In this document: piece by piece, positions 1 through 64,000 of the stretch | Layout: every line of letters starts with the position of its first letter | How positions within the stretch are numbered: the stretch's first letter is position 1 | Assembly (NCBI RefSeq): GCF_000426485.1 | Contig: NZ_AUFL01000016.1 | Span: forward strand, 1-64,000 | Reading direction: 5' to 3' | From: Indolivaga capnocytophagoides DSM 22835 | Lineage (GTDB): Bacteria; Bacteroidota; Bacteroidia; Bacteroidales; Dysgonomonadaceae | Length of the DNA: 64,000 nucleotides | The notes under the pieces: model-generated | Told to the model about the DNA's origin: nothing | What the model saw: only the letters and a program-made list of their open reading frames with translations | The model's database searches: none | Position numbers and translations under genes: made by a program

Positions 1-95
1 CTAAATGCTGTTTGAGCCTGAAAGGCGAGTTTTATTTAGTTTCGCCCGTGAACGTTGTCAGATAGGCAGAGCCTCGCAGCGCCAAAGACCTTTTG

Positions 96-125
96 ATTCC
101 TTTTGGGGCTTTGGCCAAAAGGAAT
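96..125. repeat. Perfect 11-bp inverted repeat (stem-loop)
   Basis: ATTCCTTTTGG at 96-106 is the exact reverse complement of CCAAAAGGAAT at 115-125, with an 8-base loop. It lies in the otherwise gene-free stretch 1-245. A 63-codon reading frame crosses it (5-196) but has no recognisable domain and reads through the hairpin, so I do not call it a gene. The stem has no T-run, so it is more likely a dispersed palindromic element or processed RNA hairpin than a classic terminator. Confidence 0.5.
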
Positions 126-245
126 ACAAGCAATCTATGATTGCGCGTAGTAAAAAAAATATTTTTCAAATACTGATTCACATAATTATCAATTGAAAAC
201 TATTCATTTTTCATTTTCAAAAAGGTTACAAAAGTTACACTAAAA

Positions 246-785
246 TCAGTTATCAGACGTTATTTGCATAACTCTGGTACTCTGCGGCTGATTTTGGAGC
301 GACTCTTGATACTCCCTTTCTTCTTCCTCTTTCCATAATTGGTATTCCAGTTCTTCTTGTAAAATACGTTCTTTCTCCTTCAGTTCCGCAAAATTTTTTT
401 TCTCTTTATTGCTGATGTCGCTTTCTTTGGATATTGCCATTTTCAGGGTCTTTTCATCCGGAGCATATTCTTTCACGGTTACTGTTTTTCCTGCCAGATA
501 CAATTCACCGTATTCATCTAAGGCATATTTATAACGGGTTGTAGTAACTGTATGCCCTTGTTCTACTCTCTGCCTCAGTATCTGACGTGCTTTTTGTGCC
601 AACCGTTCGTCTCTCTCCAGACGGGCATTCTCAACCATCTCCTCAAAATCGGGATATTTGATCATCCACTGATAAAATGTTTTACGGCTGATATTGTGTA
701 TCGAGCAGATTTCACCCAATGTATACTCATCTTGTTCTATTGCTTCTGCGATTTGTTTTCCCAGTTTTTCTGTGTATTTTGCCAT
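246..785 (-). CDS. Helix-turn-helix protein, phage terminase small-subunit-like
   Basis: The protein has 179 residues. Residues about 1-50 form a homeodomain-like HTH, with the recognition-helix region SRKTFYQWMIKYPDF near residues 33-47. This resembles the N-terminus of phage terminase small subunits and some transposase DNA-binding domains. The second half is highly charged (Glu/Lys-rich, residues about 130-170) and probably coiled coil. No terminase large subunit or capsid gene is present, so a packaging role cannot be supported here. It may be an orphan DNA-binding protein left by a phage or used independently. It is transcribed in the same direction as the SusD gene behind it, but a strong terminator separates them. 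The assignment rests on the HTH pattern only. Confidence 0.75.
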   Translation of the reverse strand: MAKYTEKLGKQIAEAIEQDEYTLGEICSIHNISRKTFYQWMIKYPDFEEMVENARLERDERLAQKARQILRQRVEQGHTVTTTRYKYALDEYGELYLAGKTVTVKEYAPDEKTLKMAISKESDISNKEKKNFAELKEKERILQEELEYQLWKEEEEREYQESLQNQPQSTRVMQITSDN

Positions 786-854
786 AATTGAATGTATTTT
801 TCATTATAGATAAAATTTCAGAAAACAGCAGAAAACTATATGTTATGATCTGCA

Positions 855-897
855 TCGCAAAATAAAAAAGAGGAACTCATCACCGAGCTCCCCTCTT
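855..897 (-). terminator. Rho-independent terminator of the FAS1/SusCD operon
   Basis: AAGAGG (868-873) pairs with CCTCTT (892-897), extended inward by GAACTC/GAGCTC with one mismatch. On the minus strand the stem is followed by a T-rich run (complement of 855-868). It sits 16 bases past the stop of the last SusD gene, which marks the end of the 16-kb operon. Confidence 0.75.
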
Positions 898-912
898 CTA
901 CTAAAATCAAGA

Positions 913-2772
913 TCACTCCGAGGCATGTTCATTTTTAGGGAGAAACCAATTAGCAGCCGTCAGGCTCGGAGCAGACTTTCCTGCAGCTTGAAATTTCTCC
1001 TGTAATATTTTATTCAGAAATCCGGTTCCATCTTCTCCGGTCTTATTTCTACGCATTGCCACACGTAAAAGTGTACCCCATCTGTTTCCCTCAAAGCCGC
1101 ATTCCAACGCATTTTCCGAAACAATAGCATCTTCCATCCATTTTATAGAATCGGATTTAGTTTGCACCCAATCCGGTCTTTCTACATTTTTCAGGCTGGC
1201 TCGTCCTCTTATACCGTAATTCAAATACCATGGAGACCTGTACACATTATACGGACTGCTGTTGTTGCGGGCATCCAGATAAAACGGTTCAGGATAAGGT
1301 ACAGAAGCCACATTGTCACTCAGAGGTTTGTAGCCGGTGTATTGCACACCTTCTTTATCAGAACGTGTATTACCATCTGATTTTACCCAATCGTAATTCG
1401 TATTTATACCATTATTGACTATTGCATAAGCAATATCGGGATAGCCTGCCCGGTTGGCAGCTTCGGCATAACGAAGATGAAGCAATCCAGCCCGATATAA
1501 GAACCATTTTCCGTTTTTCGAATATTTGTCCGTTGCAAACTGATTATATAACAGATGAATTGTTTTATTATCATCCGTAGTCTGTCCATAATAATCATAC
1601 AGATATTTAATCACAACGGGCTGACCGTTTACATATTCGAAAGAAGACTCACGCCCACGCCCGTCGAATACGAAGTCATTGCTTTGCACCTGAGTTTCCC
1701 ACATGCCATCGATAGCCCATGCCGAAGGTTTAAGATAATATTTACCTTCTCCCGTATTGGCAAACAGTTCGATCAAAGGATATGAAGGTGCAAATTTAGT
1801 ATCGTAACTCATCATGGTTATCATTTCCCGTCTCAATTCGGTATCGGTCGAAGACCTCGAGAAAATTTCTTTCCATTTATTACGGTACGCATTCAGGTCA
1901 GCACCTTTATAACGCTCATAACACACCTGAAAACGAGGTTCGTTCGAACCTGCCCAAACCCATCCATCCAGTTTATAAGCCAGATATTCCGATCCGCTGA
2001 ATAGTTTTGTCTCCGACTCTTTCAGAAAGTTAGAGTATTGAGTAGCAGCCTGTACATAATCATCCGCCCAGAGATACAAATCTCCCAGCATCAGTTTTTT
2101 ATTCAAGAAAAACATCCTCAGCAAATATCCGTCAGATGTTTGGCTATACAATGGAGAGTCCATAGACAAATCTAAAGTAGGAACAGCGTTCATACATTTG
2201 ATCAGTTCCTGTACCAATTGATCGAACTGATATACCGGAAATTTATCGGTGGATAAATCCTGAACCGTCAAAAGCGGATCTGTAACATAATACACCTCAC
2301 CGAAATGAGTAGCCATCTCTAGATACACCCAGCAACGGATTGTCATCACATCGGCATACCGGTAACTGTAATCAGCTTTAGTCATTTTATTTTCAGCGAG
2401 CATTTTATCAAAATTGCTCAGAGCATCGTTACAGTTTAATATCACTTCATAAAAAGGAGCAATCTCACACCATTTATTAGTACTAGTCGCCGTATGATTA
2501 TTTATGGCAACCAGATCAGGAGTGGCATTGGTTGTTACATCCATCATATCGCCTCTGAGTTCTTCGAGTACGACAACCCTGTCTACCAACCCCATAAATT
2601 TTGAATATATGCCCAGAATGGCATTATCCGCATCTGATGTGGTTTTATAATTATCATCAGGATTGATCGCGTTATTCTGGTCAGCATCAAGCATATCAGA
2701 ACAAGACACCAAAGCTGTTGTCATAAACAAAACTATAAATACAGCTTTTATTGATTTATATAGTTTCAGCAT
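913..2772 (-). CDS. SusD/RagB-family nutrient-binding lipoprotein
   Basis: This 619-residue surface lipoprotein would act as the lid and substrate-binding partner of the SusC transporter encoded just upstream (33-base gap). The N-terminus is a lipoprotein signal peptide with lipobox LVSC and acylated Cys24, followed by the SDMLD start typical of mature SusD proteins. Family features include the TPR-like helical N-terminal half and a C-terminal portion with GFEGNRWGTLLRVAMRRN, the usual near-C-terminal SusD motif. It is the last gene of the minus-strand FAS1/SusCD operon and is followed by a terminator. It is somewhat longer than typical SusD proteins (about 500-600 residues). The substrate is unknown, since no glycoside hydrolase or peptidase is encoded with it. 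Confidence 0.93.
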   Translation of the reverse strand: MLKLYKSIKAVFIVLFMTTALVSCSDMLDADQNNAINPDDNYKTTSDADNAILGIYSKFMGLVDRVVVLEELRGDMMDVTTNATPDLVAINNHTATSTNKWCEIAPFYEVILNCNDALSNFDKMLAENKMTKADYSYRYADVMTIRCWVYLEMATHFGEVYYVTDPLLTVQDLSTDKFPVYQFDQLVQELIKCMNAVPTLDLSMDSPLYSQTSDGYLLRMFFLNKKLMLGDLYLWADDYVQAATQYSNFLKESETKLFSGSEYLAYKLDGWVWAGSNEPRFQVCYERYKGADLNAYRNKWKEIFSRSSTDTELRREMITMMSYDTKFAPSYPLIELFANTGEGKYYLKPSAWAIDGMWETQVQSNDFVFDGRGRESSFEYVNGQPVVIKYLYDYYGQTTDDNKTIHLLYNQFATDKYSKNGKWFLYRAGLLHLRYAEAANRAGYPDIAYAIVNNGINTNYDWVKSDGNTRSDKEGVQYTGYKPLSDNVASVPYPEPFYLDARNNSSPYNVYRSPWYLNYGIRGRASLKNVERPDWVQTKSDSIKWMEDAIVSENALECGFEGNRWGTLLRVAMRRNKTGEDGTGFLNKILQEKFQAAGKSAPSLTAANWFLPKNEHASE

Positions 2773-2804
2773 ATCTTTTATATTTATTTTTATTCTTAAA
2801 TCTG

Positions 2805-5800
2805 TTATAAACCAATCTTCACACCGAACAATACAGAACGTGCAATCGGACTCATTCCCATATCAATACCATAATACAATGGATTTTGGCTCGCGCTGAA
2901 TTCAGGATCATAACCTAAATATTTAGTAAATGTCAGCATGTTATTGCCGGTTACATAAGCCTGCAAAGTCTTTATAAACTTCTGTTTGATAGGGAAGTCA
3001 TAAGACAGCGTTACAGTTTTCATCCTTAAATAAGATCCATCCTCAATCCAACGATCCGAAAAACGAGAGTTTTCCATCGGATCCTTCCATACCGCACGGG
3101 GAGTATTGGTTATCTGCCCTTCGTGCGTCCAACGATTTAATACTGCCTTTGTCTGGTTGTCATATCCTTGCATCGACTCCAGATCCTGACGCAGAGCATT
3201 ATAGATATCGTTTCCGACAGAATAAGTAAGAACAGCACTCAATGTGAATGATTTGTATTGTAAAGAAGTATTGATATTACCGAAGATATCGGGATTGGGA
3301 TCTCCTATCACAACCATATCTTTATCATCGATAATCTTATCCGAACTATTTACATTCACAAAACGTACATCGCCTGCTCCAAATGCAACTGATGACCCGT
3401 TGGCATTCAGTTTGCTCAATCCGGCAGATGCAGCCTCTTCGCTTGTCGCATAAACACCGTTTGTCTTATAGCCATAAAACTGTCCGATAGGTGCTCCGAC
3501 TTTGGTTCTGACATATCCTCCGGCAATCTCTGTTATCTTATTATCGGTAGATAGCTCTGTTACTTTATTTTTATAATGAGCGATATTTACCCCCAAGTCC
3601 CATTTTAAGTCCCGGTTATCTATAATACGACTATTAATACCCAGCTCAAATCCGGTATTTTTCATTGCTCCGTCATTCTTTGCATACATACTTATACCGG
3701 CGGCACCTTGCAGTTGTTCCCACATAAGCATATCGGTGGTCTTGCTTGTGTAGATATCGGCACTCACACTCAAGCGATCGTTAAATAAACCGACATCCAA
3801 TCCCGCATTTAGTTTTGTATTATTCTCCCATTTCAATTCCGGATTGGCTATATTTCCGCGTACAAAGCCATAGTATCCCAAAAAGTTTTGAGAATTATAA
3901 TACGAACGGGCTGTATAATTACCTATATCGCTGTTTCCCGTACGGGTATATCCGAGTCTGAATTTCAGAAAACTGATTTTATCCACACCCGCCATAAAGT
4001 CTTCGGATGAGATCAGCCATGCTGCCGAAAGAGAAGGAAAAACCCCGAATACATTATCGAACATCTTTAATCCTGATGCTTCTTTTCCTATGCGTGACGA
4101 ACCATCGATAGCCATATTAAACGATACTAAATATTTATTCTTGTATCCATAATCGGCATTCAGATAGTATGATAACCACTTCCAGTTATCTTCACTCCCG
4201 CTTTTCTGAGTCAGGTCTATATCGCCCTGCCCTATTGTCTGCAAGTTATCATTTGCCGAGTTATATGCTTTCACCTGATCAAACTCCGAATTATTTGTCT
4301 GATATCTCACTCCGGCTCTGGCTGTCAGGTCATGATCGACATTAAACTTACGACTGTAATTGAATCGCAAATCGCCGTAATATTGAAGATAACGTCCTAC
4401 CATAGATTGCATTTCGTTTCTGACCTCAGCCGTAGGAAGCATTTGATGATGCAGTCCGTTAGACGGAAGGAATATATTCTCCCGAACCTTATCGAAAGTC
4501 AAGCCAAAAATGGCATTGATCGAAAAATCTTTATTCAACTTGAATATCCCTTCGAGATTACCTAAGAAACGGTAATTTTTACTTTTCTGGAAAGTCTGCT
4601 CATCGACCAAAGCCGATGGATTAGTAACTCCGAAAATATCAGCCTGTTCGAATTTCGGAGATTGTGCTCCCGTTTCATCATATACATTTGCTGCCATAAA
4701 CGGAGACTTTATCAGACTGGCGTAAATAGGATTCAGATCCCGATTCAACCGCTCGTTCATCAAATCTTTTTCGGCATACGAAAAATTCATGTTTGCATTC
4801 AGCTTTATATTAGCCGACATATTCACCTGAGTATTGAACTGTGTATTATACCGCGAATATGTAGAATTTTTTACGATCCCATCTTGTCCGGTATATCCAA
4901 CCGAAAGGGCGTATAGCGCAACATCATCTCCACCTTTTACAGATATACCAAGATTATTTGTCATACTGCTTTCAAAAACTTTACCCTGCCAGTCGGTATT
5001 ATGATTATACCTGTAATAATCGGCATTACCAGATATCCCCCAATTCTCAACTACGGGTTTCTCCTGATTAATAAAAGGCAAAGCCTGTATTTCTGAGGCT
5101 GTATAAAGCCCGCTGCTTGATAACATTTCCGACAGATATGCTTTAGACTCCCAGCCATTGAGCATACGGTATTGGGTTTTAGGTGTCAGGTTGATACCTG
5201 TATGCGCATAGAAATCAATTGATGTTGCCTGCGTTTTCGCTTTAGCCGTTGTTATCAGGACAACTCCATTTGCTCCGCGGCTGCCATAAATGGATGTATT
5301 ATCTTTCAGTACAGTAATATTCTCTATATCTTTCAGATCCAAACCCGAAAGAGGAGTTGTCATATTACCATCAACTAAAGAAGTTCCTATTGAGGAGTTT
5401 TCGTACGGAATACCGTCAATGATAATCAAAGGTTGATTCGTTGCATTTAAGGAAGTAAATCCCCTAAGGAATAGATTTCCCCCGGCTCCGGGTGCACCTG
5501 ATCTTGTCAAACTATTAAGACCGGCCCCTTCATCCTGAAGAATACTCTCAACACCTACAGATCCCTTCTTATAGGAATTCTTCAAAGAAACAGGAGAAAC
5601 CGATGCCGTAGACTGCCACAGATCAGCCGTACCGAATGGAGTATTTACTGTCCGGTTCAACTCTCTGAATGTATCATCATACAGGAACACGGTGATTTCT
5701 TTGCGACCCTTTACGGCAACTGTTTGTGTTGCATATCCCGGAATCTGAACCTGAATAAACGCTCCATCGACGGTTTTGGACAGATTGAACCGTCCTTCAT

Positions 5801-5987
5801 CATCGGTAATAGATGATGATATCCCCGGAATGGATACTGCAGCTCCGGCTACAGGTTTCTTTGTTGCGGATTCTATCACAACTCCGGTGATTACACTTTC
5901 TTTCGTCTCCTTTTCCTGACCGAAGGCCAAAGCCGAAGCCGAAAATATAGCTAATGAAAGTATGTATTTCTTTATATATGTCATCAT
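2805..5987 (-). CDS. SusC/RagA-family TonB-linked outer membrane protein
   Basis: This 1060-residue TonB-dependent transporter would import a substrate bound by its SusD partner. A signal peptide (about residues 1-23, ending AFGQ) is followed by a carboxypeptidase-regulatory-like domain (about 30-110). The plug domain (about 125-250) contains NLFLRGFTSLN, PLIIIDGIPYE and the closing SRGANGVVLITT. The rest is a long beta-barrel ending in an aromatic-poor strand (FGVKIGL). Its plug lacks a clear EVVVTGY TonB-box-like motif. That position reads RELNRTVNTPFGTADLW, which is unusual for the family. It is the third SusC-type gene counted along the window and is co-directional with the fasciclin genes upstream. 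An alternative start one codon downstream is equally possible. Confidence 0.93.
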   Translation of the reverse strand: MMTYIKKYILSLAIFSASALAFGQEKETKESVITGVVIESATKKPVAGAAVSIPGISSSITDDEGRFNLSKTVDGAFIQVQIPGYATQTVAVKGRKEITVFLYDDTFRELNRTVNTPFGTADLWQSTASVSPVSLKNSYKKGSVGVESILQDEGAGLNSLTRSGAPGAGGNLFLRGFTSLNATNQPLIIIDGIPYENSSIGTSLVDGNMTTPLSGLDLKDIENITVLKDNTSIYGSRGANGVVLITTAKAKTQATSIDFYAHTGINLTPKTQYRMLNGWESKAYLSEMLSSSGLYTASEIQALPFINQEKPVVENWGISGNADYYRYNHNTDWQGKVFESSMTNNLGISVKGGDDVALYALSVGYTGQDGIVKNSTYSRYNTQFNTQVNMSANIKLNANMNFSYAEKDLMNERLNRDLNPIYASLIKSPFMAANVYDETGAQSPKFEQADIFGVTNPSALVDEQTFQKSKNYRFLGNLEGIFKLNKDFSINAIFGLTFDKVRENIFLPSNGLHHQMLPTAEVRNEMQSMVGRYLQYYGDLRFNYSRKFNVDHDLTARAGVRYQTNNSEFDQVKAYNSANDNLQTIGQGDIDLTQKSGSEDNWKWLSYYLNADYGYKNKYLVSFNMAIDGSSRIGKEASGLKMFDNVFGVFPSLSAAWLISSEDFMAGVDKISFLKFRLGYTRTGNSDIGNYTARSYYNSQNFLGYYGFVRGNIANPELKWENNTKLNAGLDVGLFNDRLSVSADIYTSKTTDMLMWEQLQGAAGISMYAKNDGAMKNTGFELGINSRIIDNRDLKWDLGVNIAHYKNKVTELSTDNKITEIAGGYVRTKVGAPIGQFYGYKTNGVYATSEEAASAGLSKLNANGSSVAFGAGDVRFVNVNSSDKIIDDKDMVVIGDPNPDIFGNINTSLQYKSFTLSAVLTYSVGNDIYNALRQDLESMQGYDNQTKAVLNRWTHEGQITNTPRAVWKDPMENSRFSDRWIEDGSYLRMKTVTLSYDFPIKQKFIKTLQAYVTGNNMLTFTKYLGYDPEFSASQNPLYYGIDMGMSPIARSVLFGVKIGL

Positions 5988-6082
5988 AGTTTAATAACAG
6001 ATAGAATATTAATGATATATTTTTTATTCACAGTCACCCTGTTATTACTTCAGCATGCTAAGCAATAAGAAGGTCTGAGACC

Positions 6083-7747
6083 TTACTCAGCGGGAAGTTT
6101 AGGTACTAATAGAATATAGTCTAAAAACAGCATCCCCTGAGCACTGGTAGCATTCGTACGGGCTGTATTACACAACCACATTGTCAGTTTACCTGAAGCC
6201 GGTACGCTCATTATTCCCGAATCATCTTTCTCAATGGGCTTACTTATATACTGGGTTGTATTATTCACCAGATCCCATTTTCTCATTACGCGTTCTTTAT
6301 GAATGCCTGCTGTATCCTGACTCACAAAAGCCACCTTATCTCCCAGATAATTATTTATTACACCATTGGCTGTACTGTATCCGAGTTCGGGTTCCCCGGG
6401 CATCGAAACAAACAATTTTTGTTCAAACCTGAATATATGGTTCGGATCTGAAAAATGCCAGTCGATATCATCGTATGCAACATAACGGATTTCATAATCC
6501 ACTGAATTTACAGACGTTTGATATTTTATATGGAAGTTCTGCGTATTAGCCAAAGCTCCGTTATTGTCCCAGTAAAAGGTTTTGGATTGGGTGTAAGTAG
6601 AGTCCTGCCCCTTAGATCCAGTTACATGAATAACATCAGACTGCACAAAACGGCAATTCAACATGATATCCTTTTCGCCGCTCGCCCATCTTTTGAATCT
6701 CACATATAAGTTAGATTTGGATGTGGAAGAAGAATAATTCTCACCTTCAATTCTAACAGGCTTGATCTTTTCTTTCAATAAGATATTGCTCTTCGAAATC
6801 ACATATACCCGTCCGTTAGAAGCCTCATATGTAGCTTTGATATTCGCTCTATTTATAGGGACCTTCACATCATCTACATTCAGTACCGTATCGACAGCAG
6901 TAAGGTCTACCACTTTATTTAAAGAAATTACCATATCCTGACAGACATTCTTTTTCGACAAAGGTTCTGTTAAAGAATCGACCTGCTGTTTGAAGTATGG
7001 CATATATTTATCTTTAAGAAAAGTAAAGCCATCGTCTTCAAGCAACACGTAAGTCACCAAAGAATCTTCACTATTGATCGGGTATTTTGTCAGAAACGGG
7101 TTCACATCCACCCATACAGTATCATATACAAGCTGTCCGTTTGCATCCACCCCTATCTGTACACTTTTATCGGTATCCATTACTTTAGTATTCATCCCTT
7201 CGAGATATTGAACCTGTTTGTAATCTTTATACTTCGATATGATATAATCAAACACATTCTCTTTTAGGTCAAACAGTTTATCGGTAACATGTACTACACC
7301 ATTGCCGGCGGCCTGATCTGCCGATACGATTTTAGCTCCCTCCAAAGTCTGGGACGAAGCATCGAACCTGATATATTTGGTGTTTATCATTTTCAGTTTG
7401 CTGTGTATAGCCGCATCTGTTGATATACTTTTTCCATAAGCTATCTGATAAGCTATAATTTTACGCAATGCCGTTGTATTAGTGGTATCAATACCATCCC
7501 ATGCCGAATTGCGAGGAGCAAAAACCGTAAAATTCGAAGCCTCCTCCAGCAATAAATCATATCCGGTCTTTTCTATTAAACGGGCAAAGACAGACAGATC
7601 GGGATTGCTTTTGATCTGCTCCAACAGATCAGACTTAGAGGTATCGTCCGTCCCTTTCACATGGTCGTCCCATTCGTTTTCGCTACAGGCTGTAAAGCCT
7701 GCAACAAAAACCAATATCAGTATATATATTATTCTGTAATTATTCAT
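6083..7747 (-). CDS. Fasciclin (FAS1) domain lipoprotein
   Basis: The protein has 554 residues. The N-terminal signal ends in lipobox FTAC (Cys21), so it is a lipoprotein, probably surface exposed. A FAS1 domain occupies about residues 40-165 and shows the family signatures SNFTVFAPRNSAWDG and, near its end, GNGVVHVTDKLFDL. The C-terminal 250 residues form a beta-rich region that may be a ligand or carbohydrate-binding module (YEIRYVAYDDIDWHFSDP region), but I cannot name it. FAS1 domains mediate adhesion in many organisms. In Bacteroidota, FAS1 lipoproteins often sit in SusCD operons, where the role is unproven. It lies between a SusC gene (downstream) and another FAS1 lipoprotein (upstream, 41-base gap). 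Confidence 0.85.
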   Translation of the reverse strand: MNNYRIIYILILVFVAGFTACSENEWDDHVKGTDDTSKSDLLEQIKSNPDLSVFARLIEKTGYDLLLEEASNFTVFAPRNSAWDGIDTTNTTALRKIIAYQIAYGKSISTDAAIHSKLKMINTKYIRFDASSQTLEGAKIVSADQAAGNGVVHVTDKLFDLKENVFDYIISKYKDYKQVQYLEGMNTKVMDTDKSVQIGVDANGQLVYDTVWVDVNPFLTKYPINSEDSLVTYVLLEDDGFTFLKDKYMPYFKQQVDSLTEPLSKKNVCQDMVISLNKVVDLTAVDTVLNVDDVKVPINRANIKATYEASNGRVYVISKSNILLKEKIKPVRIEGENYSSSTSKSNLYVRFKRWASGEKDIMLNCRFVQSDVIHVTGSKGQDSTYTQSKTFYWDNNGALANTQNFHIKYQTSVNSVDYEIRYVAYDDIDWHFSDPNHIFRFEQKLFVSMPGEPELGYSTANGVINNYLGDKVAFVSQDTAGIHKERVMRKWDLVNNTTQYISKPIEKDDSGIMSVPASGKLTMWLCNTARTNATSAQGMLFLDYILLVPKLPAE

Positions 7748-7788
7748 ACGTATTTCTCTATTTGGGTCTCAGACCCTTTTGTTACTTA

Positions 7789-9576
7789 TTATCTTGCATC
7801 ATTATCGGCAGAACAACCCAAATTTGTGGGTGCAATATTCTCACAATCCGTACCTTTATAAATAGTATTTCCTTCTACGTCGAAACGAGGCCACAACTGA
7901 TCGTTATCCACAGGTATAAATTGAACCATATCAAGCCACACATTAGATGCTTTGGCCTGATTGACTGATACAAATTTCAGCCAGTGACGACCGGTAGCTT
8001 CTACCACTATTGTTCCCATCAGGCGGGCATTCATTGTACTGTTGCGTTCCTTTGCCGTATAACGTTTCATTCCGGCAGCCAGTAACGATTCGGCTGCAGT
8101 TGCGGTATCAAAATATTCCGACAAGTCTACAATATTTGATAATGCCTGATCATCTTTGCCATCCTGTTCAAATACTCCTTTAATTTTATCTCCGTATCCG
8201 GCTCTTCTCCAACACAACCACACATTATAAGTACCTTCGGTGAGCAAAGGAGTTTGCATAGACATAGATGTTATACGATTGAAGTTTACCTGTAGATTAT
8301 CATAGTAAGCATAAGCTGTTTTTGCATTATATGCAGCTTCGGTACAATATTGGATAGAGGTATATGCCGAATTTCGAATTTCGAATTTCATTTCGGAAAA
8401 ATTATCTAATGGCATATCAATAGCCTGCGCCACTCCCTTTTTACGGAATTCTTTCAATTTCATAATTTCGGGTTGTTCGGCAAGATCCCAATATACAGCC
8501 ATTGCAGGACGTACAACCGGTCCTACATAACCGCCCAAGTCTATCAAAACGCCATTATCGCAACTATAATCCGTGTATGTCGAAGATTTTAAAACAGGGA
8601 CACCTTTTTCATAAATTCCGGCTGTTACATTTTTATATTCATTTACCAGAAGCGAATCATTGCTGTTTTTGAAAGTCAAAACCTGATTGGGGGCAGCAGT
8701 CTGTAATGCACTAAGCATACTCAAATCCGCCACATAATACAATCCGTTAAGGCAGTGATACGCTGCATACGTCCATAATAATGTTTTTTGAGAAGTTATC
8801 TCGGGCAGCTCCTTTGCCAGATATTTCAACAAATCGGCTTTAGAAGATATACCTGCTTGTTGGAAGCTGTTGTCGCTTTGCAGCAAAACAGTTCTCCAGA
8901 CATCGGTCTTCGAAACGGAAAGAGAATCAATCCATCCGGTTTCTTTCATTATCGTTTTAAAAAGTGAATACGTCTCCGGAAGATTAGAAACTTCATCGGC
9001 CAGTGTCGATTGGTTGGGAGACAATACTTCATCTACTTTATTGATATACCCGTTGGCACAGCGTATGTCCTTAACTGTGATCACACCTTGACGATTGACA
9101 CGTATAGAAGCCGTTGTTCCGGAAGACTCGGTTGCGGTAGTCAGGTATTTTTTCAATAAGGTAGGGCTCGGCAAACGTCCGTCTACAAAATCACTCGTTT
9201 GCAAGGTGTCGTTCACAATGTGGAACTTAACCATATTTTCGAGTTCGGTATCCGAAAAATCTTTCCATGACGACTTACCCTTCTGCTTCGCATATGCGTC
9301 TATGGCATCGTTAGTAGGGATAAAGCAGGTATATGTACCATAGGCATGTATCATACCCCGAAATCCTGTTTTATCGACTATCTCAAGAAAAGTAGACATC
9401 GAAGGATCTTTTTGTGTTATATATTCATCTATCATGATATCATCCGATACCACGAAGGTTTTCCCGTCCAGATCATCGTTACAAGAAGAATGGCTCAGAA
9501 CAATCACTATTAATGCCAATAGCGAAAAGAATGATTTGAATATATTTTCCGGCTTTAAATATTTCGTTTTTTTCAT
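7789..9576 (-). CDS. Fasciclin (FAS1) domain lipoprotein
   Basis: The protein has 595 residues. A long signal region ends in lipobox SSC (Cys32) followed by NDD, typical of an exported Bacteroidales lipoprotein. A FAS1 domain spans about residues 50-190, with TYTCFIPTNDAIDAY as the H1-like motif and GYINKVDEVLSPNQS as the H2-like segment. A second, more diverged FAS1-like unit may follow (about 200-300). The C-terminal third is beta-rich and resembles the equivalent region of the neighbouring FAS1 protein (WLDMVQFIPVD here, LDYILLVPKLP there), which suggests duplicated architecture. Only 6 bases separate it from the SusD gene upstream, so the two are almost certainly co-transcribed and perhaps co-assembled. 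Confidence 0.85.
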   Translation of the reverse strand: MKKTKYLKPENIFKSFFSLLALIVIVLSHSSCNDDLDGKTFVVSDDIMIDEYITQKDPSMSTFLEIVDKTGFRGMIHAYGTYTCFIPTNDAIDAYAKQKGKSSWKDFSDTELENMVKFHIVNDTLQTSDFVDGRLPSPTLLKKYLTTATESSGTTASIRVNRQGVITVKDIRCANGYINKVDEVLSPNQSTLADEVSNLPETYSLFKTIMKETGWIDSLSVSKTDVWRTVLLQSDNSFQQAGISSKADLLKYLAKELPEITSQKTLLWTYAAYHCLNGLYYVADLSMLSALQTAAPNQVLTFKNSNDSLLVNEYKNVTAGIYEKGVPVLKSSTYTDYSCDNGVLIDLGGYVGPVVRPAMAVYWDLAEQPEIMKLKEFRKKGVAQAIDMPLDNFSEMKFEIRNSAYTSIQYCTEAAYNAKTAYAYYDNLQVNFNRITSMSMQTPLLTEGTYNVWLCWRRAGYGDKIKGVFEQDGKDDQALSNIVDLSEYFDTATAAESLLAAGMKRYTAKERNSTMNARLMGTIVVEATGRHWLKFVSVNQAKASNVWLDMVQFIPVDNDQLWPRFDVEGNTIYKGTDCENIAPTNLGCSADNDAR

Positions 9577-9582
9577 GATATC

Positions 9583-11178
9583 TTATTTAGATGATGCATA
9601 AAATGGATTTTGCGTCAGATTCGGATTGGTTTCTACAACCGACTGCAATATAGGCCAGTAACAGAACCATTCGCTCTTGTATTTTACCAGAAGGCTGGTC
9701 AGTTTATCAGCTGGTGCAGCATTTATCGCTAATTGCTGTAAGTAAGAATAGTTGGCTTCCGAGAAATTATCACGTTTCGCATGGCGCAGAGCATCATACC
9801 AACGTTTTCCTTCGAATGCAAATTCTCTGCCCCGCTCATCATAGATTAGTTTTTCGAGTAACAGCGGACTGATTTCAGTCTCATTATCGAAATTAGTTTC
9901 GGGAGTTTCTATTGCATTTGCTCTTTCTCTCACCTGCTTTACAAGAGCATAAGCATCCTTCAATTTTGTCTGATCATTATTTGTCTTTGACAGTTGAGTA
10001 AGCGCCTCAGCTTTCATCAATAAAACTTCGGGATAGCGGTAAACAATCCAATGAGGGAATGTCTGCCTTGTTCTCATTGCAGATGAACGATCAAGCCCTA
10101 CCCATTTCCATATATAAGAACCTTTATAAGAAAAAGAGTTACCTCTTATATCATACACATCACGGTCATCGCCGGTATATTCAGGAAAAATCTCTTCCGA
10201 TAATATTTCCGAATTAGGAATTAATGCCGGACGTATCTGATTAAACCATAAATAGAATGGGTCTGTTAGAGTTTCATGAGTCTTAGGGAACTGTATTTCG
10301 AATATACTTTCTACTGAATTGCCAGTCACATATAGCTTATCGAACAACGAATTGACATCCGATTCACTCACATGATAGACACTATCGATGTTAGACCCGT
10401 TTATCACCTCGTATTTTGCTTTTGACACAGGTATAAGAGAAAATTGTCCCGAACCGATTATCTGAGTACAAAGATCAGAGCAAGCCTGATAGTTTTCCTG
10501 CCACAGATAAATATCCGCTAAAAGGGTTTTTGCAGACCATTGGGTCATCCGGCCTTTGTTCGAGTCATTGTCTTTATAAGTGAGGGGTAGATTATCAATA
10601 GCAGTTAGCAGCTGAGTCACCAGAGTCTCTAATATCTCATCACCTCCGGTTTTGGGAACATTATAGTCTTGCTTATCTGAAGAAGATGCTTTTTCTATAA
10701 ATGGAACATCTTTAAAAGAACGTACCAAATAGAAGTACATCATCGCCCTGAGAGTAACAGCCTCACCCTCATATTGTTTAAGCAATTTATCGGAAAAAGA
10801 AGCATCCAGGGATTGTACAGCTGCGGCATTTTCCAGCACATCATTACATTGATTTATTGTTGTGTAAAGTGCACCCCAATCCAGTACTATCGCATTATCG
10901 GTACTTATTTCTCCTTTTATTATATTCGAAACGTTTGCATTGGCAGACGTTCCGGTAGCGGTAAGATCTGCTCTGAGCTCACCCCACATATACAAATCCT
11001 TTATCAATGATTCATCCAACATCGATGAGTAACATCCGATCACAGCCGACTCTACATCTTCTTTATTCTTCCAGAATTTAGAATCCACAATTCCATCCAC
11101 AGGTTCCAGATCGAGCCAGTCCGAGCAGGAAATCATAAATACGGAAATTGCGAGTATGGCAAATATCTTTTTTATCAT
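9583..11178 (-). CDS. SusD/RagB-family nutrient-binding lipoprotein
   Basis: The protein has 531 residues, the usual family length. Signal peptide and lipobox MISC (Cys18) are followed by SDWLDLEP, the canonical mature SusD start. The SusD-like N-terminal helical region includes YEGEAVTLRAMMYFYLV. The C-terminal RagB/SusD region includes RYPEVLLMKAEAL and DERGREFAFEGKRWYDALRH, both highly typical. It would cap the SusC pore encoded immediately upstream in the operon (35-base gap). It belongs to the upstream SusCD pair, distinct from the pair at 913-5987. The substrate is unknown. Confidence 0.95.
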   Translation of the reverse strand: MIKKIFAILAISVFMISCSDWLDLEPVDGIVDSKFWKNKEDVESAVIGCYSSMLDESLIKDLYMWGELRADLTATGTSANANVSNIIKGEISTDNAIVLDWGALYTTINQCNDVLENAAAVQSLDASFSDKLLKQYEGEAVTLRAMMYFYLVRSFKDVPFIEKASSSDKQDYNVPKTGGDEILETLVTQLLTAIDNLPLTYKDNDSNKGRMTQWSAKTLLADIYLWQENYQACSDLCTQIIGSGQFSLIPVSKAKYEVINGSNIDSVYHVSESDVNSLFDKLYVTGNSVESIFEIQFPKTHETLTDPFYLWFNQIRPALIPNSEILSEEIFPEYTGDDRDVYDIRGNSFSYKGSYIWKWVGLDRSSAMRTRQTFPHWIVYRYPEVLLMKAEALTQLSKTNNDQTKLKDAYALVKQVRERANAIETPETNFDNETEISPLLLEKLIYDERGREFAFEGKRWYDALRHAKRDNFSEANYSYLQQLAINAAPADKLTSLLVKYKSEWFCYWPILQSVVETNPNLTQNPFYASSK

Positions 11179-11213
11179 AATATTATCTATTTCATGTTAT
11201 TGATTTCTTTCGA

Positions 11214-14200
11214 TCAAAAAGTAAGGTTAATTCCGATAGAGGCTGTTTTCGCACGGGGAGCCTTTGATGTATCATAACCCAATTTATTCAGGTCATTACT
11301 TCTCGAGCTTACCTCCGGATCCAATCCGGAATAATTAGTCCATACATACAGATTATACAGTGTACAATACAGACTCAATGCTGAAACACCCAAACGTCGA
11401 ACAACATCTTTTTCGAATGTATACTTCAGTGTCAGCGATTGGAAACGCAGGAATGATCCATCTTCGACGTAACGGTCTGATGCCAGCCAGTTATATCCTT
11501 TTTTATACAAGGCACGAGGCAGAAGGTCAGCCGGAGCATCTGCTTCATTCTCATAAGATGTACGCCATCTGCGAAGTACGGCTTTACTTTGATTTTTAAA
11601 ATCGTACATCGACTCCATCGACATTTTTGTGGAGTTAATTATATCGCAGCCATAACGGAAATTGAAATAAGCATCCAGCGACCAGTTCTTATATTTCACA
11701 CCGGGACCAAAACCTCCGGTCAGTTTAGGGTTAGCATTTCCCAGATAGACAATATCCTGTTGATTGATATTTCCATCGTTGTTTATATCCACGTATTTGG
11801 CATCTCCCGCTTCGAATTCGTAGCCCACAGTCGGATACCAGAATTTCATTTTCACGGGAACTCTTTGTCCGTTTTCATAGGTATAAATAGGATTGCCGCT
11901 CTTATCTTTTGCAATAGTCTGCGCGTCATTCAGATATACACCATCGTATTTGTATCCATAAAACGATCCAACCGGATTACCCACCTGTATACGGGTCATG
12001 AAATTACCGTTAGATGCAGTAGGCGTTGTAGATGTAGATATATTGTCTGACAACTTGGTGATAATATTATCATTATGAGCCAAAGTCATTCTGAAGTTAA
12101 CTGTCCAATCTTTGTTCTTGAACGGAGTTGAAAATATCCCAAGCTCCCATCCTTTATTCTCAATTGTTCCTGCATTCATCGGAATATTATTATAACCCGA
12201 AGTATTAGAAATAGCCGCTTTTTCGAAGAATTGATTATCAGTGGTACGTTTATACCAGTTGAAATCGATATTTATGCGGTCATTGAATGCTATAAAATTC
12301 AAACCGGTATTAATTTCGGATGTTTGCTCCCATTTCAAATCTTCCAATTGCATACTTGATACATATACCCCCTGTTGACCAAGGTATGTATAATCGTAAG
12401 AGCCATATTGTTTGTAATACAGATAGTTTTTAGAGATGGCATTTCCATTGACACCATAGCTGATACGGTAACTAAGATCGTCTAGAAATTCGAACTTCTT
12501 CATGAACGACTCATTCGAAATTCTCCAACGGAACGATAGACTCGGAAAATATCCGTAACGATGTTTTCTGCTATATTTAGAATCTCCATCCATACGAATC
12601 ACCCCATTCAACAAATACTTGTCCATAAACCCATACTGAGCAGTAAGTAACGCAGACATAGTACGTTCTTGAGTACGAGAAGATGCAGTGGAAATAATAC
12701 GAGATGATAATGAAGGATCCTGAATCTCGGTCGATGCGGTATTAGCAGACACAAGCCCCCAGCCTTCTACTTTCTTATCATAAGTGGAGAATTGTGTTCC
12801 GAAGAAAAGGGTATGCTTATCGCTTCCCAACTTAGGATTATATGAGAGACGAGTAAATGTCTGTACAAGAAAAGCTTCGGCATCGGCATCTTCGGCTCTG
12901 TTCACCGTATTTTCATACCAAGGTCGTCCTGTTGCGATCTGAGGTAAAAACTTCTTATTCTTTTCACTGCTGATATCAAAAGCCAAATCGGCATCGAGTA
13001 TCAATTGAGAGGGAATAATCTGATATTGAATCGAAAATTTAGGTCTGATACGGTCGGTTATCACATCCCATGTTCCTTCCTCGGCCATTGCCAAGGGGTT
13101 GTATACTCCTCCTGTGTATTTACTTAAGTTAGCAGAAGTAAAGTCTCCCTGAGGCGTTGTTGCGGGTGAAAAATATTTTCCGGTATTAACGCCGGTATCA
13201 GTATATTCATAGATAGATTGGTTAGGCATCTTTGTATATGCCGACTCCAATAAATCGGTCATGTAATTTTTATTATTCTTGGAGTGTGTATACGAAAAGT
13301 CAGCCGAAACACGCATCCGTTCCGAAATATTATAATTCAGATTGAAGTTGGTCGTCACACGATCCAAAGACTGCCCGATAACATTACCTTTCTGATTATA
13401 ATACCCCAACGACATCCGGTACAGAGCTTTAGTTCCTCCTCCCGAGATAGACAAGTTATGATCTTGTGTCCATCCGGTTTGAGTAACAGCATCAACCCAA
13501 TCGGTATCCTGTCCGTAATTGTGATAATAATAAGGATTATTAGGGTCACGCGCAAATTCAGGATAAGAAGATAAATCTATCGGTATACCCGAATTCTGGA
13601 AAGCCTCCTGTATCATTGTCACATACTCGTTTCCGTTGAGTGTTTTTATCGGAGAACCCATTGTCGTCGCAGATCCTTTGAAAGAATACGAGATACGGGG
13701 CGGTCCGTAAGTACCACGTTTAGTTTTAATCAATAATACACCGTTAGCACCCTTACTACCATACAAAGCAGTAGCAGCGGCATCTTTCAACACCGATATT
13801 TCGGCAATATCAGAAGGAGATATATTCAATAGCTGCGAATAACTGTCTTCATCGGCGGTAGCAAAGTCAAAATCAGATGATATTGTGGCATCATAAGGAA
13901 TATTATCGACAACAATAAGCGGATTAGCATTCGAATTTATCGAAGACGTTCCGCGTATACGGATAGCCATACCGGCTCCGGGCTCTCCCGAAGTAGCAGT
14001 GATATCCACTCCGGCCATACGTCCCTGCAAGGCTTCGTCAATAGAGGCAACAGGCAAATCTTCTATTTCTCCGGCATCTATTTTACTGTATGCGTAAGTC
14101 ATGTCTCGCTCTGCTATAGCAAACGGACCGGCATTAGCTTTCTTTTTGGCAGTAACAACAACTTCAGTCAAACCTTTAGCATCTTCTTCCATCACACAAT

Positions 14201-14507
14201 TAATCTCTCTGGATGCTGTAGACAAAGCTATACTCTTCGATTTGAAACCGATGGTCGTAAAAACAAGTTTGTGACCGGCTTTAGGTGTAACTTTAAGACT
14301 AAAATTACCATCTAAATCGGTTTGAGATCCTATCACAATACGGTTGTCTTTATCCATTTCCACTACCGAACAGCCAATTATAGGCTCTTTGTCCGTAGCC
14401 GAAGTGACCTTTCCCCGTATAAGTACGCTTTCCTGAGCGTGTAACGTCATCCCTGTCATCAGAAACAGACATAACAATAGATATAAGATTGAATTTTTTC
14501 TATTCAT
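11214..14507 (-). CDS. SusC/RagA-family TonB-linked outer membrane protein
   Basis: The protein has 1097 residues. The signal peptide ends about residue 24 (LHAQ). A CarboxypepD-reg-like domain covers about 30-110. The TonB-box-like segment LTEVVVTAKKK follows near 115, then a plug with MAIRIRGTSSINSNANPLIV and SKGANGVLLIKTKRG, then a 22-strand barrel. It pairs with the SusD at 9583-11178. It stands behind the large FAS1 lipoprotein gene (22-base gap), so the operon order is FAS1, SusC, SusD, FAS1, FAS1, SusC, SusD. Long antisense reading frames inside it are judged to be coding shadows. Confidence 0.95.
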   Translation of the reverse strand: MNRKNSILYLLLCLFLMTGMTLHAQESVLIRGKVTSATDKEPIIGCSVVEMDKDNRIVIGSQTDLDGNFSLKVTPKAGHKLVFTTIGFKSKSIALSTASREINCVMEEDAKGLTEVVVTAKKKANAGPFAIAERDMTYAYSKIDAGEIEDLPVASIDEALQGRMAGVDITATSGEPGAGMAIRIRGTSSINSNANPLIVVDNIPYDATISSDFDFATADEDSYSQLLNISPSDIAEISVLKDAAATALYGSKGANGVLLIKTKRGTYGPPRISYSFKGSATTMGSPIKTLNGNEYVTMIQEAFQNSGIPIDLSSYPEFARDPNNPYYYHNYGQDTDWVDAVTQTGWTQDHNLSISGGGTKALYRMSLGYYNQKGNVIGQSLDRVTTNFNLNYNISERMRVSADFSYTHSKNNKNYMTDLLESAYTKMPNQSIYEYTDTGVNTGKYFSPATTPQGDFTSANLSKYTGGVYNPLAMAEEGTWDVITDRIRPKFSIQYQIIPSQLILDADLAFDISSEKNKKFLPQIATGRPWYENTVNRAEDADAEAFLVQTFTRLSYNPKLGSDKHTLFFGTQFSTYDKKVEGWGLVSANTASTEIQDPSLSSRIISTASSRTQERTMSALLTAQYGFMDKYLLNGVIRMDGDSKYSRKHRYGYFPSLSFRWRISNESFMKKFEFLDDLSYRISYGVNGNAISKNYLYYKQYGSYDYTYLGQQGVYVSSMQLEDLKWEQTSEINTGLNFIAFNDRINIDFNWYKRTTDNQFFEKAAISNTSGYNNIPMNAGTIENKGWELGIFSTPFKNKDWTVNFRMTLAHNDNIITKLSDNISTSTTPTASNGNFMTRIQVGNPVGSFYGYKYDGVYLNDAQTIAKDKSGNPIYTYENGQRVPVKMKFWYPTVGYEFEAGDAKYVDINNDGNINQQDIVYLGNANPKLTGGFGPGVKYKNWSLDAYFNFRYGCDIINSTKMSMESMYDFKNQSKAVLRRWRTSYENEADAPADLLPRALYKKGYNWLASDRYVEDGSFLRFQSLTLKYTFEKDVVRRLGVSALSLYCTLYNLYVWTNYSGLDPEVSSRSNDLNKLGYDTSKAPRAKTASIGINLTF

Positions 14508-14529
14508 TGATAATCTGATTTAAGGGTAA

Positions 14530-16890
14530 TTATTCTTCTTCAGGTATATATTCCAAATAGTTATCTATTTCGTGGAGCACGGCTTTAGCTCCAAAAATAT
14601 TGCTATGGCTTACACCTTTAACTACTTCAGCCGAACGGTTGACCGATCCGGTATTCTGAGTTCTGAACAGCAAATTTCCATTCGACTTTTCGACTCTCAG
14701 ATAAGTAGAAGTGATAAGCACTTTATGCAAAGTAGAGGCCACATCGTATGCCTGAGTAGCACCACTAGACAGAAGTACTCTGTTGTAACCGTCATTTACA
14801 TATACCTTACTAGGAATAATATGATATTTGATAAAGTTTATAGCCTTTTGCAAATCATTAATCGATTTTTTGGTTTCAGCAATAGTAGGCAATACTTTTG
14901 CAGCTATAGCAGCCTGCATCGCCTCATTGTTAGGCATAAGTATTGTATAGGAAGATGAAGTACTCAAGGTGAAGGCCAAAGAAGTCTGAGTAAACAGTTC
15001 AGTCATATAATCGCTGAAAATCGAGACATTCGAATTTTTCGCAGATGCTTTCTGTATATATGTAAGCATAGGCTGTTCCTGCCACCCGTCAACAGACGAG
15101 GGCATAGTTGTATTTCTAGAATACTGCAAGAGCCTGTCAATAGTATATACCGTTCCGTTATTAAAAGATTTCTTGAAAGTAGCAGTCACCCAATTTTCTT
15201 CATCATAATTACCTAACATCTGTATCTTTCCGTTTTTGAAGCGGATAAAGTCGCCCTCTGCATTTACGGCATAACCGAAACCGTCGTATCCCAGTGACGA
15301 ATTTCCATTGAGATTCGCTAAACGGGTATCTATTTCGGAATTATGTATTCTCTTGAATATGTGAGACCTGATCAGACGCTGCATACGGGTATCAGCTACA
15401 ACTAAAGAATTGGAATGTGAGAATCCATAGGCAGACGTCAGCCATTCCCATTTAAAACCATCGGCTGTTAACAGCTGATCACTTGGCAGAAGAATTATAT
15501 AATCATTAGATGAATACCCATTCAGGGCGGAACGCATCAGTTCTTCCATCAATGAAGATTCAAAGTATTTATTAAAAGCATTTTTCAGCAAAGAATAAGC
15601 AGGATTCAGCAGTACTTCGGCAAAAACAGTTTCGAAATAGTGGCTTTTTATATAACTATTCGATCCGTAAAAAAATCCGTTACTGGCGGGTTTTATATCA
15701 TAATAACGAGTACGATCAAAACCCTCACCTGTAGCACCTTCACCATTCAGATAATCACCCTGAGCATTCATCATTCCCTTATAGTTTCCGGGCCAAACCA
15801 ACTCATTTATCATCTGCGCATTTATAAAATATCCCAAAATATCGGAAGGCACGTTATCCAATGACGAATAATAATCCTTTAATTTATCGTTAAAGAATTT
15901 CTGTACAGCATTATTATCCGGAGCAAAAAGGGTAAATCCATTGGTCTCCGCCTCTTTATCAGAAGTACCATAAGCCTCTGAATTAAGTGAAACCTGTAAT
16001 CCTGAGTAGAACTTAACATATACCTGATTTATATTCTTAGAAGGATATAATTCTTTAAAATACTGATCTACGACACTGAAGTTATTATAACGAATATAAT
16101 TATACTCACCGGAAGCATTTTTGCTCTGAACAAGCTTACGGAATATTGAATAATCATCTACATTCAGTATCTTCTCGAGATTCGGTAAAGGAACCAAGAC
16201 CTTATTGACTTCATGAATGACACCGTTTCCGGCCATCAGGTCAGACTGTAATATGGAAGCATCCTGTACATTACGTCCCGTATATTGGCTTGAGGGATAA
16301 AATGTATTGTAATCTTCGGCAGTCAAAGGCTTTGTTCGCGAATCGAAGTACCTCGACAAGTAAAACGGCATATATTTCGAATTGGGTTTTGTGATGGTAA
16401 AAGAGCCTTCGCCATTTGCATCTACAACCCATATAGAATCCGAACCATTGTATTCACGATGTAAACCTTCATAATAAGTTGTTCTTTTTTTGATACTTTG
16501 CAAAGTATCCCATCCTCCGCTCAATATATCGCTCAAACGATCAAACTTATACGAGTTATAAACCAGAGAGTAGGCTACAATCTGATCTATTACCGATTGA
16601 GGAATATCTTTTACCGAGTTATACCCATTTGTAGACAGATAAGACTTAAAAGCCTCATCATTAGGGGCAAAACATGTAAACAAACCGCTTCCATGTAAAG
16701 AGGTCGCATACAAGGTACGGTCAACACATTCTAGATAATTAGTAAATCTCCCCTCTTGTTGTAAAACATCATACAACGGAGGGGCGACCCAAGAGGGATC
16801 TTTATAGTACTCATCCCTATCCTCTGTGCAATGAATCAGGGAAAAGCCTATAACCATAAGTAGTAGAATTTTAGGTAAGGTGCTCTTCAT
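14530..16890 (-). CDS. Multi-domain fasciclin (FAS1) lipoprotein
   Basis: I start this at the ATG at 16890 (786 residues). From there a clean lipoprotein signal reads MKSTLPKILLLMVIGFSLIHC (Cys21), whereas the upstream in-frame ATG at 16947 adds a non-signal extension. Several FAS1 units are visible: SGLFTCFAPNDEAFKSYL near residue 70, FTLFAPDNNAVQKFF near 320, a diverged unit with YIILLPSDQLL near 460, and SYTILMPNNEAMQAAI near 650 with the distal FIKYHIIPSKVYV. It is thus a roughly four-domain surface protein, longer than the other two FAS1 lipoproteins in the operon. It is the first gene of the 16-kb minus-strand operon, and its promoter must lie in 16891-17504. Confidence 0.87.
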   Translation of the reverse strand: MKSTLPKILLLMVIGFSLIHCTEDRDEYYKDPSWVAPPLYDVLQQEGRFTNYLECVDRTLYATSLHGSGLFTCFAPNDEAFKSYLSTNGYNSVKDIPQSVIDQIVAYSLVYNSYKFDRLSDILSGGWDTLQSIKKRTTYYEGLHREYNGSDSIWVVDANGEGSFTITKPNSKYMPFYLSRYFDSRTKPLTAEDYNTFYPSSQYTGRNVQDASILQSDLMAGNGVIHEVNKVLVPLPNLEKILNVDDYSIFRKLVQSKNASGEYNYIRYNNFSVVDQYFKELYPSKNINQVYVKFYSGLQVSLNSEAYGTSDKEAETNGFTLFAPDNNAVQKFFNDKLKDYYSSLDNVPSDILGYFINAQMINELVWPGNYKGMMNAQGDYLNGEGATGEGFDRTRYYDIKPASNGFFYGSNSYIKSHYFETVFAEVLLNPAYSLLKNAFNKYFESSLMEELMRSALNGYSSNDYIILLPSDQLLTADGFKWEWLTSAYGFSHSNSLVVADTRMQRLIRSHIFKRIHNSEIDTRLANLNGNSSLGYDGFGYAVNAEGDFIRFKNGKIQMLGNYDEENWVTATFKKSFNNGTVYTIDRLLQYSRNTTMPSSVDGWQEQPMLTYIQKASAKNSNVSIFSDYMTELFTQTSLAFTLSTSSSYTILMPNNEAMQAAIAAKVLPTIAETKKSINDLQKAINFIKYHIIPSKVYVNDGYNRVLLSSGATQAYDVASTLHKVLITSTYLRVEKSNGNLLFRTQNTGSVNRSAEVVKGVSHSNIFGAKAVLHEIDNYLEYIPEEE

Positions 16891-17504
16891 TCTATTCGTA
16901 ATTTTAGTAATTAGAAATTGGTTTACAGGTGCAATAAGCGACAGCAAGTATTTAATGACGTATAGATAAGAGATAACTATCTGTATAGTTATACTTTATC
17001 GATCAATAAATGGATCTGTGACTTTAATCGAAGTTCAGATAAGATACAATACCTCATTATCGAAAATAAGGCATAAAACATCTTTTAAGTATTCATTACA
17101 TATATACCAAGAAGCATATATGTTCTTTCTAAAGTTTTTCTTAGTAATTAATCGGCATATAAAAATACCGGAAAGGTTCGTTATTTTTCAATCATAATTG
17201 TGTTCTCATTAAGTTTAGAAAAAGTAATGTAATTTAACGTCTGTTTTCATTTAGCTTAGATTGTTAGCAAAGAAATAAATGTTGCAATAGATAACGAATA
17301 TAAAATTGTACATATACATGGAAAATTATGCCTGAACACTGGAAATATTAGCGCAGAGGGGTCTTTTAGTGTAGAAAATACATTTTTGGAGATAAGTATC
17401 TAGAAGATATTAAAGAAGATATTCTGTAAAAAATGAAGTTAAATGATCATTTTTTATGGTATTTTTTTTTATTTTTTTTATCATTTAGCACAATTACATA
17501 TTGA
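16891..17504. other. Gene-free AT-rich region, likely operon leader/promoter
   Basis: These 614 bases lie between the divergent-to-tail arrangement of the FAS1 operon start and the end of the glycosylase gene. No reading frame with family features and no strong hairpin was seen. It must contain the promoter of the FAS1/SusCD operon on the minus strand, but I found no exact TAnnTTTG match to place it. Confidence 0.4.
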
Positions 17505-18203
17505 TTACCCTGAGATTCCATTAAGAGCCAAAATATATTTATCTATATACAGCTGCTTCTCTTTCATCTTGTATTGCTGAATATATCTGGGATGCTCCAA
17601 TACCGTAAATTCATCGAATAAGTGTTCTTCTTTATTCAGTTTTTGTATAAAATCTGCATTCTTTTTACCCAGAATAAATACTTTCGATGTATCTAATCCC
17701 AGTTCAATATGTTTTTTTAGAGATTCTATCATAAACCCTTTTACCATAATAAATAGGTCTTTATCATCATAATAGTTTGCATTCACCCAATTTCCACCTT
17801 TTGTGCGGCGGATAATAGCCAAAGGAAAGGGAGAGTTAATGTAAAATTGATTGTAGAACAAAGCAGCCCCTCCATATGCATTTATCATTTCATACATAAA
17901 AACAGATGAGACTTCATGTGTATGCGCCGATTTCATGACGATTCCGCATTCACTTTCCAAGCGTTTAGTGTCTGTAAACGGAACACCCGTCACACCTGCT
18001 CCGTGCCGACTGGGATTAATTCCTATAATAAATTGTCGGCGATTAGTATCATTGTAGTATTTACGATAAAACTCACCCATTACCTTCATGGTTTCGGGAT
18101 TATCTAAATAAGGATTTAGAACCCTGAAGTCGTCAGGTAATTGCCCCGAATAATGGAGATTCTTATTAAAATCAATAATTCGATCAGCTATTTTATTTCT
18201 CAT
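17505..18203 (-). CDS. SMUG2-type uracil-DNA glycosylase family protein
   Basis: This 232-residue protein of the UDG superfamily would remove damaged or deaminated bases from DNA. Motif I is GINPSRHGAGVTGVPFTD (residues 61-78), with Asn63 in the activating position of SMUG-type enzymes. Motif II is EHPRYIQQYK (HPR at 204-206), in place of the HPS of other UDGs. This combination matches the SMUG2 branch (DUF4918) known from Bacteroidota. It is encoded alone. The gene ahead of it is the divergent TPR-AraC regulator and the FAS1 operon follows, so no functional link to neighbours is apparent. Activity on uracil or other lesions is inferred from family only. Confidence 0.88.
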   Translation of the reverse strand: MRNKIADRIIDFNKNLHYSGQLPDDFRVLNPYLDNPETMKVMGEFYRKYYNDTNRRQFIIGINPSRHGAGVTGVPFTDTKRLESECGIVMKSAHTHEVSSVFMYEMINAYGGAALFYNQFYINSPFPLAIIRRTKGGNWVNANYYDDKDLFIMVKGFMIESLKKHIELGLDTSKVFILGKKNADFIQKLNKEEHLFDEFTVLEHPRYIQQYKMKEKQLYIDKYILALNGISG

Positions 18204-18425
18204 TCAAAAATCAGTGCTTTTATATTCTATTTCTAAAAACGAATTATCGGTATTTTAGTTCAATTTCATTAGTCATTTTGCATGACTCGGCATAGTCTAA
18301 ACAAGTTAAGCTCTGCTCTGGCGACTTAAAATCTTCATGTCTTATTAAATAAGCTAAAATATTAATCATTTCACTTAAATTCATTCTAAAACGCAGAAAA
18401 TCCTGACCAGTTGAAAATAATAGGT

Positions 18426-18434
18426 TAATTTTGT
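18426..18434 (+). promoter_or_regulatory. Candidate -7 element (TAATTTTGT) for the TPR-AraC gene
   Basis: The sequence matches the Bacteroidales -7 consensus TAnnTTTGY exactly and lies 128 bases before the regulator start. No convincing -33 TTG lies at the expected 19-21 base spacing, so this is tentative. The rest of the 18204-18561 gap is AT-rich and shows nothing else I can name. Confidence 0.3.
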
Positions 18435-18561
18435 GACTCGAAAGATATTTATCTTTAAAATAACTTTAACTTGTATCAAGCAACAGAAAGTATTATAAGT
18501 TCATAACAGGCTTTGGCTTTTATATTAACCAAAGCAGTAAATAGGTCTGAGATCTTAAAAG

Positions 18562-20346
18562 ATGAAATTGACAACTCCATATCGTTTTCTTGCGTTTATC
18601 GCCATGCATCTGATTGTACTTGGGCTATCTTCTCAAGATCAGAAATATGCGTCTAATCCCGACCGCACCATCAGAGAGTTGAAATTAAAGCTGAATAAGG
18701 ATAAACATAATTATGAAGAACTGAAAGAACTATCGTCACTACTTGTAAACAGAGGCGATTATAACCAGACCATATTTTATGCCAGAAAACTGGACAGCAT
18801 CTCTACCATTAATAAGAATGAAGTATATCAAATGTATGCCAGTATATATCTCGGGCAGGCTTTGATGATGAATGGTGTTCAGGAAGAATCGAGATATTAT
18901 ATGGATAAATCTCTTAAATTGGCTATCAGCTTATCTAATGATTCAGCATTGGCTTCGGCTTATAACGGGTTAGGACTATATGCTGCAAATATAGAAATGG
19001 ATTACTACCGGTCTATAAATTATTTTTTCAAAGGAATACAAGCTGCGCAAAGAAGTTCCAACGAGAGGTTGTATTCGATTTTGCTGTGTAATATATCGGG
19101 CATATATTATCTCAAGAAAGACCCTAAAGGGCTGAAATATGCATTGGAATGCTATGAACTGGGACATAAAAAACGGGATCCCTACCTTATCTTTTGTGGT
19201 TCGACTAACTCGGCTTACATGTATTATTTACAAAAAGATTATGAAGAGGCTTTGAAGTATATAAAAGAAGCGGAGTTCATAATGGATAAGAATAATTTCT
19301 ATGACAGAGCCAATGTGTACAACTTGTACGGAAATATTCTTCTGGAAAAAGGAGACAAATCTTCAGCCCATGAAATGTTTGATAAAGCATTGTCGTTCGA
19401 AGAACATTCTCAAATATCCTCGATTGTTGATTCTTATCTGGGATTAGCTAAATTAATGATTGTAGACCGAAAATATCCTGATGCTCTGGCATTTTTATAT
19501 AAGGGGCTCGACATTTCGCAAAAAAACAAAAATACCATACATACTTTGACTCTCTATGAAAAGATCGCGGATACGTATCAACTCGAAGAGAATTATGAGA
19601 GTGCTATAATGTATTATAAAATATATCATCATTTGTCGGATAGCGTATTTAATGCTGATAAAGAAAGGTCTATAAGCGAATTACGTGTAAAGTACGACAT
19701 GGAGAAACATGAGAATGAAGTACAGCAAAGTAACCTGATTATCTTACAAAAAGAGAAAAATATTCAGGCTTTATTATTCGCCTTGGTTCTTATTATCTTA
19801 TTGCTAGGAGGTACATATCTGTCATATTACAGGAAAAACAAATTGTATCTTCAAATTGTAAAACGCAATCAGGAAGCCATAAAGAAAGAAAAGTACCTGC
19901 AAGCACAGCTCGCAGAATTATCAGAAACAGAGTCAAATAATCCTGCTCCGGATAAATATACAGGGTCATCTTTAACAGATGAAAAGAGTTTGAGTCTATA
20001 TAACAAATTAGACAATCTGATGCGGAAAGAGCATATATACAGACAAAAGGATATTACTAAAGAAAAATTAGCCTTGTCGCTAAATACGAACAGAACTTAT
20101 TTATCTCAGGTTATAAATACATATGCAAATGTAACCTTCAATCATTTCATCAATTCATTCAGAATCGAAGATGCGGTACGTACCCTTTCAGATCCCGAAT
20201 CGGACGTTCCTCTCAAAGCATTGGCTTCTGATCTGGGTTTTAATTCTATCACAACTTTTTACAAAGCCTTTCAATCATCTGTGGGCATGACTCCGTCTCA
20301 ATATAGGGAGAAGGTTGTTCTTCTCGAAAAGATGAAATCGAAATAA
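18562..20346 (+). CDS. TPR-repeat AraC-family transmembrane transcriptional regulator
   Basis: The protein has 594 residues. Residues about 8-25 are a signal or anchor segment. Residues about 60-370 contain six or more tetratricopeptide repeats (for example ANVYNLYGNILLEKGDKSSA). A transmembrane helix lies near 401-420 (LFALVLIILLLGGTYLSYY). A linking coiled segment leads to a cytoplasmic AraC/XylS HTH pair at about 500-590, with SLNTNRTYLSQVIN and the classic FNSITTFYKAFQSSVGMTPSQYR end. This architecture, an exported TPR sensor joined through one membrane helix to an AraC DNA-binding domain, is a known Bacteroidota type. It precedes a SusC-SusD-TlpA-DsbD operon in the same orientation (about 180-base gap), so it most likely controls that operon. 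It could also act on the divergent FAS1 operon. Confidence 0.9.
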   Translation: MKLTTPYRFLAFIAMHLIVLGLSSQDQKYASNPDRTIRELKLKLNKDKHNYEELKELSSLLVNRGDYNQTIFYARKLDSISTINKNEVYQMYASIYLGQALMMNGVQEESRYYMDKSLKLAISLSNDSALASAYNGLGLYAANIEMDYYRSINYFFKGIQAAQRSSNERLYSILLCNISGIYYLKKDPKGLKYALECYELGHKKRDPYLIFCGSTNSAYMYYLQKDYEEALKYIKEAEFIMDKNNFYDRANVYNLYGNILLEKGDKSSAHEMFDKALSFEEHSQISSIVDSYLGLAKLMIVDRKYPDALAFLYKGLDISQKNKNTIHTLTLYEKIADTYQLEENYESAIMYYKIYHHLSDSVFNADKERSISELRVKYDMEKHENEVQQSNLIILQKEKNIQALLFALVLIILLLGGTYLSYYRKNKLYLQIVKRNQEAIKKEKYLQAQLAELSETESNNPAPDKYTGSSLTDEKSLSLYNKLDNLMRKEHIYRQKDITKEKLALSLNTNRTYLSQVINTYANVTFNHFINSFRIEDAVRTLSDPESDVPLKALASDLGFNSITTFYKAFQSSVGMTPSQYREKVVLLEKMKSK

Positions 20347-20525
20347 AGTTTTAGCTTTTTAATCAAATCTTCGCAACCTCTTAAAAAAGATGCAGTTTTA
20401 ACAAATTTTCGACTTTTTTACTTCAAAAACAGCAATTGCCGTTTTTTAAACTATCTATTTAATGCAATATTGGTTTTTTTAATATTATTTTGCTTTCAAG
20501 GTAAATGTTAGAAAATTCAATAAGT

Positions 20526-23500
20526 ATGAAAAGGATGTTAAACTATTTGAGAATTGTTCTCTTATTTCTGGCAGGAAGCCTGCACACGGTGGCGGCTCAG
20601 AATGTAGGAACGGGAGGTATAAGTATTCAGGGAAATGTAACGGATACCGACGGTAATTTAATGCCGGGTGTATTTATTTCTTTGAAAAGTGGCAGTAAGG
20701 TATTAGGAGGCACAGCTACCGACAACAATGGTAAATATTCAGTTGTAGCCCAATCCGAATCCGATTCTATTGTTTTCTCTTTCATCGGCTATCAATCACA
20801 AAGTCTCGTGATCGGAAAAAAGAGAGTTTTTAATATCAAAATGAATGACACCAGTTCAAATCTGGGAGAAGTAGTGGTTACAGGTTACCAGACTATCTCG
20901 AGAGAAAGAGCAACCGGATCATTCGCCAAAGTTACATCCGAAACATTAAGTAAACAAAGATTGAGCAACCTCAGCACCTTATTGGATGGACAGGTTGCCG
21001 GATTTACTAACGGCTTATTAAGAGGAACCACCTCCATGCACGGAGCGACCAGTCCTCTATATGTTGTAGATGGATTTCCGATTGAAAATGTCCGTTTCGA
21101 TGGTTCAACAGGAAAGTCTTTAGAAGGTCTGCCTGATTTAAATATGGAAGACATCGAAAGCATAACAGTGCTTAAAGACGCTGCCGCCACTTCTATTTAC
21201 GGAGCTCGCGCAGCAAACGGTGTTGTAGTGATCGTTACAAAGAAAGCTTCAAGAGGAAAAACCCAAGTATCGTTTTCCAGCACATTCACAGTCTCTCCTT
21301 ATTCTTACTATAAAAAGGGTTTGACTAATTCAGCAGACATCATTGACATCGAAAAAGAATGGGCAGCCAGCAACTCTTCGTTGCAAGGGGCAAACGCGGC
21401 ACAGTATGCGCAACAAATGCTAAAAGATAACATCTATCCTACACAGGGCATATCTTCGATTCTGAACTACTATGCAGGAAATATCTCAGAATCAGAGCTC
21501 CAGAGCCGTCTGAATACTCTTTCTCAACAAGGATATAGTTATTATGACGATCTGAAAAAGTATACCAAACGCAACCCTTTCTATCAGCAATACAACTTGT
21601 CGATAGGTAAGACATCTGACACTAATATATTCAGGGCATCTGTTACATATCGTAATAATAAGCAGGAAGATTTATATACAGATGATCAATCGGTAGGTAT
21701 AAACATATCTAACAGTCTTGACATCACCAAATGGCTGAAATTAGATTTGGGCACATACAATTATTATCAGGATCAGAATATGCAAACATACAAGGCATCT
21801 TCTCCCGGATATAAATATCTGCCATATGACGTATTGAAAAATGCGGATGGAACAAATTACACCTCATTGGCTTCATCTCGTATGACCCGTTACAAGATCC
21901 AGGAGATTGAAAATCATGGACTGTATAACATGGACATTACACCTCTGGACGAAATCGGACGAAATCTGGGAAAAACCAAAAGTTTTCAGAACCGCACATA
22001 TGCCCGTCTTAATATAAAACTGACAGACTGGTTGAATGTCAGTTCGATGTTTCAATACGAATATGGCTCAGACAGATATTCTAAACTTTCGGCTAAAGAT
22101 TCTTACAGTGTCCGGGACAAAGTAAATAGTTTCGCCACCGAAGGAGATAATGGAACCGAATTTAACATTCCATACGGTAATATATACAATACAGTAAATT
22201 ACTATTCTAAAGCGTATACATCAAGACAGCAAATTGATATAAATAAGACATTCAACGAAAAACATGTCCTTACAGCATTAGTTGGAAATGAAATACGAGA
22301 AAACAAAACAGAGTTCTCAAATAATACTCTCTACAATTACGATCCTGATATCCTTACTTACACTTTAATTGATGCTGCAAAAATGGCTGGTGCCTATTTT
22401 ACTCCAATTTGGGGAGGACGCCTTACAACATCAGATGTGGCATCAAGTTCGGAAGTAACAAACCGATTTGTATCATTTTATGGTAATGCAGGTTATACAT
22501 ATGATGAAAAATATATGCTTACGGGTAGTTTGCGTTGGGATCGTTCGAACTTATGGGGAACAGCCTCAAAGTATCAGAATAAGCCCATATGGTCAACCGG
22601 ATTAGCCTGGAATCTGGAAAAAGAGTCATTTATGACATTACCATGGGTCGATCGTCTAAAACTGCGTATATCTTATGGTATAGCTGGTAATATTGCAAAA
22701 GACGCAGCACCCTATATGGTTGCCTATTATACGCCTAATACAACAGTTGGTGGTACTCAAGGTACAATTTCGACTCGCCCTAATCCTTCATTATCTTGGG
22801 AGAAAACAACAACAACTAATATTGCAACAGATTTTGCTTTATTCGGTAATCGCCTGAACGGTACTATTGAATATTATAATAAATCGGGAAAAGACTTGCT
22901 GGCAAATGTCACAGGGAATCCTACCGAGGGCTATGGTTATTCTACCTATAAAATAAATAATGGGGAGATGAACAATCGGGGAGTCGAAATAACCTTATCA
23001 GGTGAAATTATCAGAACAAAAGATTTTGGTTTCAGTTCGACTTTCGTGTACGGGTACAACAAAAATAAAGTAACCTATGTAAATGTAGAAGCTCCGGTCT
23101 ATTATCTGCAGCTGGATTATCCAAAGGAATATCCTCGCATAGGCAATCCCTATCAGGCAATTTATGCATATAAATGGGCAGGTTTAAGCTCAGATGGTCT
23201 CCCTCAGGTGTATAATGAAGAAGGAGAAGCAGTATCTTCTATTCCTTCAGATCTTGAAGCTATTCACTATGCCGGTACTACGGTTCCCGTACATAGCGGC
23301 TCGTTCAGTAGTAATTTCAGATACAAAAACTTCGACCTTTCATTCATGCTGATATACGAAGCAGGCCATAAGATGCGTAATACATTCTTGCCTACGCTTA
23401 GTGCAGATTGGTCTAGCGCTGCAGGTGCTTACATAACAAGCGCAGCGGCTACTAACAAAAAAATAACAAATCGGTGGCGAAATCCCGGCGATGAAGCACA

Positions 23501-23795
23501 CACAGATATTCCTCGGATTCTTTTTGCAGAAAGTCCCAATTACAGCAGCAGTTTATATACTATATACGCAAATGCAGATATAAATGTAATCAGCGCATCT
23601 AACGTTCGGTTAAGCAATATAGCTCTGTCTTATTCCATTCCTTCCGAGATATGCACTAAAGCCTTCCTTCGTAATGCCCGCGTTCAGTTTAATATCGAAA
23701 ACCTGATGACAATAGCGGAAAGCACCGAGGCTAAATATCTTTTAGGTGGATATAACAGTCCGAATTATGTATTAGGTCTGTATCTGAATTTTTAA
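20526..23795 (+). CDS. SusC/RagA-family TonB-linked outer membrane protein
   Basis: I prefer the ATG at 20526 (1089 residues). It gives a compact signal peptide beginning MKRMLNYLRIVLL and ending VAAQ. The ATG at 20505 would add seven residues. The protein has a CarboxypepD-reg-like domain (about 35-115, GNVTDTDGNLMPGVFI) and the TonB-box-like LGEVVVTGYQ. In the plug the usual IRG segment is shortened: FTNGLLRGTTSMHG is followed directly by ATSPLYVVDGFPIE. The plug closes with ARAANGVVVIVTKK, then a full barrel ending VLGLYLNF. It heads the SusC-SusD-TlpA-DsbD gene run behind the TPR-AraC regulator. The substrate is unknown. Confidence 0.94.
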   Translation: MKRMLNYLRIVLLFLAGSLHTVAAQNVGTGGISIQGNVTDTDGNLMPGVFISLKSGSKVLGGTATDNNGKYSVVAQSESDSIVFSFIGYQSQSLVIGKKRVFNIKMNDTSSNLGEVVVTGYQTISRERATGSFAKVTSETLSKQRLSNLSTLLDGQVAGFTNGLLRGTTSMHGATSPLYVVDGFPIENVRFDGSTGKSLEGLPDLNMEDIESITVLKDAAATSIYGARAANGVVVIVTKKASRGKTQVSFSSTFTVSPYSYYKKGLTNSADIIDIEKEWAASNSSLQGANAAQYAQQMLKDNIYPTQGISSILNYYAGNISESELQSRLNTLSQQGYSYYDDLKKYTKRNPFYQQYNLSIGKTSDTNIFRASVTYRNNKQEDLYTDDQSVGINISNSLDITKWLKLDLGTYNYYQDQNMQTYKASSPGYKYLPYDVLKNADGTNYTSLASSRMTRYKIQEIENHGLYNMDITPLDEIGRNLGKTKSFQNRTYARLNIKLTDWLNVSSMFQYEYGSDRYSKLSAKDSYSVRDKVNSFATEGDNGTEFNIPYGNIYNTVNYYSKAYTSRQQIDINKTFNEKHVLTALVGNEIRENKTEFSNNTLYNYDPDILTYTLIDAAKMAGAYFTPIWGGRLTTSDVASSSEVTNRFVSFYGNAGYTYDEKYMLTGSLRWDRSNLWGTASKYQNKPIWSTGLAWNLEKESFMTLPWVDRLKLRISYGIAGNIAKDAAPYMVAYYTPNTTVGGTQGTISTRPNPSLSWEKTTTTNIATDFALFGNRLNGTIEYYNKSGKDLLANVTGNPTEGYGYSTYKINNGEMNNRGVEITLSGEIIRTKDFGFSSTFVYGYNKNKVTYVNVEAPVYYLQLDYPKEYPRIGNPYQAIYAYKWAGLSSDGLPQVYNEEGEAVSSIPSDLEAIHYAGTTVPVHSGSFSSNFRYKNFDLSFMLIYEAGHKMRNTFLPTLSADWSSAAGAYITSAAATNKKITNRWRNPGDEAHTDIPRILFAESPNYSSSLYTIYANADINVISASNVRLSNIALSYSIPSEICTKAFLRNARVQFNIENLMTIAESTEAKYLLGGYNSPNYVLGLYLNF

Positions 23796-23813
23796 TCAAA
23801 TAATAAGAAAGAT

Positions 23814-25226
23814 ATGAAAACATATATATTAAAAACAAGAATATTAGCTGTATTTAGTGCCGTTTTATTCCTTACGTCATGCAGTGATTATCTGGATATT
23901 TTACCGAAAGGGAAAAAAATCCCTACAACTTTAGCCGACTTCGAAGCATTTATCAGAGACGAGTATTCAAATCAAAGAGTAGACGTAGCCAATGCCATAA
24001 ACCTGCTAAATGACAGATACCAAACCAATGCCAATCTCAATTATTATGAGCTGACCAAAGCGAATTATATGTGGGACGAATCGGCAGACAGAATATACCT
24101 GAATAATTCGGACGAAAGTGCCTACTACACAACTTACCAGTCCATTTCGTCCTGCAATCTGATTATAGAACATGCTCCAACGGCAACAGAAGGTACCGAC
24201 ACCGAGAAAAATCAACTAATAGCTTATGCAAAGGTGTTAAGAGCGATGAACTATTTCAATGTAGTGAATTTTTATGCCGATACATATCAGGAGAGCACTG
24301 CCGCATCTAAAGGGGGAGTACCCCTTATCACCAATGCGGATATCAATGCTGCTTACAAACAAGGAAATGTAAAAGAAACATACGATTTCATACTGAATGA
24401 TGTAAACGAAGCCCTACCCTTTCTTAAATCAACTTCGCCTACACCTCTGCATCCTAATATCGGAGCTGCTTACGCATTTCTGGCAAGAGTATATTTGCAA
24501 ATGAGTAATTATACAGAAGCTTTGAAATATGCAGATTTGGCTTTAAAAGAAAATGGAGAATTGTATGATTGGGTATCGTATTATGCTCAATATAAAGAGA
24601 GAATAGAAAATCCAGATTTATATACGACAATGCCTTCTCCGACAAATTATTATTATGTGGAAAATTATAATTTCAGACATGGTGCAACATCTTATTCATC
24701 TACCGAAAATCCAATATCAGTAGAACGTCAGGCTCAATTTGAAAACGGAGATGCACGTGCAGCAATGAGATGGAAGAAGAGAACAATCGGAAGCGAAACA
24801 TATTGTGTAAGTACTACTCAAGGCTTCTTCAATAACGGAGGAATGACAACTGTAGAAGTTTACCTGATCAAAGCAGAATGTCTTGCTCGTACCGGAAGCA
24901 TAGATGAAGCAATGAATATATTAAACAAAGTACGTAAAACACGAATTCTTGCCAACAAATACACCGTACTGACAGCATCAACCGAAGAAAAAGCAATAGA
25001 ATACATCCGATTGACAAAAGACAACGAGATGATATTAACCATTGTTCCGTTCATAGATGCTCGCAGGTATAATCTGGACGCTAAATATGCACGCACTCTG
25101 ACTAAGGTAGTGGATGGTAAAACACTTACACTATCTCCTACTTCACATCTGTGGACTATGCCTTTCCCTAATGGAGCGGTTAAAAATCCCGGAAACGGAA
25201 CAATAACCCAGAATGTAGCTAAATAA
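23814..25226 (+). CDS. SusD/RagB-family nutrient-binding lipoprotein
   Basis: The protein has 470 residues, at the short end for the family. Lipobox FLTSC (Cys23) is followed by SDYLDILPKGK. An N-terminal SusD-like helical domain includes LIAYAKVLRAMNYFNVVNFYAD, and TPR-like AAYAFLARVYLQMSNYTEALKYA follows. The C-terminal region has EVYLIKAECLARTGSIDEAMN. It follows its SusC by 18 bases and precedes the TlpA-like gene by 22 bases, so all are probably one transcript. Its substrate is not inferable from sequence, but the linked thiol-disulfide genes are suggestive of a redox-active or Cys-containing ligand. Confidence 0.94.
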   Translation: MKTYILKTRILAVFSAVLFLTSCSDYLDILPKGKKIPTTLADFEAFIRDEYSNQRVDVANAINLLNDRYQTNANLNYYELTKANYMWDESADRIYLNNSDESAYYTTYQSISSCNLIIEHAPTATEGTDTEKNQLIAYAKVLRAMNYFNVVNFYADTYQESTAASKGGVPLITNADINAAYKQGNVKETYDFILNDVNEALPFLKSTSPTPLHPNIGAAYAFLARVYLQMSNYTEALKYADLALKENGELYDWVSYYAQYKERIENPDLYTTMPSPTNYYYVENYNFRHGATSYSSTENPISVERQAQFENGDARAAMRWKKRTIGSETYCVSTTQGFFNNGGMTTVEVYLIKAECLARTGSIDEAMNILNKVRKTRILANKYTVLTASTEEKAIEYIRLTKDNEMILTIVPFIDARRYNLDAKYARTLTKVVDGKTLTLSPTSHLWTMPFPNGAVKNPGNGTITQNVAK

Positions 25227-25248
25227 GGACTCTAAAAAATATCAAATT

Positions 25249-26424
25249 ATGAAATCAATGAAAAGTTTTATAAGTATTATAGTTATATGCTTGCTTATAA
25301 CTTCATGCAGCTCAAAACCAGCAACCTCTTATACGATTGAAGGTTCTATTGCCGGACTGGAAGATGGAGCACAGGTAGAATTAATTCCCGGAGCAACTCA
25401 TAAGGACGAAAAGCCCATAAGCGAATCAGTAGTTACGGCAGGAAAATTCACCTTCACCGGAGCGACCGAAGAACCTCGTCTCTTTTATCTCCATATAAAA
25501 AACTCTTATGGACTCATAAAAGTAATGGTTGAAAACGGCAGTATAAGAATTACAGCAAAAGCCGAAAAACGTGATACAAACGGCAATATATCTTATACTT
25601 TCGAAGATTTGAAAGTAGAAGGAAGTCCATCCAACGATCTGTATCTAGCGAAAATAGCTCCTCGCAACATGCTAGATTCCTTGTACAATGCTTATCACGA
25701 GAATAACAAAGCGATCTCTGACGCAATTAGTGCTGCCAGAATGAATAACGACAAAGCCCTTATGGATTCGTTAAATAATACCGATGCAGCAAAAAAACTG
25801 GCAGCTGACGAAAAGAATTTCTTCAATACAGTAGAAGTTACCATGAAAAAGATCGTAATGGACAACAAAGATTCTTGGTGGGGACCTCTATTGATGCTGG
25901 ATGTAATGAGCTACTTTACCCCTGATCAGAACAGCTGGTATGAGTCTTTTTCACAAGAAGCAAAGGACAGCTATTATGGTAAGATTGTAAAAGAAGAATT
26001 ATTCCCTGAAGGTTTTGTCGGAAAAGATGTTCCTCCGTTTGCTCTGGAAAATGCTGATAAAAGCGAAACTACACTAGCAGCCGTAACTCAAGGCAAAAAA
26101 TATTATCTGATCGATTTCTGGGCTTCGTGGTGCGCTCCTTGCCGCAAGGAAATCCCGAATCTAAAAAAATTATACAAAGAATACTCCTCTAAAGGATTTG
26201 AGATCGTAAGTATTTCTATTGATAAAAAAGAAGCAGATTGGAAAAAAGCTTTGGATGAAGAAAAACTTACATGGCCTAACTTCCTAGATACTAAAGGAGC
26301 CAGTGATGCCTTTAAGGTAAAAACAATTCCTGCAATGTTTCTTGTTGATGAAAAAGGTAAGATCATCGCTGAAAAAATCAGAGGAGAAGAACTCGAAAAC
26401 AAATTAGCGGAACTATTTAAATAA
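25249..26424 (+). CDS. TlpA-like thioredoxin-fold lipoprotein (DUF4369 plus AhpC/TSA-type domain)
   Basis: The protein has 391 residues. A lipoprotein signal with lipobox LITSC (Cys20) is followed by a beta-rich DUF4369-type domain (about 27-130), a helical linker rich in Lys and Asp (about 135-250) and a thioredoxin-like domain (about 258-391). The active site is WCAPC (Cys295 and Cys298), and the cis-proline loop KVKTIPAMFLVDEKG lies later. This is the TlpA/ResA type that reduces disulfides outside the cytoplasmic membrane. The adjacent DsbD gene (20-base gap) would supply electrons. The protein could act on the SusCD cargo or on exported proteins. Confidence 0.9.
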   Translation: MKSMKSFISIIVICLLITSCSSKPATSYTIEGSIAGLEDGAQVELIPGATHKDEKPISESVVTAGKFTFTGATEEPRLFYLHIKNSYGLIKVMVENGSIRITAKAEKRDTNGNISYTFEDLKVEGSPSNDLYLAKIAPRNMLDSLYNAYHENNKAISDAISAARMNNDKALMDSLNNTDAAKKLAADEKNFFNTVEVTMKKIVMDNKDSWWGPLLMLDVMSYFTPDQNSWYESFSQEAKDSYYGKIVKEELFPEGFVGKDVPPFALENADKSETTLAAVTQGKKYYLIDFWASWCAPCRKEIPNLKKLYKEYSSKGFEIVSISIDKKEADWKKALDEEKLTWPNFLDTKGASDAFKVKTIPAMFLVDEKGKIIAEKIRGEELENKLAELFK

Positions 26425-26444
26425 AGCTAAAATAATATAGACTG

Positions 26445-28391
26445 ATGAAGAAGTTTCTTTTTTCATTATTGGTTTTAATTATATCAATTCAGGTACAGGC
26501 TCAAATTCAAGAGCCTGTACGCTTTAACAGCAAACTGAATATATTATCGGAAACCGAAGCTGAAATAACATTTAACGGACTTATAGATAATGGGTGGCAC
26601 ATATATTCTACAGAAATGCCATCCGGAGGTCCGGTATCTACAACCATATCCCTAGAAAAAATATCAGGAGCCGAACTAGACGGTAAACTGACATTCAAAG
26701 GACAAGAGATAAAGACTTTCGACAAAATCTTTGATATGAATCTACGCTACTTCGAGAAAAGCGTAGTTTTCATTCAGAAAGTAAAAATTACGTCTCCCGA
26801 TTTTGTACTCAAGGGAGCATTGGAGTATGCCGCATGTAATGACGAAAGCTGTCTGCCTCCAACCGAAGTTGAATTTAATTATACAAAAGGGAATGGGTCT
26901 ACAGTCAATGCGACCGATTCTTTACCTACAAGTAATCTTGCTGTTAATACCTCCGTTAAAAATGATCTATGGAAGCCTGTTATATCGGAATTAAACAATT
27001 TCGGGGAAACTTCGGCTTCAAATGATTCATCTTGGGTATACATCTTCATAACCGGATTTTTAGGAGGCTGCCTTGCCCTGTTCACTCCATGCGTATGGCC
27101 GATAATACCCATGACAGTCAGCTATTTTCTGAAACGCAGCGAAAATCGGAAGAAAGGCATCAGGCAAGCTATTATTTACGGGCTGTCCATCATAGTTATT
27201 TATGTGGCATTAGGTCTGGCAGTTACGCTTCTTTTTGGAGCCAGTGCATTAAATGCGTTATCAACCAATGCCGTATTCAATATACTGTTCTTTATCATGC
27301 TGGTCGTTTTCGCTGCATCATTTTTCGGTGCGTTCGAAATCACTTTACCCTCGTCATGGAGTACAGCCGTAGACAGTAAAGCCGAAAAAACGGGAGGTCT
27401 GTTGGGAATCTTCCTCATGGCATTTACACTTTCTCTGGTCTCATTCTCTTGTACAGGTCCCATTATCGGATTTTTGTTGGTAGAGGTTTCTACGTCCGGC
27501 AATATTATAGCCCCTGCTATCGGGATGCTTGGTTTTGCTTTCGCTTTAGCATTACCGTTTACATTCTTTGCCTTATTCCCATCTATACTTAAATCGGCAC
27601 CCAAATCTGGCGGGTGGATGAATGTTGTTAAAGTATTCTTGGGATTTATAGAATTGGCTTTTGCCTTGAAGTTCTTTTCAGTGGCAGACCTTGCCTATGG
27701 GTGGGGAATTCTGGATAGAGAAACATTTCTTGCTTTATGGATTGTCATATTTGGATTATTAGGTGTCTATATGCTCGGAAAGTTGAAGTTTCCGCATGAC
27801 GACGACAGCAAAACAGTAAGCATCCCCCGATTCTTTATCGGATTGATCTCATTAGCTTTTGCTGTATACATGATACCCGGGTTGTGGGGTGCCCCGCTAA
27901 AATCAATAAGTGCATTTGCTCCTCCGTTGAATACTCAGGATTTTAATTTGTATACCAAGGAAATACATGCTAAATTTGATGATTATGATGCAGGAATGGA
28001 TTATGCCCGAAAAAACGGGAAGCCTGTTATGATCGATTTCACCGGATATGGATGCGTAAATTGCAGGAAAATGGAATTAGCAGTTTGGACAGATACACGG
28101 GTAGGCAGCATTATTGAAAATGAATATGTACTTATCACACTGTATGTAGACGATAAACGCCCGCTGGCTGAACCGATTGTTATAACCGAGAACGGAAAAG
28201 AAAAAACTTTGAAAACAATCGGTGATAAATGGAGTTACCTTCAACGTTCCAAATTCGGAGCTAATGCCCAACCATTCTACGTACTGATAGATAATGACGG
28301 TATGCCTCTCAACAAGTCGTATGCATACGACGAAGATATAGAAGCGTATGTAAATTTTCTACAGGGAGGATTAAATAATTATAAAAAGTAA
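26445..28391 (+). CDS. dsbD: Thiol:disulfide interchange protein DsbD
   Basis: This 648-residue membrane protein carries electrons from cytoplasmic thioredoxin to the periplasm. All three modules are present. After a signal peptide (about 1-20) comes the N-terminal DsbD-alpha domain with AACNDESC (Cys131 and Cys136). The DsbD-beta membrane core of about eight helices (200-485) has Cys209 and Cys216 in GGCLALFTPCVWP and Cys336 in FSCTGP. The C-terminal thioredoxin domain has GYGCVNC (Cys537 and Cys540). The likely acceptor is the TlpA-like lipoprotein encoded just before it. A strong hairpin 22 bases after the stop ends the operon. It is full length with intact redox residues. Confidence 0.93.
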   Translation: MKKFLFSLLVLIISIQVQAQIQEPVRFNSKLNILSETEAEITFNGLIDNGWHIYSTEMPSGGPVSTTISLEKISGAELDGKLTFKGQEIKTFDKIFDMNLRYFEKSVVFIQKVKITSPDFVLKGALEYAACNDESCLPPTEVEFNYTKGNGSTVNATDSLPTSNLAVNTSVKNDLWKPVISELNNFGETSASNDSSWVYIFITGFLGGCLALFTPCVWPIIPMTVSYFLKRSENRKKGIRQAIIYGLSIIVIYVALGLAVTLLFGASALNALSTNAVFNILFFIMLVVFAASFFGAFEITLPSSWSTAVDSKAEKTGGLLGIFLMAFTLSLVSFSCTGPIIGFLLVEVSTSGNIIAPAIGMLGFAFALALPFTFFALFPSILKSAPKSGGWMNVVKVFLGFIELAFALKFFSVADLAYGWGILDRETFLALWIVIFGLLGVYMLGKLKFPHDDDSKTVSIPRFFIGLISLAFAVYMIPGLWGAPLKSISAFAPPLNTQDFNLYTKEIHAKFDDYDAGMDYARKNGKPVMIDFTGYGCVNCRKMELAVWTDTRVGSIIENEYVLITLYVDDKRPLAEPIVITENGKEKTLKTIGDKWSYLQRSKFGANAQPFYVLIDNDGMPLNKSYAYDEDIEAYVNFLQGGLNNYKK

Positions 28392-28413
28392 ACGTTTGTT
28401 TTCTAGATAAAGG

Positions 28414-28447
28414 AGAGAAGTTTGAACATTGATACTCAAACTTCTCT
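28414..28447 (+). terminator. Terminator after dsbD (12-bp perfect stem)
   Basis: AGAGAAGTTTGA (28414-28425) and TCAAACTTCTCT (28436-28447) are exact reverse complements with a 10-base loop, followed by a short T-rich stretch. The hairpin overlaps an in-frame TTG at 28422, which argues against that TTG as a start for the next gene. Confidence 0.75.
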
Positions 28448-28466
28448 TTCTGAAATAATTCATTGT

Positions 28467-29753
28467 ATGGAAAAGAATTTACGGGATAGATTTGCAGCCT
28501 TGATCAAGAAGGAAGTGATTCCTGCTATCGGCTGTACCGAACCCATCGCAGTTTCGCTATGCGTTGCGAAAGCAAAGGAAATATTAGGACAGAAACCAGA
28601 TAAGATAAAAGTATACCTCAGTGCTAATGTTCTGAAAAATGCTATGGGGGTGGGAATTCCCGGTACAGACGGAATGATCGGATTGCCTATTGCAGTAGCT
28701 TTAGGAGCTCTGATCGGTAATTCTGAATATCAGCTGGAAGTTCTTAAAGATTCTTCTCCCGAAGCTGTGGAAGAAGGCAAACAGATGATAACCGAAAACA
28801 GGATCGAAATTAAACTAAAGGACGGAATAACTGAGATGTTGTACATTGAAGTTACCTGCTCTTATAAGGATGATCTTGCAACGGCTGTTATATCCGGTAA
28901 TCATACCAATTTTATTTATTTGAAGAAAAACGATACTATCCTGTTTGATTCGAAACTGCAGACTGAAAAATCTTGCGACAAAGATGATCTGGAGTTAAAC
29001 ATGAAACTCATCTATGAATTCGCAATAAATACACCAATTGAGGAATTGGAGTTCATATTGGAATCAGCAAAAGTTAATAAGGCTGCATCCGAGCAATCAT
29101 TCAAAAACAAATACGGACATGAACTGGGGCGTACCTTAAATGGTAAATCACAGTATTCGGTTATGGGAGACAATGTATTCACCAGCATCTTATCCTACAC
29201 CTCTGCAGCCTGCGATGCCCGTATGGCTGGGGCTAAAATCCCTGTAATGAGTAATTCAGGGAGTGGAAATCAAGGAATTGCAGCAACGCTGCCTGTTACC
29301 ATATACGCCGAAAAGAACAATAAAACAAAAGAAGATCTGGCCAGAGCTCTGATAATGAGCCATCTTACAGTCATTTACATCAAACAAAAGCTAGGCAGAT
29401 TATCTGCTCTTTGTGGCTGCGTAATAGCGGCAACAGGCTCGAGTTGCGGTATTGTCTTACTTATGGGTGGCGAGTATGAGCAGGTTACATTTGCCGTTAA
29501 AAACATGATAGCCAATCTAACCGGAATGATCTGCGACGGAGCAAAACCAAGTTGTTCAATGAAGTTGACCAGCGGTGTATCTACTGCGGTTTTTTCAGCA
29601 ATGCTGGCTATGGAACAGAAGTATGTCACATCTGTAGAAGGTATTATTGAAGATGATGTAGACAAATGCATTGATAATTTAACCCGAATAGGATCTCAAG
29701 CAATGCAGGAAACAGACAAAATGGTACTTGATATAATGACTCATAAAAAGTGA
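28467..29753 (+). CDS. cyuA: L-cysteine desulfidase / UPF0597 family (CyuA-like)
   Basis: I start at the ATG at 28467 (428 residues). The mature family begins with an M-x6-ALIKKEV-type helix followed by GCTEPIA, exactly as seen here, and the upstream TTG at 28422 sits inside the dsbD terminator. The family forms iron-sulfur enzymes that cleave L-cysteine to pyruvate, ammonia and sulfide, and is related to serine dehydratase alpha subunits. Candidate cluster or active-site cysteines are in AIGCTEP, SAACDARMAG, ALCGCVIAATGSSCG and MICDGAKPSC. The substrate-binding GSGNQGIAATLP is conserved. Its position behind SusCD, TlpA and DsbD suggests sulfur amino-acid handling. Confidence 0.85.
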   Translation: MEKNLRDRFAALIKKEVIPAIGCTEPIAVSLCVAKAKEILGQKPDKIKVYLSANVLKNAMGVGIPGTDGMIGLPIAVALGALIGNSEYQLEVLKDSSPEAVEEGKQMITENRIEIKLKDGITEMLYIEVTCSYKDDLATAVISGNHTNFIYLKKNDTILFDSKLQTEKSCDKDDLELNMKLIYEFAINTPIEELEFILESAKVNKAASEQSFKNKYGHELGRTLNGKSQYSVMGDNVFTSILSYTSAACDARMAGAKIPVMSNSGSGNQGIAATLPVTIYAEKNNKTKEDLARALIMSHLTVIYIKQKLGRLSALCGCVIAATGSSCGIVLLMGGEYEQVTFAVKNMIANLTGMICDGAKPSCSMKLTSGVSTAVFSAMLAMEQKYVTSVEGIIEDDVDKCIDNLTRIGSQAMQETDKMVLDIMTHKK

Positions 29754-29960
29754 TGTGTAATTTTTCGGGTTCCCTGAATGGCATGGCAACTCATTTGGGT
29801 TGTCTATTGAGTTCTAATAACTACGATCGGCGATACAATTGGTCGTTTATTTCCTGTATTTATTACATCGGAAACAACTGATAGAGATAACAATCAGTCT
29901 GCACCAAAGCGTGGGAGAAAGAAATATTCGTTATCACCCGGGGAGCATCTGAATTTATAT

Positions 29961-30323
29961 TTACCGAGATTCATCGACCCTACTACTTATTATATAATCC
30001 TCCTTGAACTTATCTCCCCATTGCCACATCTGATCAATGATCGGAATCAATCCTTTGCCTGCTTCAGTCAAAGAGTATTCGACTTTCAAAGGCAATATAG
30101 GATATACTTTTTTCTCCAGAATCCCCATATTCTCTAATTCTCCTAACTGCTTTGTCAATACCCGTTTAGGGGCAATACTTATGCTTCGTTGTAAATCGCA
30201 CGGCCTTACCACTCCTTTGCTGATCTCTAATATCAGCCAGGCATTCCAACTGGATGATAAAATATCGATCGCAATACGCACCGGACAATCGGAATAGTCC
30301 ATCGGATTCTTCTTTACATACAT
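29961..30323 (-). CDS. HxlR-family winged-helix transcriptional regulator
   Basis: The protein has 120 residues and the usual HxlR length. It has the family opening with a single Cys (DCPVRIAIDILSSSWNAWLI), the recognition region RSISIAPKRVLTKQLGELE and the wing KVEYSLTEAGKGLIPIID. HxlR proteins are dimeric repressors or activators that often sense reactive electrophiles or redox change through that Cys. It is divergent from the UvrA-like ATPase gene (141-base shared intergenic region), so it probably controls that gene and itself. Between 29754 and 29960 the plus strand holds only a short decayed reading frame and no supported gene. Confidence 0.9.
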   Translation of the reverse strand: MYVKKNPMDYSDCPVRIAIDILSSSWNAWLILEISKGVVRPCDLQRSISIAPKRVLTKQLGELENMGILEKKVYPILPLKVEYSLTEAGKGLIPIIDQMWQWGDKFKEDYIISSRVDESR

Positions 30324-30414
30324 AATATTCTCCTTTTTATCCTATACGGCAAAGGTAATCAATTCTGACTCAAGTGGAGATTAATTTATCACCCTATGAT
30401 AATTTTATCCCTTA

Positions 30415-30445
30415 TTGATCAAGGAATTAAGAGTATCTAACTTTG
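30415..30445 (+). promoter_or_regulatory. Bacteroidota-type promoter of the UvrA-like gene
   Basis: TTG (30415-30417), a 20-base spacer and TAACTTTG (30438-30445) match the TTTG-N19-21-TAnnTTTG pattern well. The -7 box ends 19 bases before the ATG at 30465. The divergent HxlR regulator would bind in this interval. Confidence 0.6.
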
Positions 30446-30464
30446 AAAAAAATAATCAGGAAGA

Positions 30465-32738
30465 ATGGATAAGAATCAAATAATAATAAAAGGAGCAAGA
30501 GAAAACAACCTCAAAAATATTTCAGTCAGAATACCCAAAAAGAAAATAACTGTATTCACAGGAGTATCAGGTTCCGGTAAAACATCATTGGTTTTTGATA
30601 CAATAGCAGCAGAATCGCAAAGATTGTTAAATGAAACTTACGATAGTTTTATCCGTCATCGGTTACAACAATATGGGAAGCCGGATGTCGATAGCTTGGA
30701 AAATCTGTCGGTAGCCATTATCGTGAATCAAAAGAAGATAGAAGGCAATGTCCGATCCACAGTTGGAACGATTACCGATATATATTCATTGCTTCGATTA
30801 TTGTTTTCCCGTATTGGACAGCCCTTTGTCGGTCATTCTTCTGTTTTTTCTTTTAATAACCCTCTCGGAATGTGTTCGTGCTGCGAAGGTTTAGGTAAAA
30901 CAAATGCTATTGACTTGGATGAGTTGATTGATAAAGAAAAATCCTTAAACGAAGGAGCTATCCTATTCCCTACATTTGAGGCAGGCGGATGGCGTTGGAC
31001 GCGCTATGTCTATTCCGGATTATTCGATAATGACAAAAAGATAAAAGATTACACTGAAGAAGAATGGTATAATCTGATCTATGCAAATGACTTAAAATTA
31101 CTTCAACCTGATTCCCGATTTCCAAAAACAGGAATATACGAAGGCGTACTTCCTCGTTTTGAACGCAGCTTTTTCAAAAAAGAATCGAAAGAAATTACCG
31201 GCAAAAACATATCCCGATATAAAGAAGTCGTAAAACAAGGTGTTTGTCCCGAATGCAAAGGCAACCGTTTAAACCCTCAGATTCTATCATGCAGAATAGC
31301 TGGAAAGAATATTGCAGACTGCTGCAATATGCAGATTGACGAACTACTCACATTTATAAAAACAATAAACAACAACTCTATCTCTCCATTATTGTCAGCG
31401 ATCATAGAAAATCTCGAAAACCTATTAGCTATCGGTCTAGGTTACCTGACTTTAGGTAGGGAAACGTCTTCATTATCGGGGGGGGAGTCTCAACGGATAA
31501 AGCTTGTCCGGCATTTAGGCAGCAGCCTGACCGACCTTACTTATATTTTCGATGAGCCAAGTGTTGGGCTACACCCGAATGATGTACAACGACTGAATAA
31601 ATTATTAATAGAATTACGTGATAAAGACAATACAGTCTTAATTATAGAACATGATCGTGATGTTATCGCTATTGCCGATCATATTATAGATATGGGAACA
31701 GGTGCAGGTAAAAACGGTGGAAGGATTGTGTATGAAGGAAATTTTGATGGACTAAAAAGAACAGGTACACCAACCGGGAAGTATCTCAATCAGGAGAACC
31801 GGATTAAAACAGAATACAGAAAACCATCGGGTTACCTTCCTATAAGGAACAGTTTTCTTCATAATCTGAAAAATGTATCCGTTCAGATACCCAAAGAAAT
31901 TTTAACAGTCATCTCAGGAGTGGCTGGTTCGGGAAAAAGTTCACTTATCAAATCACTGACAAACCATTATAAAGAAGTTGTTGTGATAGACCAAAGTCCA
32001 TTAAGAGGAAGCAAAAGATCAAATATCTCAACTTATACCGGAATATCAGATGTTATAAGGACTATGTTTGCAAAACAGAATAAAGTAAAACAATCATTAT
32101 TCAGCAGTAACTCAGATGGAGCTTGTCCCGAATGCAAAGGATTAGGTAGTATATCTACCGATTTAGCCTTTTTAGATCATGTAGAAATCCGATGCGAACA
32201 TTGCAGCGGAACAGGCTTCAAACCGGAAGTACTGAAATATAAATTAAAAGAAAAAAACATTACAGATGTTATGGCTATGACGATCAGTGAGGCGAATGCT
32301 TTTTTCAATGAACGGGAAATAACCGAACCATTAAGCAAGCTTTGTGAAGTTGGTTTAGACTACCTGACATTAGGGCAATCATTAAATACATTTTCGGGAG
32401 GAGAGCGTCAACGCTTAAAACTTGCAGCAGAATTAGGGAATAAAGAATATATCTATGTCTTAGATGAACCGACAACCGGACTTCATGGTTCGGATGTTGC
32501 CAAACTAATGAAACTTTTTGACAGGTTGGTAAACGACAAGAATACGGTTATTATTGTGGAACATAATATGGATATTATCTCTCAAGCCGATTGGATTATA
32601 GACATGGGACTTAGTGCCGGTAAAGACGGAGGAGAAATTGTATTTGAAGGTTTGCCTGTCGATATAATTAAGAGCAACATTTCATTGACCGGAAAACATC
32701 TGAAAAGGTATATAGAAATGAAAGATCAAGATAATTAG
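30465..32738 (+). CDS. Short UvrA-like ABC ATPase (UvrA2-type excinuclease subunit)
   Basis: The protein has 757 residues, clearly shorter than canonical UvrA (about 940). There are two ABC modules. The first has Walker A GVSGSGKTS at residues 33-41 and signature LSGGESQRIKL near 338. The second has Walker A GVAGSGKSS near 483 and signature FSGGERQRLKL near 643. Zinc-binding pairs are visible (CSCCEGLG, CPECKGNR, CPECKGLGS, CEHCSGTGF). The missing length lies in the N-terminal part, where UvrB-binding and DNA-gripping insertions sit, as in UvrA2 and drug-resistance UvrA paralogues. It may sense or clear intercalating drugs or bulky lesions rather than serve general repair. The divergent HxlR gene supports inducible expression. 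Confidence 0.88.
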   Translation: MDKNQIIIKGARENNLKNISVRIPKKKITVFTGVSGSGKTSLVFDTIAAESQRLLNETYDSFIRHRLQQYGKPDVDSLENLSVAIIVNQKKIEGNVRSTVGTITDIYSLLRLLFSRIGQPFVGHSSVFSFNNPLGMCSCCEGLGKTNAIDLDELIDKEKSLNEGAILFPTFEAGGWRWTRYVYSGLFDNDKKIKDYTEEEWYNLIYANDLKLLQPDSRFPKTGIYEGVLPRFERSFFKKESKEITGKNISRYKEVVKQGVCPECKGNRLNPQILSCRIAGKNIADCCNMQIDELLTFIKTINNNSISPLLSAIIENLENLLAIGLGYLTLGRETSSLSGGESQRIKLVRHLGSSLTDLTYIFDEPSVGLHPNDVQRLNKLLIELRDKDNTVLIIEHDRDVIAIADHIIDMGTGAGKNGGRIVYEGNFDGLKRTGTPTGKYLNQENRIKTEYRKPSGYLPIRNSFLHNLKNVSVQIPKEILTVISGVAGSGKSSLIKSLTNHYKEVVVIDQSPLRGSKRSNISTYTGISDVIRTMFAKQNKVKQSLFSSNSDGACPECKGLGSISTDLAFLDHVEIRCEHCSGTGFKPEVLKYKLKEKNITDVMAMTISEANAFFNEREITEPLSKLCEVGLDYLTLGQSLNTFSGGERQRLKLAAELGNKEYIYVLDEPTTGLHGSDVAKLMKLFDRLVNDKNTVIIVEHNMDIISQADWIIDMGLSAGKDGGEIVFEGLPVDIIKSNISLTGKHLKRYIEMKDQDN

Positions 32739-32769
32739 TTAAAAGAATATCACAAAAAAATATCTATAG

Positions 32770-32814
32770 AAATATTGAAGTTGAACCTGTTATATCAGCT
32801 CAACTTCAATATTT
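32770..32814. terminator. Bidirectional terminator between convergent genes
   Basis: AAATATTGAAGTTGA (32770-32784) and TCAACTTCAATATTT (32800-32814) form a perfect 15-bp stem with a 15-base loop. The stem is A/T-rich at both outer ends and lies between the converging UvrA-like and TolC-family genes, so it can serve both strands. Confidence 0.8.
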
Positions 32815-32828
32815 AAGAATCAAGGAGT

Positions 32829-34103
32829 TTATCTTCCTGTTACCTGCAAATATTCAAACTGCTTTTGCTTATAGTCCGAGTATGTTTCAACATACCTGTC
32901 TCTACTTTGCTGCAATAAGGTCTGAGCATCCAGTACATCTGTAAGAGTTACTGTTCCTGCCTTATAATACTCATTGTTCAAACGTAAATTTTCAGAAGAT
33001 TGCCCGATGGCATCTTTAGCCAGCAGTATCTGCTTATAGGCATTATCAAGTTCATTTTTGATATTCTGCATTTGCAGTAACAATTGCTCTTCTGTATCTA
33101 TCTTATCGTTGTATGCTATCTGTTCCTGTATCTTTTGTTGTTTTATTGAATGGGAACCTCCCCACCATCCCGAAATCGGAACGCTGACAGAAACAAACAC
33201 AGCCCCGTTTGAAGACCAGTTATCCAACAGATTTTCTCTGTAATATGTTGCTCCTACAGCTACCGTAGGCATATAATCAGCCCTTTTTATCTTAGTCTGA
33301 AGCTTTGATGCCTCTACGTTCTTATCCAGAAGTTTAGCTTCCGCCCTATTCGGCAGTGCACTCTTATGATCCACGTAATACTTTACCGGAGAGTCCACAT
33401 CCTGAATATCAGGAGTTAATATCTCTAATGAGTCAGCCGAAGTGAGATCCAGATCCATTAGCTGGCACAAAGACATTTTTACCAGCTTAATATTGTTATC
33501 CAAATTGATCCGATTACTTGCCACCTCGTTCTTTTTTAATTTCACTTTCAACACATCGTTATTGGTAATCATTCCCATACGATAAGACAATTCCACATCC
33601 TTCAGGAGTTGGTCAACCTGAGCGTCTATGACATCCAGCGTTTTACTTTTCTCATACAAAGAGACCAATTGCCAGTAAAAGTTTTCGGTATTCAGCAACA
33701 TATCGTTTTCAGATAGCTTAGCTTGATATTGGCTTACCTGAGTACCTAAATCTGCAAGTTTGTTTCCATTCACTATTTTACCACCTGCAAATATCGGTTG
33801 AGTGGCTGTAATAGAAGCACTCATCCCATTGTTTAAGAAACTAATGGGAGTTCCTCCCATATTCAAAGCAACCAAAGGATCCTTCGCCGTGAACCCGAAT
33901 CCGGAAGCACTTACTGAGGGAAAATAATTTGTAAATGCATTTTTTTTGATCTCTTTGGATGATTCGATGCCCAGCAAACTATTCTTTATCTTTCTGTTAT
34001 TTTTAACAGTCAGCTGTTTACAGTCTTCAAGACTGTACTTCACTTGTGCAGATACGGATATAACCATCATACACATTATCATTGCAATATATCTTTTATC
34101 CAT
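32829..34103 (-). CDS. TolC-family outer membrane efflux channel
   Basis: The protein has 424 residues. A signal peptide (about 1-19, VSAQ) is followed by the duplicated helical hairpins of the outer-membrane-factor family. The N-terminal segment has YSLEDCKQLTVKNNRKIKNS. The repeated region has AKLLDKNVEASKLQTKIKRADYMPTV, and the C-terminal repeat has NNEYYKAGTVTLTDVLDAQT, the usual OEP ending. It forms the outer-membrane tunnel of the tripartite pump encoded upstream (2-base gap to the RND gene). It is the last gene of the three-gene minus-strand operon. The drug or metabolite exported is unknown. Confidence 0.92.
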   Translation of the reverse strand: MDKRYIAMIMCMMVISVSAQVKYSLEDCKQLTVKNNRKIKNSLLGIESSKEIKKNAFTNYFPSVSASGFGFTAKDPLVALNMGGTPISFLNNGMSASITATQPIFAGGKIVNGNKLADLGTQVSQYQAKLSENDMLLNTENFYWQLVSLYEKSKTLDVIDAQVDQLLKDVELSYRMGMITNNDVLKVKLKKNEVASNRINLDNNIKLVKMSLCQLMDLDLTSADSLEILTPDIQDVDSPVKYYVDHKSALPNRAEAKLLDKNVEASKLQTKIKRADYMPTVAVGATYYRENLLDNWSSNGAVFVSVSVPISGWWGGSHSIKQQKIQEQIAYNDKIDTEEQLLLQMQNIKNELDNAYKQILLAKDAIGQSSENLRLNNEYYKAGTVTLTDVLDAQTLLQQSRDRYVETYSDYKQKQFEYLQVTGR

Positions 34104-34105
34104 AA

Positions 34106-37100
34106 TTATTCGGTTTCTTGTTTTTTAGAATTTTTATCTTCGTGTTTGTATATCAGCCAGTAAGCCAATGGCAATAATGTCAGGATAAATATCATGGCAA
34201 AGATGGTACCGAAGCTTATAACTGTTCCCATCGGACACCACAAAGGGCTTTTACTTATAATCATCGGAATAACCCCCATAGATGCCGCAGCAGAAGTCAG
34301 GAATATAGGACGCATTCGACGTTTACCAGCTTCCAAAGAAGCTTCCAGCACAGATTTTCCGTGCTTATACCGTAATTCTTCTGTATAGTCGAACATGATA
34401 ATTCCGTTACGCACAATAATCCCGATCAGGCTGACAACTCCCAATATGGCTGTAACACTAAAATCTACCCCCATTACTTTTAGTCCTATGGCTGCACCAA
34501 ATATACTGAGCGAAGTAGATGCCAGAACCAGAGAGGCAAGACTTATCTTTTTAAAATGAAATACAAGTATGAAAAAGATAATAACTATCGAGATAGAAAG
34601 TGCCTTTACCATCTTTGGCATAGTCTCACCATCCGATTCTTTAACTCCTCCATAAGAAATGGAAACTCCCTTGGGCATGGACTTTTCGGAAACAGCATTT
34701 ACAATTTCTTCCACTTTCGGCTGAACTTGCCCGACTCTCTCGCCTCTTTTCAGATCAATAAAAACGGAAAGAGTACGTACACCGTTTCTCCGGTTGATTT
34801 GTCCCTCAGTCCAGTTTGCAGATACATCGGCTATCTGACGTAAAGGCACACTGGGCGATAACAATCCCGATACATATTCATTCGAAATATCTTCGGCAAC
34901 AGGATCTTTATTTTCCCATTTCGATTTCAACACAACAGGTAGCGAATAATCATTTTCCCAGATATTTGTTATCGGCATTCCTCCGAAACGGGAAGCTAAC
35001 CCCAACCCTAAAGTCGCTTCATTTACCCCCAATCTGTTTGATTCGACAGGATCTACCGTGATTTTTATGCCGGGCAGCGGCTCTTCATAATTGGTATATA
35101 TTCTGATAGGCTCGTCCAACTTTTTAAGTTCGACCATTAATGTATCCGCCATTTTTTTAAGATCAGCTATATTATCGCCTGATAAGCGGACATCAATATC
35201 AGCATCTACAGATTCATATTCCAGTTGTTTAAATTTCACAAACGCATTTGGATAATGATATGCATATTCTGTAGAATATTTGTCCAGCAACAATTCTGTA
35301 TCTTCATTCGATGCAGTATTTACAATAAATTGAGCAAAATTAGATCCCCCGATCTTGGGAGCGTAAGCTGTTTGAAAACGAGGAGACCCCGACCCGATAA
35401 AAGACGTTATCGAAACAACCGTTTCTTCTTTTCTCAGTATACTCTCCATATCCTGAGCAACTGCTTCTGTCTGCTCGAGTGAACTGCCATTAGGCAAATA
35501 TATTTCCACGGCAAATTGGTTCCGTTCGGCAACAGGCATCAGCTTCTGAGGAATATTAGCAAATATATAGATACCCGATATAATAGAAATTATGCCTATG
35601 CCGAGAGAAACTTTAGGATACTGAAATACTTTTTCGAGCAGCCGGTTGTATCCGTTTTGGAGTTTATCCAAAAAGGTTTCTTTTTGCTTATGTTCATCCT
35701 GCTTATCAGGTTGATGCAATCCTTTTCGGATAAAGAAGTATTGCAGGAACGGTATAAAAAGAACAGCCACAGCCAGAGATACTCCCAACGTTATAAGAAT
35801 AGTCCATGGAAAGAGTTTCACGAAGTCGAGAAATTGTCCGGTGAGCATTAGCAGAAAAGGAAAAAACGTAAGGCTGATGGCTAATGTCGCCGATATAATA
35901 GACTTCGAATACTCTTTGGCACTTTCTATCGATGCCTGCCAACGAGGAATACCATGATCCAGTTTTTCGAGATAGCTGTCTACAACGACAATCGAATTAT
36001 CGACTATCATCCCTAATACTACTATCAATGCAGCTAATGTCACCGTATTTAGTTCTATTCCAAAAGCGAACATCAATCCCAGCGAAATAAATATCGATAT
36101 AGGAATGGAAGATGCAGCTACGCCGGCCACCCTCAACGGCAGCAATATCATAGTTACAAGTACTACAGCAACAATCGCAATTAACAGCTCTTTCAGAAAT
36201 GTAGTGATGGAGTGCCCTACAACCTGCGGTTGATCTGCCACACGGTAAATATGAATATCATCGGGAATATCGTTCTGAAATTGTTGGAGAACCTTTTCCA
36301 CATCTTTTCCATATTGGATAACATTATAACCCTCCCTCATTTCGGCAGATAACACCAAACATTTCTTACCATTGTTAGTTGTGTAGCTGGTAGGCTTCGG
36401 ATATTCCCTTACTACTTTAGCTATATTCTTTAAGCGAATATGATTTCCCTGAGCATCAGAGTAAATAATTTGTTCTTCCAGATCTTTCTCTGACTGATAG
36501 GGCCTTTCGATATGGATAGGAACAACCATCTCGGGATTGTCTATTTTCCCTGCAGTAGTAATGAATCCTTTAGTGATCAGCGTCTGATACAGATTTAATA
36601 TGTTAATTCCATACGCAGCCAGCTTTTCTTTCTCGATATATATGCTTATCTGCTCATTCTGTTCACCATAACGGCGCAAGTTCGATACAGACTCTATAGT
36701 TCTCAATCGGTCTTCGAGTGTTTCGAGATAAGTTTCCAATTGCCGGTAAGTCTTTGTCTCTGATTCGAGAGTTATAAGCAAAGCCGAAGTATCGCCAAAA
36801 TCATCATTGGCAATGAGAGCCAAAACTCCCGAGGGTAATTTAGCTTTGAAAGTTGTCAACCCATGTTTTATTTTCGACCATACTTCATCTTTATTATTCA
36901 CATCGTCATTCAATTCTACGTATACATAAACGATTCCATCTTTGGAATGAGAATATGTCTTGGACTTCTTGACTTCCTTGTATGTAAACAGAAAATTTTC
37001 GAGGGGTTTAGCCAATTGTTCTTCAACTTCTGCCGAAGTAGCTCCCGGATATACCCCCACCACAACTCCCTGACGGATTGTAAATACAGGAAATTCCTGT

Positions 37101-37213
37101 TTGGGCATCACATTCAGTGCATAAATGCCAAATAAACTCAATACAATGACAATGAGCAATATAATCTTATTATATTTCATTGCCCAGCCGATAATCCCGG
37201 ATTCTGATTTCAT
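34106..37213 (-). CDS. RND-family efflux permease (AcrB/MdtB-like)
   Basis: This 1035-residue inner-membrane pump is driven by protons. TM1 lies at about 12-32. Two large periplasmic loops follow TM1 and TM7. A cluster of TM2-TM6 lies at about 330-480, including VVLGMIVDNSIVVVDSYLE, the conserved TM4 region with Asp residues. A repeat in the second half includes GVVSLIGIIVRNGIIMFDY. The C-terminus is cytoplasmic and Lys-rich. The sequence is closer to general AcrB/MexB-like transporters of Bacteroidota than to the CusA metal type found at the right end of this window. It is flanked by its adaptor (8-base gap upstream) and its TolC partner. Confidence 0.94.
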   Translation of the reverse strand: MKSESGIIGWAMKYNKIILLIVIVLSLFGIYALNVMPKQEFPVFTIRQGVVVGVYPGATSAEVEEQLAKPLENFLFTYKEVKKSKTYSHSKDGIVYVYVELNDDVNNKDEVWSKIKHGLTTFKAKLPSGVLALIANDDFGDTSALLITLESETKTYRQLETYLETLEDRLRTIESVSNLRRYGEQNEQISIYIEKEKLAAYGINILNLYQTLITKGFITTAGKIDNPEMVVPIHIERPYQSEKDLEEQIIYSDAQGNHIRLKNIAKVVREYPKPTSYTTNNGKKCLVLSAEMREGYNVIQYGKDVEKVLQQFQNDIPDDIHIYRVADQPQVVGHSITTFLKELLIAIVAVVLVTMILLPLRVAGVAASSIPISIFISLGLMFAFGIELNTVTLAALIVVLGMIVDNSIVVVDSYLEKLDHGIPRWQASIESAKEYSKSIISATLAISLTFFPFLLMLTGQFLDFVKLFPWTILITLGVSLAVAVLFIPFLQYFFIRKGLHQPDKQDEHKQKETFLDKLQNGYNRLLEKVFQYPKVSLGIGIISIISGIYIFANIPQKLMPVAERNQFAVEIYLPNGSSLEQTEAVAQDMESILRKEETVVSITSFIGSGSPRFQTAYAPKIGGSNFAQFIVNTASNEDTELLLDKYSTEYAYHYPNAFVKFKQLEYESVDADIDVRLSGDNIADLKKMADTLMVELKKLDEPIRIYTNYEEPLPGIKITVDPVESNRLGVNEATLGLGLASRFGGMPITNIWENDYSLPVVLKSKWENKDPVAEDISNEYVSGLLSPSVPLRQIADVSANWTEGQINRRNGVRTLSVFIDLKRGERVGQVQPKVEEIVNAVSEKSMPKGVSISYGGVKESDGETMPKMVKALSISIVIIFFILVFHFKKISLASLVLASTSLSIFGAAIGLKVMGVDFSVTAILGVVSLIGIIVRNGIIMFDYTEELRYKHGKSVLEASLEAGKRRMRPIFLTSAAASMGVIPMIISKSPLWCPMGTVISFGTIFAMIFILTLLPLAYWLIYKHEDKNSKKQETE

Positions 37214-37221
37214 ATCTTCTT

Positions 37222-38283
37222 TTATTTAGCTGTTTTCACTGTTATTCCCGGGCTGATATTCTGATATCCGTCTATGATAAGATTATCTCCTTCCTTCAGT
37301 CCTTTTTCTATTACAACTCCGTTTCCGATAAGTTTACCTTGCGATATTTCGCGGTATACAGCTTTGTTTTGTTCGTCTTTTAACCAAACAAAGTGCTTAC
37401 CCGAAAAATCAACTTGTATGGCTTTTAAGGGGACTATGATATTCTTCCGATCAGAAATACCTGATGGATTTATAAGATAAGCCTTACATACCATTCCTGG
37501 CATGATCCGCGAATTTGGATTATTTACCTGCACCTTTATATCATATGTGTGTGACACTGGATTAGCCGAAACTCCTTTTTCCATGATTTTACCTTCGAAT
37601 TCAGCTTCATCCAATGCCGATATTTTTATGCGGCAGGCTTCACCTGGTCTTATTGCAGATATTTCATTTTCGGGAATAGCTATTTTTATTTTTACGACAC
37701 TGATAGTAACCAGATTATAAACCGGCGCACCCGGTGCTACATTTGCACCTGCTTCCTGGTAACGTTGACTGATTACTCCAGATATCGGAGCATACAGATT
37801 ACAATCCTGCAAGTTTTTGCGTGCAATCTGTTCGTTAGACTGTGCCTGCTCCAGGCGTGTCTTAGCTTCTATGTATTTTATCTCGGGAAGGCTGTTGTTT
37901 TCATAAAGGACTGACAATCGGTTATATGCATCCTGAGCCTGATTGAGAGTTGCTTTTGCCGCATTATGCATACTTTCTATTGAGTTTGTATTCAATCGGG
38001 CCAATAATTGCCCTTTTCGAACACCCTGCCCTTCCTGTGCATATACTTGTTCAATATTTCCATTCATCTGAAAACTGACATCAACGGCATTCTCTCCTTC
38101 TACTGTTCCTATATACTCCTGCTGATAAATATCATCACTATACTTTATTGTTTGTACTTTTACAAGAACAGTTCTTACATCCTGTTCTTCACCCTTCTTA
38201 AAAGAGCAGGATACCAATCCTAAAATAAGGACAATCACCACCATTTTATTCAACAACAATTTTACTTTACTCATAATTTTCAT
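37222..38283 (-). CDS. Periplasmic adaptor (membrane fusion protein) of RND pump, lipoprotein
   Basis: The protein has 353 residues. The lipobox LVSC places the acylated Cys at residue 26. HlyD/AcrA architecture follows: a barrel-sandwich lipoyl half-motif with GNIEQVYAQEGQGVRKGQLLARL, an alpha-hairpin with AKATLNQAQDAYNRL, and a second lipoyl half with NLYAPISGVISQRYQEAGANV. Beta-barrel and membrane-proximal domains complete it. It links the RND permease to the TolC channel and is the first gene of that operon. A divergent AraC gene starts 165 bases away and is the probable regulator. The alternative ATG three codons later does not change the lipobox. Confidence 0.92.
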   Translation of the reverse strand: MKIMSKVKLLLNKMVVIVLILGLVSCSFKKGEEQDVRTVLVKVQTIKYSDDIYQQEYIGTVEGENAVDVSFQMNGNIEQVYAQEGQGVRKGQLLARLNTNSIESMHNAAKATLNQAQDAYNRLSVLYENNSLPEIKYIEAKTRLEQAQSNEQIARKNLQDCNLYAPISGVISQRYQEAGANVAPGAPVYNLVTISVVKIKIAIPENEISAIRPGEACRIKISALDEAEFEGKIMEKGVSANPVSHTYDIKVQVNNPNSRIMPGMVCKAYLINPSGISDRKNIIVPLKAIQVDFSGKHFVWLKDEQNKAVYREISQGKLIGNGVVIEKGLKEGDNLIIDGYQNISPGITVKTAK

Positions 38284-38447
38284 TCAAAAAAAATAATTTT
38301 TACGACTATCTGTTTATGTCGCAAATATCTCCCTATAATATGGTTTTATCTGAATCAATACTACGACAAAAATGTTCATAACTTCGCTTTTTGCTTTTTC
38401 TATGGATTTTATTTCTATTTTTAGAATTAAAATAAACAGATTGAGTT

Positions 38448-39332
38448 ATGTCTAAAGAAAACTATGCTAAAATATCGGTGAATGATTTTGAAGATCAGGC
38501 TACCTCTCAAGGCATTAAGAATTTCGTTATATCAGATGACACAGCAAATATTCAAGACTATCCCTTCGATTTCAGGTATCCGCATATCGTGGAAGGAATA
38601 GCATTTGCCATCTGTGTGAAGGGAACAGGACGAATTAAGATCAACTTACGAGAATATAAGGTCGAACCCTGTACAATAATGCTTATCCTTCCGAATTATA
38701 TTTTAGAGTTATTGGAACAAAGCGATGACTTAACCATTGAGTTCTTGCTGTTTTCATTTGACTTTATTTCCGATATTAAATTGATTGCAGATGTTGATAC
38801 GCCTAAAAAAATAGATCAGAAGCCTTGTCTGAAGATTAGTGAAGAAGCAACAACCGACCTTTTGGAATTTCATGCATTCATCGTAAAACGCTACAAAAAG
38901 ACAGACATTCTTTATAGGGAAGAAATCGCACGAAGCTTACTCCAAACATTAATATATGAAGTTTTACAATTGTATCAGGACAAGAAAACCGAATCAGGAA
39001 ACAAGCCGCTTACACGGAAGGAAAAACATTTGCACAACTTCGTAAGCTTATTATTTGAATATCATATGAAGGAGAGAAGTATTGCTTTCTATGCAGATAA
39101 AATGTTTATCACTCCTAAATACTTATCACGGGTTGTGAAAGAGACAAGTGGAGTGGATATTCAGCAATGGATTGACGATATGGTAATTATGGCGGCCAAA
39201 GCGTTGCTTAAAAGTTCAAATATGACCATTCTGCAAATATCTGAAGATATGAGTTTCGCAAATCCGTCATTTTTCGGAACTTATTTTAAAAAGAGAACAG
39301 GCATGACCCCTGTCCAATATCGGGAAAGTTAA
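38448..39332 (+). CDS. AraC-family transcriptional regulator
   Basis: The protein has 294 residues. An N-terminal cupin-like sensing domain (about 45-170, FAICVKGTGRIKINLREYKVEPC) precedes the AraC HTH pair at about 190-290. The first HTH includes YADKMFITPKYLSRVVKE, and the second ends with FANPSFFGTYFKKRTGMTPVQYR, the family signature. It is encoded divergently from the MFP-RND-TolC operon across a 165-base intergenic region, the classic arrangement for a local pump activator. The effector is unknown. A terminator hairpin follows 60 bases after its stop, and the mobile element begins shortly after that. Confidence 0.92.
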   Translation: MSKENYAKISVNDFEDQATSQGIKNFVISDDTANIQDYPFDFRYPHIVEGIAFAICVKGTGRIKINLREYKVEPCTIMLILPNYILELLEQSDDLTIEFLLFSFDFISDIKLIADVDTPKKIDQKPCLKISEEATTDLLEFHAFIVKRYKKTDILYREEIARSLLQTLIYEVLQLYQDKKTESGNKPLTRKEKHLHNFVSLLFEYHMKERSIAFYADKMFITPKYLSRVVKETSGVDIQQWIDDMVIMAAKALLKSSNMTILQISEDMSFANPSFFGTYFKKRTGMTPVQYRES

Positions 39333-39392
39333 GGTAACAGATGATTTACTAAAAGGAATCAAAAAAACTCACATCAGAGTCTGAACAAGAAA

Positions 39393-39430
39393 AGTCCTGT
39401 ATTCTATTGAATAACAGGACTCTTCTTTGA
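39393..39430 (+). terminator. Terminator hairpin before the element's left end
   Basis: AGTCCTGT (39393-39400) pairs with ACAGGACT (39414-39421) around a 13-base loop, followed by a T-rich stretch. It can end the AraC transcript. Read on the opposite strand it lies just beyond a tRNA-3'-end-like sequence (39448-39465), where a tRNA terminator would be expected. Confidence 0.6.
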
Positions 39431-39447
39431 TTTTCTAAATCTTTTTG

Positions 39448-39462
39448 GCGGTATGGACGGGA
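39448..39462. repeat. Left attachment site (attL core)
   Basis: GCGGTATGGACGGGA is identical to 52514-52528. With the next three bases (ACTC in context) the reverse complement reads GAGTCCCGTCCATACCGCCA, the shape of a tRNA T-arm, acceptor strand and CCA. No tRNA body is attached to it. Confidence 0.65.
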
Positions 39463-39572
39463 CTCTATTCATTTTTCCACAATTTCCAATAGTTTCTAAT
39501 AATTGCTTATTATCAATATATTGCAAAATTTTATTTCTAATATTTTTTGGCTATTTCGAATAGTTTTTATAG

Positions 39573-39600
39573 ATTTGCAACACAAATACAACACAATAAA
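39573..39600. repeat. Integrase arm-site-like repeat, left copy
   Basis: This 28-base segment starts ATTTGCAACACAAAT and matches 52446-52473 at 25 of 28 positions in direct orientation. It lies just upstream of the integrase start and inside the left core site. The matching copy lies just inside the right core site, as expected for integrase arm-binding or end-specific sequences. Confidence 0.5.
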
Positions 39601-39609
39601 TTTAGCGGT

Positions 39610-40872
39610 ATGGCAAATTTATATTATCCCTACATCAAACCCAATTACGTCGCTGGCGACGGAAAGACTCCTTTGTATGTGCGTTATAACTACAATCGCA
39701 CAAAGCGCACACTTATATCTACCGGATATACTATCAAGCCCGACCATTGGGATGATAAAAAGCGTTGGATAAAACGAGCTTGTCCGGAATTTGAGGAGAT
39801 TGATTCTGCTCTGACGAAAATAACATCGAAGTTGGGAGAGATACTAACTTATGCCAAAGACAATGGTATAGACCCTATTGTTGATTTTGTGTTGCTCGAA
39901 CTGGAAAAGAACCGAGAATACGAACAACGCTCTAATCGGGTAAACATGTTCGATACATTGGAGCTTTACATTGAAGAGAAAAAAGGCAAGGTGTCTGCCG
40001 ACCAAATAAAGGACTATAAATCACTGAGAAAGCATCTAACCAATTTTAAGGAGCATTCATCTCAACCGGTTACATTCCGAAATCTTAATCTGAAATTCTA
40101 TAATGAATTTATGGATTATCTTTTCTATAAGGCAGAGAAACCGGACGGAACGATTGGGTTACTAACCAACTCTGCGGGAAAGGTTATTAGATTATTAAAA
40201 GGATTCGTTAATTACCAAATAGCTAAAGGAACTATTCCTGCGGTTGACCTTAGTCATTTTAAGGTTGTTGAAGAAGAAACAGATGCTATTTATCTAAGTG
40301 AGAATGAACTTGCCAAGATTTATAATCTTAAGCTATCAGATGACAAGGAACTGGAAGAGATTCGGGATATATTTATTGTAGGCTGTTATACAGGTTTACG
40401 ATACAGCGACCTATCTACACTTAGCCCGGAACATATTGATGTCACTAATGAAACTATCAGCTTAAAACAGAGGAAAGTCCACAAGGCTGTTATCATTCCG
40501 ATGATTGACTACGTGCCGAATATCTTAGAAAAATATAATTACGACTTGCCAAAAGTTCCCAGCTATAAATTCAATGAACGTCTAAAGGAACTTGGCAAGA
40601 AAGCCAAACTAAAACAAAAGGTAGAAGTCGTCCGTAAGAAAGGGAATCTTCGGGTAAAAGAAGTCCATGAGAAATGGGAAATGATGTCTTCACATACTTG
40701 TCGCCGATCATTCTGTACCAATATGTATCTATCCGGCTTCCCTGCCGAAGAACTTATGCGAATATCCGGACATAAAAGCCCTGCAGCCTTTATGCGATAT
40801 ATTAAGGTCGATAATATGCAGGCGGCGAACAGATTGAAAGAACTTAGACAAAAGTTGTCTAAACAAACTTAG
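39610..40872 (+). CDS. Tyrosine recombinase / phage-type integrase
   Basis: I start at the ATG at 39610 (420 residues, MANLYYPYIKPNY). The in-frame ATG at 39547 lies upstream, and using it would translate the end repeat. An N-terminal arm-binding domain (about 1-75) precedes a SAM-like core-binding domain (about 110-210) and the catalytic domain. The catalytic set is complete: Arg264 in YTGLRYSDLSTL, His362 and Arg365 in SSHTCRRSFC, His388 in SGHKSPAAFMRY and the nucleophile Tyr397. It catalyses integration and excision of the 13-kb element at the flanking 15-bp repeats. It faces inward and converges with the restriction gene, with which its end overlaps by 4 bases. Confidence 0.95.
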   Translation: MANLYYPYIKPNYVAGDGKTPLYVRYNYNRTKRTLISTGYTIKPDHWDDKKRWIKRACPEFEEIDSALTKITSKLGEILTYAKDNGIDPIVDFVLLELEKNREYEQRSNRVNMFDTLELYIEEKKGKVSADQIKDYKSLRKHLTNFKEHSSQPVTFRNLNLKFYNEFMDYLFYKAEKPDGTIGLLTNSAGKVIRLLKGFVNYQIAKGTIPAVDLSHFKVVEEETDAIYLSENELAKIYNLKLSDDKELEEIRDIFIVGCYTGLRYSDLSTLSPEHIDVTNETISLKQRKVHKAVIIPMIDYVPNILEKYNYDLPKVPSYKFNERLKELGKKAKLKQKVEVVRKKGNLRVKEVHEKWEMMSSHTCRRSFCTNMYLSGFPAEELMRISGHKSPAAFMRYIKVDNMQAANRLKELRQKLSKQT

Positions 40873-43646
40873 CTATCAATCAACACTTCCTTAACCGCAA
40901 ATCTGATTTTATAGAGATGTAAGAGTGATTTTTTGATAGACTCATAATATTCTTGAATACCATATATCTCGAATAGCATCATTTCAAAATTCACTCTATC
41001 TACCTGTTCCATTTCCTGTTCCAAATTCAATCTATCTCTCCTCATGATTGGAGCAAAAGCCTCGATTATACGTGCCTTGTCTTCGGAAGATAATATGTCA
41101 GGATTGAGCATTTTGAAATCCGATTCGAATTTGGTCGCTCTTAAATCTAATGCTCCAAGACCCCTTCCAAATCCCATGCACTCAATAAAGAACATACTTA
41201 AAATGCTATTAAAGAGTGCGAGGAATAACGATTTATCCTCTCCTCGATACTCTTCTTTCAATGATAAGCCGATTAATCTCTGGTCTATAAAAGATCGTTC
41301 CTGAAGCATTGGGATAAACAAACTCTTATCATAGTTAACATTCGCAACAAAATCAGCCATATTATCGGTTTTCATCTCATACCAATACATATTAGCTCGC
41401 TGAAGTGACTGTGTTAAGGGAACTCCTGTTTCATTAACTTGATTTTCAAAATGTCGAATCCAATTCAATGCCCCAACATGATTCAACTCTTCAAGTTCCT
41501 GAATACTTCGAGAACAGCAGAATGCATCTTTATTTGTGGTACAAGTTAATGCTGTTGTTTGTCTCAGATTTTTAAGAACTGGTTTAATATATTCTTCCTC
41601 AATTTCATGCCCTTCAGCAGGATAAAACAACTCATTCCAACCTCGCCTTTCACCTCTTGTAAAATCAAAAAATTGATTACAACTCACAATCTGATCAGCG
41701 ATCTCAGGTAGCCAGGTTATTTCAGCAAAGTACGCACACCATGGAATTCCAATAGACTCAAACTCGTGAATATTAGCAACTGTATATTGCTGATTAGTTA
41801 AATGTCGGTTTTCTCCATTCACGAGAATTGCATCTGCTACTTGTCGTGTGTCATTTACGTTTTCGATGAACTCATTCAGTGTTGTAAATGTTATAGTTCT
41901 ATCCCTATCTTCTTCTGCTCCCACAGCATTTTTCTTAGTGGCAGTTATTATAGTCGTTACTACTTCTGCATTATGAAACCATTTGCCTTTACCTGAAATA
42001 ACTATATTTTCAATACTGTAGAATTGTTGGAATAATCTTAGGAAAATATCGCCATAATCTGTCCCCATCCATGCATTAGATAAAATAAAGCCGACTTTAC
42101 TTTCTTCTCCTAATATTCTGTAAAGGTAGAAAGGGATATAGGCAAAGATATCACTTTTGCCACTTAGAGATAGATCTAGCCCTGTCTCATTTCTTATCCA
42201 TGTATTTATATCCGCTATGTCTGGATTTAATTCTTTAATAGCCTTTTCTCGTATGAAAGGTAAATTAGATACAATATAGTTCATATAAGGTAGTTCCTTT
42301 TCTACCTCCGCTCCATCATTCGGATTATGAAACTTGATTCTTTGGCCAACATTTAGTTCTATTACATCTGAACTGAAAATATTAACTATTTCGCCTATAT
42401 TATCAGGTTTTGAAAGAGTTAGTGTTGCAAGCTGTATCGGAAATGAATGCTTATCTGAAGCCCATATTGATGATAGAATTTCATTATGCGGGATATCATA
42501 TTCCTCTTTCAGCAAGTAAGCCTGATTAATAATAGTCCCGGTTCCACAGCATGGATCAAAAACATTTAATTCCTTATTCTCTATTGTTAACCGCACAAGC
42601 AGGCTAGCCAAATTTACTGGTGTTGAAAATTGGCCAGCCACCTTTCTTTTTGCGGCATCAATTGACGATTGCAACAATACATGTAACACCTCAATATCAA
42701 TATCTTGGATGTTTATAGTTGTAAGATACTGACTAATTTGTATGAGTTGCGCCCAAGCAGTAGATGAAATACACTCTTGAGCTAAGTTTTTGTTGAATAT
42801 ATTCCAGAAATCACAATTAGTCGATATATCAGAAATTATTTGTTCCGCTTCTGCAATACTAGTTGCATCAGTTATTGTTTCTATAGAGCGGGCTTCATTG
42901 AAGTAGCGTTTCAATATATGAGCGAAGACAATCTTAATAACCCAATCAGTCAAGATAACTTTTGACAAAGTTGGCAGTTGATGTGGTTTATCACTTTCTT
43001 TTGATGGATTATAGCCGTATTCAGATGCAGAGGAAAGCCACCATTGATTAATCTCGGCCGCAAACCTTGCGCTAGCTCTCATTCGCAGCTTCAAATTACC
43101 CACAGTGGATGCTACATTCTCTAGAATTACATCAATTACAGTATCTACCGCTAATATTTCGAATGCCGTATCGCTAATCTCTCCTGCTTCGAAAAAATTA
43201 TTTAAATCTTCCAGGATTTGATGCAGCAATGCCTTCCATAAAGCTTCTTTTGGTTTTACTTCATTCCTATTATTTATGTCGATACTATCCCAAGTCTTAT
43301 ATATAGAGAAAGACTCCCCATCTTTAACATATAATGCAGCGGTCTTAACATTCCAAACAAGAAAACTATCACGTTTAAGAATTCTTGCCTTTTTCTTTGC
43401 ATTATCAATTAAATCTGGGTCATTAATCGCTGTATCAGGCATTTTCAGCTCCCATCCATGAAGAATATCCTCTTTGTCAGTATCTTTGAAGAGCAATACA
43501 TCAGGAAATAAGCTCGATTTGTTTTCATTAATAGTATTTTCTCCTCCTGCGCTTTTAAAATACCATCGTTTTCTTGATAGATATAGGCAAATTTCTGAAA
43601 TGACATCAATCGCCCAACTACGTTCGTTATAATTTATTTTCGCCAT
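40869..43646 (-). CDS. Single-chain restriction-modification enzyme (PD-ExK nuclease plus N6 DNA methylase)
   Basis: I start at the ATG at 43646 (925 residues). An ATG six codons upstream is also possible. The N-terminus carries a PD-(D/E)xK pattern: Pro48-Asp49 in LFPDVLLFKD and Glu66-Leu-Lys68 in GWELKMPD. The central gamma-type methylase region has QFSTP (339-343), SAM-binding DPCCGTGTI (364-372) and catalytic motif IV reading SNLPF (460-464) instead of the usual NPPF/NPPY. The C-terminal about 300 residues should hold the target-recognition domain. This layout is that of type IIG enzymes, which cut and methylate with one chain. The upstream methyltransferase gene overlaps its start by 20 bases, so the two are translationally coupled. 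The recognition sequence cannot be predicted. Confidence 0.82.
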   Translation of the reverse strand: MAKINYNERSWAIDVISEICLYLSRKRWYFKSAGGENTINENKSSLFPDVLLFKDTDKEDILHGWELKMPDTAINDPDLIDNAKKKARILKRDSFLVWNVKTAALYVKDGESFSIYKTWDSIDINNRNEVKPKEALWKALLHQILEDLNNFFEAGEISDTAFEILAVDTVIDVILENVASTVGNLKLRMRASARFAAEINQWWLSSASEYGYNPSKESDKPHQLPTLSKVILTDWVIKIVFAHILKRYFNEARSIETITDATSIAEAEQIISDISTNCDFWNIFNKNLAQECISSTAWAQLIQISQYLTTINIQDIDIEVLHVLLQSSIDAAKRKVAGQFSTPVNLASLLVRLTIENKELNVFDPCCGTGTIINQAYLLKEEYDIPHNEILSSIWASDKHSFPIQLATLTLSKPDNIGEIVNIFSSDVIELNVGQRIKFHNPNDGAEVEKELPYMNYIVSNLPFIREKAIKELNPDIADINTWIRNETGLDLSLSGKSDIFAYIPFYLYRILGEESKVGFILSNAWMGTDYGDIFLRLFQQFYSIENIVISGKGKWFHNAEVVTTIITATKKNAVGAEEDRDRTITFTTLNEFIENVNDTRQVADAILVNGENRHLTNQQYTVANIHEFESIGIPWCAYFAEITWLPEIADQIVSCNQFFDFTRGERRGWNELFYPAEGHEIEEEYIKPVLKNLRQTTALTCTTNKDAFCCSRSIQELEELNHVGALNWIRHFENQVNETGVPLTQSLQRANMYWYEMKTDNMADFVANVNYDKSLFIPMLQERSFIDQRLIGLSLKEEYRGEDKSLFLALFNSILSMFFIECMGFGRGLGALDLRATKFESDFKMLNPDILSSEDKARIIEAFAPIMRRDRLNLEQEMEQVDRVNFEMMLFEIYGIQEYYESIKKSLLHLYKIRFAVKEVLIDS

Positions 43647-44910
43647 AATATTGATAATCAGCAATAAGTTTTGTTTCTTTATATAATACTTTATGATATT
43701 CTGCGATTGGCTCTTGAAATAATTTTAAAGTCGCATCTTCTATTTCTTTTCTTTTTAGTGCTTCCTTTATTCTATTGATGCTGATTTCAACATAATCGAC
43801 AATATCAACCTTATGCAATAAAGCATTTTCATTTTTTTCAATGCCAATGAATTGTCGATTTTCAAGCAATGCAGAGACTAGAAAACTACCACTTCCACAA
43901 GCATTATCCAAAACAATATCTCCAGGCTTCGTATATGTTTTTATTAAATATCGACCTAATTCCACTGGTTTTTGTGTCGGGTGCACCACTGGTCCTTCAC
44001 TTTCTGCCGTTTTAATATAAATATAATCATCAACAGGTACATCATCATAAAAAATAACATCATTAGGGTATCGCTTCCCGTTACTTTTTACATGTTTAGG
44101 CTTAAAATCACCATAACTACCTGTATTTTGATCTTTTCTGACCCCTTTGTCATAGGGTTCTCCATCAGTCATTTGAGGATTATATGTTGGCTGCTTTTTG
44201 TAAAAGATACAAACATCTTCATGCTTTCTAAGAGGTTGTTTCTTTGCATTGAGAAAATTTGTTGGTTTAGATTTTATCCAAACAATCTTATATTTAAACA
44301 ATTTCTCATTACTACATATGAGTTTAGCGGTAAAAACACCTTGAGCTGTTAGAGCAATTACTCCATCATCTTTTATTATTCGTTCATATTCTGTCCATAA
44401 TTCTTCTAAATTGATAACAGAATCCCATTTATTTTGCGTTGTCCCATATGGAAGGTCGCATAAAATCATATCAATAGATTTATCTGGAATAATTTGCATA
44501 ACCTCTAAACAGTCACCCTGTATAACCTTATTAACTATACTGTTGATATCCTGTAGCTGCTTGGGATTCCCATTTAATTCATAGGAAAATTCTTTTTTAT
44601 TTGTAGTATAATATTTGATTTTTGATTCCGCAACTTTCAATGTTTCAATGTCAACATCCTCCTCTATAATCCTATAGGCAAATTGATCACTCAAGAATTC
44701 AGCCAGTAGTTTTTTCTCATCTATAATAAAAAAAGAAGCGATGTTTCTTATTTGTTGTCTTGTTGGCAACCTTTCGTTTCTCTCTATTTTTGCAAGTAGA
44801 GAAGAGTCTATGCTTATATTTGCTGAGACATCTTTCAAGCTAAAACCTGCAGTTTCCCTTAATCTCCTAAGGTGCTCACCAAAAGTAATGTTTTGATTTA
44901 TATTATTCAT
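43627..44910 (-). CDS. XRE-HTH fused beta-class DNA methyltransferase
   Basis: The protein has 427 residues. Residues about 9-66 form a Cro/CI-type HTH (LRETAGFSLKDVSANISIDSSLLAKIE). A linker of about 60 residues follows. The methyltransferase domain has motif IV DLPYGTTQNKWD (152-163) before HPTQKP (310-315) and the SAM-binding DNACGSGSF (335-343), the order of beta-class N6-adenine or N4-cytosine enzymes. The HTH fusion suggests that it represses its own promoter, as seen for some methyltransferases and C-proteins. A perfect palindrome 45 bases upstream is a fitting operator. It is coupled to the single-chain restriction enzyme downstream and likely protects the same or the complementary half-site strand. 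Confidence 0.88.
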   Translation of the reverse strand: MNNINQNITFGEHLRRLRETAGFSLKDVSANISIDSSLLAKIERNERLPTRQQIRNIASFFIIDEKKLLAEFLSDQFAYRIIEEDVDIETLKVAESKIKYYTTNKKEFSYELNGNPKQLQDINSIVNKVIQGDCLEVMQIIPDKSIDMILCDLPYGTTQNKWDSVINLEELWTEYERIIKDDGVIALTAQGVFTAKLICSNEKLFKYKIVWIKSKPTNFLNAKKQPLRKHEDVCIFYKKQPTYNPQMTDGEPYDKGVRKDQNTGSYGDFKPKHVKSNGKRYPNDVIFYDDVPVDDYIYIKTAESEGPVVHPTQKPVELGRYLIKTYTKPGDIVLDNACGSGSFLVSALLENRQFIGIEKNENALLHKVDIVDYVEISINRIKEALKRKEIEDATLKLFQEPIAEYHKVLYKETKLIADYQYYGENKL

Positions 44911-44954
44911 TATGATTCGATATTTTCAGCAAAGGTAGTAAATAAAACCACAAT

Positions 44955-44971
44955 TGGACAAATTTTGTCCA
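44955..44971 (-). promoter_or_regulatory. Palindromic operator upstream of the XRE-methyltransferase
   Basis: TGGACAA (44955-44961) and TTGTCCA (44965-44971) form a perfect 7-3-7 inverted repeat, 45 bases ahead of the methyltransferase start on the minus strand. An XRE-type dimer would fit this spacing. The GGACAA half-site recurs upstream of the excisionase-like gene and near the element's right end. Confidence 0.5.
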
Positions 44972-44986
44972 CAATGTTTTCTTTAT

Positions 44987-45409
44987 CTATTTTTCCGGTT
45001 TCATTTCCTCATACATTTGATACCAATACACCGCTTTCTCTTTCCATTCCCTATATTCATGTATGAAATATCCGGAAAGAAATGCCGATGCCAGTGTGAT
45101 AACCCACATAGCAATATACCATTTCAAGCCTTTAGATGGCTGTTTGACTTTTCGGAGCTTATTCTCCATTTCGTTGATGAAGTTCCGGTTCAGTTGCTCA
45201 AACTTAGCCGTATCAATTGAAATCCGTCTCTCGTATAGGATATTCACGCTCTCCCTGACTTGGCTTGCCGCTTCATCGTTCGTCTGAGATATTTCCCGAA
45301 GTCGGTCGATTTGAGCGGACAGGATGTTATCTACTGTTTCGCGGGAAATATCTTCCTTGCCTGCGAACTTATTTCTTCGCTTGGTAGGTTTATTATTGCT
45401 GTCGTCCAT
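44987..45409 (-). CDS. Small membrane protein of the mobilization module
   Basis: The protein has 140 residues. A charged, coiled-coil-prone N-terminal part (about 10-90, rich in Glu, Arg and Asn) is followed by one transmembrane helix at about 97-116 (WYIAMWVITLASAFLSGYFI) and a short charged tail. It starts inside the end of the relaxase gene (17-base overlap). Small one-helix proteins in this place are common behind relaxases of Bacteroidota mobilizable elements. Docking of the relaxosome at the membrane is a plausible but unproven role. No named domain was recognised. Confidence 0.75.
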   Translation of the reverse strand: MDDSNNKPTKRRNKFAGKEDISRETVDNILSAQIDRLREISQTNDEAASQVRESVNILYERRISIDTAKFEQLNRNFINEMENKLRKVKQPSKGLKWYIAMWVITLASAFLSGYFIHEYREWKEKAVYWYQMYEEMKPEK

Positions 45410-46334
45410 AATATCGTTTTTTAGTTTTCTTCTTTTTATGTTTCAATGTATTATCATCTTCTTCAGGACTATGTCCATTGGGAGTAAGCAGATCGGCCAA
45501 TAGCGAAGCAATACTGGGGCTTACTCCCGAATAGGATTGTTGATTGCCTACATCTTGGTTGTAGTTCTGCTGAACCTGTTGCGAATGGCTCTCTCCCGGT
45601 GAAGAAGAAAAGTTCTTGGTAAGCGAACGAAATCCGAACTCCTTTCCGATTTCTGAAGCCTTGAATGTCTCCCCCTCGTAAGTGAACCGAATGCCATAGA
45701 TCTTGCCCTGTTTATTCTTTGCGGGTTCAATGCTGATACCCTCTTCCTCCAATCCATGCAAAAAGTCCTCTAAACTCGCATTTCTGAATAATTCATAATA
45801 AGCAATCTTTTGGAGCTTCTCTTTTGTCTGCTGACGTGCCGGGTCTGCATAGGTTTCCTGATGCTCTTTTTGTTTCTGAACATCTTTGGCAATCGTTAAT
45901 CCCATTTCACGGCTTATCTCTTCCGCTATTTTTGCCGAACGATTACTCATAAAGGTGGTGTCGAATACTTTACTATCAACCCCGATACGGTTTGCTATCA
46001 AATGGATATGCGGTTTTCCGGTGTCTTTATGGGTACAGGCTATCCATTGATTATTCAGCAACCCCATTTTATTGGCGAATGTCCGAGCAATCTTAATCAT
46101 ATCTCCCGGCTTTAGCTTGTCTATATCCTTTGGAGATATGCCTATCTCGTAACGCATATACTTGTTTTTACATCGGTAGTTGTGCTGATTAACCATTTCA
46201 AACTCCCGGAGAATGTCGACAGGCGTATCACTCTCAATCATGTTCCTGCCGACTATCTTATCCAGTTTGCCCTCACGCAAGGCGTATTCAATCGCATTGC
46301 CTCCGTGTGCTATCGCTTTTCCTTTTCCAATCAT
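45393..46334 (-). CDS. Relaxase / mobilization nuclease (Bacteroidota MobB type)
   Basis: I start at the ATG at 46334 (313 residues, MIGKGKAIAHGG), the conserved beginning of this relaxase group. It stands 4 bases after the end of the accessory mobilization gene. The longer reading frame to 46394 overlaps that gene. The metal-binding histidine motif is KPHIHLIANRI with His109 and His111. A candidate nicking tyrosine lies near the N-terminus (Tyr17 or the YRCKNKYMRY region), but I cannot assign it. The Ser/Gln-rich C-terminus and basic tail (KHKKKKTKKRYYG) look like a DNA- or partner-binding extension. It nicks oriT and leads the strand into a recipient through a helper conjugation system. Confidence 0.88.
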   Translation of the reverse strand: MIGKGKAIAHGGNAIEYALREGKLDKIVGRNMIESDTPVDILREFEMVNQHNYRCKNKYMRYEIGISPKDIDKLKPGDMIKIARTFANKMGLLNNQWIACTHKDTGKPHIHLIANRIGVDSKVFDTTFMSNRSAKIAEEISREMGLTIAKDVQKQKEHQETYADPARQQTKEKLQKIAYYELFRNASLEDFLHGLEEEGISIEPAKNKQGKIYGIRFTYEGETFKASEIGKEFGFRSLTKNFSSSPGESHSQQVQQNYNQDVGNQQSYSGVSPSIASLLADLLTPNGHSPEEDDNTLKHKKKKTKKRYYGRQQ

Positions 46335-46338
46335 ACGC

Positions 46339-46638
46339 TTAGAAGAATCGGTTATACAATTGCCGGGATTGTTCCAGATACTCCGCAATGGCAACGACTA
46401 ATTGCGGGTCTTTGTTTCGTATCAGGTTGGAGAGCCGGGAAATGGCATTATTATGTTCTTTCAGTTCCCGGAAGTATGCTATTTCTGTCGGGCTTAGCTT
46501 CGGGCTGGCAAGTATCCGACCGGTCAGGCATTGCTTCCGACAATACTCGGAAAGGCTTACCCCCGACCTTTTAGCCATGCCCTCGATTCTCTCTTTTTCT
46601 GATTTAGTACAACGAAATTTTATATAGCTATTTTTCAT
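46339..46638 (-). CDS. Mobilization accessory protein, ribbon-helix-helix (MobC/MobA-like)
   Basis: The protein has 99 residues. The N-terminal ribbon-helix-helix (KFRCTKSEKERIEGMAKRSGVSLSEYCRKQCL) matches the relaxosome accessory proteins called MobA in Bacteroides elements and MobC elsewhere. These bind oriT and help the relaxase. The C-terminal half is helical (HNNAISRLSNLIRNK). The gene lies directly between the candidate oriT and the relaxase gene, in the expected order. Confidence 0.88.
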   Translation of the reverse strand: MKNSYIKFRCTKSEKERIEGMAKRSGVSLSEYCRKQCLTGRILASPKLSPTEIAYFRELKEHNNAISRLSNLIRNKDPQLVVAIAEYLEQSRQLYNRFF

Positions 46639-46644
46639 TTTTAT

Positions 46645-46778
46645 CTGATTATATGAATTAAAAACTGTCGAGAGCGAAGCGATTGCAGTTCCCCCGCCAG
46701 CGAAAGCGGTTCAGGCGGCAAGCGCAGTTTGTGGTAACAAACTGACGTCTTGCAATGCACTTCGCGCATAGGGTAGCA
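46645..46778. other. Candidate origin of transfer (oriT)
   Basis: This 134-base intergenic stretch lies between the primase end and the mobilization gene start. It is far more GC-rich than its surroundings and dense in inverted repeats. A perfect hairpin CAGTTTGT-GGTA-ACAAACTG spans 46725-46744. A second set is CCGC/GCGG and CCGCC/GGCGG at about 46694-46717. Position directly ahead of mob genes plus hairpins is the usual signature of oriT. The nick site is not identified. Confidence 0.55.
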
Positions 46779-47702
46779 CTACAACCCGCGCCCTTTCTTT
46801 CTCATTGGAATCTGCCGTTTAAATGAGGAGACGGCATTGTTCTCTCCGACCTCTTTTTTCGGCTTGGACTTATCCCGCCAGTAATCGTTCAGGTCTTTAT
46901 GGTTTCGATAGAAAACAGACTGGTCGATTACTTCTTTACCTACCGGGCTTAAACTCTGAACAGCCCGCTTTCCGGCTTCATCGTTATCAAAGAAGGCGTG
47001 TATTGTTTGGTGGGTTTGAAGAAACGGAATCGCTTTCGGAAGATTGGCGATTGAGTTTAATATCGCCGAATCGATTTTTGGCGAAACATTCTGTTTTAAT
47101 GAGAGATAAGAGAGAAAATCCATAAAACCCTCGAATACCATAACCGAATTGCTACCGTTGTTTATAATCGTGATATTCTTCGGGGTGGTACTTCCTTTGA
47201 AATATCTGTTCCGGAGCTCCCAGCCTCCGGCATCGTTCCGAAAGCCAACAGCAAAATAAGGTTTGTCCGCAATGGAATAATGGACTTCCGAACAATGGTG
47301 CTTTGCAATATCGGTATCTATACCACGCTCTTTCAGGTAATCAAGTAAAGCGGAATGATTGAGCGGTTGTATATCGGTAATGGTTAGTGCCGATTCTCGG
47401 TTTGTCGGTTTCGAAGAAACCTCCGGAATGTTATTCCGATGAAAGGAAAAAGAGTTTTCCAACTGCCGGAATGCTTCTGCCAGCGAACAATTCTCTAATT
47501 TCATCACAAGGTCAACTATTGAACCGCCCTCATCCGCTCCGAAGTCGTACCATAAATCTTTGTCGTAATCGACTTTGAAACTCGGGTTATTGTCATCCCT
47601 CAAAGGAGAGATATACATTCCATAATATCCCCGGTCTTTTACGGGATGGATTCCTTTATTATCAAGGTATTGTTTTATACTGATATAATTTGAATTTTTC
47701 AT
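46779..47702 (-). CDS. TOPRIM-domain DNA primase-like protein
   Basis: The protein has 307 residues. An N-terminal CHC2-like fold (about 5-85) retains the frame ISPLRDDNNPSFKVD and the GGSIVDLVMKLENCSLAEA region, but the zinc-ligand Cys/His residues of true CHC2 primases are absent. The TOPRIM domain follows, with Glu191 in MVFEGFMDFLSYL and the acidic pair DND at 239-241 in FFDNDEAGKRA. Such short primase-like proteins are standard in Bacteroidota mobilizable elements and act in element replication with a helicase, here the VapE protein upstream. The 236-base gap between the two carries repeats described separately. Confidence 0.87.
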   Translation of the reverse strand: MKNSNYISIKQYLDNKGIHPVKDRGYYGMYISPLRDDNNPSFKVDYDKDLWYDFGADEGGSIVDLVMKLENCSLAEAFRQLENSFSFHRNNIPEVSSKPTNRESALTITDIQPLNHSALLDYLKERGIDTDIAKHHCSEVHYSIADKPYFAVGFRNDAGGWELRNRYFKGSTTPKNITIINNGSNSVMVFEGFMDFLSYLSLKQNVSPKIDSAILNSIANLPKAIPFLQTHQTIHAFFDNDEAGKRAVQSLSPVGKEVIDQSVFYRNHKDLNDYWRDKSKPKKEVGENNAVSSFKRQIPMRKKGRGL

Positions 47703-47809
47703 TTTCTTATTTTTTAGCTGTTTTACTTACTACATAAGTCAATCTGTTTATCACGCTGATAATCAATTATATTTATGTAGTATGATTCTTTTCTGTAGTA
47801 ACTACTACT

Positions 47810-47918
47810 TTGTAGTAAGGTAGTAGGATGAGAGTAAGATGCGGATTTTGCTTCTTACTACGTCTTAATCCCTTTTCTTTCATTGGAATATATAGGATTG
47901 TAGTAAGGTAGTAAGAAG
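47810..47918. repeat. Iteron-like repeat cluster between VapE and primase genes
   Basis: TTGTAGTAAGGTAGTA occurs twice, at 47810-47825 and 47898-47913. An inverted copy of the overlapping tail is also present: CTTCTTACTAC at 47851-47861 and GTAGTAAGAAG at 47908-47918. Further GTAGTA units lie at 47795-47810. The cluster fills the 236-base gap (47703-47938) in the replication module and is a candidate origin or helicase/primase-binding region. Confidence 0.5.
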
Positions 47919-47938
47919 AATAAGCCATATCTGTATTT

Positions 47939-49156
47939 CTATATATCACGGTCGTAGAATGGATTCGGCATGATTTTCTTTATCCGGTAGCATTGAATCG
48001 GATTAGCTCCTTTCGTCAATCGTTTGGATAGTCGGTCAAATTCCGCTTTACGCAAGGCTTCCCCCATTCGCTTTTCGGACATCTTGACCAAAGTATATGC
48101 CTGTAAGTAGCTTAATACCTCAGAAGTCGTCATATAACATTCTTCATCAGCTTCCGGCTTCTCGAATCCTTTCAATAGCATTTCATATTCGGCCGTCTGT
48201 ACATGGAATTGTTGGCTGAGCCTGTGCAGTTCCGCGATCTCTTCCTCGACAAACCAATAACGATAGCCGTTATCCAGTAGCCACATCACTTCAGAGAATA
48301 CATTATCCATATTGATTTGTTCCGCTGTCTTGATGTCGATGCTGAGAACCTCGAACGGTAAGAACCTACGGCTTCCGGTCGGGTCGGTTAGAAAATCATT
48401 ACCGTTGACCGATGCCATAAAGCTGGCTAAATGAGGGTATTCTTCGATATACACATCATAAGGTCGACGGTATTTAACTGCCGGAGTCGTTATCAGGTTC
48501 TTCAATTCGTTTTCATCCCGCTTGTTCAAGGCTTTCAACTGGTCATCGATATTGATAAACAGGTATTCGGCAATCATTGTCAGTACATCTTTATTCTGCG
48601 GGTCTATCTTTCCGGTAAACAGATAGCTTTTTAACGACTGCGGGCAGAGATGGTCTAACCATGTTGTTTTGAACCGCCCCTGCTCTCCAGTCAAAACCAA
48701 ACAAGTATGGTTTTGACAGCCTACATCTTCTAGCGCATTGGCACTCACACCCATTAACCATTTGGTTAGGTATTCATTCCATTTTTCAGGGTTGGCGGTG
48801 GTTACGGTCTGCGCTAATTGAGAAATGTATTGGTTTTTGTCAGGTTCAAGACGTGGTAATTGCCGAAAATAGTCTTTTACTGGATGCACCTTTGGCGAAA
48901 AGTCACTTTCAAGAATGGTTCGGATGTTCTCTGCCGATGTAGAAATGCCCAGTTCGGTATCAATCCGCCGTTTGAACGAATTGAGGGCAAACTTGGTAAC
49001 AGGCTGAAACGGATAATTGCTGTTCTTTATTCGATACTCCGGTTTGGATTTTATCACATTGAAACGGAAATCGTACTTCTCCTGAAAGTGTACCTCAATC
49101 CGTTCGTTCTTGGATTGGCGGACGGAAGAATCTGTTTTCTTTTTCATCGGAATCAA
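47939..49156 (-). CDS. VapE-domain P-loop helicase/ATPase
   Basis: This 405-residue protein of the virulence-associated protein E family is a superfamily-3-like ATPase found in phages and integrative elements. Walker A is GEQGRFKTTW (157-166). Walker B-like YLFINIDDQLKAL follows near 195-207, then the segment YRRPYDVYIEEYPHLASFMASVN and the sensor-like GSRRFLPFEV, all typical of VapE. The C-terminal part may bind DNA. It overlaps the excisionase-like gene by 4 bases, indicating coupled translation. With the TOPRIM protein it probably replicates the excised element. An ATG three codons downstream is an alternative start. Confidence 0.88.
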   Translation of the reverse strand: MIPMKKKTDSSVRQSKNERIEVHFQEKYDFRFNVIKSKPEYRIKNSNYPFQPVTKFALNSFKRRIDTELGISTSAENIRTILESDFSPKVHPVKDYFRQLPRLEPDKNQYISQLAQTVTTANPEKWNEYLTKWLMGVSANALEDVGCQNHTCLVLTGEQGRFKTTWLDHLCPQSLKSYLFTGKIDPQNKDVLTMIAEYLFINIDDQLKALNKRDENELKNLITTPAVKYRRPYDVYIEEYPHLASFMASVNGNDFLTDPTGSRRFLPFEVLSIDIKTAEQINMDNVFSEVMWLLDNGYRYWFVEEEIAELHRLSQQFHVQTAEYEMLLKGFEKPEADEECYMTTSEVLSYLQAYTLVKMSEKRMGEALRKAEFDRLSKRLTKGANPIQCYRIKKIMPNPFYDRDI

Positions 49157-49437
49157 GATTCTTCTGTCGTTCTACATCGGTTTAGGATAAAGTTTAGAAT
49201 CTCCTCCTTATTATAGAAAATCAACTTTTCGCCGAAACGGTATTCTTTATAATGACCGAGTCGGGCATATTTGCGGACGGTAGGCGCAGAGGCTTTCAGA
49301 AGTTTGGTTGCCTCTTTCATCTTGATTAGGTTACTCATCGCCTTATCAACCGGCGACACTTGCTCTTCAGGAATACTGTTCTCAACAGCTTCCTCATTTT
49401 CTGAATTTCTCCAGAATTGATAAAATTTCTTCTTCAT
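49153..49437 (-). CDS. Helix-turn-helix (excisionase-type) DNA-binding protein
   Basis: The protein has 94 residues. The C-terminal half is a MerR/excisionase-like winged helix: IKMKEATKLLKASAPTVRKY followed by the wing GEKLIFYNKEEILNFI. The N-terminus is acidic and variable. Proteins of this kind sit at the head of replication and mobilization operons in Bacteroidota elements and act as directionality factors or transcription activators. The upstream region holds three phased GGACAA-type sites that it, or the XRE-methyltransferase, could bind. Confidence 0.85.
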   Translation of the reverse strand: MKKKFYQFWRNSENEEAVENSIPEEQVSPVDKAMSNLIKMKEATKLLKASAPTVRKYARLGHYKEYRFGEKLIFYNKEEILNFILNRCRTTEES

Positions 49438-49512
49438 CTTTCGAATAATTTACGTTAATCGGAAGACAAATGTATATAACAAAATCTCTATAAATAAGCA
49501 ACTTGCGCTATC

Positions 49513-49549
49513 GGGACAACATAGGACAACCTCTCACAGAATGGGACAA
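49513..49549. repeat. Phased GGACAA repeats upstream of the excisionase-like gene
   Basis: GGGACAA at 49513-49519, AGGACAA at 49523-49529 and GGGACAA at 49543-49549 start 10 and 20 bases apart, so they share one DNA face. They lie 76-112 bases ahead of the HTH gene start on the minus strand. AATGGGACAA of the third copy recurs at 52430-52439. Confidence 0.5.
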
Positions 49550-49608
49550 GTCCACTTGCTATGACAAGAGTAAAATAAGGAGGATAAATAGAAAATAAGG
49601 GGAGAATA

Positions 49609-50343
49609 TCAGGCTTTAACCGATAGGTTTTCCATATCCTTTTTGATGATGGGAGTCACTTTCTCAAGCCCGATTTCGGAATAGAATTCCCGGATAGTAT
49701 CCAAATGCTTTAGAAGAGTTTTGCTATCTACGTTACTACGGTTCAATGAGGGATTGGCGTGTAGTTTCGTATCGGACGGAGCTATTTTTTCTCCGATAAG
49801 CGTTTTCCATGCTAGTAATCTATCTTCGGGAGTGTATGCCGGGATAAGTTCCGAAGCTAATAGATAGCCGAAAATACGGTCACCTAATTGCTTACGACCT
49901 TTTATAGAATAACATTTGAGAATTTTATCTTTTACTACTTGTATCGTATCTTCTTTTGTTAAGTTGTTGATTTGTGTAAGAGGAGATATGCCATATAATA
50001 TGGATTTTATAGCTTCATCAGATATATCATCCTGCATGAATAGCTTCTCTACTTCTTCACGCTTATTTCTTATTATCTCAGCTATATGTTTTTGTTCTCT
50101 ACCTGTTCCAAAAAGCAAATTAAAAAAAGGAATGATGCTGGATATCTTTAGCACCGTATTGGTTTCTTCGGAAATTTTAGCACAGTCATCTAAAAAAACG
50201 CTTAAGTCTGTTATTTTTCCCTTGTTATATTGCAACTTAAAACTGGCATAATAGAATTTTAGGATGGAAACATCAGATGTTCCCAGCAAATTCTCATTAT
50301 ACATTTTACGATACCTACTCATATAATCCCAAATTGGATTCAC
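49609..50343 (-). CDS. Uncharacterised protein of the mobile element
   Basis: The protein has 244 residues and I do not recognise the family. It has no signal peptide or clear membrane helix. The middle (about 70-100) holds IIPFFNLLFGTGREQKHIAEI, followed by a helical Lys/Glu-rich section. The C-terminal 80 residues contain LLAWKTLIGEKIAPSDTKLHANPSLNRS and a final helix EFYSEIGLEKVTPIIKKDM. It is encoded divergently from the Mrr nuclease gene (113-base gap) and upstream of the excisionase-like gene. It could belong to either module. The composition is mostly helical and consistent with a regulator or scaffold. Confidence 0.7.
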   Translation of the reverse strand: MNPIWDYMSRYRKMYNENLLGTSDVSILKFYYASFKLQYNKGKITDLSVFLDDCAKISEETNTVLKISSIIPFFNLLFGTGREQKHIAEIIRNKREEVEKLFMQDDISDEAIKSILYGISPLTQINNLTKEDTIQVVKDKILKCYSIKGRKQLGDRIFGYLLASELIPAYTPEDRLLAWKTLIGEKIAPSDTKLHANPSLNRSNVDSKTLLKHLDTIREFYSEIGLEKVTPIIKKDMENLSVKA

Positions 50344-50456
50344 AAAAATAAGCAGTTTTTGTGTAATTACCAGTAATTACCCATGAGGATTATGCTGTTT
50401 CCCCTAAAAACCATAAATTATTCGTAAATTGCAGCGATTTAAATTCTTAGAACAAT

Positions 50457-51329
50457 ATGGGAAGGAAGAAAACAAATGACAGAGTCCCTACTTATGATAA
50501 ACTATTAGTTCCGACGCTGAAAGCCTTGAAACTATTAGGTGGCTCCGGTTCTATCGAGGAAATTAATGAGAAAGTATATGAGATAGCTAATCTTGACGAA
50601 GAAACATTAAGTATTCCTCATAAAGAGGGTGGAATGCAAAGCAAAGTTGATTATAGACTTGCTTGGGCAAGAACCTATCTTAAGAAGTATGGATTGATCG
50701 AAAATTCATCAAGAGGAATCTGGGTGTTGATAAATAATGATATAAATCCAGATTCCTTCAAATCAAATGAGATTGTAAAAAAGGTAAGGGCTGATGATAA
50801 GAGGGATGAAAAAGAACTTATTCCCTTAGATAAATTAGATACGGTTGTTGAAGACGAAACTGATGAATTAAATTGGAAAGAAAATCTCTTAAAGGTTGTT
50901 CAAAGTATTGAACCATCAGCATTCGAGAGACTTTGCCAAAGAATATTAAGAGAAAGTGGATTTGTTCAGGTTGAAGTTACTGGAAAATCCGGAGATGGAG
51001 GCCTTGATGGTAAAGGCATTGTCAGACTAAATGGATTTCTAAGCTTTCATGTTTTCTTTCAATGCAAAAGATTTAAGGATTCAGTAGCATCAAGTTATAT
51101 TAGAGATTTTAGAGGAGCAATGCAGGGAAGAGCTGATAAAGGATTGTTTATAACCACTGGAAAATTTACACGTGAAGCATTAAAAGAAGCATCAAGAGAT
51201 GGTGCGCCTCCAATAGATTTAATAGATGGTGATTTGTTGTGTGAGAAATTGAAGGAATTTAATCTTGGGGTTAAAACTGAATTAATAGAAGAGGTAACTA
51301 TCAATCCTGAATGGTTTGAAAAAATTTAA
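50457..51329 (+). CDS. Mrr-type restriction endonuclease
   Basis: The protein has 290 residues. The N-terminal winged-helix Mrr domain (about 12-95) is followed by an acidic linker and the Mrr catalytic domain (about 140-260). Catalytic residues of the PD-(D/E)xK fold are visible: Asp184 in GKSGDGGLDGKG and Gln202-Cys-Lys204 in FFQCKRFK, with the preceding ESGF segment. Mrr enzymes cut methylated DNA without a cognate methylase. A self-harm risk with the element's own methyltransferases is worth noting. It is the first gene of a plus-strand three-gene run with the NDT-like and small-protein genes (19- and 3-base gaps), so it is likely part of a combined defence unit. Confidence 0.93.
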   Translation: MGRKKTNDRVPTYDKLLVPTLKALKLLGGSGSIEEINEKVYEIANLDEETLSIPHKEGGMQSKVDYRLAWARTYLKKYGLIENSSRGIWVLINNDINPDSFKSNEIVKKVRADDKRDEKELIPLDKLDTVVEDETDELNWKENLLKVVQSIEPSAFERLCQRILRESGFVQVEVTGKSGDGGLDGKGIVRLNGFLSFHVFFQCKRFKDSVASSYIRDFRGAMQGRADKGLFITTGKFTREALKEASRDGAPPIDLIDGDLLCEKLKEFNLGVKTELIEEVTINPEWFEKI

Positions 51330-51348
51330 GCTAATAATCTGATATACG

Positions 51349-52062
51349 ATGATGAAAAAAGAAGATAAGAAAATATGTTTTGTGATATCCCCCATTGGAG
51401 AGGGAGGTTCTGAAACCAGAACCCGTTCGGATCAAATATTAAAACACATCATTACGGAACCAGTATCGCAATTAGGATATGAAGTTATTAGGGCTGATAA
51501 AATCTCTGAACCAGGAATTATTACAACCCAAATTATTGAATACATAGTAGATGCAGAGCTTGTAATTGCAGATTTAACTGAACATAATCCAAATGTGTTT
51601 TATGAATTGGCAATTAGGCATGCAATGAGGAAACCACTCGTCCAAATAATAAGAAAGGGTGATATTATCCCTTTTGATGTTGCCGCGACAAGAGTAATAC
51701 AATTTGACCTCCTTGATTTGGATAGCGTTGCAGCTGCAAAAGAAGAAATATCATCGCAAGTAAAATCTATTGAATCTATTGAAACAGGAGGTAACGAAGT
51801 TCAAAACCCTATATCTGTATCCTTAGACTTAAAGGTTTTGAAAGAAAGTGGAGACGCAGAGGAGCGGTCTTTGGCTGATATTGTTGAAGCAATTTCCGAC
51901 TTACGATTAGCCGTTGCTGGTATAGATAAAGGATTACAGTCCTCTAAATTAACGGAAGAGTTGAAAACTAAGATAGAAGCATTACCTTCTTTAATTGATA
52001 ATAGATTATATGACCCCGAAAGAAGGAGGCGAAGGAAATTTCATCCAATGATGTTAGATTAA
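51349..52062 (+). CDS. Nucleoside-deoxyribosyltransferase/TIR-like domain protein
   Basis: The protein has 237 residues. The N-terminal about 125 residues form a Rossmann-like domain. It has CFVISPIG (10-17), TRSDQILKHII and the block DLTEHNPNVFYELAIRH (75-91) with Glu86 in the position of the catalytic Glu of nucleoside 2-deoxyribosyltransferases. This family (often annotated as uncharacterised or TIR-like) includes N-glycosidic-bond enzymes and suspected effectors in bacterial immunity. The C-terminal half is helical and ends in a basic tail with RRRRRKFHP. It starts 19 bases after the Mrr gene and is 3 bases ahead of the small gene. Whether it cleaves nucleotides or senses them cannot be told from sequence. 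Confidence 0.82.
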   Translation: MMKKEDKKICFVISPIGEGGSETRTRSDQILKHIITEPVSQLGYEVIRADKISEPGIITTQIIEYIVDAELVIADLTEHNPNVFYELAIRHAMRKPLVQIIRKGDIIPFDVAATRVIQFDLLDLDSVAAAKEEISSQVKSIESIETGGNEVQNPISVSLDLKVLKESGDAEERSLADIVEAISDLRLAVAGIDKGLQSSKLTEELKTKIEALPSLIDNRLYDPERRRRRKFHPMMLD

Positions 52063-52065
52063 ATA

Positions 52066-52371
52066 ATGCATATGGAAATGAAAGAAGAAAATCCAGCCAT
52101 AAGTTTTTTGATGATGATTAGCTTATTCAAGGATGATTTTCCTTGGATATATGAGATTGGGCTTGAAACTTATAAGGTTCTTAAATCTTCAAAATCCAAA
52201 TCAGAAAAAGAAAAATCTCTTAAAACCTTCGAACGCTCATTGGAGATGCTTGGACATCCAATGTATAGGGAAATATTCGGTAAATCAGAAGAATTATATA
52301 TGTTTAGTAAAGATATGAGGCATTATACACGCCGTTATTTGGAACGATATTATCAAGAAGAACTGAAATAA
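52066..52371 (+). CDS. Small uncharacterised protein in the Mrr/NDT-like cassette
   Basis: The protein has 101 residues and is predicted to be all helical. It has no signal peptide. It contains DDFPWIYEIGLETYKVL, a Lys/Ser-rich turn KSSKSKSEKEKSLKTFERS and a Tyr/Arg-rich C-terminus DMRHYTRRYLERYYQEELK. I do not know the family. Because it starts 3 bases after the NDT-like gene it is almost surely co-transcribed and may be a regulator, antitoxin-like partner or adaptor of that protein. The internal ATGs (MHMEM) leave the exact start uncertain by two codons. Confidence 0.72.
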   Translation: MHMEMKEENPAISFLMMISLFKDDFPWIYEIGLETYKVLKSSKSKSEKEKSLKTFERSLEMLGHPMYREIFGKSEELYMFSKDMRHYTRRYLERYYQEELK

Positions 52372-52445
52372 TTTCCTAAATTAACTTGTTCTGCTAATAT
52401 TTCCCTGTGTTGCACAATGGCGGGAAAGGAATGGGACAAATGCGA

Positions 52446-52473
52446 ATTTGCAACACAAATGCAATACAGTAAA
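52446..52473. repeat. Integrase arm-site-like repeat, right copy
   Basis: This is the direct partner of 39573-39600 (25 of 28 bases equal, first 15 identical). It lies 40 bases inside the right core site. Confidence 0.5.
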
Positions 52474-52477
52474 AAAC

Positions 52478-52511
52478 AAAAGCCTGTCAATCAATCGATT
52501 AACAGGCTTTT
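52478..52511. terminator. Hairpin terminator at the element's right end
   Basis: AAAAGCCTGT (52478-52487) and ACAGGCTTTT (52502-52511) make a perfect 10-bp stem with a 14-base loop and A/T-rich outer ends. It can end the plus-strand Mrr cassette. It also stands directly next to the right core site, in the same relation as the left hairpin to the left core. Confidence 0.65.
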
Positions 52512-52513
52512 CT

Positions 52514-52528
52514 GCGGTATGGACGGGA
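52514..52528. repeat. Right attachment site (attR core)
   Basis: This is the second copy of GCGGTATGGACGGGA. The sequence beyond it (TCCATTATTTTTTAG) is not tRNA, so the match to a tRNA 3' end stops at the core. Confidence 0.65.
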
Positions 52529-53005
52529 TCCATTATTTTTTAGTTAAATAGCTACATTTCAAATATTTGCTTCACTCGTTTTTTCTAAGGTGAACACTTT
52601 AGGATATTTCAAAATATCACATTTTGTCTTACTATTGAACACACTTGTCCGTACATTAATTACTCATTACAAATATAATATATTTTAATTGCATACTAAA
52701 GCTTAAAGAATTAATAAGTATTATCTTTTCAATCTATGTACTCGTATAGCCTACAATATCAATTGGTATTCTTATCCTAAATGCTATTTTCTCTAGCCTT
52801 TGTTTAAAACTGTTTTAGATTATGAACTGTTATATACAAACACAAAGGCTTGGGTATAGTTTACTACGACCAAGTTAGGACCTAAAGTTGTTGGGCTAAA
52901 GCAGTACATATGCTGTAAACCACATGAAGTAAAGGATCTCTTTAATGTAATAAATCCCTGATATAATAAGATAACAGGCTTTATAAAGATTTAATAGCTG
53001 AAAAA
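52529..53005. other. Gene-free flank right of the element
   Basis: This stretch of about 475 bases is AT-rich. I see no reading frame with family features, no tRNA and no strong hairpin. It must include the promoter of the LLM oxidoreductase gene. Confidence 0.4.
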
Positions 53006-54016
53006 ATGAACAATAGTATTAGTATTTCTTTATTAGATTTGGGTATAGTAGTAGAAGGGCAGGATATTCCAGATGCACTTAAAGAAATTGTATACAATGC
53101 ACAACATATTGAATCGCTCGGATATAAAAGAATTTGGATAGCTGAACATCATAATACGGCAAGTGCTTCTACAGCTGCCACCGCAGTATTGATAGGCCAT
53201 ATTGCTGAAAAAACAACTACATTGAGAGTCGGTTCCGGGGGTATTATGCTTCCTAATCATACACCTTTAGCTGTTGCTGAACAGTTTGGTACACTGGATA
53301 TTTTATATCCGGACAGGATTGATCTAGGATTAGGGCGGGCACCGGGAACAGATCAATTAACAGCTGCTGCTTTGAGGCGTAATAACTTATCTACGACATA
53401 TCATTTTCCAGAAGATGTTAAAGCTTTACAACAATATTTCAGTAAAGAGAACAGCAGTTCAAAAGTCCGGGCTTTTCCGGGAGAAGGACGGAATGTTCCC
53501 ATTTGGATATTGGGATCCAGTACAGACAGCGCTTACCTTGCTGCCGAATTAGGACTACCCTATGTTTTTGCTTCACACTTTGCTCCGGCGCTTTTATTGA
53601 CGGCAATAGACATTTATAAAAAGAATTTCAAACCCTCTAGATATCATAAAAGACCTTACCTAATGGTGGGTGCGAATATAGTTGTAGCCGAGACAAACGA
53701 TGAAGCTACCTTGCTGGGGACTAGCTTACAACAACTTATGTTTGGTCTTGTTACGGGGAACCCAACTAAACTACCGCCACCTGTAAAGAAAATGCCTTTG
53801 GCTTTTTTCCGTCCCGATGTGAAACAGTCTTTATATAATATGATGGCCTGCACATTTTGTGGCGATAAAGAAAGAGTAAGGAGTCAGGTAATAGATTTTA
53901 TGGAAAAGACTGGCGCTGATGAACTATTTATTACCAATTACATATATGATAAAGAAGCCCGTTTCAAATCATTTAAATTATTGGCGGAAGCTATGGAACT
54001 AAAATCGTCGCCATAA
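53006..54016 (+). CDS. LLM-class flavin-dependent oxidoreductase (luciferase-like)
   Basis: The protein has 336 residues and the length of the single-component luciferase-like subgroup. Family segments include [14 protein letters not shown] near residue 43, [20 protein letters not shown] (74-93) and [11 protein letters not shown] near 111, then the C-terminal helix region with [14 protein letters not shown]. Such enzymes use reduced flavin to oxidise or reduce small organic molecules. The substrate is not predictable. It lies outside the mobile element and is followed, after a 300-base gap, by an acyl-ACP desaturase in the same direction. Confidence 0.92.
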
Positions 54017-54316
54017 TGAAGGATATAAATCAAACCATTTAATATTTCTACTCAACAGAAGAATTTACCATAAATCTTTTATAAAGAATCGTATCTAATG
54101 AAATTCATGGAAATCCATTTCAGCCGCTTACTTGTTAGTCGTTTAACTATTAATAAATGGTAGAAGATGACAAAATAAAGTAATTTACTATTAGGGCCTG
54201 GAAATAATTTTACCTTTACAATACACCAGCTTTTTACTGTAAAGGATATACCCTTCTCAGAAGCTTTTGAGAAAATGGAAAGATCAATAGTAGAAGGCAT
54301 TAATTAATATAGTACA
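54017..54316. other. Intergenic gap with a possible gene remnant
   Basis: The gap is 300 bases long. At 54188-54307 the plus strand has a short open frame ending in KDIPFSEAFEKMERS followed by a few residues and a stop. There is a stop just before it and no start, so it looks like the tail of a decayed gene. Nothing else was recognised. Confidence 0.3.
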
Positions 54317-55312
54317 ATGTCAATTATAAATATCCGTTTAGAAGTCATGCACTTCTTAGAAAAGAATGTAGATAATTTTATTACTCAGTTTCTGGTTCCT
54401 GTAGAAAAAATATGGCAACCGACTGATTATCTTCCTAACTCAGAGAAAGAAACTTTCTTCGAAGATGTAAAAGAATTACGCGAACTGGCCAAAGAGCTCC
54501 CTTATGACTTCTGGGTCGTATTGGTCGGGGACACCATCACCGAAGAGGCTTTGCCCACTTATGAATCGTGGTTAATGAATGTAGAAGGCATAGATAATAT
54601 CGACGGCGAAAAACGCAATGGTTGGTCAAAATGGATCAGACACTGGACCGGTGAGGAAAACCGTCATGGCGATTTATTAAACAAATATCTTTATCTATCC
54701 GGCAGAGTGAATATGAGAGAGATTGAGCAAACCACACAACATCTCATCAATGACGGTTTTGATATTGGCACAGGAAGAGATCCGTACAAAAACTTTGTAT
54801 ACACCAGTTTTCAGGAATTGGCAACCTTCATTTCACACAATCGTGTAGCAGAAATAGCTAAAAAAATGAGTAATGAGAAATTGTCTAGAATGTGTAAACG
54901 TATTGCAAGTGACGAAATGAGGCATCACCATGCTTACAGTGAATTTGTAAGGCGCATATTTGAGGTAGACCCGAGTGAAATGATGCTCGCTTTCCAGTAT
55001 ATGATGAAACAAAAGATAGTTATGCCTGCTCACTTCCTTAGAGAGTCGAAAGAGAAAATAAGTACTGCCTTCGAACAATTTTCAAATGCTGCACAGCGCA
55101 TCGGGGTATATACTGCCACTGATTATGTAGATATTATACAAAAACTGATAGATAAATGGCAGATAGATAAAATTTCGGGATTAACAGACGAAGCAGAACG
55201 TGCCCGCGATTTTCTGATGAAGCTTCCTGTACGTATGTCTAAGATATCAGAACGATTGGTTATTCCTGTCGATTCTTATATTTTCAAATGGATACAACCT
55301 GCTGTGAAATAA
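54317..55312 (+). CDS. Acyl-ACP desaturase (stearoyl-ACP desaturase family, diiron)
   Basis: The protein has 331 residues. It is a soluble four-helix-bundle desaturase that introduces a double bond in acyl-ACP using O2, ferredoxin-type electrons and a diiron centre. The metal ligands are visible: Glu77/78 in TITEEALPTYE, EENRHG at 113-118, a Glu near 166 (SFQELATF) and DEMRHH at 198-203. This is the plant-type family (FA_desaturase_2), also found in some bacteria. Oxygen dependence suggests that the host tolerates or uses O2. An ATG ten codons downstream is an alternative start. A hairpin terminator follows 18 bases after the stop. Confidence 0.9.
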   Translation: MSIINIRLEVMHFLEKNVDNFITQFLVPVEKIWQPTDYLPNSEKETFFEDVKELRELAKELPYDFWVVLVGDTITEEALPTYESWLMNVEGIDNIDGEKRNGWSKWIRHWTGEENRHGDLLNKYLYLSGRVNMREIEQTTQHLINDGFDIGTGRDPYKNFVYTSFQELATFISHNRVAEIAKKMSNEKLSRMCKRIASDEMRHHHAYSEFVRRIFEVDPSEMMLAFQYMMKQKIVMPAHFLRESKEKISTAFEQFSNAAQRIGVYTATDYVDIIQKLIDKWQIDKISGLTDEAERARDFLMKLPVRMSKISERLVIPVDSYIFKWIQPAVK

Positions 55313-55330
55313 TATATTTATTACTAGTAT

Positions 55331-55370
55331 AATAGGAAACCTCTTTACAGAAATTTCCTATTTTATTTCT
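55331..55370 (+). terminator. Terminator after the desaturase gene
   Basis: AATAGGAAA (55331-55339) pairs exactly with TTTCCTATT (55354-55362) and is followed by TTATTTCT. The position and T-run fit an intrinsic terminator. Confidence 0.7.
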
Positions 55371-55825
55371 GGATAATTTCTATTTTAGCGTATAACTATA
55401 TTCTTCTCTTTGAATGATGGACAGACGAATGTAAACACTTGGAACATATCAACGCAAAATATATGGATGAACTCAAATATTATACAAGAACACATCTGCA
55501 AAAGCTACTCGAAGTAAAATATCCTATATCTGATTTTCCAAATAAAGGTTAACTCTATGATTAAAAAGAAACGGATGATAAATAATTTAATTTATTTACC
55601 CTCTGGAAATTAGATTCTTTCTGTAACGAAATATAAATTTGTAATACTTGCTTAGGCAAGACGTATTGACTATAATCATCGTCATAAGACGAGAAAAAGG
55701 TGCTACCAAGTTCTTGGGAACACCTTTCGTTTAGGACAACATTCATAGGCTTCCGTAATCAGCTATGATGTTGTGCCGGAGGGGGCAGAAATGCTCCCCT
55801 TATCTTTTTCCTAATTAATACAGTT
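55371..55825. other. Gene-poor region with a short remnant and two hairpins
   Basis: A 30-codon plus-strand frame at 55463-55552 (MDELKYYTRTHLQKLLEVKY...) continues upstream without a start and looks like the end of a lost gene. Hairpins are at 55696-55727 (AAAGGTG/CACCTTT with inner CCAAG/CTTGG) and about 55780-55800 (GGGGCA-type stem before a T-run). No full gene is supported. Confidence 0.35.
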
Positions 55826-56581
55826 TTATTCATGCACTTCACATTTATAAATATTTAAAATATTACTAAGGCTATTTTTAAGTAATATAAATTCATCTCT
55901 AACTTCATCAATCATAGGGTTATTTCTATCTTCTGCTTCTTCTGCTCCTGCATTAATTACTGGATAATCAGGAGGGTCTATTTCTGCCATAGTCGGAATA
56001 ATCTCTATGACATTTCGTATCCTCAAATCATAAAAGAATAATATCTGTTCTGCATACGCTTTCCCAAAATTATAAAATTCTGCTTTTTCATCTTCATCTA
56101 AATCAGAACGAAAATTAAGTTTTATAAATTGGCGTATTGAATAATCTAACACTTTTATATTCATAATAATAGCATCAAAAGACACGCTTGGAATAGAGGT
56201 GTTATATATTTCACTATAAAGATTATTTAATTCAAATACTCCTTTACCCTCATTTATGCCAATTGCACTGTTAAAGCGAAACCTGAATGCACTATTATTA
56301 TTCAATATAATAGTCTGTAGATTTAGAAGTTTATTGTAATTATTTTCTTTTTTCTGATTATCATTTATTCTTATTTGTTCTTTGAGAGTAAGATACAACA
56401 GAATTATACTAATTAATCCTACAAATGGAGCAGTAATTCCTCCAACTGTATCTCCAATATTTCCCGTTTTAGTGAAATCTAACTTATCAAATAATGTTTC
56501 TCTGGTTAGTAGAAAAGGCATCACAAAAATCAAAAGTATTGCAATAGAAAGTTTCCAATTTTCTTTTATAAATTTCATCAT
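55826..56581 (-). CDS. Putative phage abortive-infection (AbiC-like) membrane protein
   Basis: The protein has 251 residues. Two transmembrane helices lie at about 10-27 (LSIAILLIFVMPFLL) and 40-66, the latter with GDTVGGITAPFVGLISIILL. This G-D-x-x-G-G entry into a membrane hairpin is typical of the putative AbiC-type family (Phage_Abi). A long cytoplasmic helical domain follows, with FGKAYAEQILFFYDLRIRN. The family is annotated as putative phage abortive infection from limited evidence. The gene lies in an accessory island with a broken integrase, 21 bases after a small unknown gene in the same direction. Confidence 0.7.
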   Translation of the reverse strand: MMKFIKENWKLSIAILLIFVMPFLLTRETLFDKLDFTKTGNIGDTVGGITAPFVGLISIILLYLTLKEQIRINDNQKKENNYNKLLNLQTIILNNNSAFRFRFNSAIGINEGKGVFELNNLYSEIYNTSIPSVSFDAIIMNIKVLDYSIRQFIKLNFRSDLDEDEKAEFYNFGKAYAEQILFFYDLRIRNVIEIIPTMAEIDPPDYPVINAGAEEAEDRNNPMIDEVRDEFILLKNSLSNILNIYKCEVHE

Positions 56582-56602
56582 AGCATTGTTTTATTACCCT
56601 GT

Positions 56603-56881
56603 TTATTCTTCTTTTTGTGGTCTAATATGAATTGTTCCTTGTCCGCAATACCAATAAGTTATTAAGATAAAATATTTATTCGAAATATTTTGTAGTTTTT
56701 GTAATTCTTCTTTACCCAATGGGTATAAATCCCGACTACATTCATATATAGATACTGCCTTTTTAAGATAATCGTCATAGTTTCTATCTATAGCATCATA
56801 TTCTTTTGATGCTTTTTTTGCAGTATCTTCATCTTCGCTCCAAAAAGTAATATAATGCCAATCCTTCTCATCCCAACTCAT
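56603..56881 (-). CDS. Uncharacterised small protein
   Basis: The protein has 92 residues and I recognise no family. It is acidic at the start (WDEKDWHYITFWSEDEDTAKKA), helical in the middle and ends in ITYWYCGQGTIHIRPQ. It has no signal peptide or membrane segment. It is co-directional with the AbiC-like gene (21-base gap) and begins 18 bases after the integrase remnant, so it may be cargo of the same vanished element. Confidence 0.6.
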   Translation of the reverse strand: MSWDEKDWHYITFWSEDEDTAKKASKEYDAIDRNYDDYLKKAVSIYECSRDLYPLGKEELQKLQNISNKYFILITYWYCGQGTIHIRPQKEE

Positions 56882-56899
56882 AATTAAGTTATTTATGGT

Positions 56900-57744
56900 T
56901 TAAATTAGCAAATTTAGTTGTGAATTAATAAGTTTCAATCTATTGCCTCTATAAAACATCGTAGGATTAATAAAATACACCCCATTTTGGTAAACAGTAG
57001 CCCAACTGTGACGCATTGTATTAGTTGTCTTTTTCTTTAATCTCTCATTCTTGCATATCTCCTTTAATCCCTTGTTTACATTCTCGTAAAACCCTTTCGG
57101 GTCACGATATCTGTTTCTGAAATTGAACAGAAAACCATCTTACCCTTTGTATTTCTCAAACAAATCCAATATTTCAGGTCTGAGAGTAACTTCGGTATAG
57201 GCATCGTCTCTGACTGTGCGTATTTTATGTCTGTAATAGCATAGTTTACCATTTTTTAAGCGGTAATTCGCCATGTCATATAAATCAATGGTATTGATCC
57301 TGACCATAAAAAGCATCAATTTAGCTACGTCCTGTGCTATTTCCTCCTTTTTGCCTTTAGGCTCTGCTGCGAATAATATTCTGATTGAATCTATATCGGA
57401 AGCTTTCTTTTGTGGTTTGTCGCATTTAGGTATCTCCAGTTTATAAAAAGGATTATTGGCAGTAGCGATAATATTAATCTCATAATCGTTGTACTTATCA
57501 CGTCCCGCCTCAAAAATAGCCTTCATGTTCGTTGGATATTTCTGTTTTGCTCTGGCTGTTCCCATCAGAGTTTGAATTCAAGCTTTTAGCTCTTTTTGCC
57601 TTATATCCTGAAAAGTAAGGTTTCTTATCTGTAAAATGTTTTTTGAAAGATGTCAGGAGCATCGGAATAACCTTCGGCAGTCTTTTCTCTATTGTCCTTT
57701 ATGAGCTTCTTTATATATTCCTCACAAAACGGATAGAGAGGCAT
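56900..57744 (-). pseudogene. Broken tyrosine integrase
   Basis: Pieces of a phage-type integrase lie in three frames on the minus strand. An N-terminal piece (MPLYPFCEEYIKKLIKDNRE) begins at 57744. It shifts frame near 57640 into SFKKHFTDKKPYFSGYK. A middle piece from 57565 holds NNPFYKLEIPKC and the core-domain segment LMLFMVRINTIDLYDM. An in-frame TAA at 57140-57142 interrupts KYKG-DGFLFNFRNRYRD, and the frame then reads on to TTNTMRHSWATVYQNG, the His/Arg/Trp catalytic box. The catalytic Tyr region after it is lost and replaced by unrelated residues. A 141-codon frame covers 57140-57565 but is not a complete protein. Confidence 0.78.
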
Positions 57745-57970
57745 GTGAATCTTTCTCCTTATATCCTGCTATTCAGTGTATTATAATTTAAAAGAAGCTG
57801 TTGGTTATTAATTAGCAACGCTTTTTTACAGCATTTTAAGCAGTTATTGTCTATGAATTGTCTGCCTCATCTCTAAAACCAAAGATAGCAAAAAAAATAA
57901 TATTTATCCACTTCTATTTCAATCTTTATTTAGCATCTTTTCACATCGAAAATATTAATTAGAGCATATA

Positions 57971-58720
57971 CTATCTATTACTATCAAAAATTTTAAGACA
58001 ATATTTTAAACCTTTCAGCTCTCCTCTTAATTCATTTCGGTTTTCTAATGTATCATCAAAATTAATCATCCTATTTTCAATAGATTCTATTCTATCAATA
58101 ATCTGTATTCGTACTTCATTAAACGCAATATCTGCATTTAGAATAAGACCTTTAATAGGTTCTCTATTTTCTATTAACAGACTTAATTGCTTGTAATATT
58201 CGTCTTTCAAATTCTTGAGATTTTGCGGATCATGCAATAATTCTATTGTTAGATTGAAGAGTTGCCTCATCACCTCTTCCGGCAAAGTATCTAATTCTTT
58301 CCTTGCTGTATTTCGTCCTCGAATTCCACTATATCGGGAAAAATTACAATAAAAATTATCTATATCATTATTAATATCTATAGTTACGTGCTTAGAATCT
58401 GTAAAAAGATATAATTTACAGGCCTTTATGCTATATTTAAAGTAATACTCTCCATTTTCTGAAAAAGATTCACTCAATTTACGAATTGTACTTGTATAAT
58501 ATGAATCGAATATTTCGGGAATGATACGTTTCACCTTCACATATTCACTAGCTAAAGTAACTTCTGATTTATATTCCTCACTATAACTAATTTCAATATT
58601 GGGAACATATTCCCAATCCTCATTAATCGATACATAAAGATACTTATTAACAAGTTCTAATGTATCTCCTCTTCTAATATAGGGAGAAATACTTTTTATA
58701 AGGTAACATTTATCTTTCAT
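57971..58720 (-). CDS. Uncharacterised protein paired with the large helicase
   Basis: The protein has 249 residues and I do not recognise the family. The first half is beta-rich (ISPYIRRGDTLELVNKYLYV, VPNIEISYSEEYKSEVTLASE). The second half is helical, with EVMRQLFNLTIELLHDPQN and a coiled C-terminal section with DTLENRNELRGELKGLKY. It follows the helicase gene by 142 bases on the same strand, so it may be expressed with it and act as specificity or control partner. No catalytic motif was seen. Confidence 0.65.
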   Translation of the reverse strand: MKDKCYLIKSISPYIRRGDTLELVNKYLYVSINEDWEYVPNIEISYSEEYKSEVTLASEYVKVKRIIPEIFDSYYTSTIRKLSESFSENGEYYFKYSIKACKLYLFTDSKHVTIDINNDIDNFYCNFSRYSGIRGRNTARKELDTLPEEVMRQLFNLTIELLHDPQNLKNLKDEYYKQLSLLIENREPIKGLILNADIAFNEVRIQIIDRIESIENRMINFDDTLENRNELRGELKGLKYCLKIFDSNR

Positions 58721-58862
58721 AGCACGCTGTAATATTTTAGTCAGTAAGAGTACAAAGAATAAAGAAAGATCATTGAATATTTATTCAATATAACTATATG
58801 GGTATTTGTTTTATTGACTTTGTTATGTTTACAAAATTGGTAAATGGAATCATCATAACCGA

Positions 58863-61800
58863 TTATTCGTTTGTAATTATAAAAAATTCATTTCCAGTCC
58901 TTTTTAACAGTAAATCAGTTGCCCCCAATAAAGACAATAACTCCGAATTATTAATCAGTTTATTCTTCTGAATTCCAGGCTGAACAACATATATATGAAA
59001 CTCAATGTCACAATAATTAGATAGCAACATATTTTGGATTATAAGTAATTCATCGTCTCCACCTTTCTCATATCTTGACGGATTTTCTTGCGCAAGTCGG
59101 TTGCTATTCCTGCGGTTCATGTGGTTCAATAACTCCATTGCATTATGCCGCCAATGATAACTTCTTTGCGCTTGGCCACATACTTCATATAAATCTTTTA
59201 ATCGCCCTCCAACTTCTTCTTTAGAAGAGAATTTACAATGATATAATTCAAATATAAGCTTATTATGTTCTGATTCATATCCTTTTATTGCAATAATGTC
59301 GCTTGCCTCATTTGCGTCATCATCATCAAAAATAATATCATATTCTGGTTCTGCTTTCAGGCGTTCAAGTATTCTGTATTGTATGGAATCCTCTCGCTTA
59401 GTTTTTTTCTGTGATTCTTTAGTAATATCAATACCATCCCAATTGTAAGCAATTATCTTTTTCGTGTCGAAAATTGGAGATTTGTAGTTGAACAAGAAAA
59501 ATAAGTCATTGTACATTTTCGAATTGTCCTGAAACCATATGGTAGGTGGGTATTCAAAGAATAGGTCAATAATATCTTTATCTTCTTTTCTTTGACTTAC
59601 AATAATTGGATGGCCTTTAATGAGGATATATTTATATCCTCGTCCATTTTTATCCTCGTCTAATTCTAGTCTATATGAAGAAACTCCAAGTCCTGTAATG
59701 ATGTCAAAATCAACAGTATGAGAAGTATATGCAACTAATTTAACATTGTAGTCTATTAGTAAGTTAGAACTATAAACTGCCGATTGTGGATCATAATAAA
59801 ATTTCTCATTCCATTTTATTGATATTGGAACTTTCCCTTCAGGAAAGTTAGATATTCTATCAGGCTTTTGGATAAAATCAAAAATATTCTTTGTATCAAT
59901 TGTTTCATCTAACAGTTTAACTCCTGTTTTATCGCACCATTCGCAATATTCTGGGATTGATTTAACTAATTTTGTCCATACACGCCCCTTATTTGAGCAA
60001 CCAATAGTTATTTTTTCTCCTTCCTCATAGCCTGTTCCAAATAAATTCGAACTATGCATTCCTTTTTCAATCTCACTTAACCCTTTTACTATCCCATTTC
60101 CAGCATACATTGTAAAGCTAATCGGACCATCTAAATGAGACTTTAATCCAAGATTGAACAACTCCAACTGAAATACATTGTGTAAAACCCTATATATATC
60201 ACCTTCATTATATAAAGAAATATTTTTACCAACCAATGCTTCTGCTAGTTTATCATGGGTAGAACCATTATTAGAACTGTTAATATATAAAAGTTTCTGT
60301 TCAGGATTCAAATATGCAATGTATAGGTCATATTCAGTATTAATTAAGTCGTCGATTTTTCCCCAAAGAACTTTGTCTGTACTTCGTACTATAATTATCT
60401 GTAAATTCTTTTCGTTATGTTCAACTGCAACCATTTCATATTTTTTGTTTTTGAAATATTCAGTATATTTTTCAGGGTGCCAAAGAACATCATTGTCATA
60501 TAACTTAAAAACAACAGTACTCATAGCAGGCATAATATTTCGTATTGGAATCTTATATGGTATTGGCACATCTGAAAAGTTTCTAAAGAAATTTTCTTCC
60601 TTGACAATATTTCCAATAATATCTTCATTTGATTGGCTTATGATTTTGTCCCAATCCGAATCTTTACGATACAATTCGCTTAGCACTCCTTTAAAGCTAT
60701 TATCGACGATGTTAGCTATAATAGTAGCCGGACCAAGGTTACTTCCCGTTGTTCTTGTGAACCTTCCAATAAACTGAAATGAGGTGGTAATGTTTTTATG
60801 CATCTCATGCATTGCGCAAATTTTTAATTGAGGAAGATCAAACCCTTCTCCAAGCATGTCTACACAAACAATAATTCGATGTCTTTTTTCTTTAATACCT
60901 TCAAGTATTTCCCGCTGCAAAGTTTTTGATATACCACTATGGATAAACACAGGAGAATACTCCGAGTATTTTTTATATATCTGCTCGTAAACTTCTTCTG
61001 CTTTCGATCTCTCATCTACACGAGCCATCAAGATATGGTCATATCCAGCTTCAAGGTCTCTTTTTAGTGTTTCAATAGCCTTTTCTGCAATTTTTTCATC
61101 GGCTGTAGCCGGATTAAAATCTACAATAGGGGCAAATATAATTTTCTCATAATACTTATCTCTTTGTGCTAAAGACAATGGGTAGTTGTATATAGTTTCT
61201 CCTTCAATCCGACCTCCATCATTTCTGAATGGGGTTGCAGTAAACAACAACACAGGCTTTCCTGCCGCTTCAAAATTTAGTTTTATTTCTTTCCATGTTT
61301 TTGCTGCAATATGATGTGCTTCATCTACAATCAAATTATTACATTGCTGAACAATTAATTTAAAAATATCACTTTTCCCTGTCTTTAGAAGGTTTGATAA
61401 TATCTGAGGTGTAGAAACAATCACATTAGCATCTAATAATTTCTCTGCATCTTCAATTGTATCAATGGTTGTTTTAAGTACAGATACTTTGGGGTAAAGA
61501 GCGGAATTTGCAATAATATCAAATGGTTCAGCTTTAAGAATACCTAATCCTATAAATTTATTGGAAATCTGTGTTCGCAGAGAATCAGTGGGTACTATAA
61601 CTAATGTTTTTTCATTTTGATTTGCTATTAACAGGCAAAGCATTGTTTCTGTTTTTCCTGTTCCTGTAGGCATTATAACTAAAGCAGGCTTATTTGAAAT
61701 GCTCCAATGTGCTAAAATTGAATGCAATGCTCCAGTTTGTGGTGGGCGTAATCCGTATTGTACTATATCTCCTATTTCATTCCGTTTTTCTTGTTTGTAT

Positions 61801-62153
61801 TGAAATGCGTTATTCCATGACGAAACGATATGTAAAATAGATGGATGCTTGCCTATGAGTAGTTTCTTTTTACAATTTTGAATGTTTCCTAAATCTAGTT
61901 TTTGGTTTTCATCCAACTGAAGGTAGAATACAGCATCATAGGCTTTGGGATATTTATCTTTATTCTTTGAAAGAAAATAGACAAATCCATGCACAGTTCG
62001 AAACTCATAGCCGGAAAAGATATCGCCTTCATACTTTTTAAGGATACCCTTCTCTTTCCCTATATAATAGGTCTTTTTATTCTTTCCGACTGGAATAGAA
62101 ATTTTGACGGAAAAATCAATATATACGTGTTCGTCTGGAAATAAACTATACAT
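58863..62153 (-). CDS. SF2 DEAD/DEAH helicase with nuclease-like C-terminus
   Basis: The protein has 1096 residues. The helicase core has Walker A MPTGTGKTE (161-169), DEAH (277-280), motif III LLFTATPF (302-309) and motif VI QFIGRFTRT in the second RecA domain. About 400 unclassified residues follow. Near the C-terminus, Asp952 in EASDIIAIKG and YHCKFS (Lys974) give a PD-(D/E)xK-like arrangement similar to that of Mrr-type and helicase-linked nucleases. The overall layout resembles restriction or anti-phage helicase-nucleases rather than a housekeeping helicase. It stands alone apart from the downstream 249-residue unknown protein. There is no methylase next to it, which argues against a classical type I or III system. 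Confidence 0.82.
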   Translation of the reverse strand: MYSLFPDEHVYIDFSVKISIPVGKNKKTYYIGKEKGILKKYEGDIFSGYEFRTVHGFVYFLSKNKDKYPKAYDAVFYLQLDENQKLDLGNIQNCKKKLLIGKHPSILHIVSSWNNAFQYKQEKRNEIGDIVQYGLRPPQTGALHSILAHWSISNKPALVIMPTGTGKTETMLCLLIANQNEKTLVIVPTDSLRTQISNKFIGLGILKAEPFDIIANSALYPKVSVLKTTIDTIEDAEKLLDANVIVSTPQILSNLLKTGKSDIFKLIVQQCNNLIVDEAHHIAAKTWKEIKLNFEAAGKPVLLFTATPFRNDGGRIEGETIYNYPLSLAQRDKYYEKIIFAPIVDFNPATADEKIAEKAIETLKRDLEAGYDHILMARVDERSKAEEVYEQIYKKYSEYSPVFIHSGISKTLQREILEGIKEKRHRIIVCVDMLGEGFDLPQLKICAMHEMHKNITTSFQFIGRFTRTTGSNLGPATIIANIVDNSFKGVLSELYRKDSDWDKIISQSNEDIIGNIVKEENFFRNFSDVPIPYKIPIRNIMPAMSTVVFKLYDNDVLWHPEKYTEYFKNKKYEMVAVEHNEKNLQIIIVRSTDKVLWGKIDDLINTEYDLYIAYLNPEQKLLYINSSNNGSTHDKLAEALVGKNISLYNEGDIYRVLHNVFQLELFNLGLKSHLDGPISFTMYAGNGIVKGLSEIEKGMHSSNLFGTGYEEGEKITIGCSNKGRVWTKLVKSIPEYCEWCDKTGVKLLDETIDTKNIFDFIQKPDRISNFPEGKVPISIKWNEKFYYDPQSAVYSSNLLIDYNVKLVAYTSHTVDFDIITGLGVSSYRLELDEDKNGRGYKYILIKGHPIIVSQRKEDKDIIDLFFEYPPTIWFQDNSKMYNDLFFLFNYKSPIFDTKKIIAYNWDGIDITKESQKKTKREDSIQYRILERLKAEPEYDIIFDDDDANEASDIIAIKGYESEHNKLIFELYHCKFSSKEEVGGRLKDLYEVCGQAQRSYHWRHNAMELLNHMNRRNSNRLAQENPSRYEKGGDDELLIIQNMLLSNYCDIEFHIYVVQPGIQKNKLINNSELLSLLGATDLLLKRTGNEFFIITNE

Positions 62154-62407
62154 AATTAGATTTTAGATTGTTACACTATAAAAATAATTAAAATCATTCT
62201 AAATATATCGAGATTTATGAGCCAAGTTATCAACATGTTAATTATTATCACCTATTATTATAGACATTTCTCAAAAACGAGCACACATTTTGTAAAAAAT
62301 CTAACTTTAGAAGTCTTAATGCACAAATCTAATTAAGTTTTGATTTGTATATTAATTTTCAATAAAAAACATAACTTTATAAACTCTATATTATAAAATA
62401 CTGCATT

Positions 62408-62833
62408 ATGAACAGTCTTTTTGTAAATCTATTAGAAGAGCGGGATATAAAACCAACAGCTATTCGCATACTGGTACTAAAAGCGATGCTTGAATTTGAC
62501 AGGGCGTTTAGTTTGTCCGATTTAGAATCTCAACTTGATACCGTAGATAAGTCTACAATATCAAGAACAATACATTTATTTCATGAGCATCAATTAATAC
62601 ATAGCTTCGATGACGGCTCAGGCTCTGTTAAGTATTCTGTATGTAGTCGAGATTGCCATTGCAGCATTGAAGATATGCACGCTCATTTTTATTGTAATCA
62701 TTGTAAAAAGGCATTCTGTCTGGATAACATATCTATTCCTGGATTTCAATTATCACCCGTTATGCAAATAGAAAGTGTAAATCTTGTAATTAAAGGATAT
62801 TGCGGCCAGTGTAATAAGCTCATTAATTCATGA
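62408..62833 (+). CDS. Fur-family metal-responsive regulator
   Basis: The protein has 141 residues, the typical Fur/Zur length. It has an N-terminal winged helix (DIKPTAIRILVLKAMLEF, VDKSTISRTIHLFHEHQL), the metal-binding His-rich segment DMHAHFYC (His91 and His93) and two structural CxxC pairs (Cys96/Cys99 and Cys132/Cys135). It is encoded directly ahead of a metal-efflux locus, so a zinc- or other metal-sensing role is likely. A palindromic TGCAAC-TGA-GTTGCA site in the following promoter region is a candidate operator. Confidence 0.9.
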   Translation: MNSLFVNLLEERDIKPTAIRILVLKAMLEFDRAFSLSDLESQLDTVDKSTISRTIHLFHEHQLIHSFDDGSGSVKYSVCSRDCHCSIEDMHAHFYCNHCKKAFCLDNISIPGFQLSPVMQIESVNLVIKGYCGQCNKLINS

Positions 62834-62908
62834 TATTTGCTATCTACAATCTTTTTTTCAATAAATATACAAACTATTAAAACCCTTCTTTAACAAAAAA
62901 TAGAAGTC

Positions 62909-62944
62909 TGCAACTGAGTTGCATAAATTTATTTTTATATTTGT
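62909..62944 (+). promoter_or_regulatory. Palindromic operator over the efflux-operon promoter
   Basis: TGCAAC-TGA-GTTGCA (62909-62923) is a perfect inverted repeat. Its right arm contains the only TTG near the -33 position of a good -7 match, TATATTTGT (62936-62944), although the spacing (14 bases) is short. The ATG of the next gene is at 62963. Repression by the neighbouring Fur-family protein is the simplest reading. Confidence 0.5.
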
Positions 62945-62962
62945 AGCATAAAGAAAAACAAA

Positions 62963-63280
62963 ATGAGACCATTTGTCTTTATTATAAGTATTTATTTTCT
63001 GTGTCTTGCCTTGCTTCCATGCAATTGCAATATACAAACTATAGATTCTTTACAAGATAAGACAGAACAGGTTTCAACTGCTCATAGTGAAAGCGATTCT
63101 GCTCAGGAAATATGTACTCCGTTTTGCACATGTTCCAGCTTTCACAATCCCAATTTTATAGCAAAAAATAGCTTTGACCTGCGAAATATAGATAGTACTC
63201 CGGTCAAGAAGATTGCTATTTATAATGAAAACCAAACTTCATCTCATCTGGATAGTCTTTGGAGACCTCCTAAGGCTTAA
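62963..63280 (+). CDS. Small exported Cys-rich protein preceding the metal efflux pump (DUF6660-like)
   Basis: The protein has 105 residues. A signal-like hydrophobic N-terminus (MRPFVFIISIYFLCLALLPC) is followed by a Cys cluster: CNCN near residues 20-23 and CTPFCTCSSFH near 51-61. It ends in a Pro-rich WRPPKA. Small proteins of this kind often stand directly before CusA/CzcA-type pumps in Bacteroidota. Metal binding in the periplasm is plausible from the Cys/His pattern but unproven. The gap to the pump gene is 83 bases. Confidence 0.7.
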   Translation: MRPFVFIISIYFLCLALLPCNCNIQTIDSLQDKTEQVSTAHSESDSAQEICTPFCTCSSFHNPNFIAKNSFDLRNIDSTPVKKIAIYNENQTSSHLDSLWRPPKA

Positions 63281-63363
63281 AATATAACATTCTTGTATCC
63301 AATTGATACGTCTAAAGGTAGATGTATCGTACAATCCTATTGTTATATTTTAATATTCAAATT

Positions 63364-64000
63364 ATGTTTCAAAAACTGATTAAATTCTCGATAGAGAATA
63401 AATTGGTAATTGGAGTCATGACTGTAGCCCTCATTATTTGGGGGACTTATTCCCTGTCTCAATTACCATTCGACTCTACCCCTGATATCACCAATAATCA
63501 GGTGCAGGTCATTACTCAGTCTCCATCCTTAGGAGCACAAGAAGTGGAGCAGTTTATTACTACTCCCTTAGAAATGGCTTTAGCCAATATTCCCAAAGTT
63601 ATAGAAAGAAGAAGTATCAGCCGAAGTGGCTTATCCGTTATAACCATTGTATTTAAAGAAGATGCTGACATTTACTGGGCACGTCAGCAGGTAGACCAGC
63701 AACTAAAAGAAGCGGAGGAGGTTATTCCTCAAGGAGTAGGTAAGATTAGTTTAGCTCCTATATCTACCGGATTAGGAGAGATCTATCACTATACAATACG
63801 GGCAAAAGAAGGCTATGAAGATAAATACAGTATATCCGACTTGCGTACCATGCAGGATTGGATCGTTAGAAAGCAACTATCAGGTACAGAAGGTGTAGCA
63901 GAGATAAGTGGCTGGGGTGGTTTTGTAAAACAATACGAGATAGCCATTAACGCGGATAAACTCAATGCTGTAAATATAACAATCCCAGAATTGTATACTG
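63364..64000 (+). CDS. Heavy-metal RND efflux pump CusA/CzcA-like (truncated by window end)
   Basis: The first 212 residues are visible and the gene continues past base 64000. The start MFQKLIKFSIENKLV is followed by TM1 (about 15-32, VMTVALIIWGTYSLSQLP). The CusA/CzcA-type signature FDSTPDITNNQVQVITQSP and PLEMALANIPKVIERRSISRSGLSVITI come next, closer to metal pumps than to the drug-type RND at 34106-37213. It exports metal cations with an adaptor and outer-membrane channel presumably encoded downstream. The upstream Fur-like regulator and operator fit metal-controlled expression. Confidence 0.92.
   Translation, partial: MFQKLIKFSIENKLVIGVMTVALIIWGTYSLSQLPFDSTPDITNNQVQVITQSPSLGAQEVEQFITTPLEMALANIPKVIERRSISRSGLSVITIVFKEDADIYWARQQVDQQLKEAEEVIPQGVGKISLAPISTGLGEIYHYTIRAKEGYEDKYSISDLRTMQDWIVRKQLSGTEGVAEISGWGGFVKQYEIAINADKLNAVNITIPELYT

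Follow-up and report, generated by a model that had tools for sequence, protein, structure and literature searches.

One in-frame stop codon divides the second gene of a putative two-gene Mrr and NDT/TIR-like defence cassette in a mobilizable element of Indolivaga capnocytophagoides

The window analysed here is a stretch of 64,000 nt from Indolivaga capnocytophagoides DSM 22835 (contig NZ_AUFL01000016.1). Three consecutive open reading frames lie near the right boundary of a mobile element in this window, and the initial annotation described them as a candidate three-gene defence cassette consisting of an Mrr nuclease, an NDT/TIR-like protein and a small protein as presumed regulator. The cassette is composed of two defence genes, the second of which is cut by one stop codon in this genome. 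The defence-like setting, the Mrr nuclease and the NDT/TIR-like domain are thus retained from the earlier description, but the three-gene system with a separate regulator is not. It is fairly probable, in our judgement, that the second gene encodes a single-protein abortive-infection effector resembling Swarozyc, i.e., a TIR-like enzyme with a C-terminal sensor, which stands beside a separate type IV nuclease. Coordinates are listed in Table 1.

Table 1. Positions of the element, the cassette reading frames and the in-frame stop codon in the window
Feature	Position	Strand	Remarks
Mobilizable element, ~13.1 kb	39441..52528		Att-like 22-base direct repeat; cassette at right end
Integrase	39547-40872		In element
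Relaxase	45393-46394		In element
Type IV restriction endonuclease of the Mrr type, 290 aa (ORF 1)	50457..51329	+	Mrr_N + Mrr_cat, catalytic residues intact
NDT/TIR-like protein, first part, 237 aa (ORF 2)	51349..52062	+	DrHyd/NDT-like domain, helical linker, TAA end
In-frame TAA stop between NDT-like protein and its C-terminal domain (CTD)	52060..52062	+	Read through in 4/4 NDT-CTD relatives found
Rest of ORF 2 frame, 101 aa, most of helical CTD (ORF 3)	52066..52371	+	CTD common to TIR proteins

The three frames are all on the plus strand and have the order and spacing first reported, with 19 bases between ORF 1 and ORF 2 and 3 bases between ORF 2 and ORF 3. ORF 2 and ORF 3 are in the same frame and are separated by the single TAA. 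In all four distinct relatives found in which an NDT-like domain is joined to the CTD, the corresponding stretch forms a single uninterrupted frame, 337-338 aa long. These NDT-CTD proteins are those of Parabacteroides sp. PH5-46 (L006), Dysgonomonas sp. BGC7 (L007, apparently one contig with G054 and counted once), and the loci L003 and L004. The stop codon of the window is absent from all four. Where ORF 3 was taken to begin, L003 has a codon other than ATG, GTG or TTG, with an ATG found two codons further on. When ORF 3 was used to search 150 relative genomes, five gave a match, the window's own genome among them. Each of the other four matches lies inside an open frame of 339-354 codons, with an NDT-like domain ahead of it in G054, G071 and G002 and a TIR domain in G042 (L005). 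A scan of genome contigs gave six loci, of which L006 and L007 have an NDT-like domain and L008-L011 have TIR domains. Since ORF 3 is in frame with ORF 2, and the frame is uninterrupted in 4/4 relatives, the cassette consists of two genes with the second interrupted. A separate small regulator gene was rejected on the same grounds: the 101-residue protein, earlier assigned to a separate gene, is the second protein's C-terminal domain.

ORF 1 is matched by the Pfam profiles Mrr_N (E 2.9e-17) and Mrr_cat (E 2.7e-28), and Asp184 and QCK 202-204, both noted earlier, are intact. It has the combination by which Mrr type IV enzymes are recognized, an Mrr_cat domain with D...QxK plus Mrr_N. A PDB sequence search with the Mrr protein gave a best E of only 0.0094. 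Mrr-family enzymes cut DNA bearing modified bases. The window protein shares the domains and the intact catalytic residues of the type IV enzymes, and only its neighbour is notable.

The annotation first made placed the cassette on the right-hand side of a mobile element, and this is confirmed. The att-like direct repeat (39441-39462 and 52507-52528) is 91% alike over 22 bases; this repeat and the end of homology with L006 and L007, at 52526-52529, bound the element. In addition to the integrase and relaxase genes, the element contains two DNA-methylase genes, NikA-like mobilization genes, a primase-like gene and a VapE-like gene. At 40869-44910 it encodes an N6-methylase-type protein of 931 aa and a methyltransferase that has an HTH at its N-terminus, so that an R-M-like system may be present in addition to the cassette. 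A gene for a 244-aa protein (49609-50343) is divergent from the cassette, and relatives of it occupy the corresponding site in L006 and L007. It shows a weak match to PADLOC BrxP (E 0.0016), with Pfam below cut-off, and is possibly part of the element backbone. Directly to the left of the element, at 34106-39332, are RND-type efflux genes and an AraC-looking regulator, named by eye.

A same-strand gene is found directly before the NDT-CTD gene in 5/5 loci, with gaps of 19, 16, 20 and 6 bases in the four loci measured. This gene encodes Mrr in four loci on related elements, which are the window, L006, L012 (G002) and L013 (G071, with the Mrr gene spread over two frames), and a TIR protein in the fifth, L007. 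The L007 gene, encoding a 285-aa coiled-coil TIR protein, stands where Mrr stands in the window, and its product matches PADLOC PDC-S66 (E 1.2e-90) and a ThsB model (E 1.4e-43). DNA homology between the window and L007 extends up to 50314, is absent across the Mrr gene, and is present again from 51349, the start of the NDT-like frame, to 52529, the end of the element. A different pattern is seen with L012 and L013. The backbone genes are 67-80% alike up to 49361, an unmatched stretch follows, and the Mrr + NDT-CTD block is 76-77% alike from ~50413 to 52375. Thus the pair can travel together and the upstream member can differ. Broken Mrr copies were also observed in relatives, with a frameshift in G071 (L013/L003) and stops in G061 (L142/L162); single cassette genes therefore decay in relatives too.

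The constancy of an upstream gene raises the question of whether the two genes form one two-component system, in which the upstream Mrr or TIR protein would detect or mark the infection and the NDT-CTD protein would be its obligate partner, the upstream member being exchangeable as in Thoeris-like pairs. We regard this as rather unlikely. The 5/5 loci with their short gaps argue for it, as does the Mrr + NDT-CTD block common to L012 and L013, beside which the adjoining gene differs. Also in its favour is a distant pair in G294, where an Mrr gene (312 aa) and an NDT-like gene (347 aa) are 6 bases apart. However, the pairing is seldom seen in a wider sample. There are 26 Mrr genes in 23/199 relative genomes (28 rows in the census, two genes being in two pieces), and an NDT-like neighbour was found at 3 and none seen at 23, within flanks of up to 1.5 kb whose downstream side is cut by the contig end in at least L139 and L153. 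A TIR gene (E<=1e-15) is present in 9/199 genomes, and NDT-CTD in one of these nine (G054). The three-gene adjacency expected from the initial annotation was rejected on the same survey, with 23/26 Mrr genes lacking a visible NDT-like neighbour and three separate frames seen only in the window.

The neighbours of NDT-like genes were also surveyed, with HMMs made here, at 48 places outside the window among 395 genomes of the window's class, some of the stretches being cut by contig ends. Mrr adjoins the NDT-like gene at 1/48 places (L204, the G294 pair). A TIR gene lies within ~2.5 kb at 6/48, which is consistent with a two-component system; one of the six is a 70-aa edge piece and one is two genes off. 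Against such a system, three relatives of the G294 protein were found among 87 genomes of its order, and Mrr is present in the fetched flanks of 0/3. Viral contigs point the same way: in the best 80 of 360 relatives an NDT-like ORF is present in all 80 and an Mrr-like ORF ~3.5 kb off in 2, and neither a TIR gene nor the CTD was found within up to 4 kb. The survey covers a few hundred genomes, and rarer pairings may therefore exist. At L250:1-580, the gene beside a G294-type NDT-like protein has a SIR2-looking start, as judged by eye.

The exchange of the upstream gene can be read in another way, which we consider improbable. Exchangeable upstream detectors, either a modified-DNA nuclease or a TIR enzyme, would be joined to a DrHyd-type N-glycosidase effector with a sensor shared with TIR proteins, nuclease attack would be linked to nucleotide depletion, and the effector and sensor of the window would be two coupled proteins. 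If true, DNA cutting and nucleotide depletion would be linked in one modular cassette. A two-step pathway, nuclease first and nucleotides second, such as had been proposed, may exist, but nothing found here requires it.

The second protein has its DrHyd/NDT-like domain at approximately residues 7-145 of ORF 2, with a catalytic-type Glu86 at 51604-51606. The DLTEHNPNVFYELAIRH block, attributed from the start to NDT/TIR-like enzymes, is present. No Pfam or NCBIfam match to ORF 2 was detected at E<=1. ORF 2 does match PHROG 3634 (E 5.7e-52), a family of unknown function, and its NDT domain matches a PADLOC TIR-effector model (E 4.7e-8). The NDT profile PF05014 did not match the window ORF (E<=1) or L006 (E<=0.1), and its match to the distant relative L043 (E 0.011) does not pass the cut-off. 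The best result of a PDB sequence search with the NDT ORF was a weak match to Rcl/DNPH1 (E 0.07), in which the Glu is aligned.

Structure prediction upholds the NDT/TIR-like assignment. An AlphaFold2 model was made for the intact relative L006 from a 50-sequence alignment (A4), with a mean pLDDT of 80.8, a pTM of 0.51, and values mostly of 90-97 in the blocks of the N-terminal domain. A Foldseek search of this model against the PDB gave 13 matches at E<=0.001, and these are MilB, DNPH1, nucleoside deoxyribosyltransferase and TIR-STING structures. The matches to MilB, DNPH1 and NDT extend from E 1.2e-4 to about 4e-3. The best are to MilB (CMP/hydroxymethyl-CMP) and human DNPH1 and are at least as good as the TIR matches; thus the substrate is not fixed by the fold. 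A profile comparison of 15 NDT-like with 8 TIR domains (probability 89.9, E 1.7e-6) places the family Glu on the TIR Glu. Conservation was counted over rows 1-45 of A4, which include the window CTD fragment, a gap here. N81, N83, Y86, E87, P109, F110 and D111 (L006 numbering) are found in 44/44 rows with a residue. The position of the Rcl/DNPH1 Asp is D in 30, E in 9, R in 3 and P in 2 of the same 44 rows; in NDT and DNPH1 this Asp, like the Glu, is an active-site residue. The predicted Rossmannoid alpha/beta domain, the conserved active-site residues and the relation to TIR fit the TIR-DrHyd-SLOG kind, as this clade is described in PMC9503650, and the predicted fold is that of NDT, DNPH1, MilB and TIR proteins, although the domain fails the Pfam NDT profile.

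The top fold matches, together with the aligned Glu of the weak Rcl/DNPH1 match and the attack of Mrr enzymes on modified DNA, could be taken to indicate that NDT-CTD is a hydrolase of modified deoxynucleotides, DNPH1- or MilB-like, that partners Mrr against modified-base phages. There is perhaps a slim chance of this. The upstream gene of L007 is TIR and not Mrr, the CTD is common to TIR proteins, neither the window protein nor L006 is matched by PF05014, and the Asp position of NDT and DNPH1 varies as given above.

In other bacteria, related NDT-like domains are fused to TPR-S (L020, L023) or to AbiJ_NTD5 (L034). The domain is also present in 40/50,697 phage records, and 35 of the 40 are Streptococcus or Staphylococcus phages. 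In two of these phages (L054, L055), Streptococcus phage SM1 and one of Staphylococcus, the genes immediately flanking the NDT-like gene are on the other strand, an arrangement often seen with cargo genes.

The CTD is the part of the second protein that is shared with another kind of enzyme. None of four profile libraries (Pfam, PADLOC, NCBIfam and PHROG) gave a match to ORF 3. The loci collected contain 16 distinct CTD proteins, one being window ORF 3; the other 15 are 4 NDT-CTD proteins, 10 TIR-CTD proteins and one (L052) that starts at a contig end. A free-standing CTD of ~100 aa is not found among these 15, one of which is cut by the contig end. The TIR label of the TIR-CTD proteins is from HMMs built here. 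Four of them were also scanned with Pfam TIR_2 and gave E values of 1.7e-6 to 1.3e-5, with L011 alone passing Pfam's own cut-off. No Mrr or NDT-like match was detected in the 10 TIR-CTD loci. Two viral contigs were obtained with the CTD query, L051, with a TIR domain and the CTD, and L052, with the cut CTD protein. The CTD was not matched in plasmids, and the cassette DNA gave 2 weak partial plasmid matches.

A model of the CTD (119 residues, mean pLDDT 83.1, from a 9-sequence alignment) is all-helical, and the invariant positions are D, F, P, W, Y, E, P and E. A fold search against the PDB gave no E under 1, with a best E of 1.0. The position of the CTD behind two different nucleotide-acting domains suggests that it may be a sensor or oligomerization module. 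In addition, L011 matches the PADLOC model 'TIR-TM' (PDLC03016) over residues 7-324 of 350 (E 2.1e-115); the TIR version of the CTD protein is thus already listed as a defence candidate. The matches of L005 and L008 to PDLC03016 are weaker than that of L011, and L006 has none at E<=0.01.

The codons on both sides of the stop bear on its age. Where L006 and L007 agree, the codons changed in the window alone number 25 synonymous and 5 non-synonymous ahead of the stop, against 9 synonymous and 4 non-synonymous beyond it. The equivalent count for L006 is 17 synonymous and 1 non-synonymous before the stop position and 3 and 2 after it. The changes after the stop are too few to show decay, and thus the stop may be young, tolerated, or a sequencing error. 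With effector and CTD separated, a loss or change of function would be expected, and gene 2 is probably impaired, inactive or deregulated in this genome, unless its two halves still associate. An ATG 3 bases past the stop, in the same frame, is a possible reinitiation start, and the halves may perhaps be coupled in this manner. A functional split, in which termination-reinitiation would yield a separate CTD and a regulated effector of two proteins, is compatible with this ATG and with the open and little changed CTD frame, but it is very unlikely, because the split is found in the window genome only, the frame is fused in 4/4 NDT-CTD relatives, and the stop could equally well be a sequencing error or a nonsense mutation that arose recently.

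In the reading we prefer, that of a single-protein effector beside a separate nuclease, Mrr would cut modified phage DNA independently. The NDT-like domain would cleave an N-glycosidic bond, most likely in NAD+ and possibly in another nucleotide. The CTD would keep this enzyme off until a phage-derived trigger is bound or oligomerization takes place. Once released, the enzyme would deplete NAD+ or the other nucleotide, and infection would be aborted, with phage growth stopped along with the cell, as in Swarozyc. Mrr and gene 2 are probably cotranscribed and would act in parallel, not as one pathway.

The exchange of the CTD between TIR and NDT/DrHyd-like effectors suggests that one regulatory module serves two kinds of enzyme, and the logic of Swarozyc, an enzyme with a C-terminal sensor, would extend to domains that have no Pfam match here. 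The end of the mobilizable element appears as a slot in which the gene before the effector differs between sister elements. The window also provides a warning, in that one stop codon can make a single gene mimic a new three-gene system.

Several known systems are related to the cassette. In a preprint (PMC13174449), Swarozyc is described as a TIR/NDT-like domain (the DUF4062 NADase) with a C-terminal domain that senses the phage portal, and nucleotide depletion is reported there to abort infection. On that description, Swarozyc and NDT-CTD share an N-terminal TIR/NDT-like domain with a key Glu, a helical stalk and a C-terminal auxiliary domain. However, Swarozyc is defined by DUF4062 (PF13271), which was not detected in the window ORFs (E<=1) or in L006 (E<=0.1). 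The C-terminal auxiliary domain of Swarozyc is HTH/winged and portal-binding; the CTD of the window type is predicted to be all-helical, with no PDB fold match. The DrHyd, NDT, DNPH1 and MilB proteins have the predicted fold and the catalytic-type Glu in common with NDT-CTD, but the latter fails the Pfam NDT profile, is fused to the CTD, and lies beside a restriction gene. A DrHyd + Mrr pair is not described in the open-licence literature passages available, and those of PMC9503650 contain none on an Mrr enzyme. No deoxyribosyltransferase-TIR defence system of this make is named in open-licence titles and the starts of abstracts, which is weak evidence.

With Thoeris (a ThsB TIR protein plus ThsA) there is a likeness in L007, where the upstream TIR protein matches the ThsB model and adjoins a nucleotide-acting type of protein, but the cassette proteins of the window have no Pfam TIR or ThsA match. 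A run of genes in a Kapaibacterium MAG (L008:2961-6321) encodes a DUF4062 protein, a ThsB-like TIR protein, a 161-aa protein and a TIR-CTD protein. PADLOC 'TIR-TM' (PDLC03016), a name not found in the open-licence literature (weak evidence), has the same CTD in L011, with a TIR N-terminus in place of the NDT/DrHyd-like one of NDT-CTD. The cassette is probably a variant of a kind already known, Swarozyc-like, and what remains of interest is the exchange of NDT-like and TIR domains on one CTD together with the exchangeable upstream gene.
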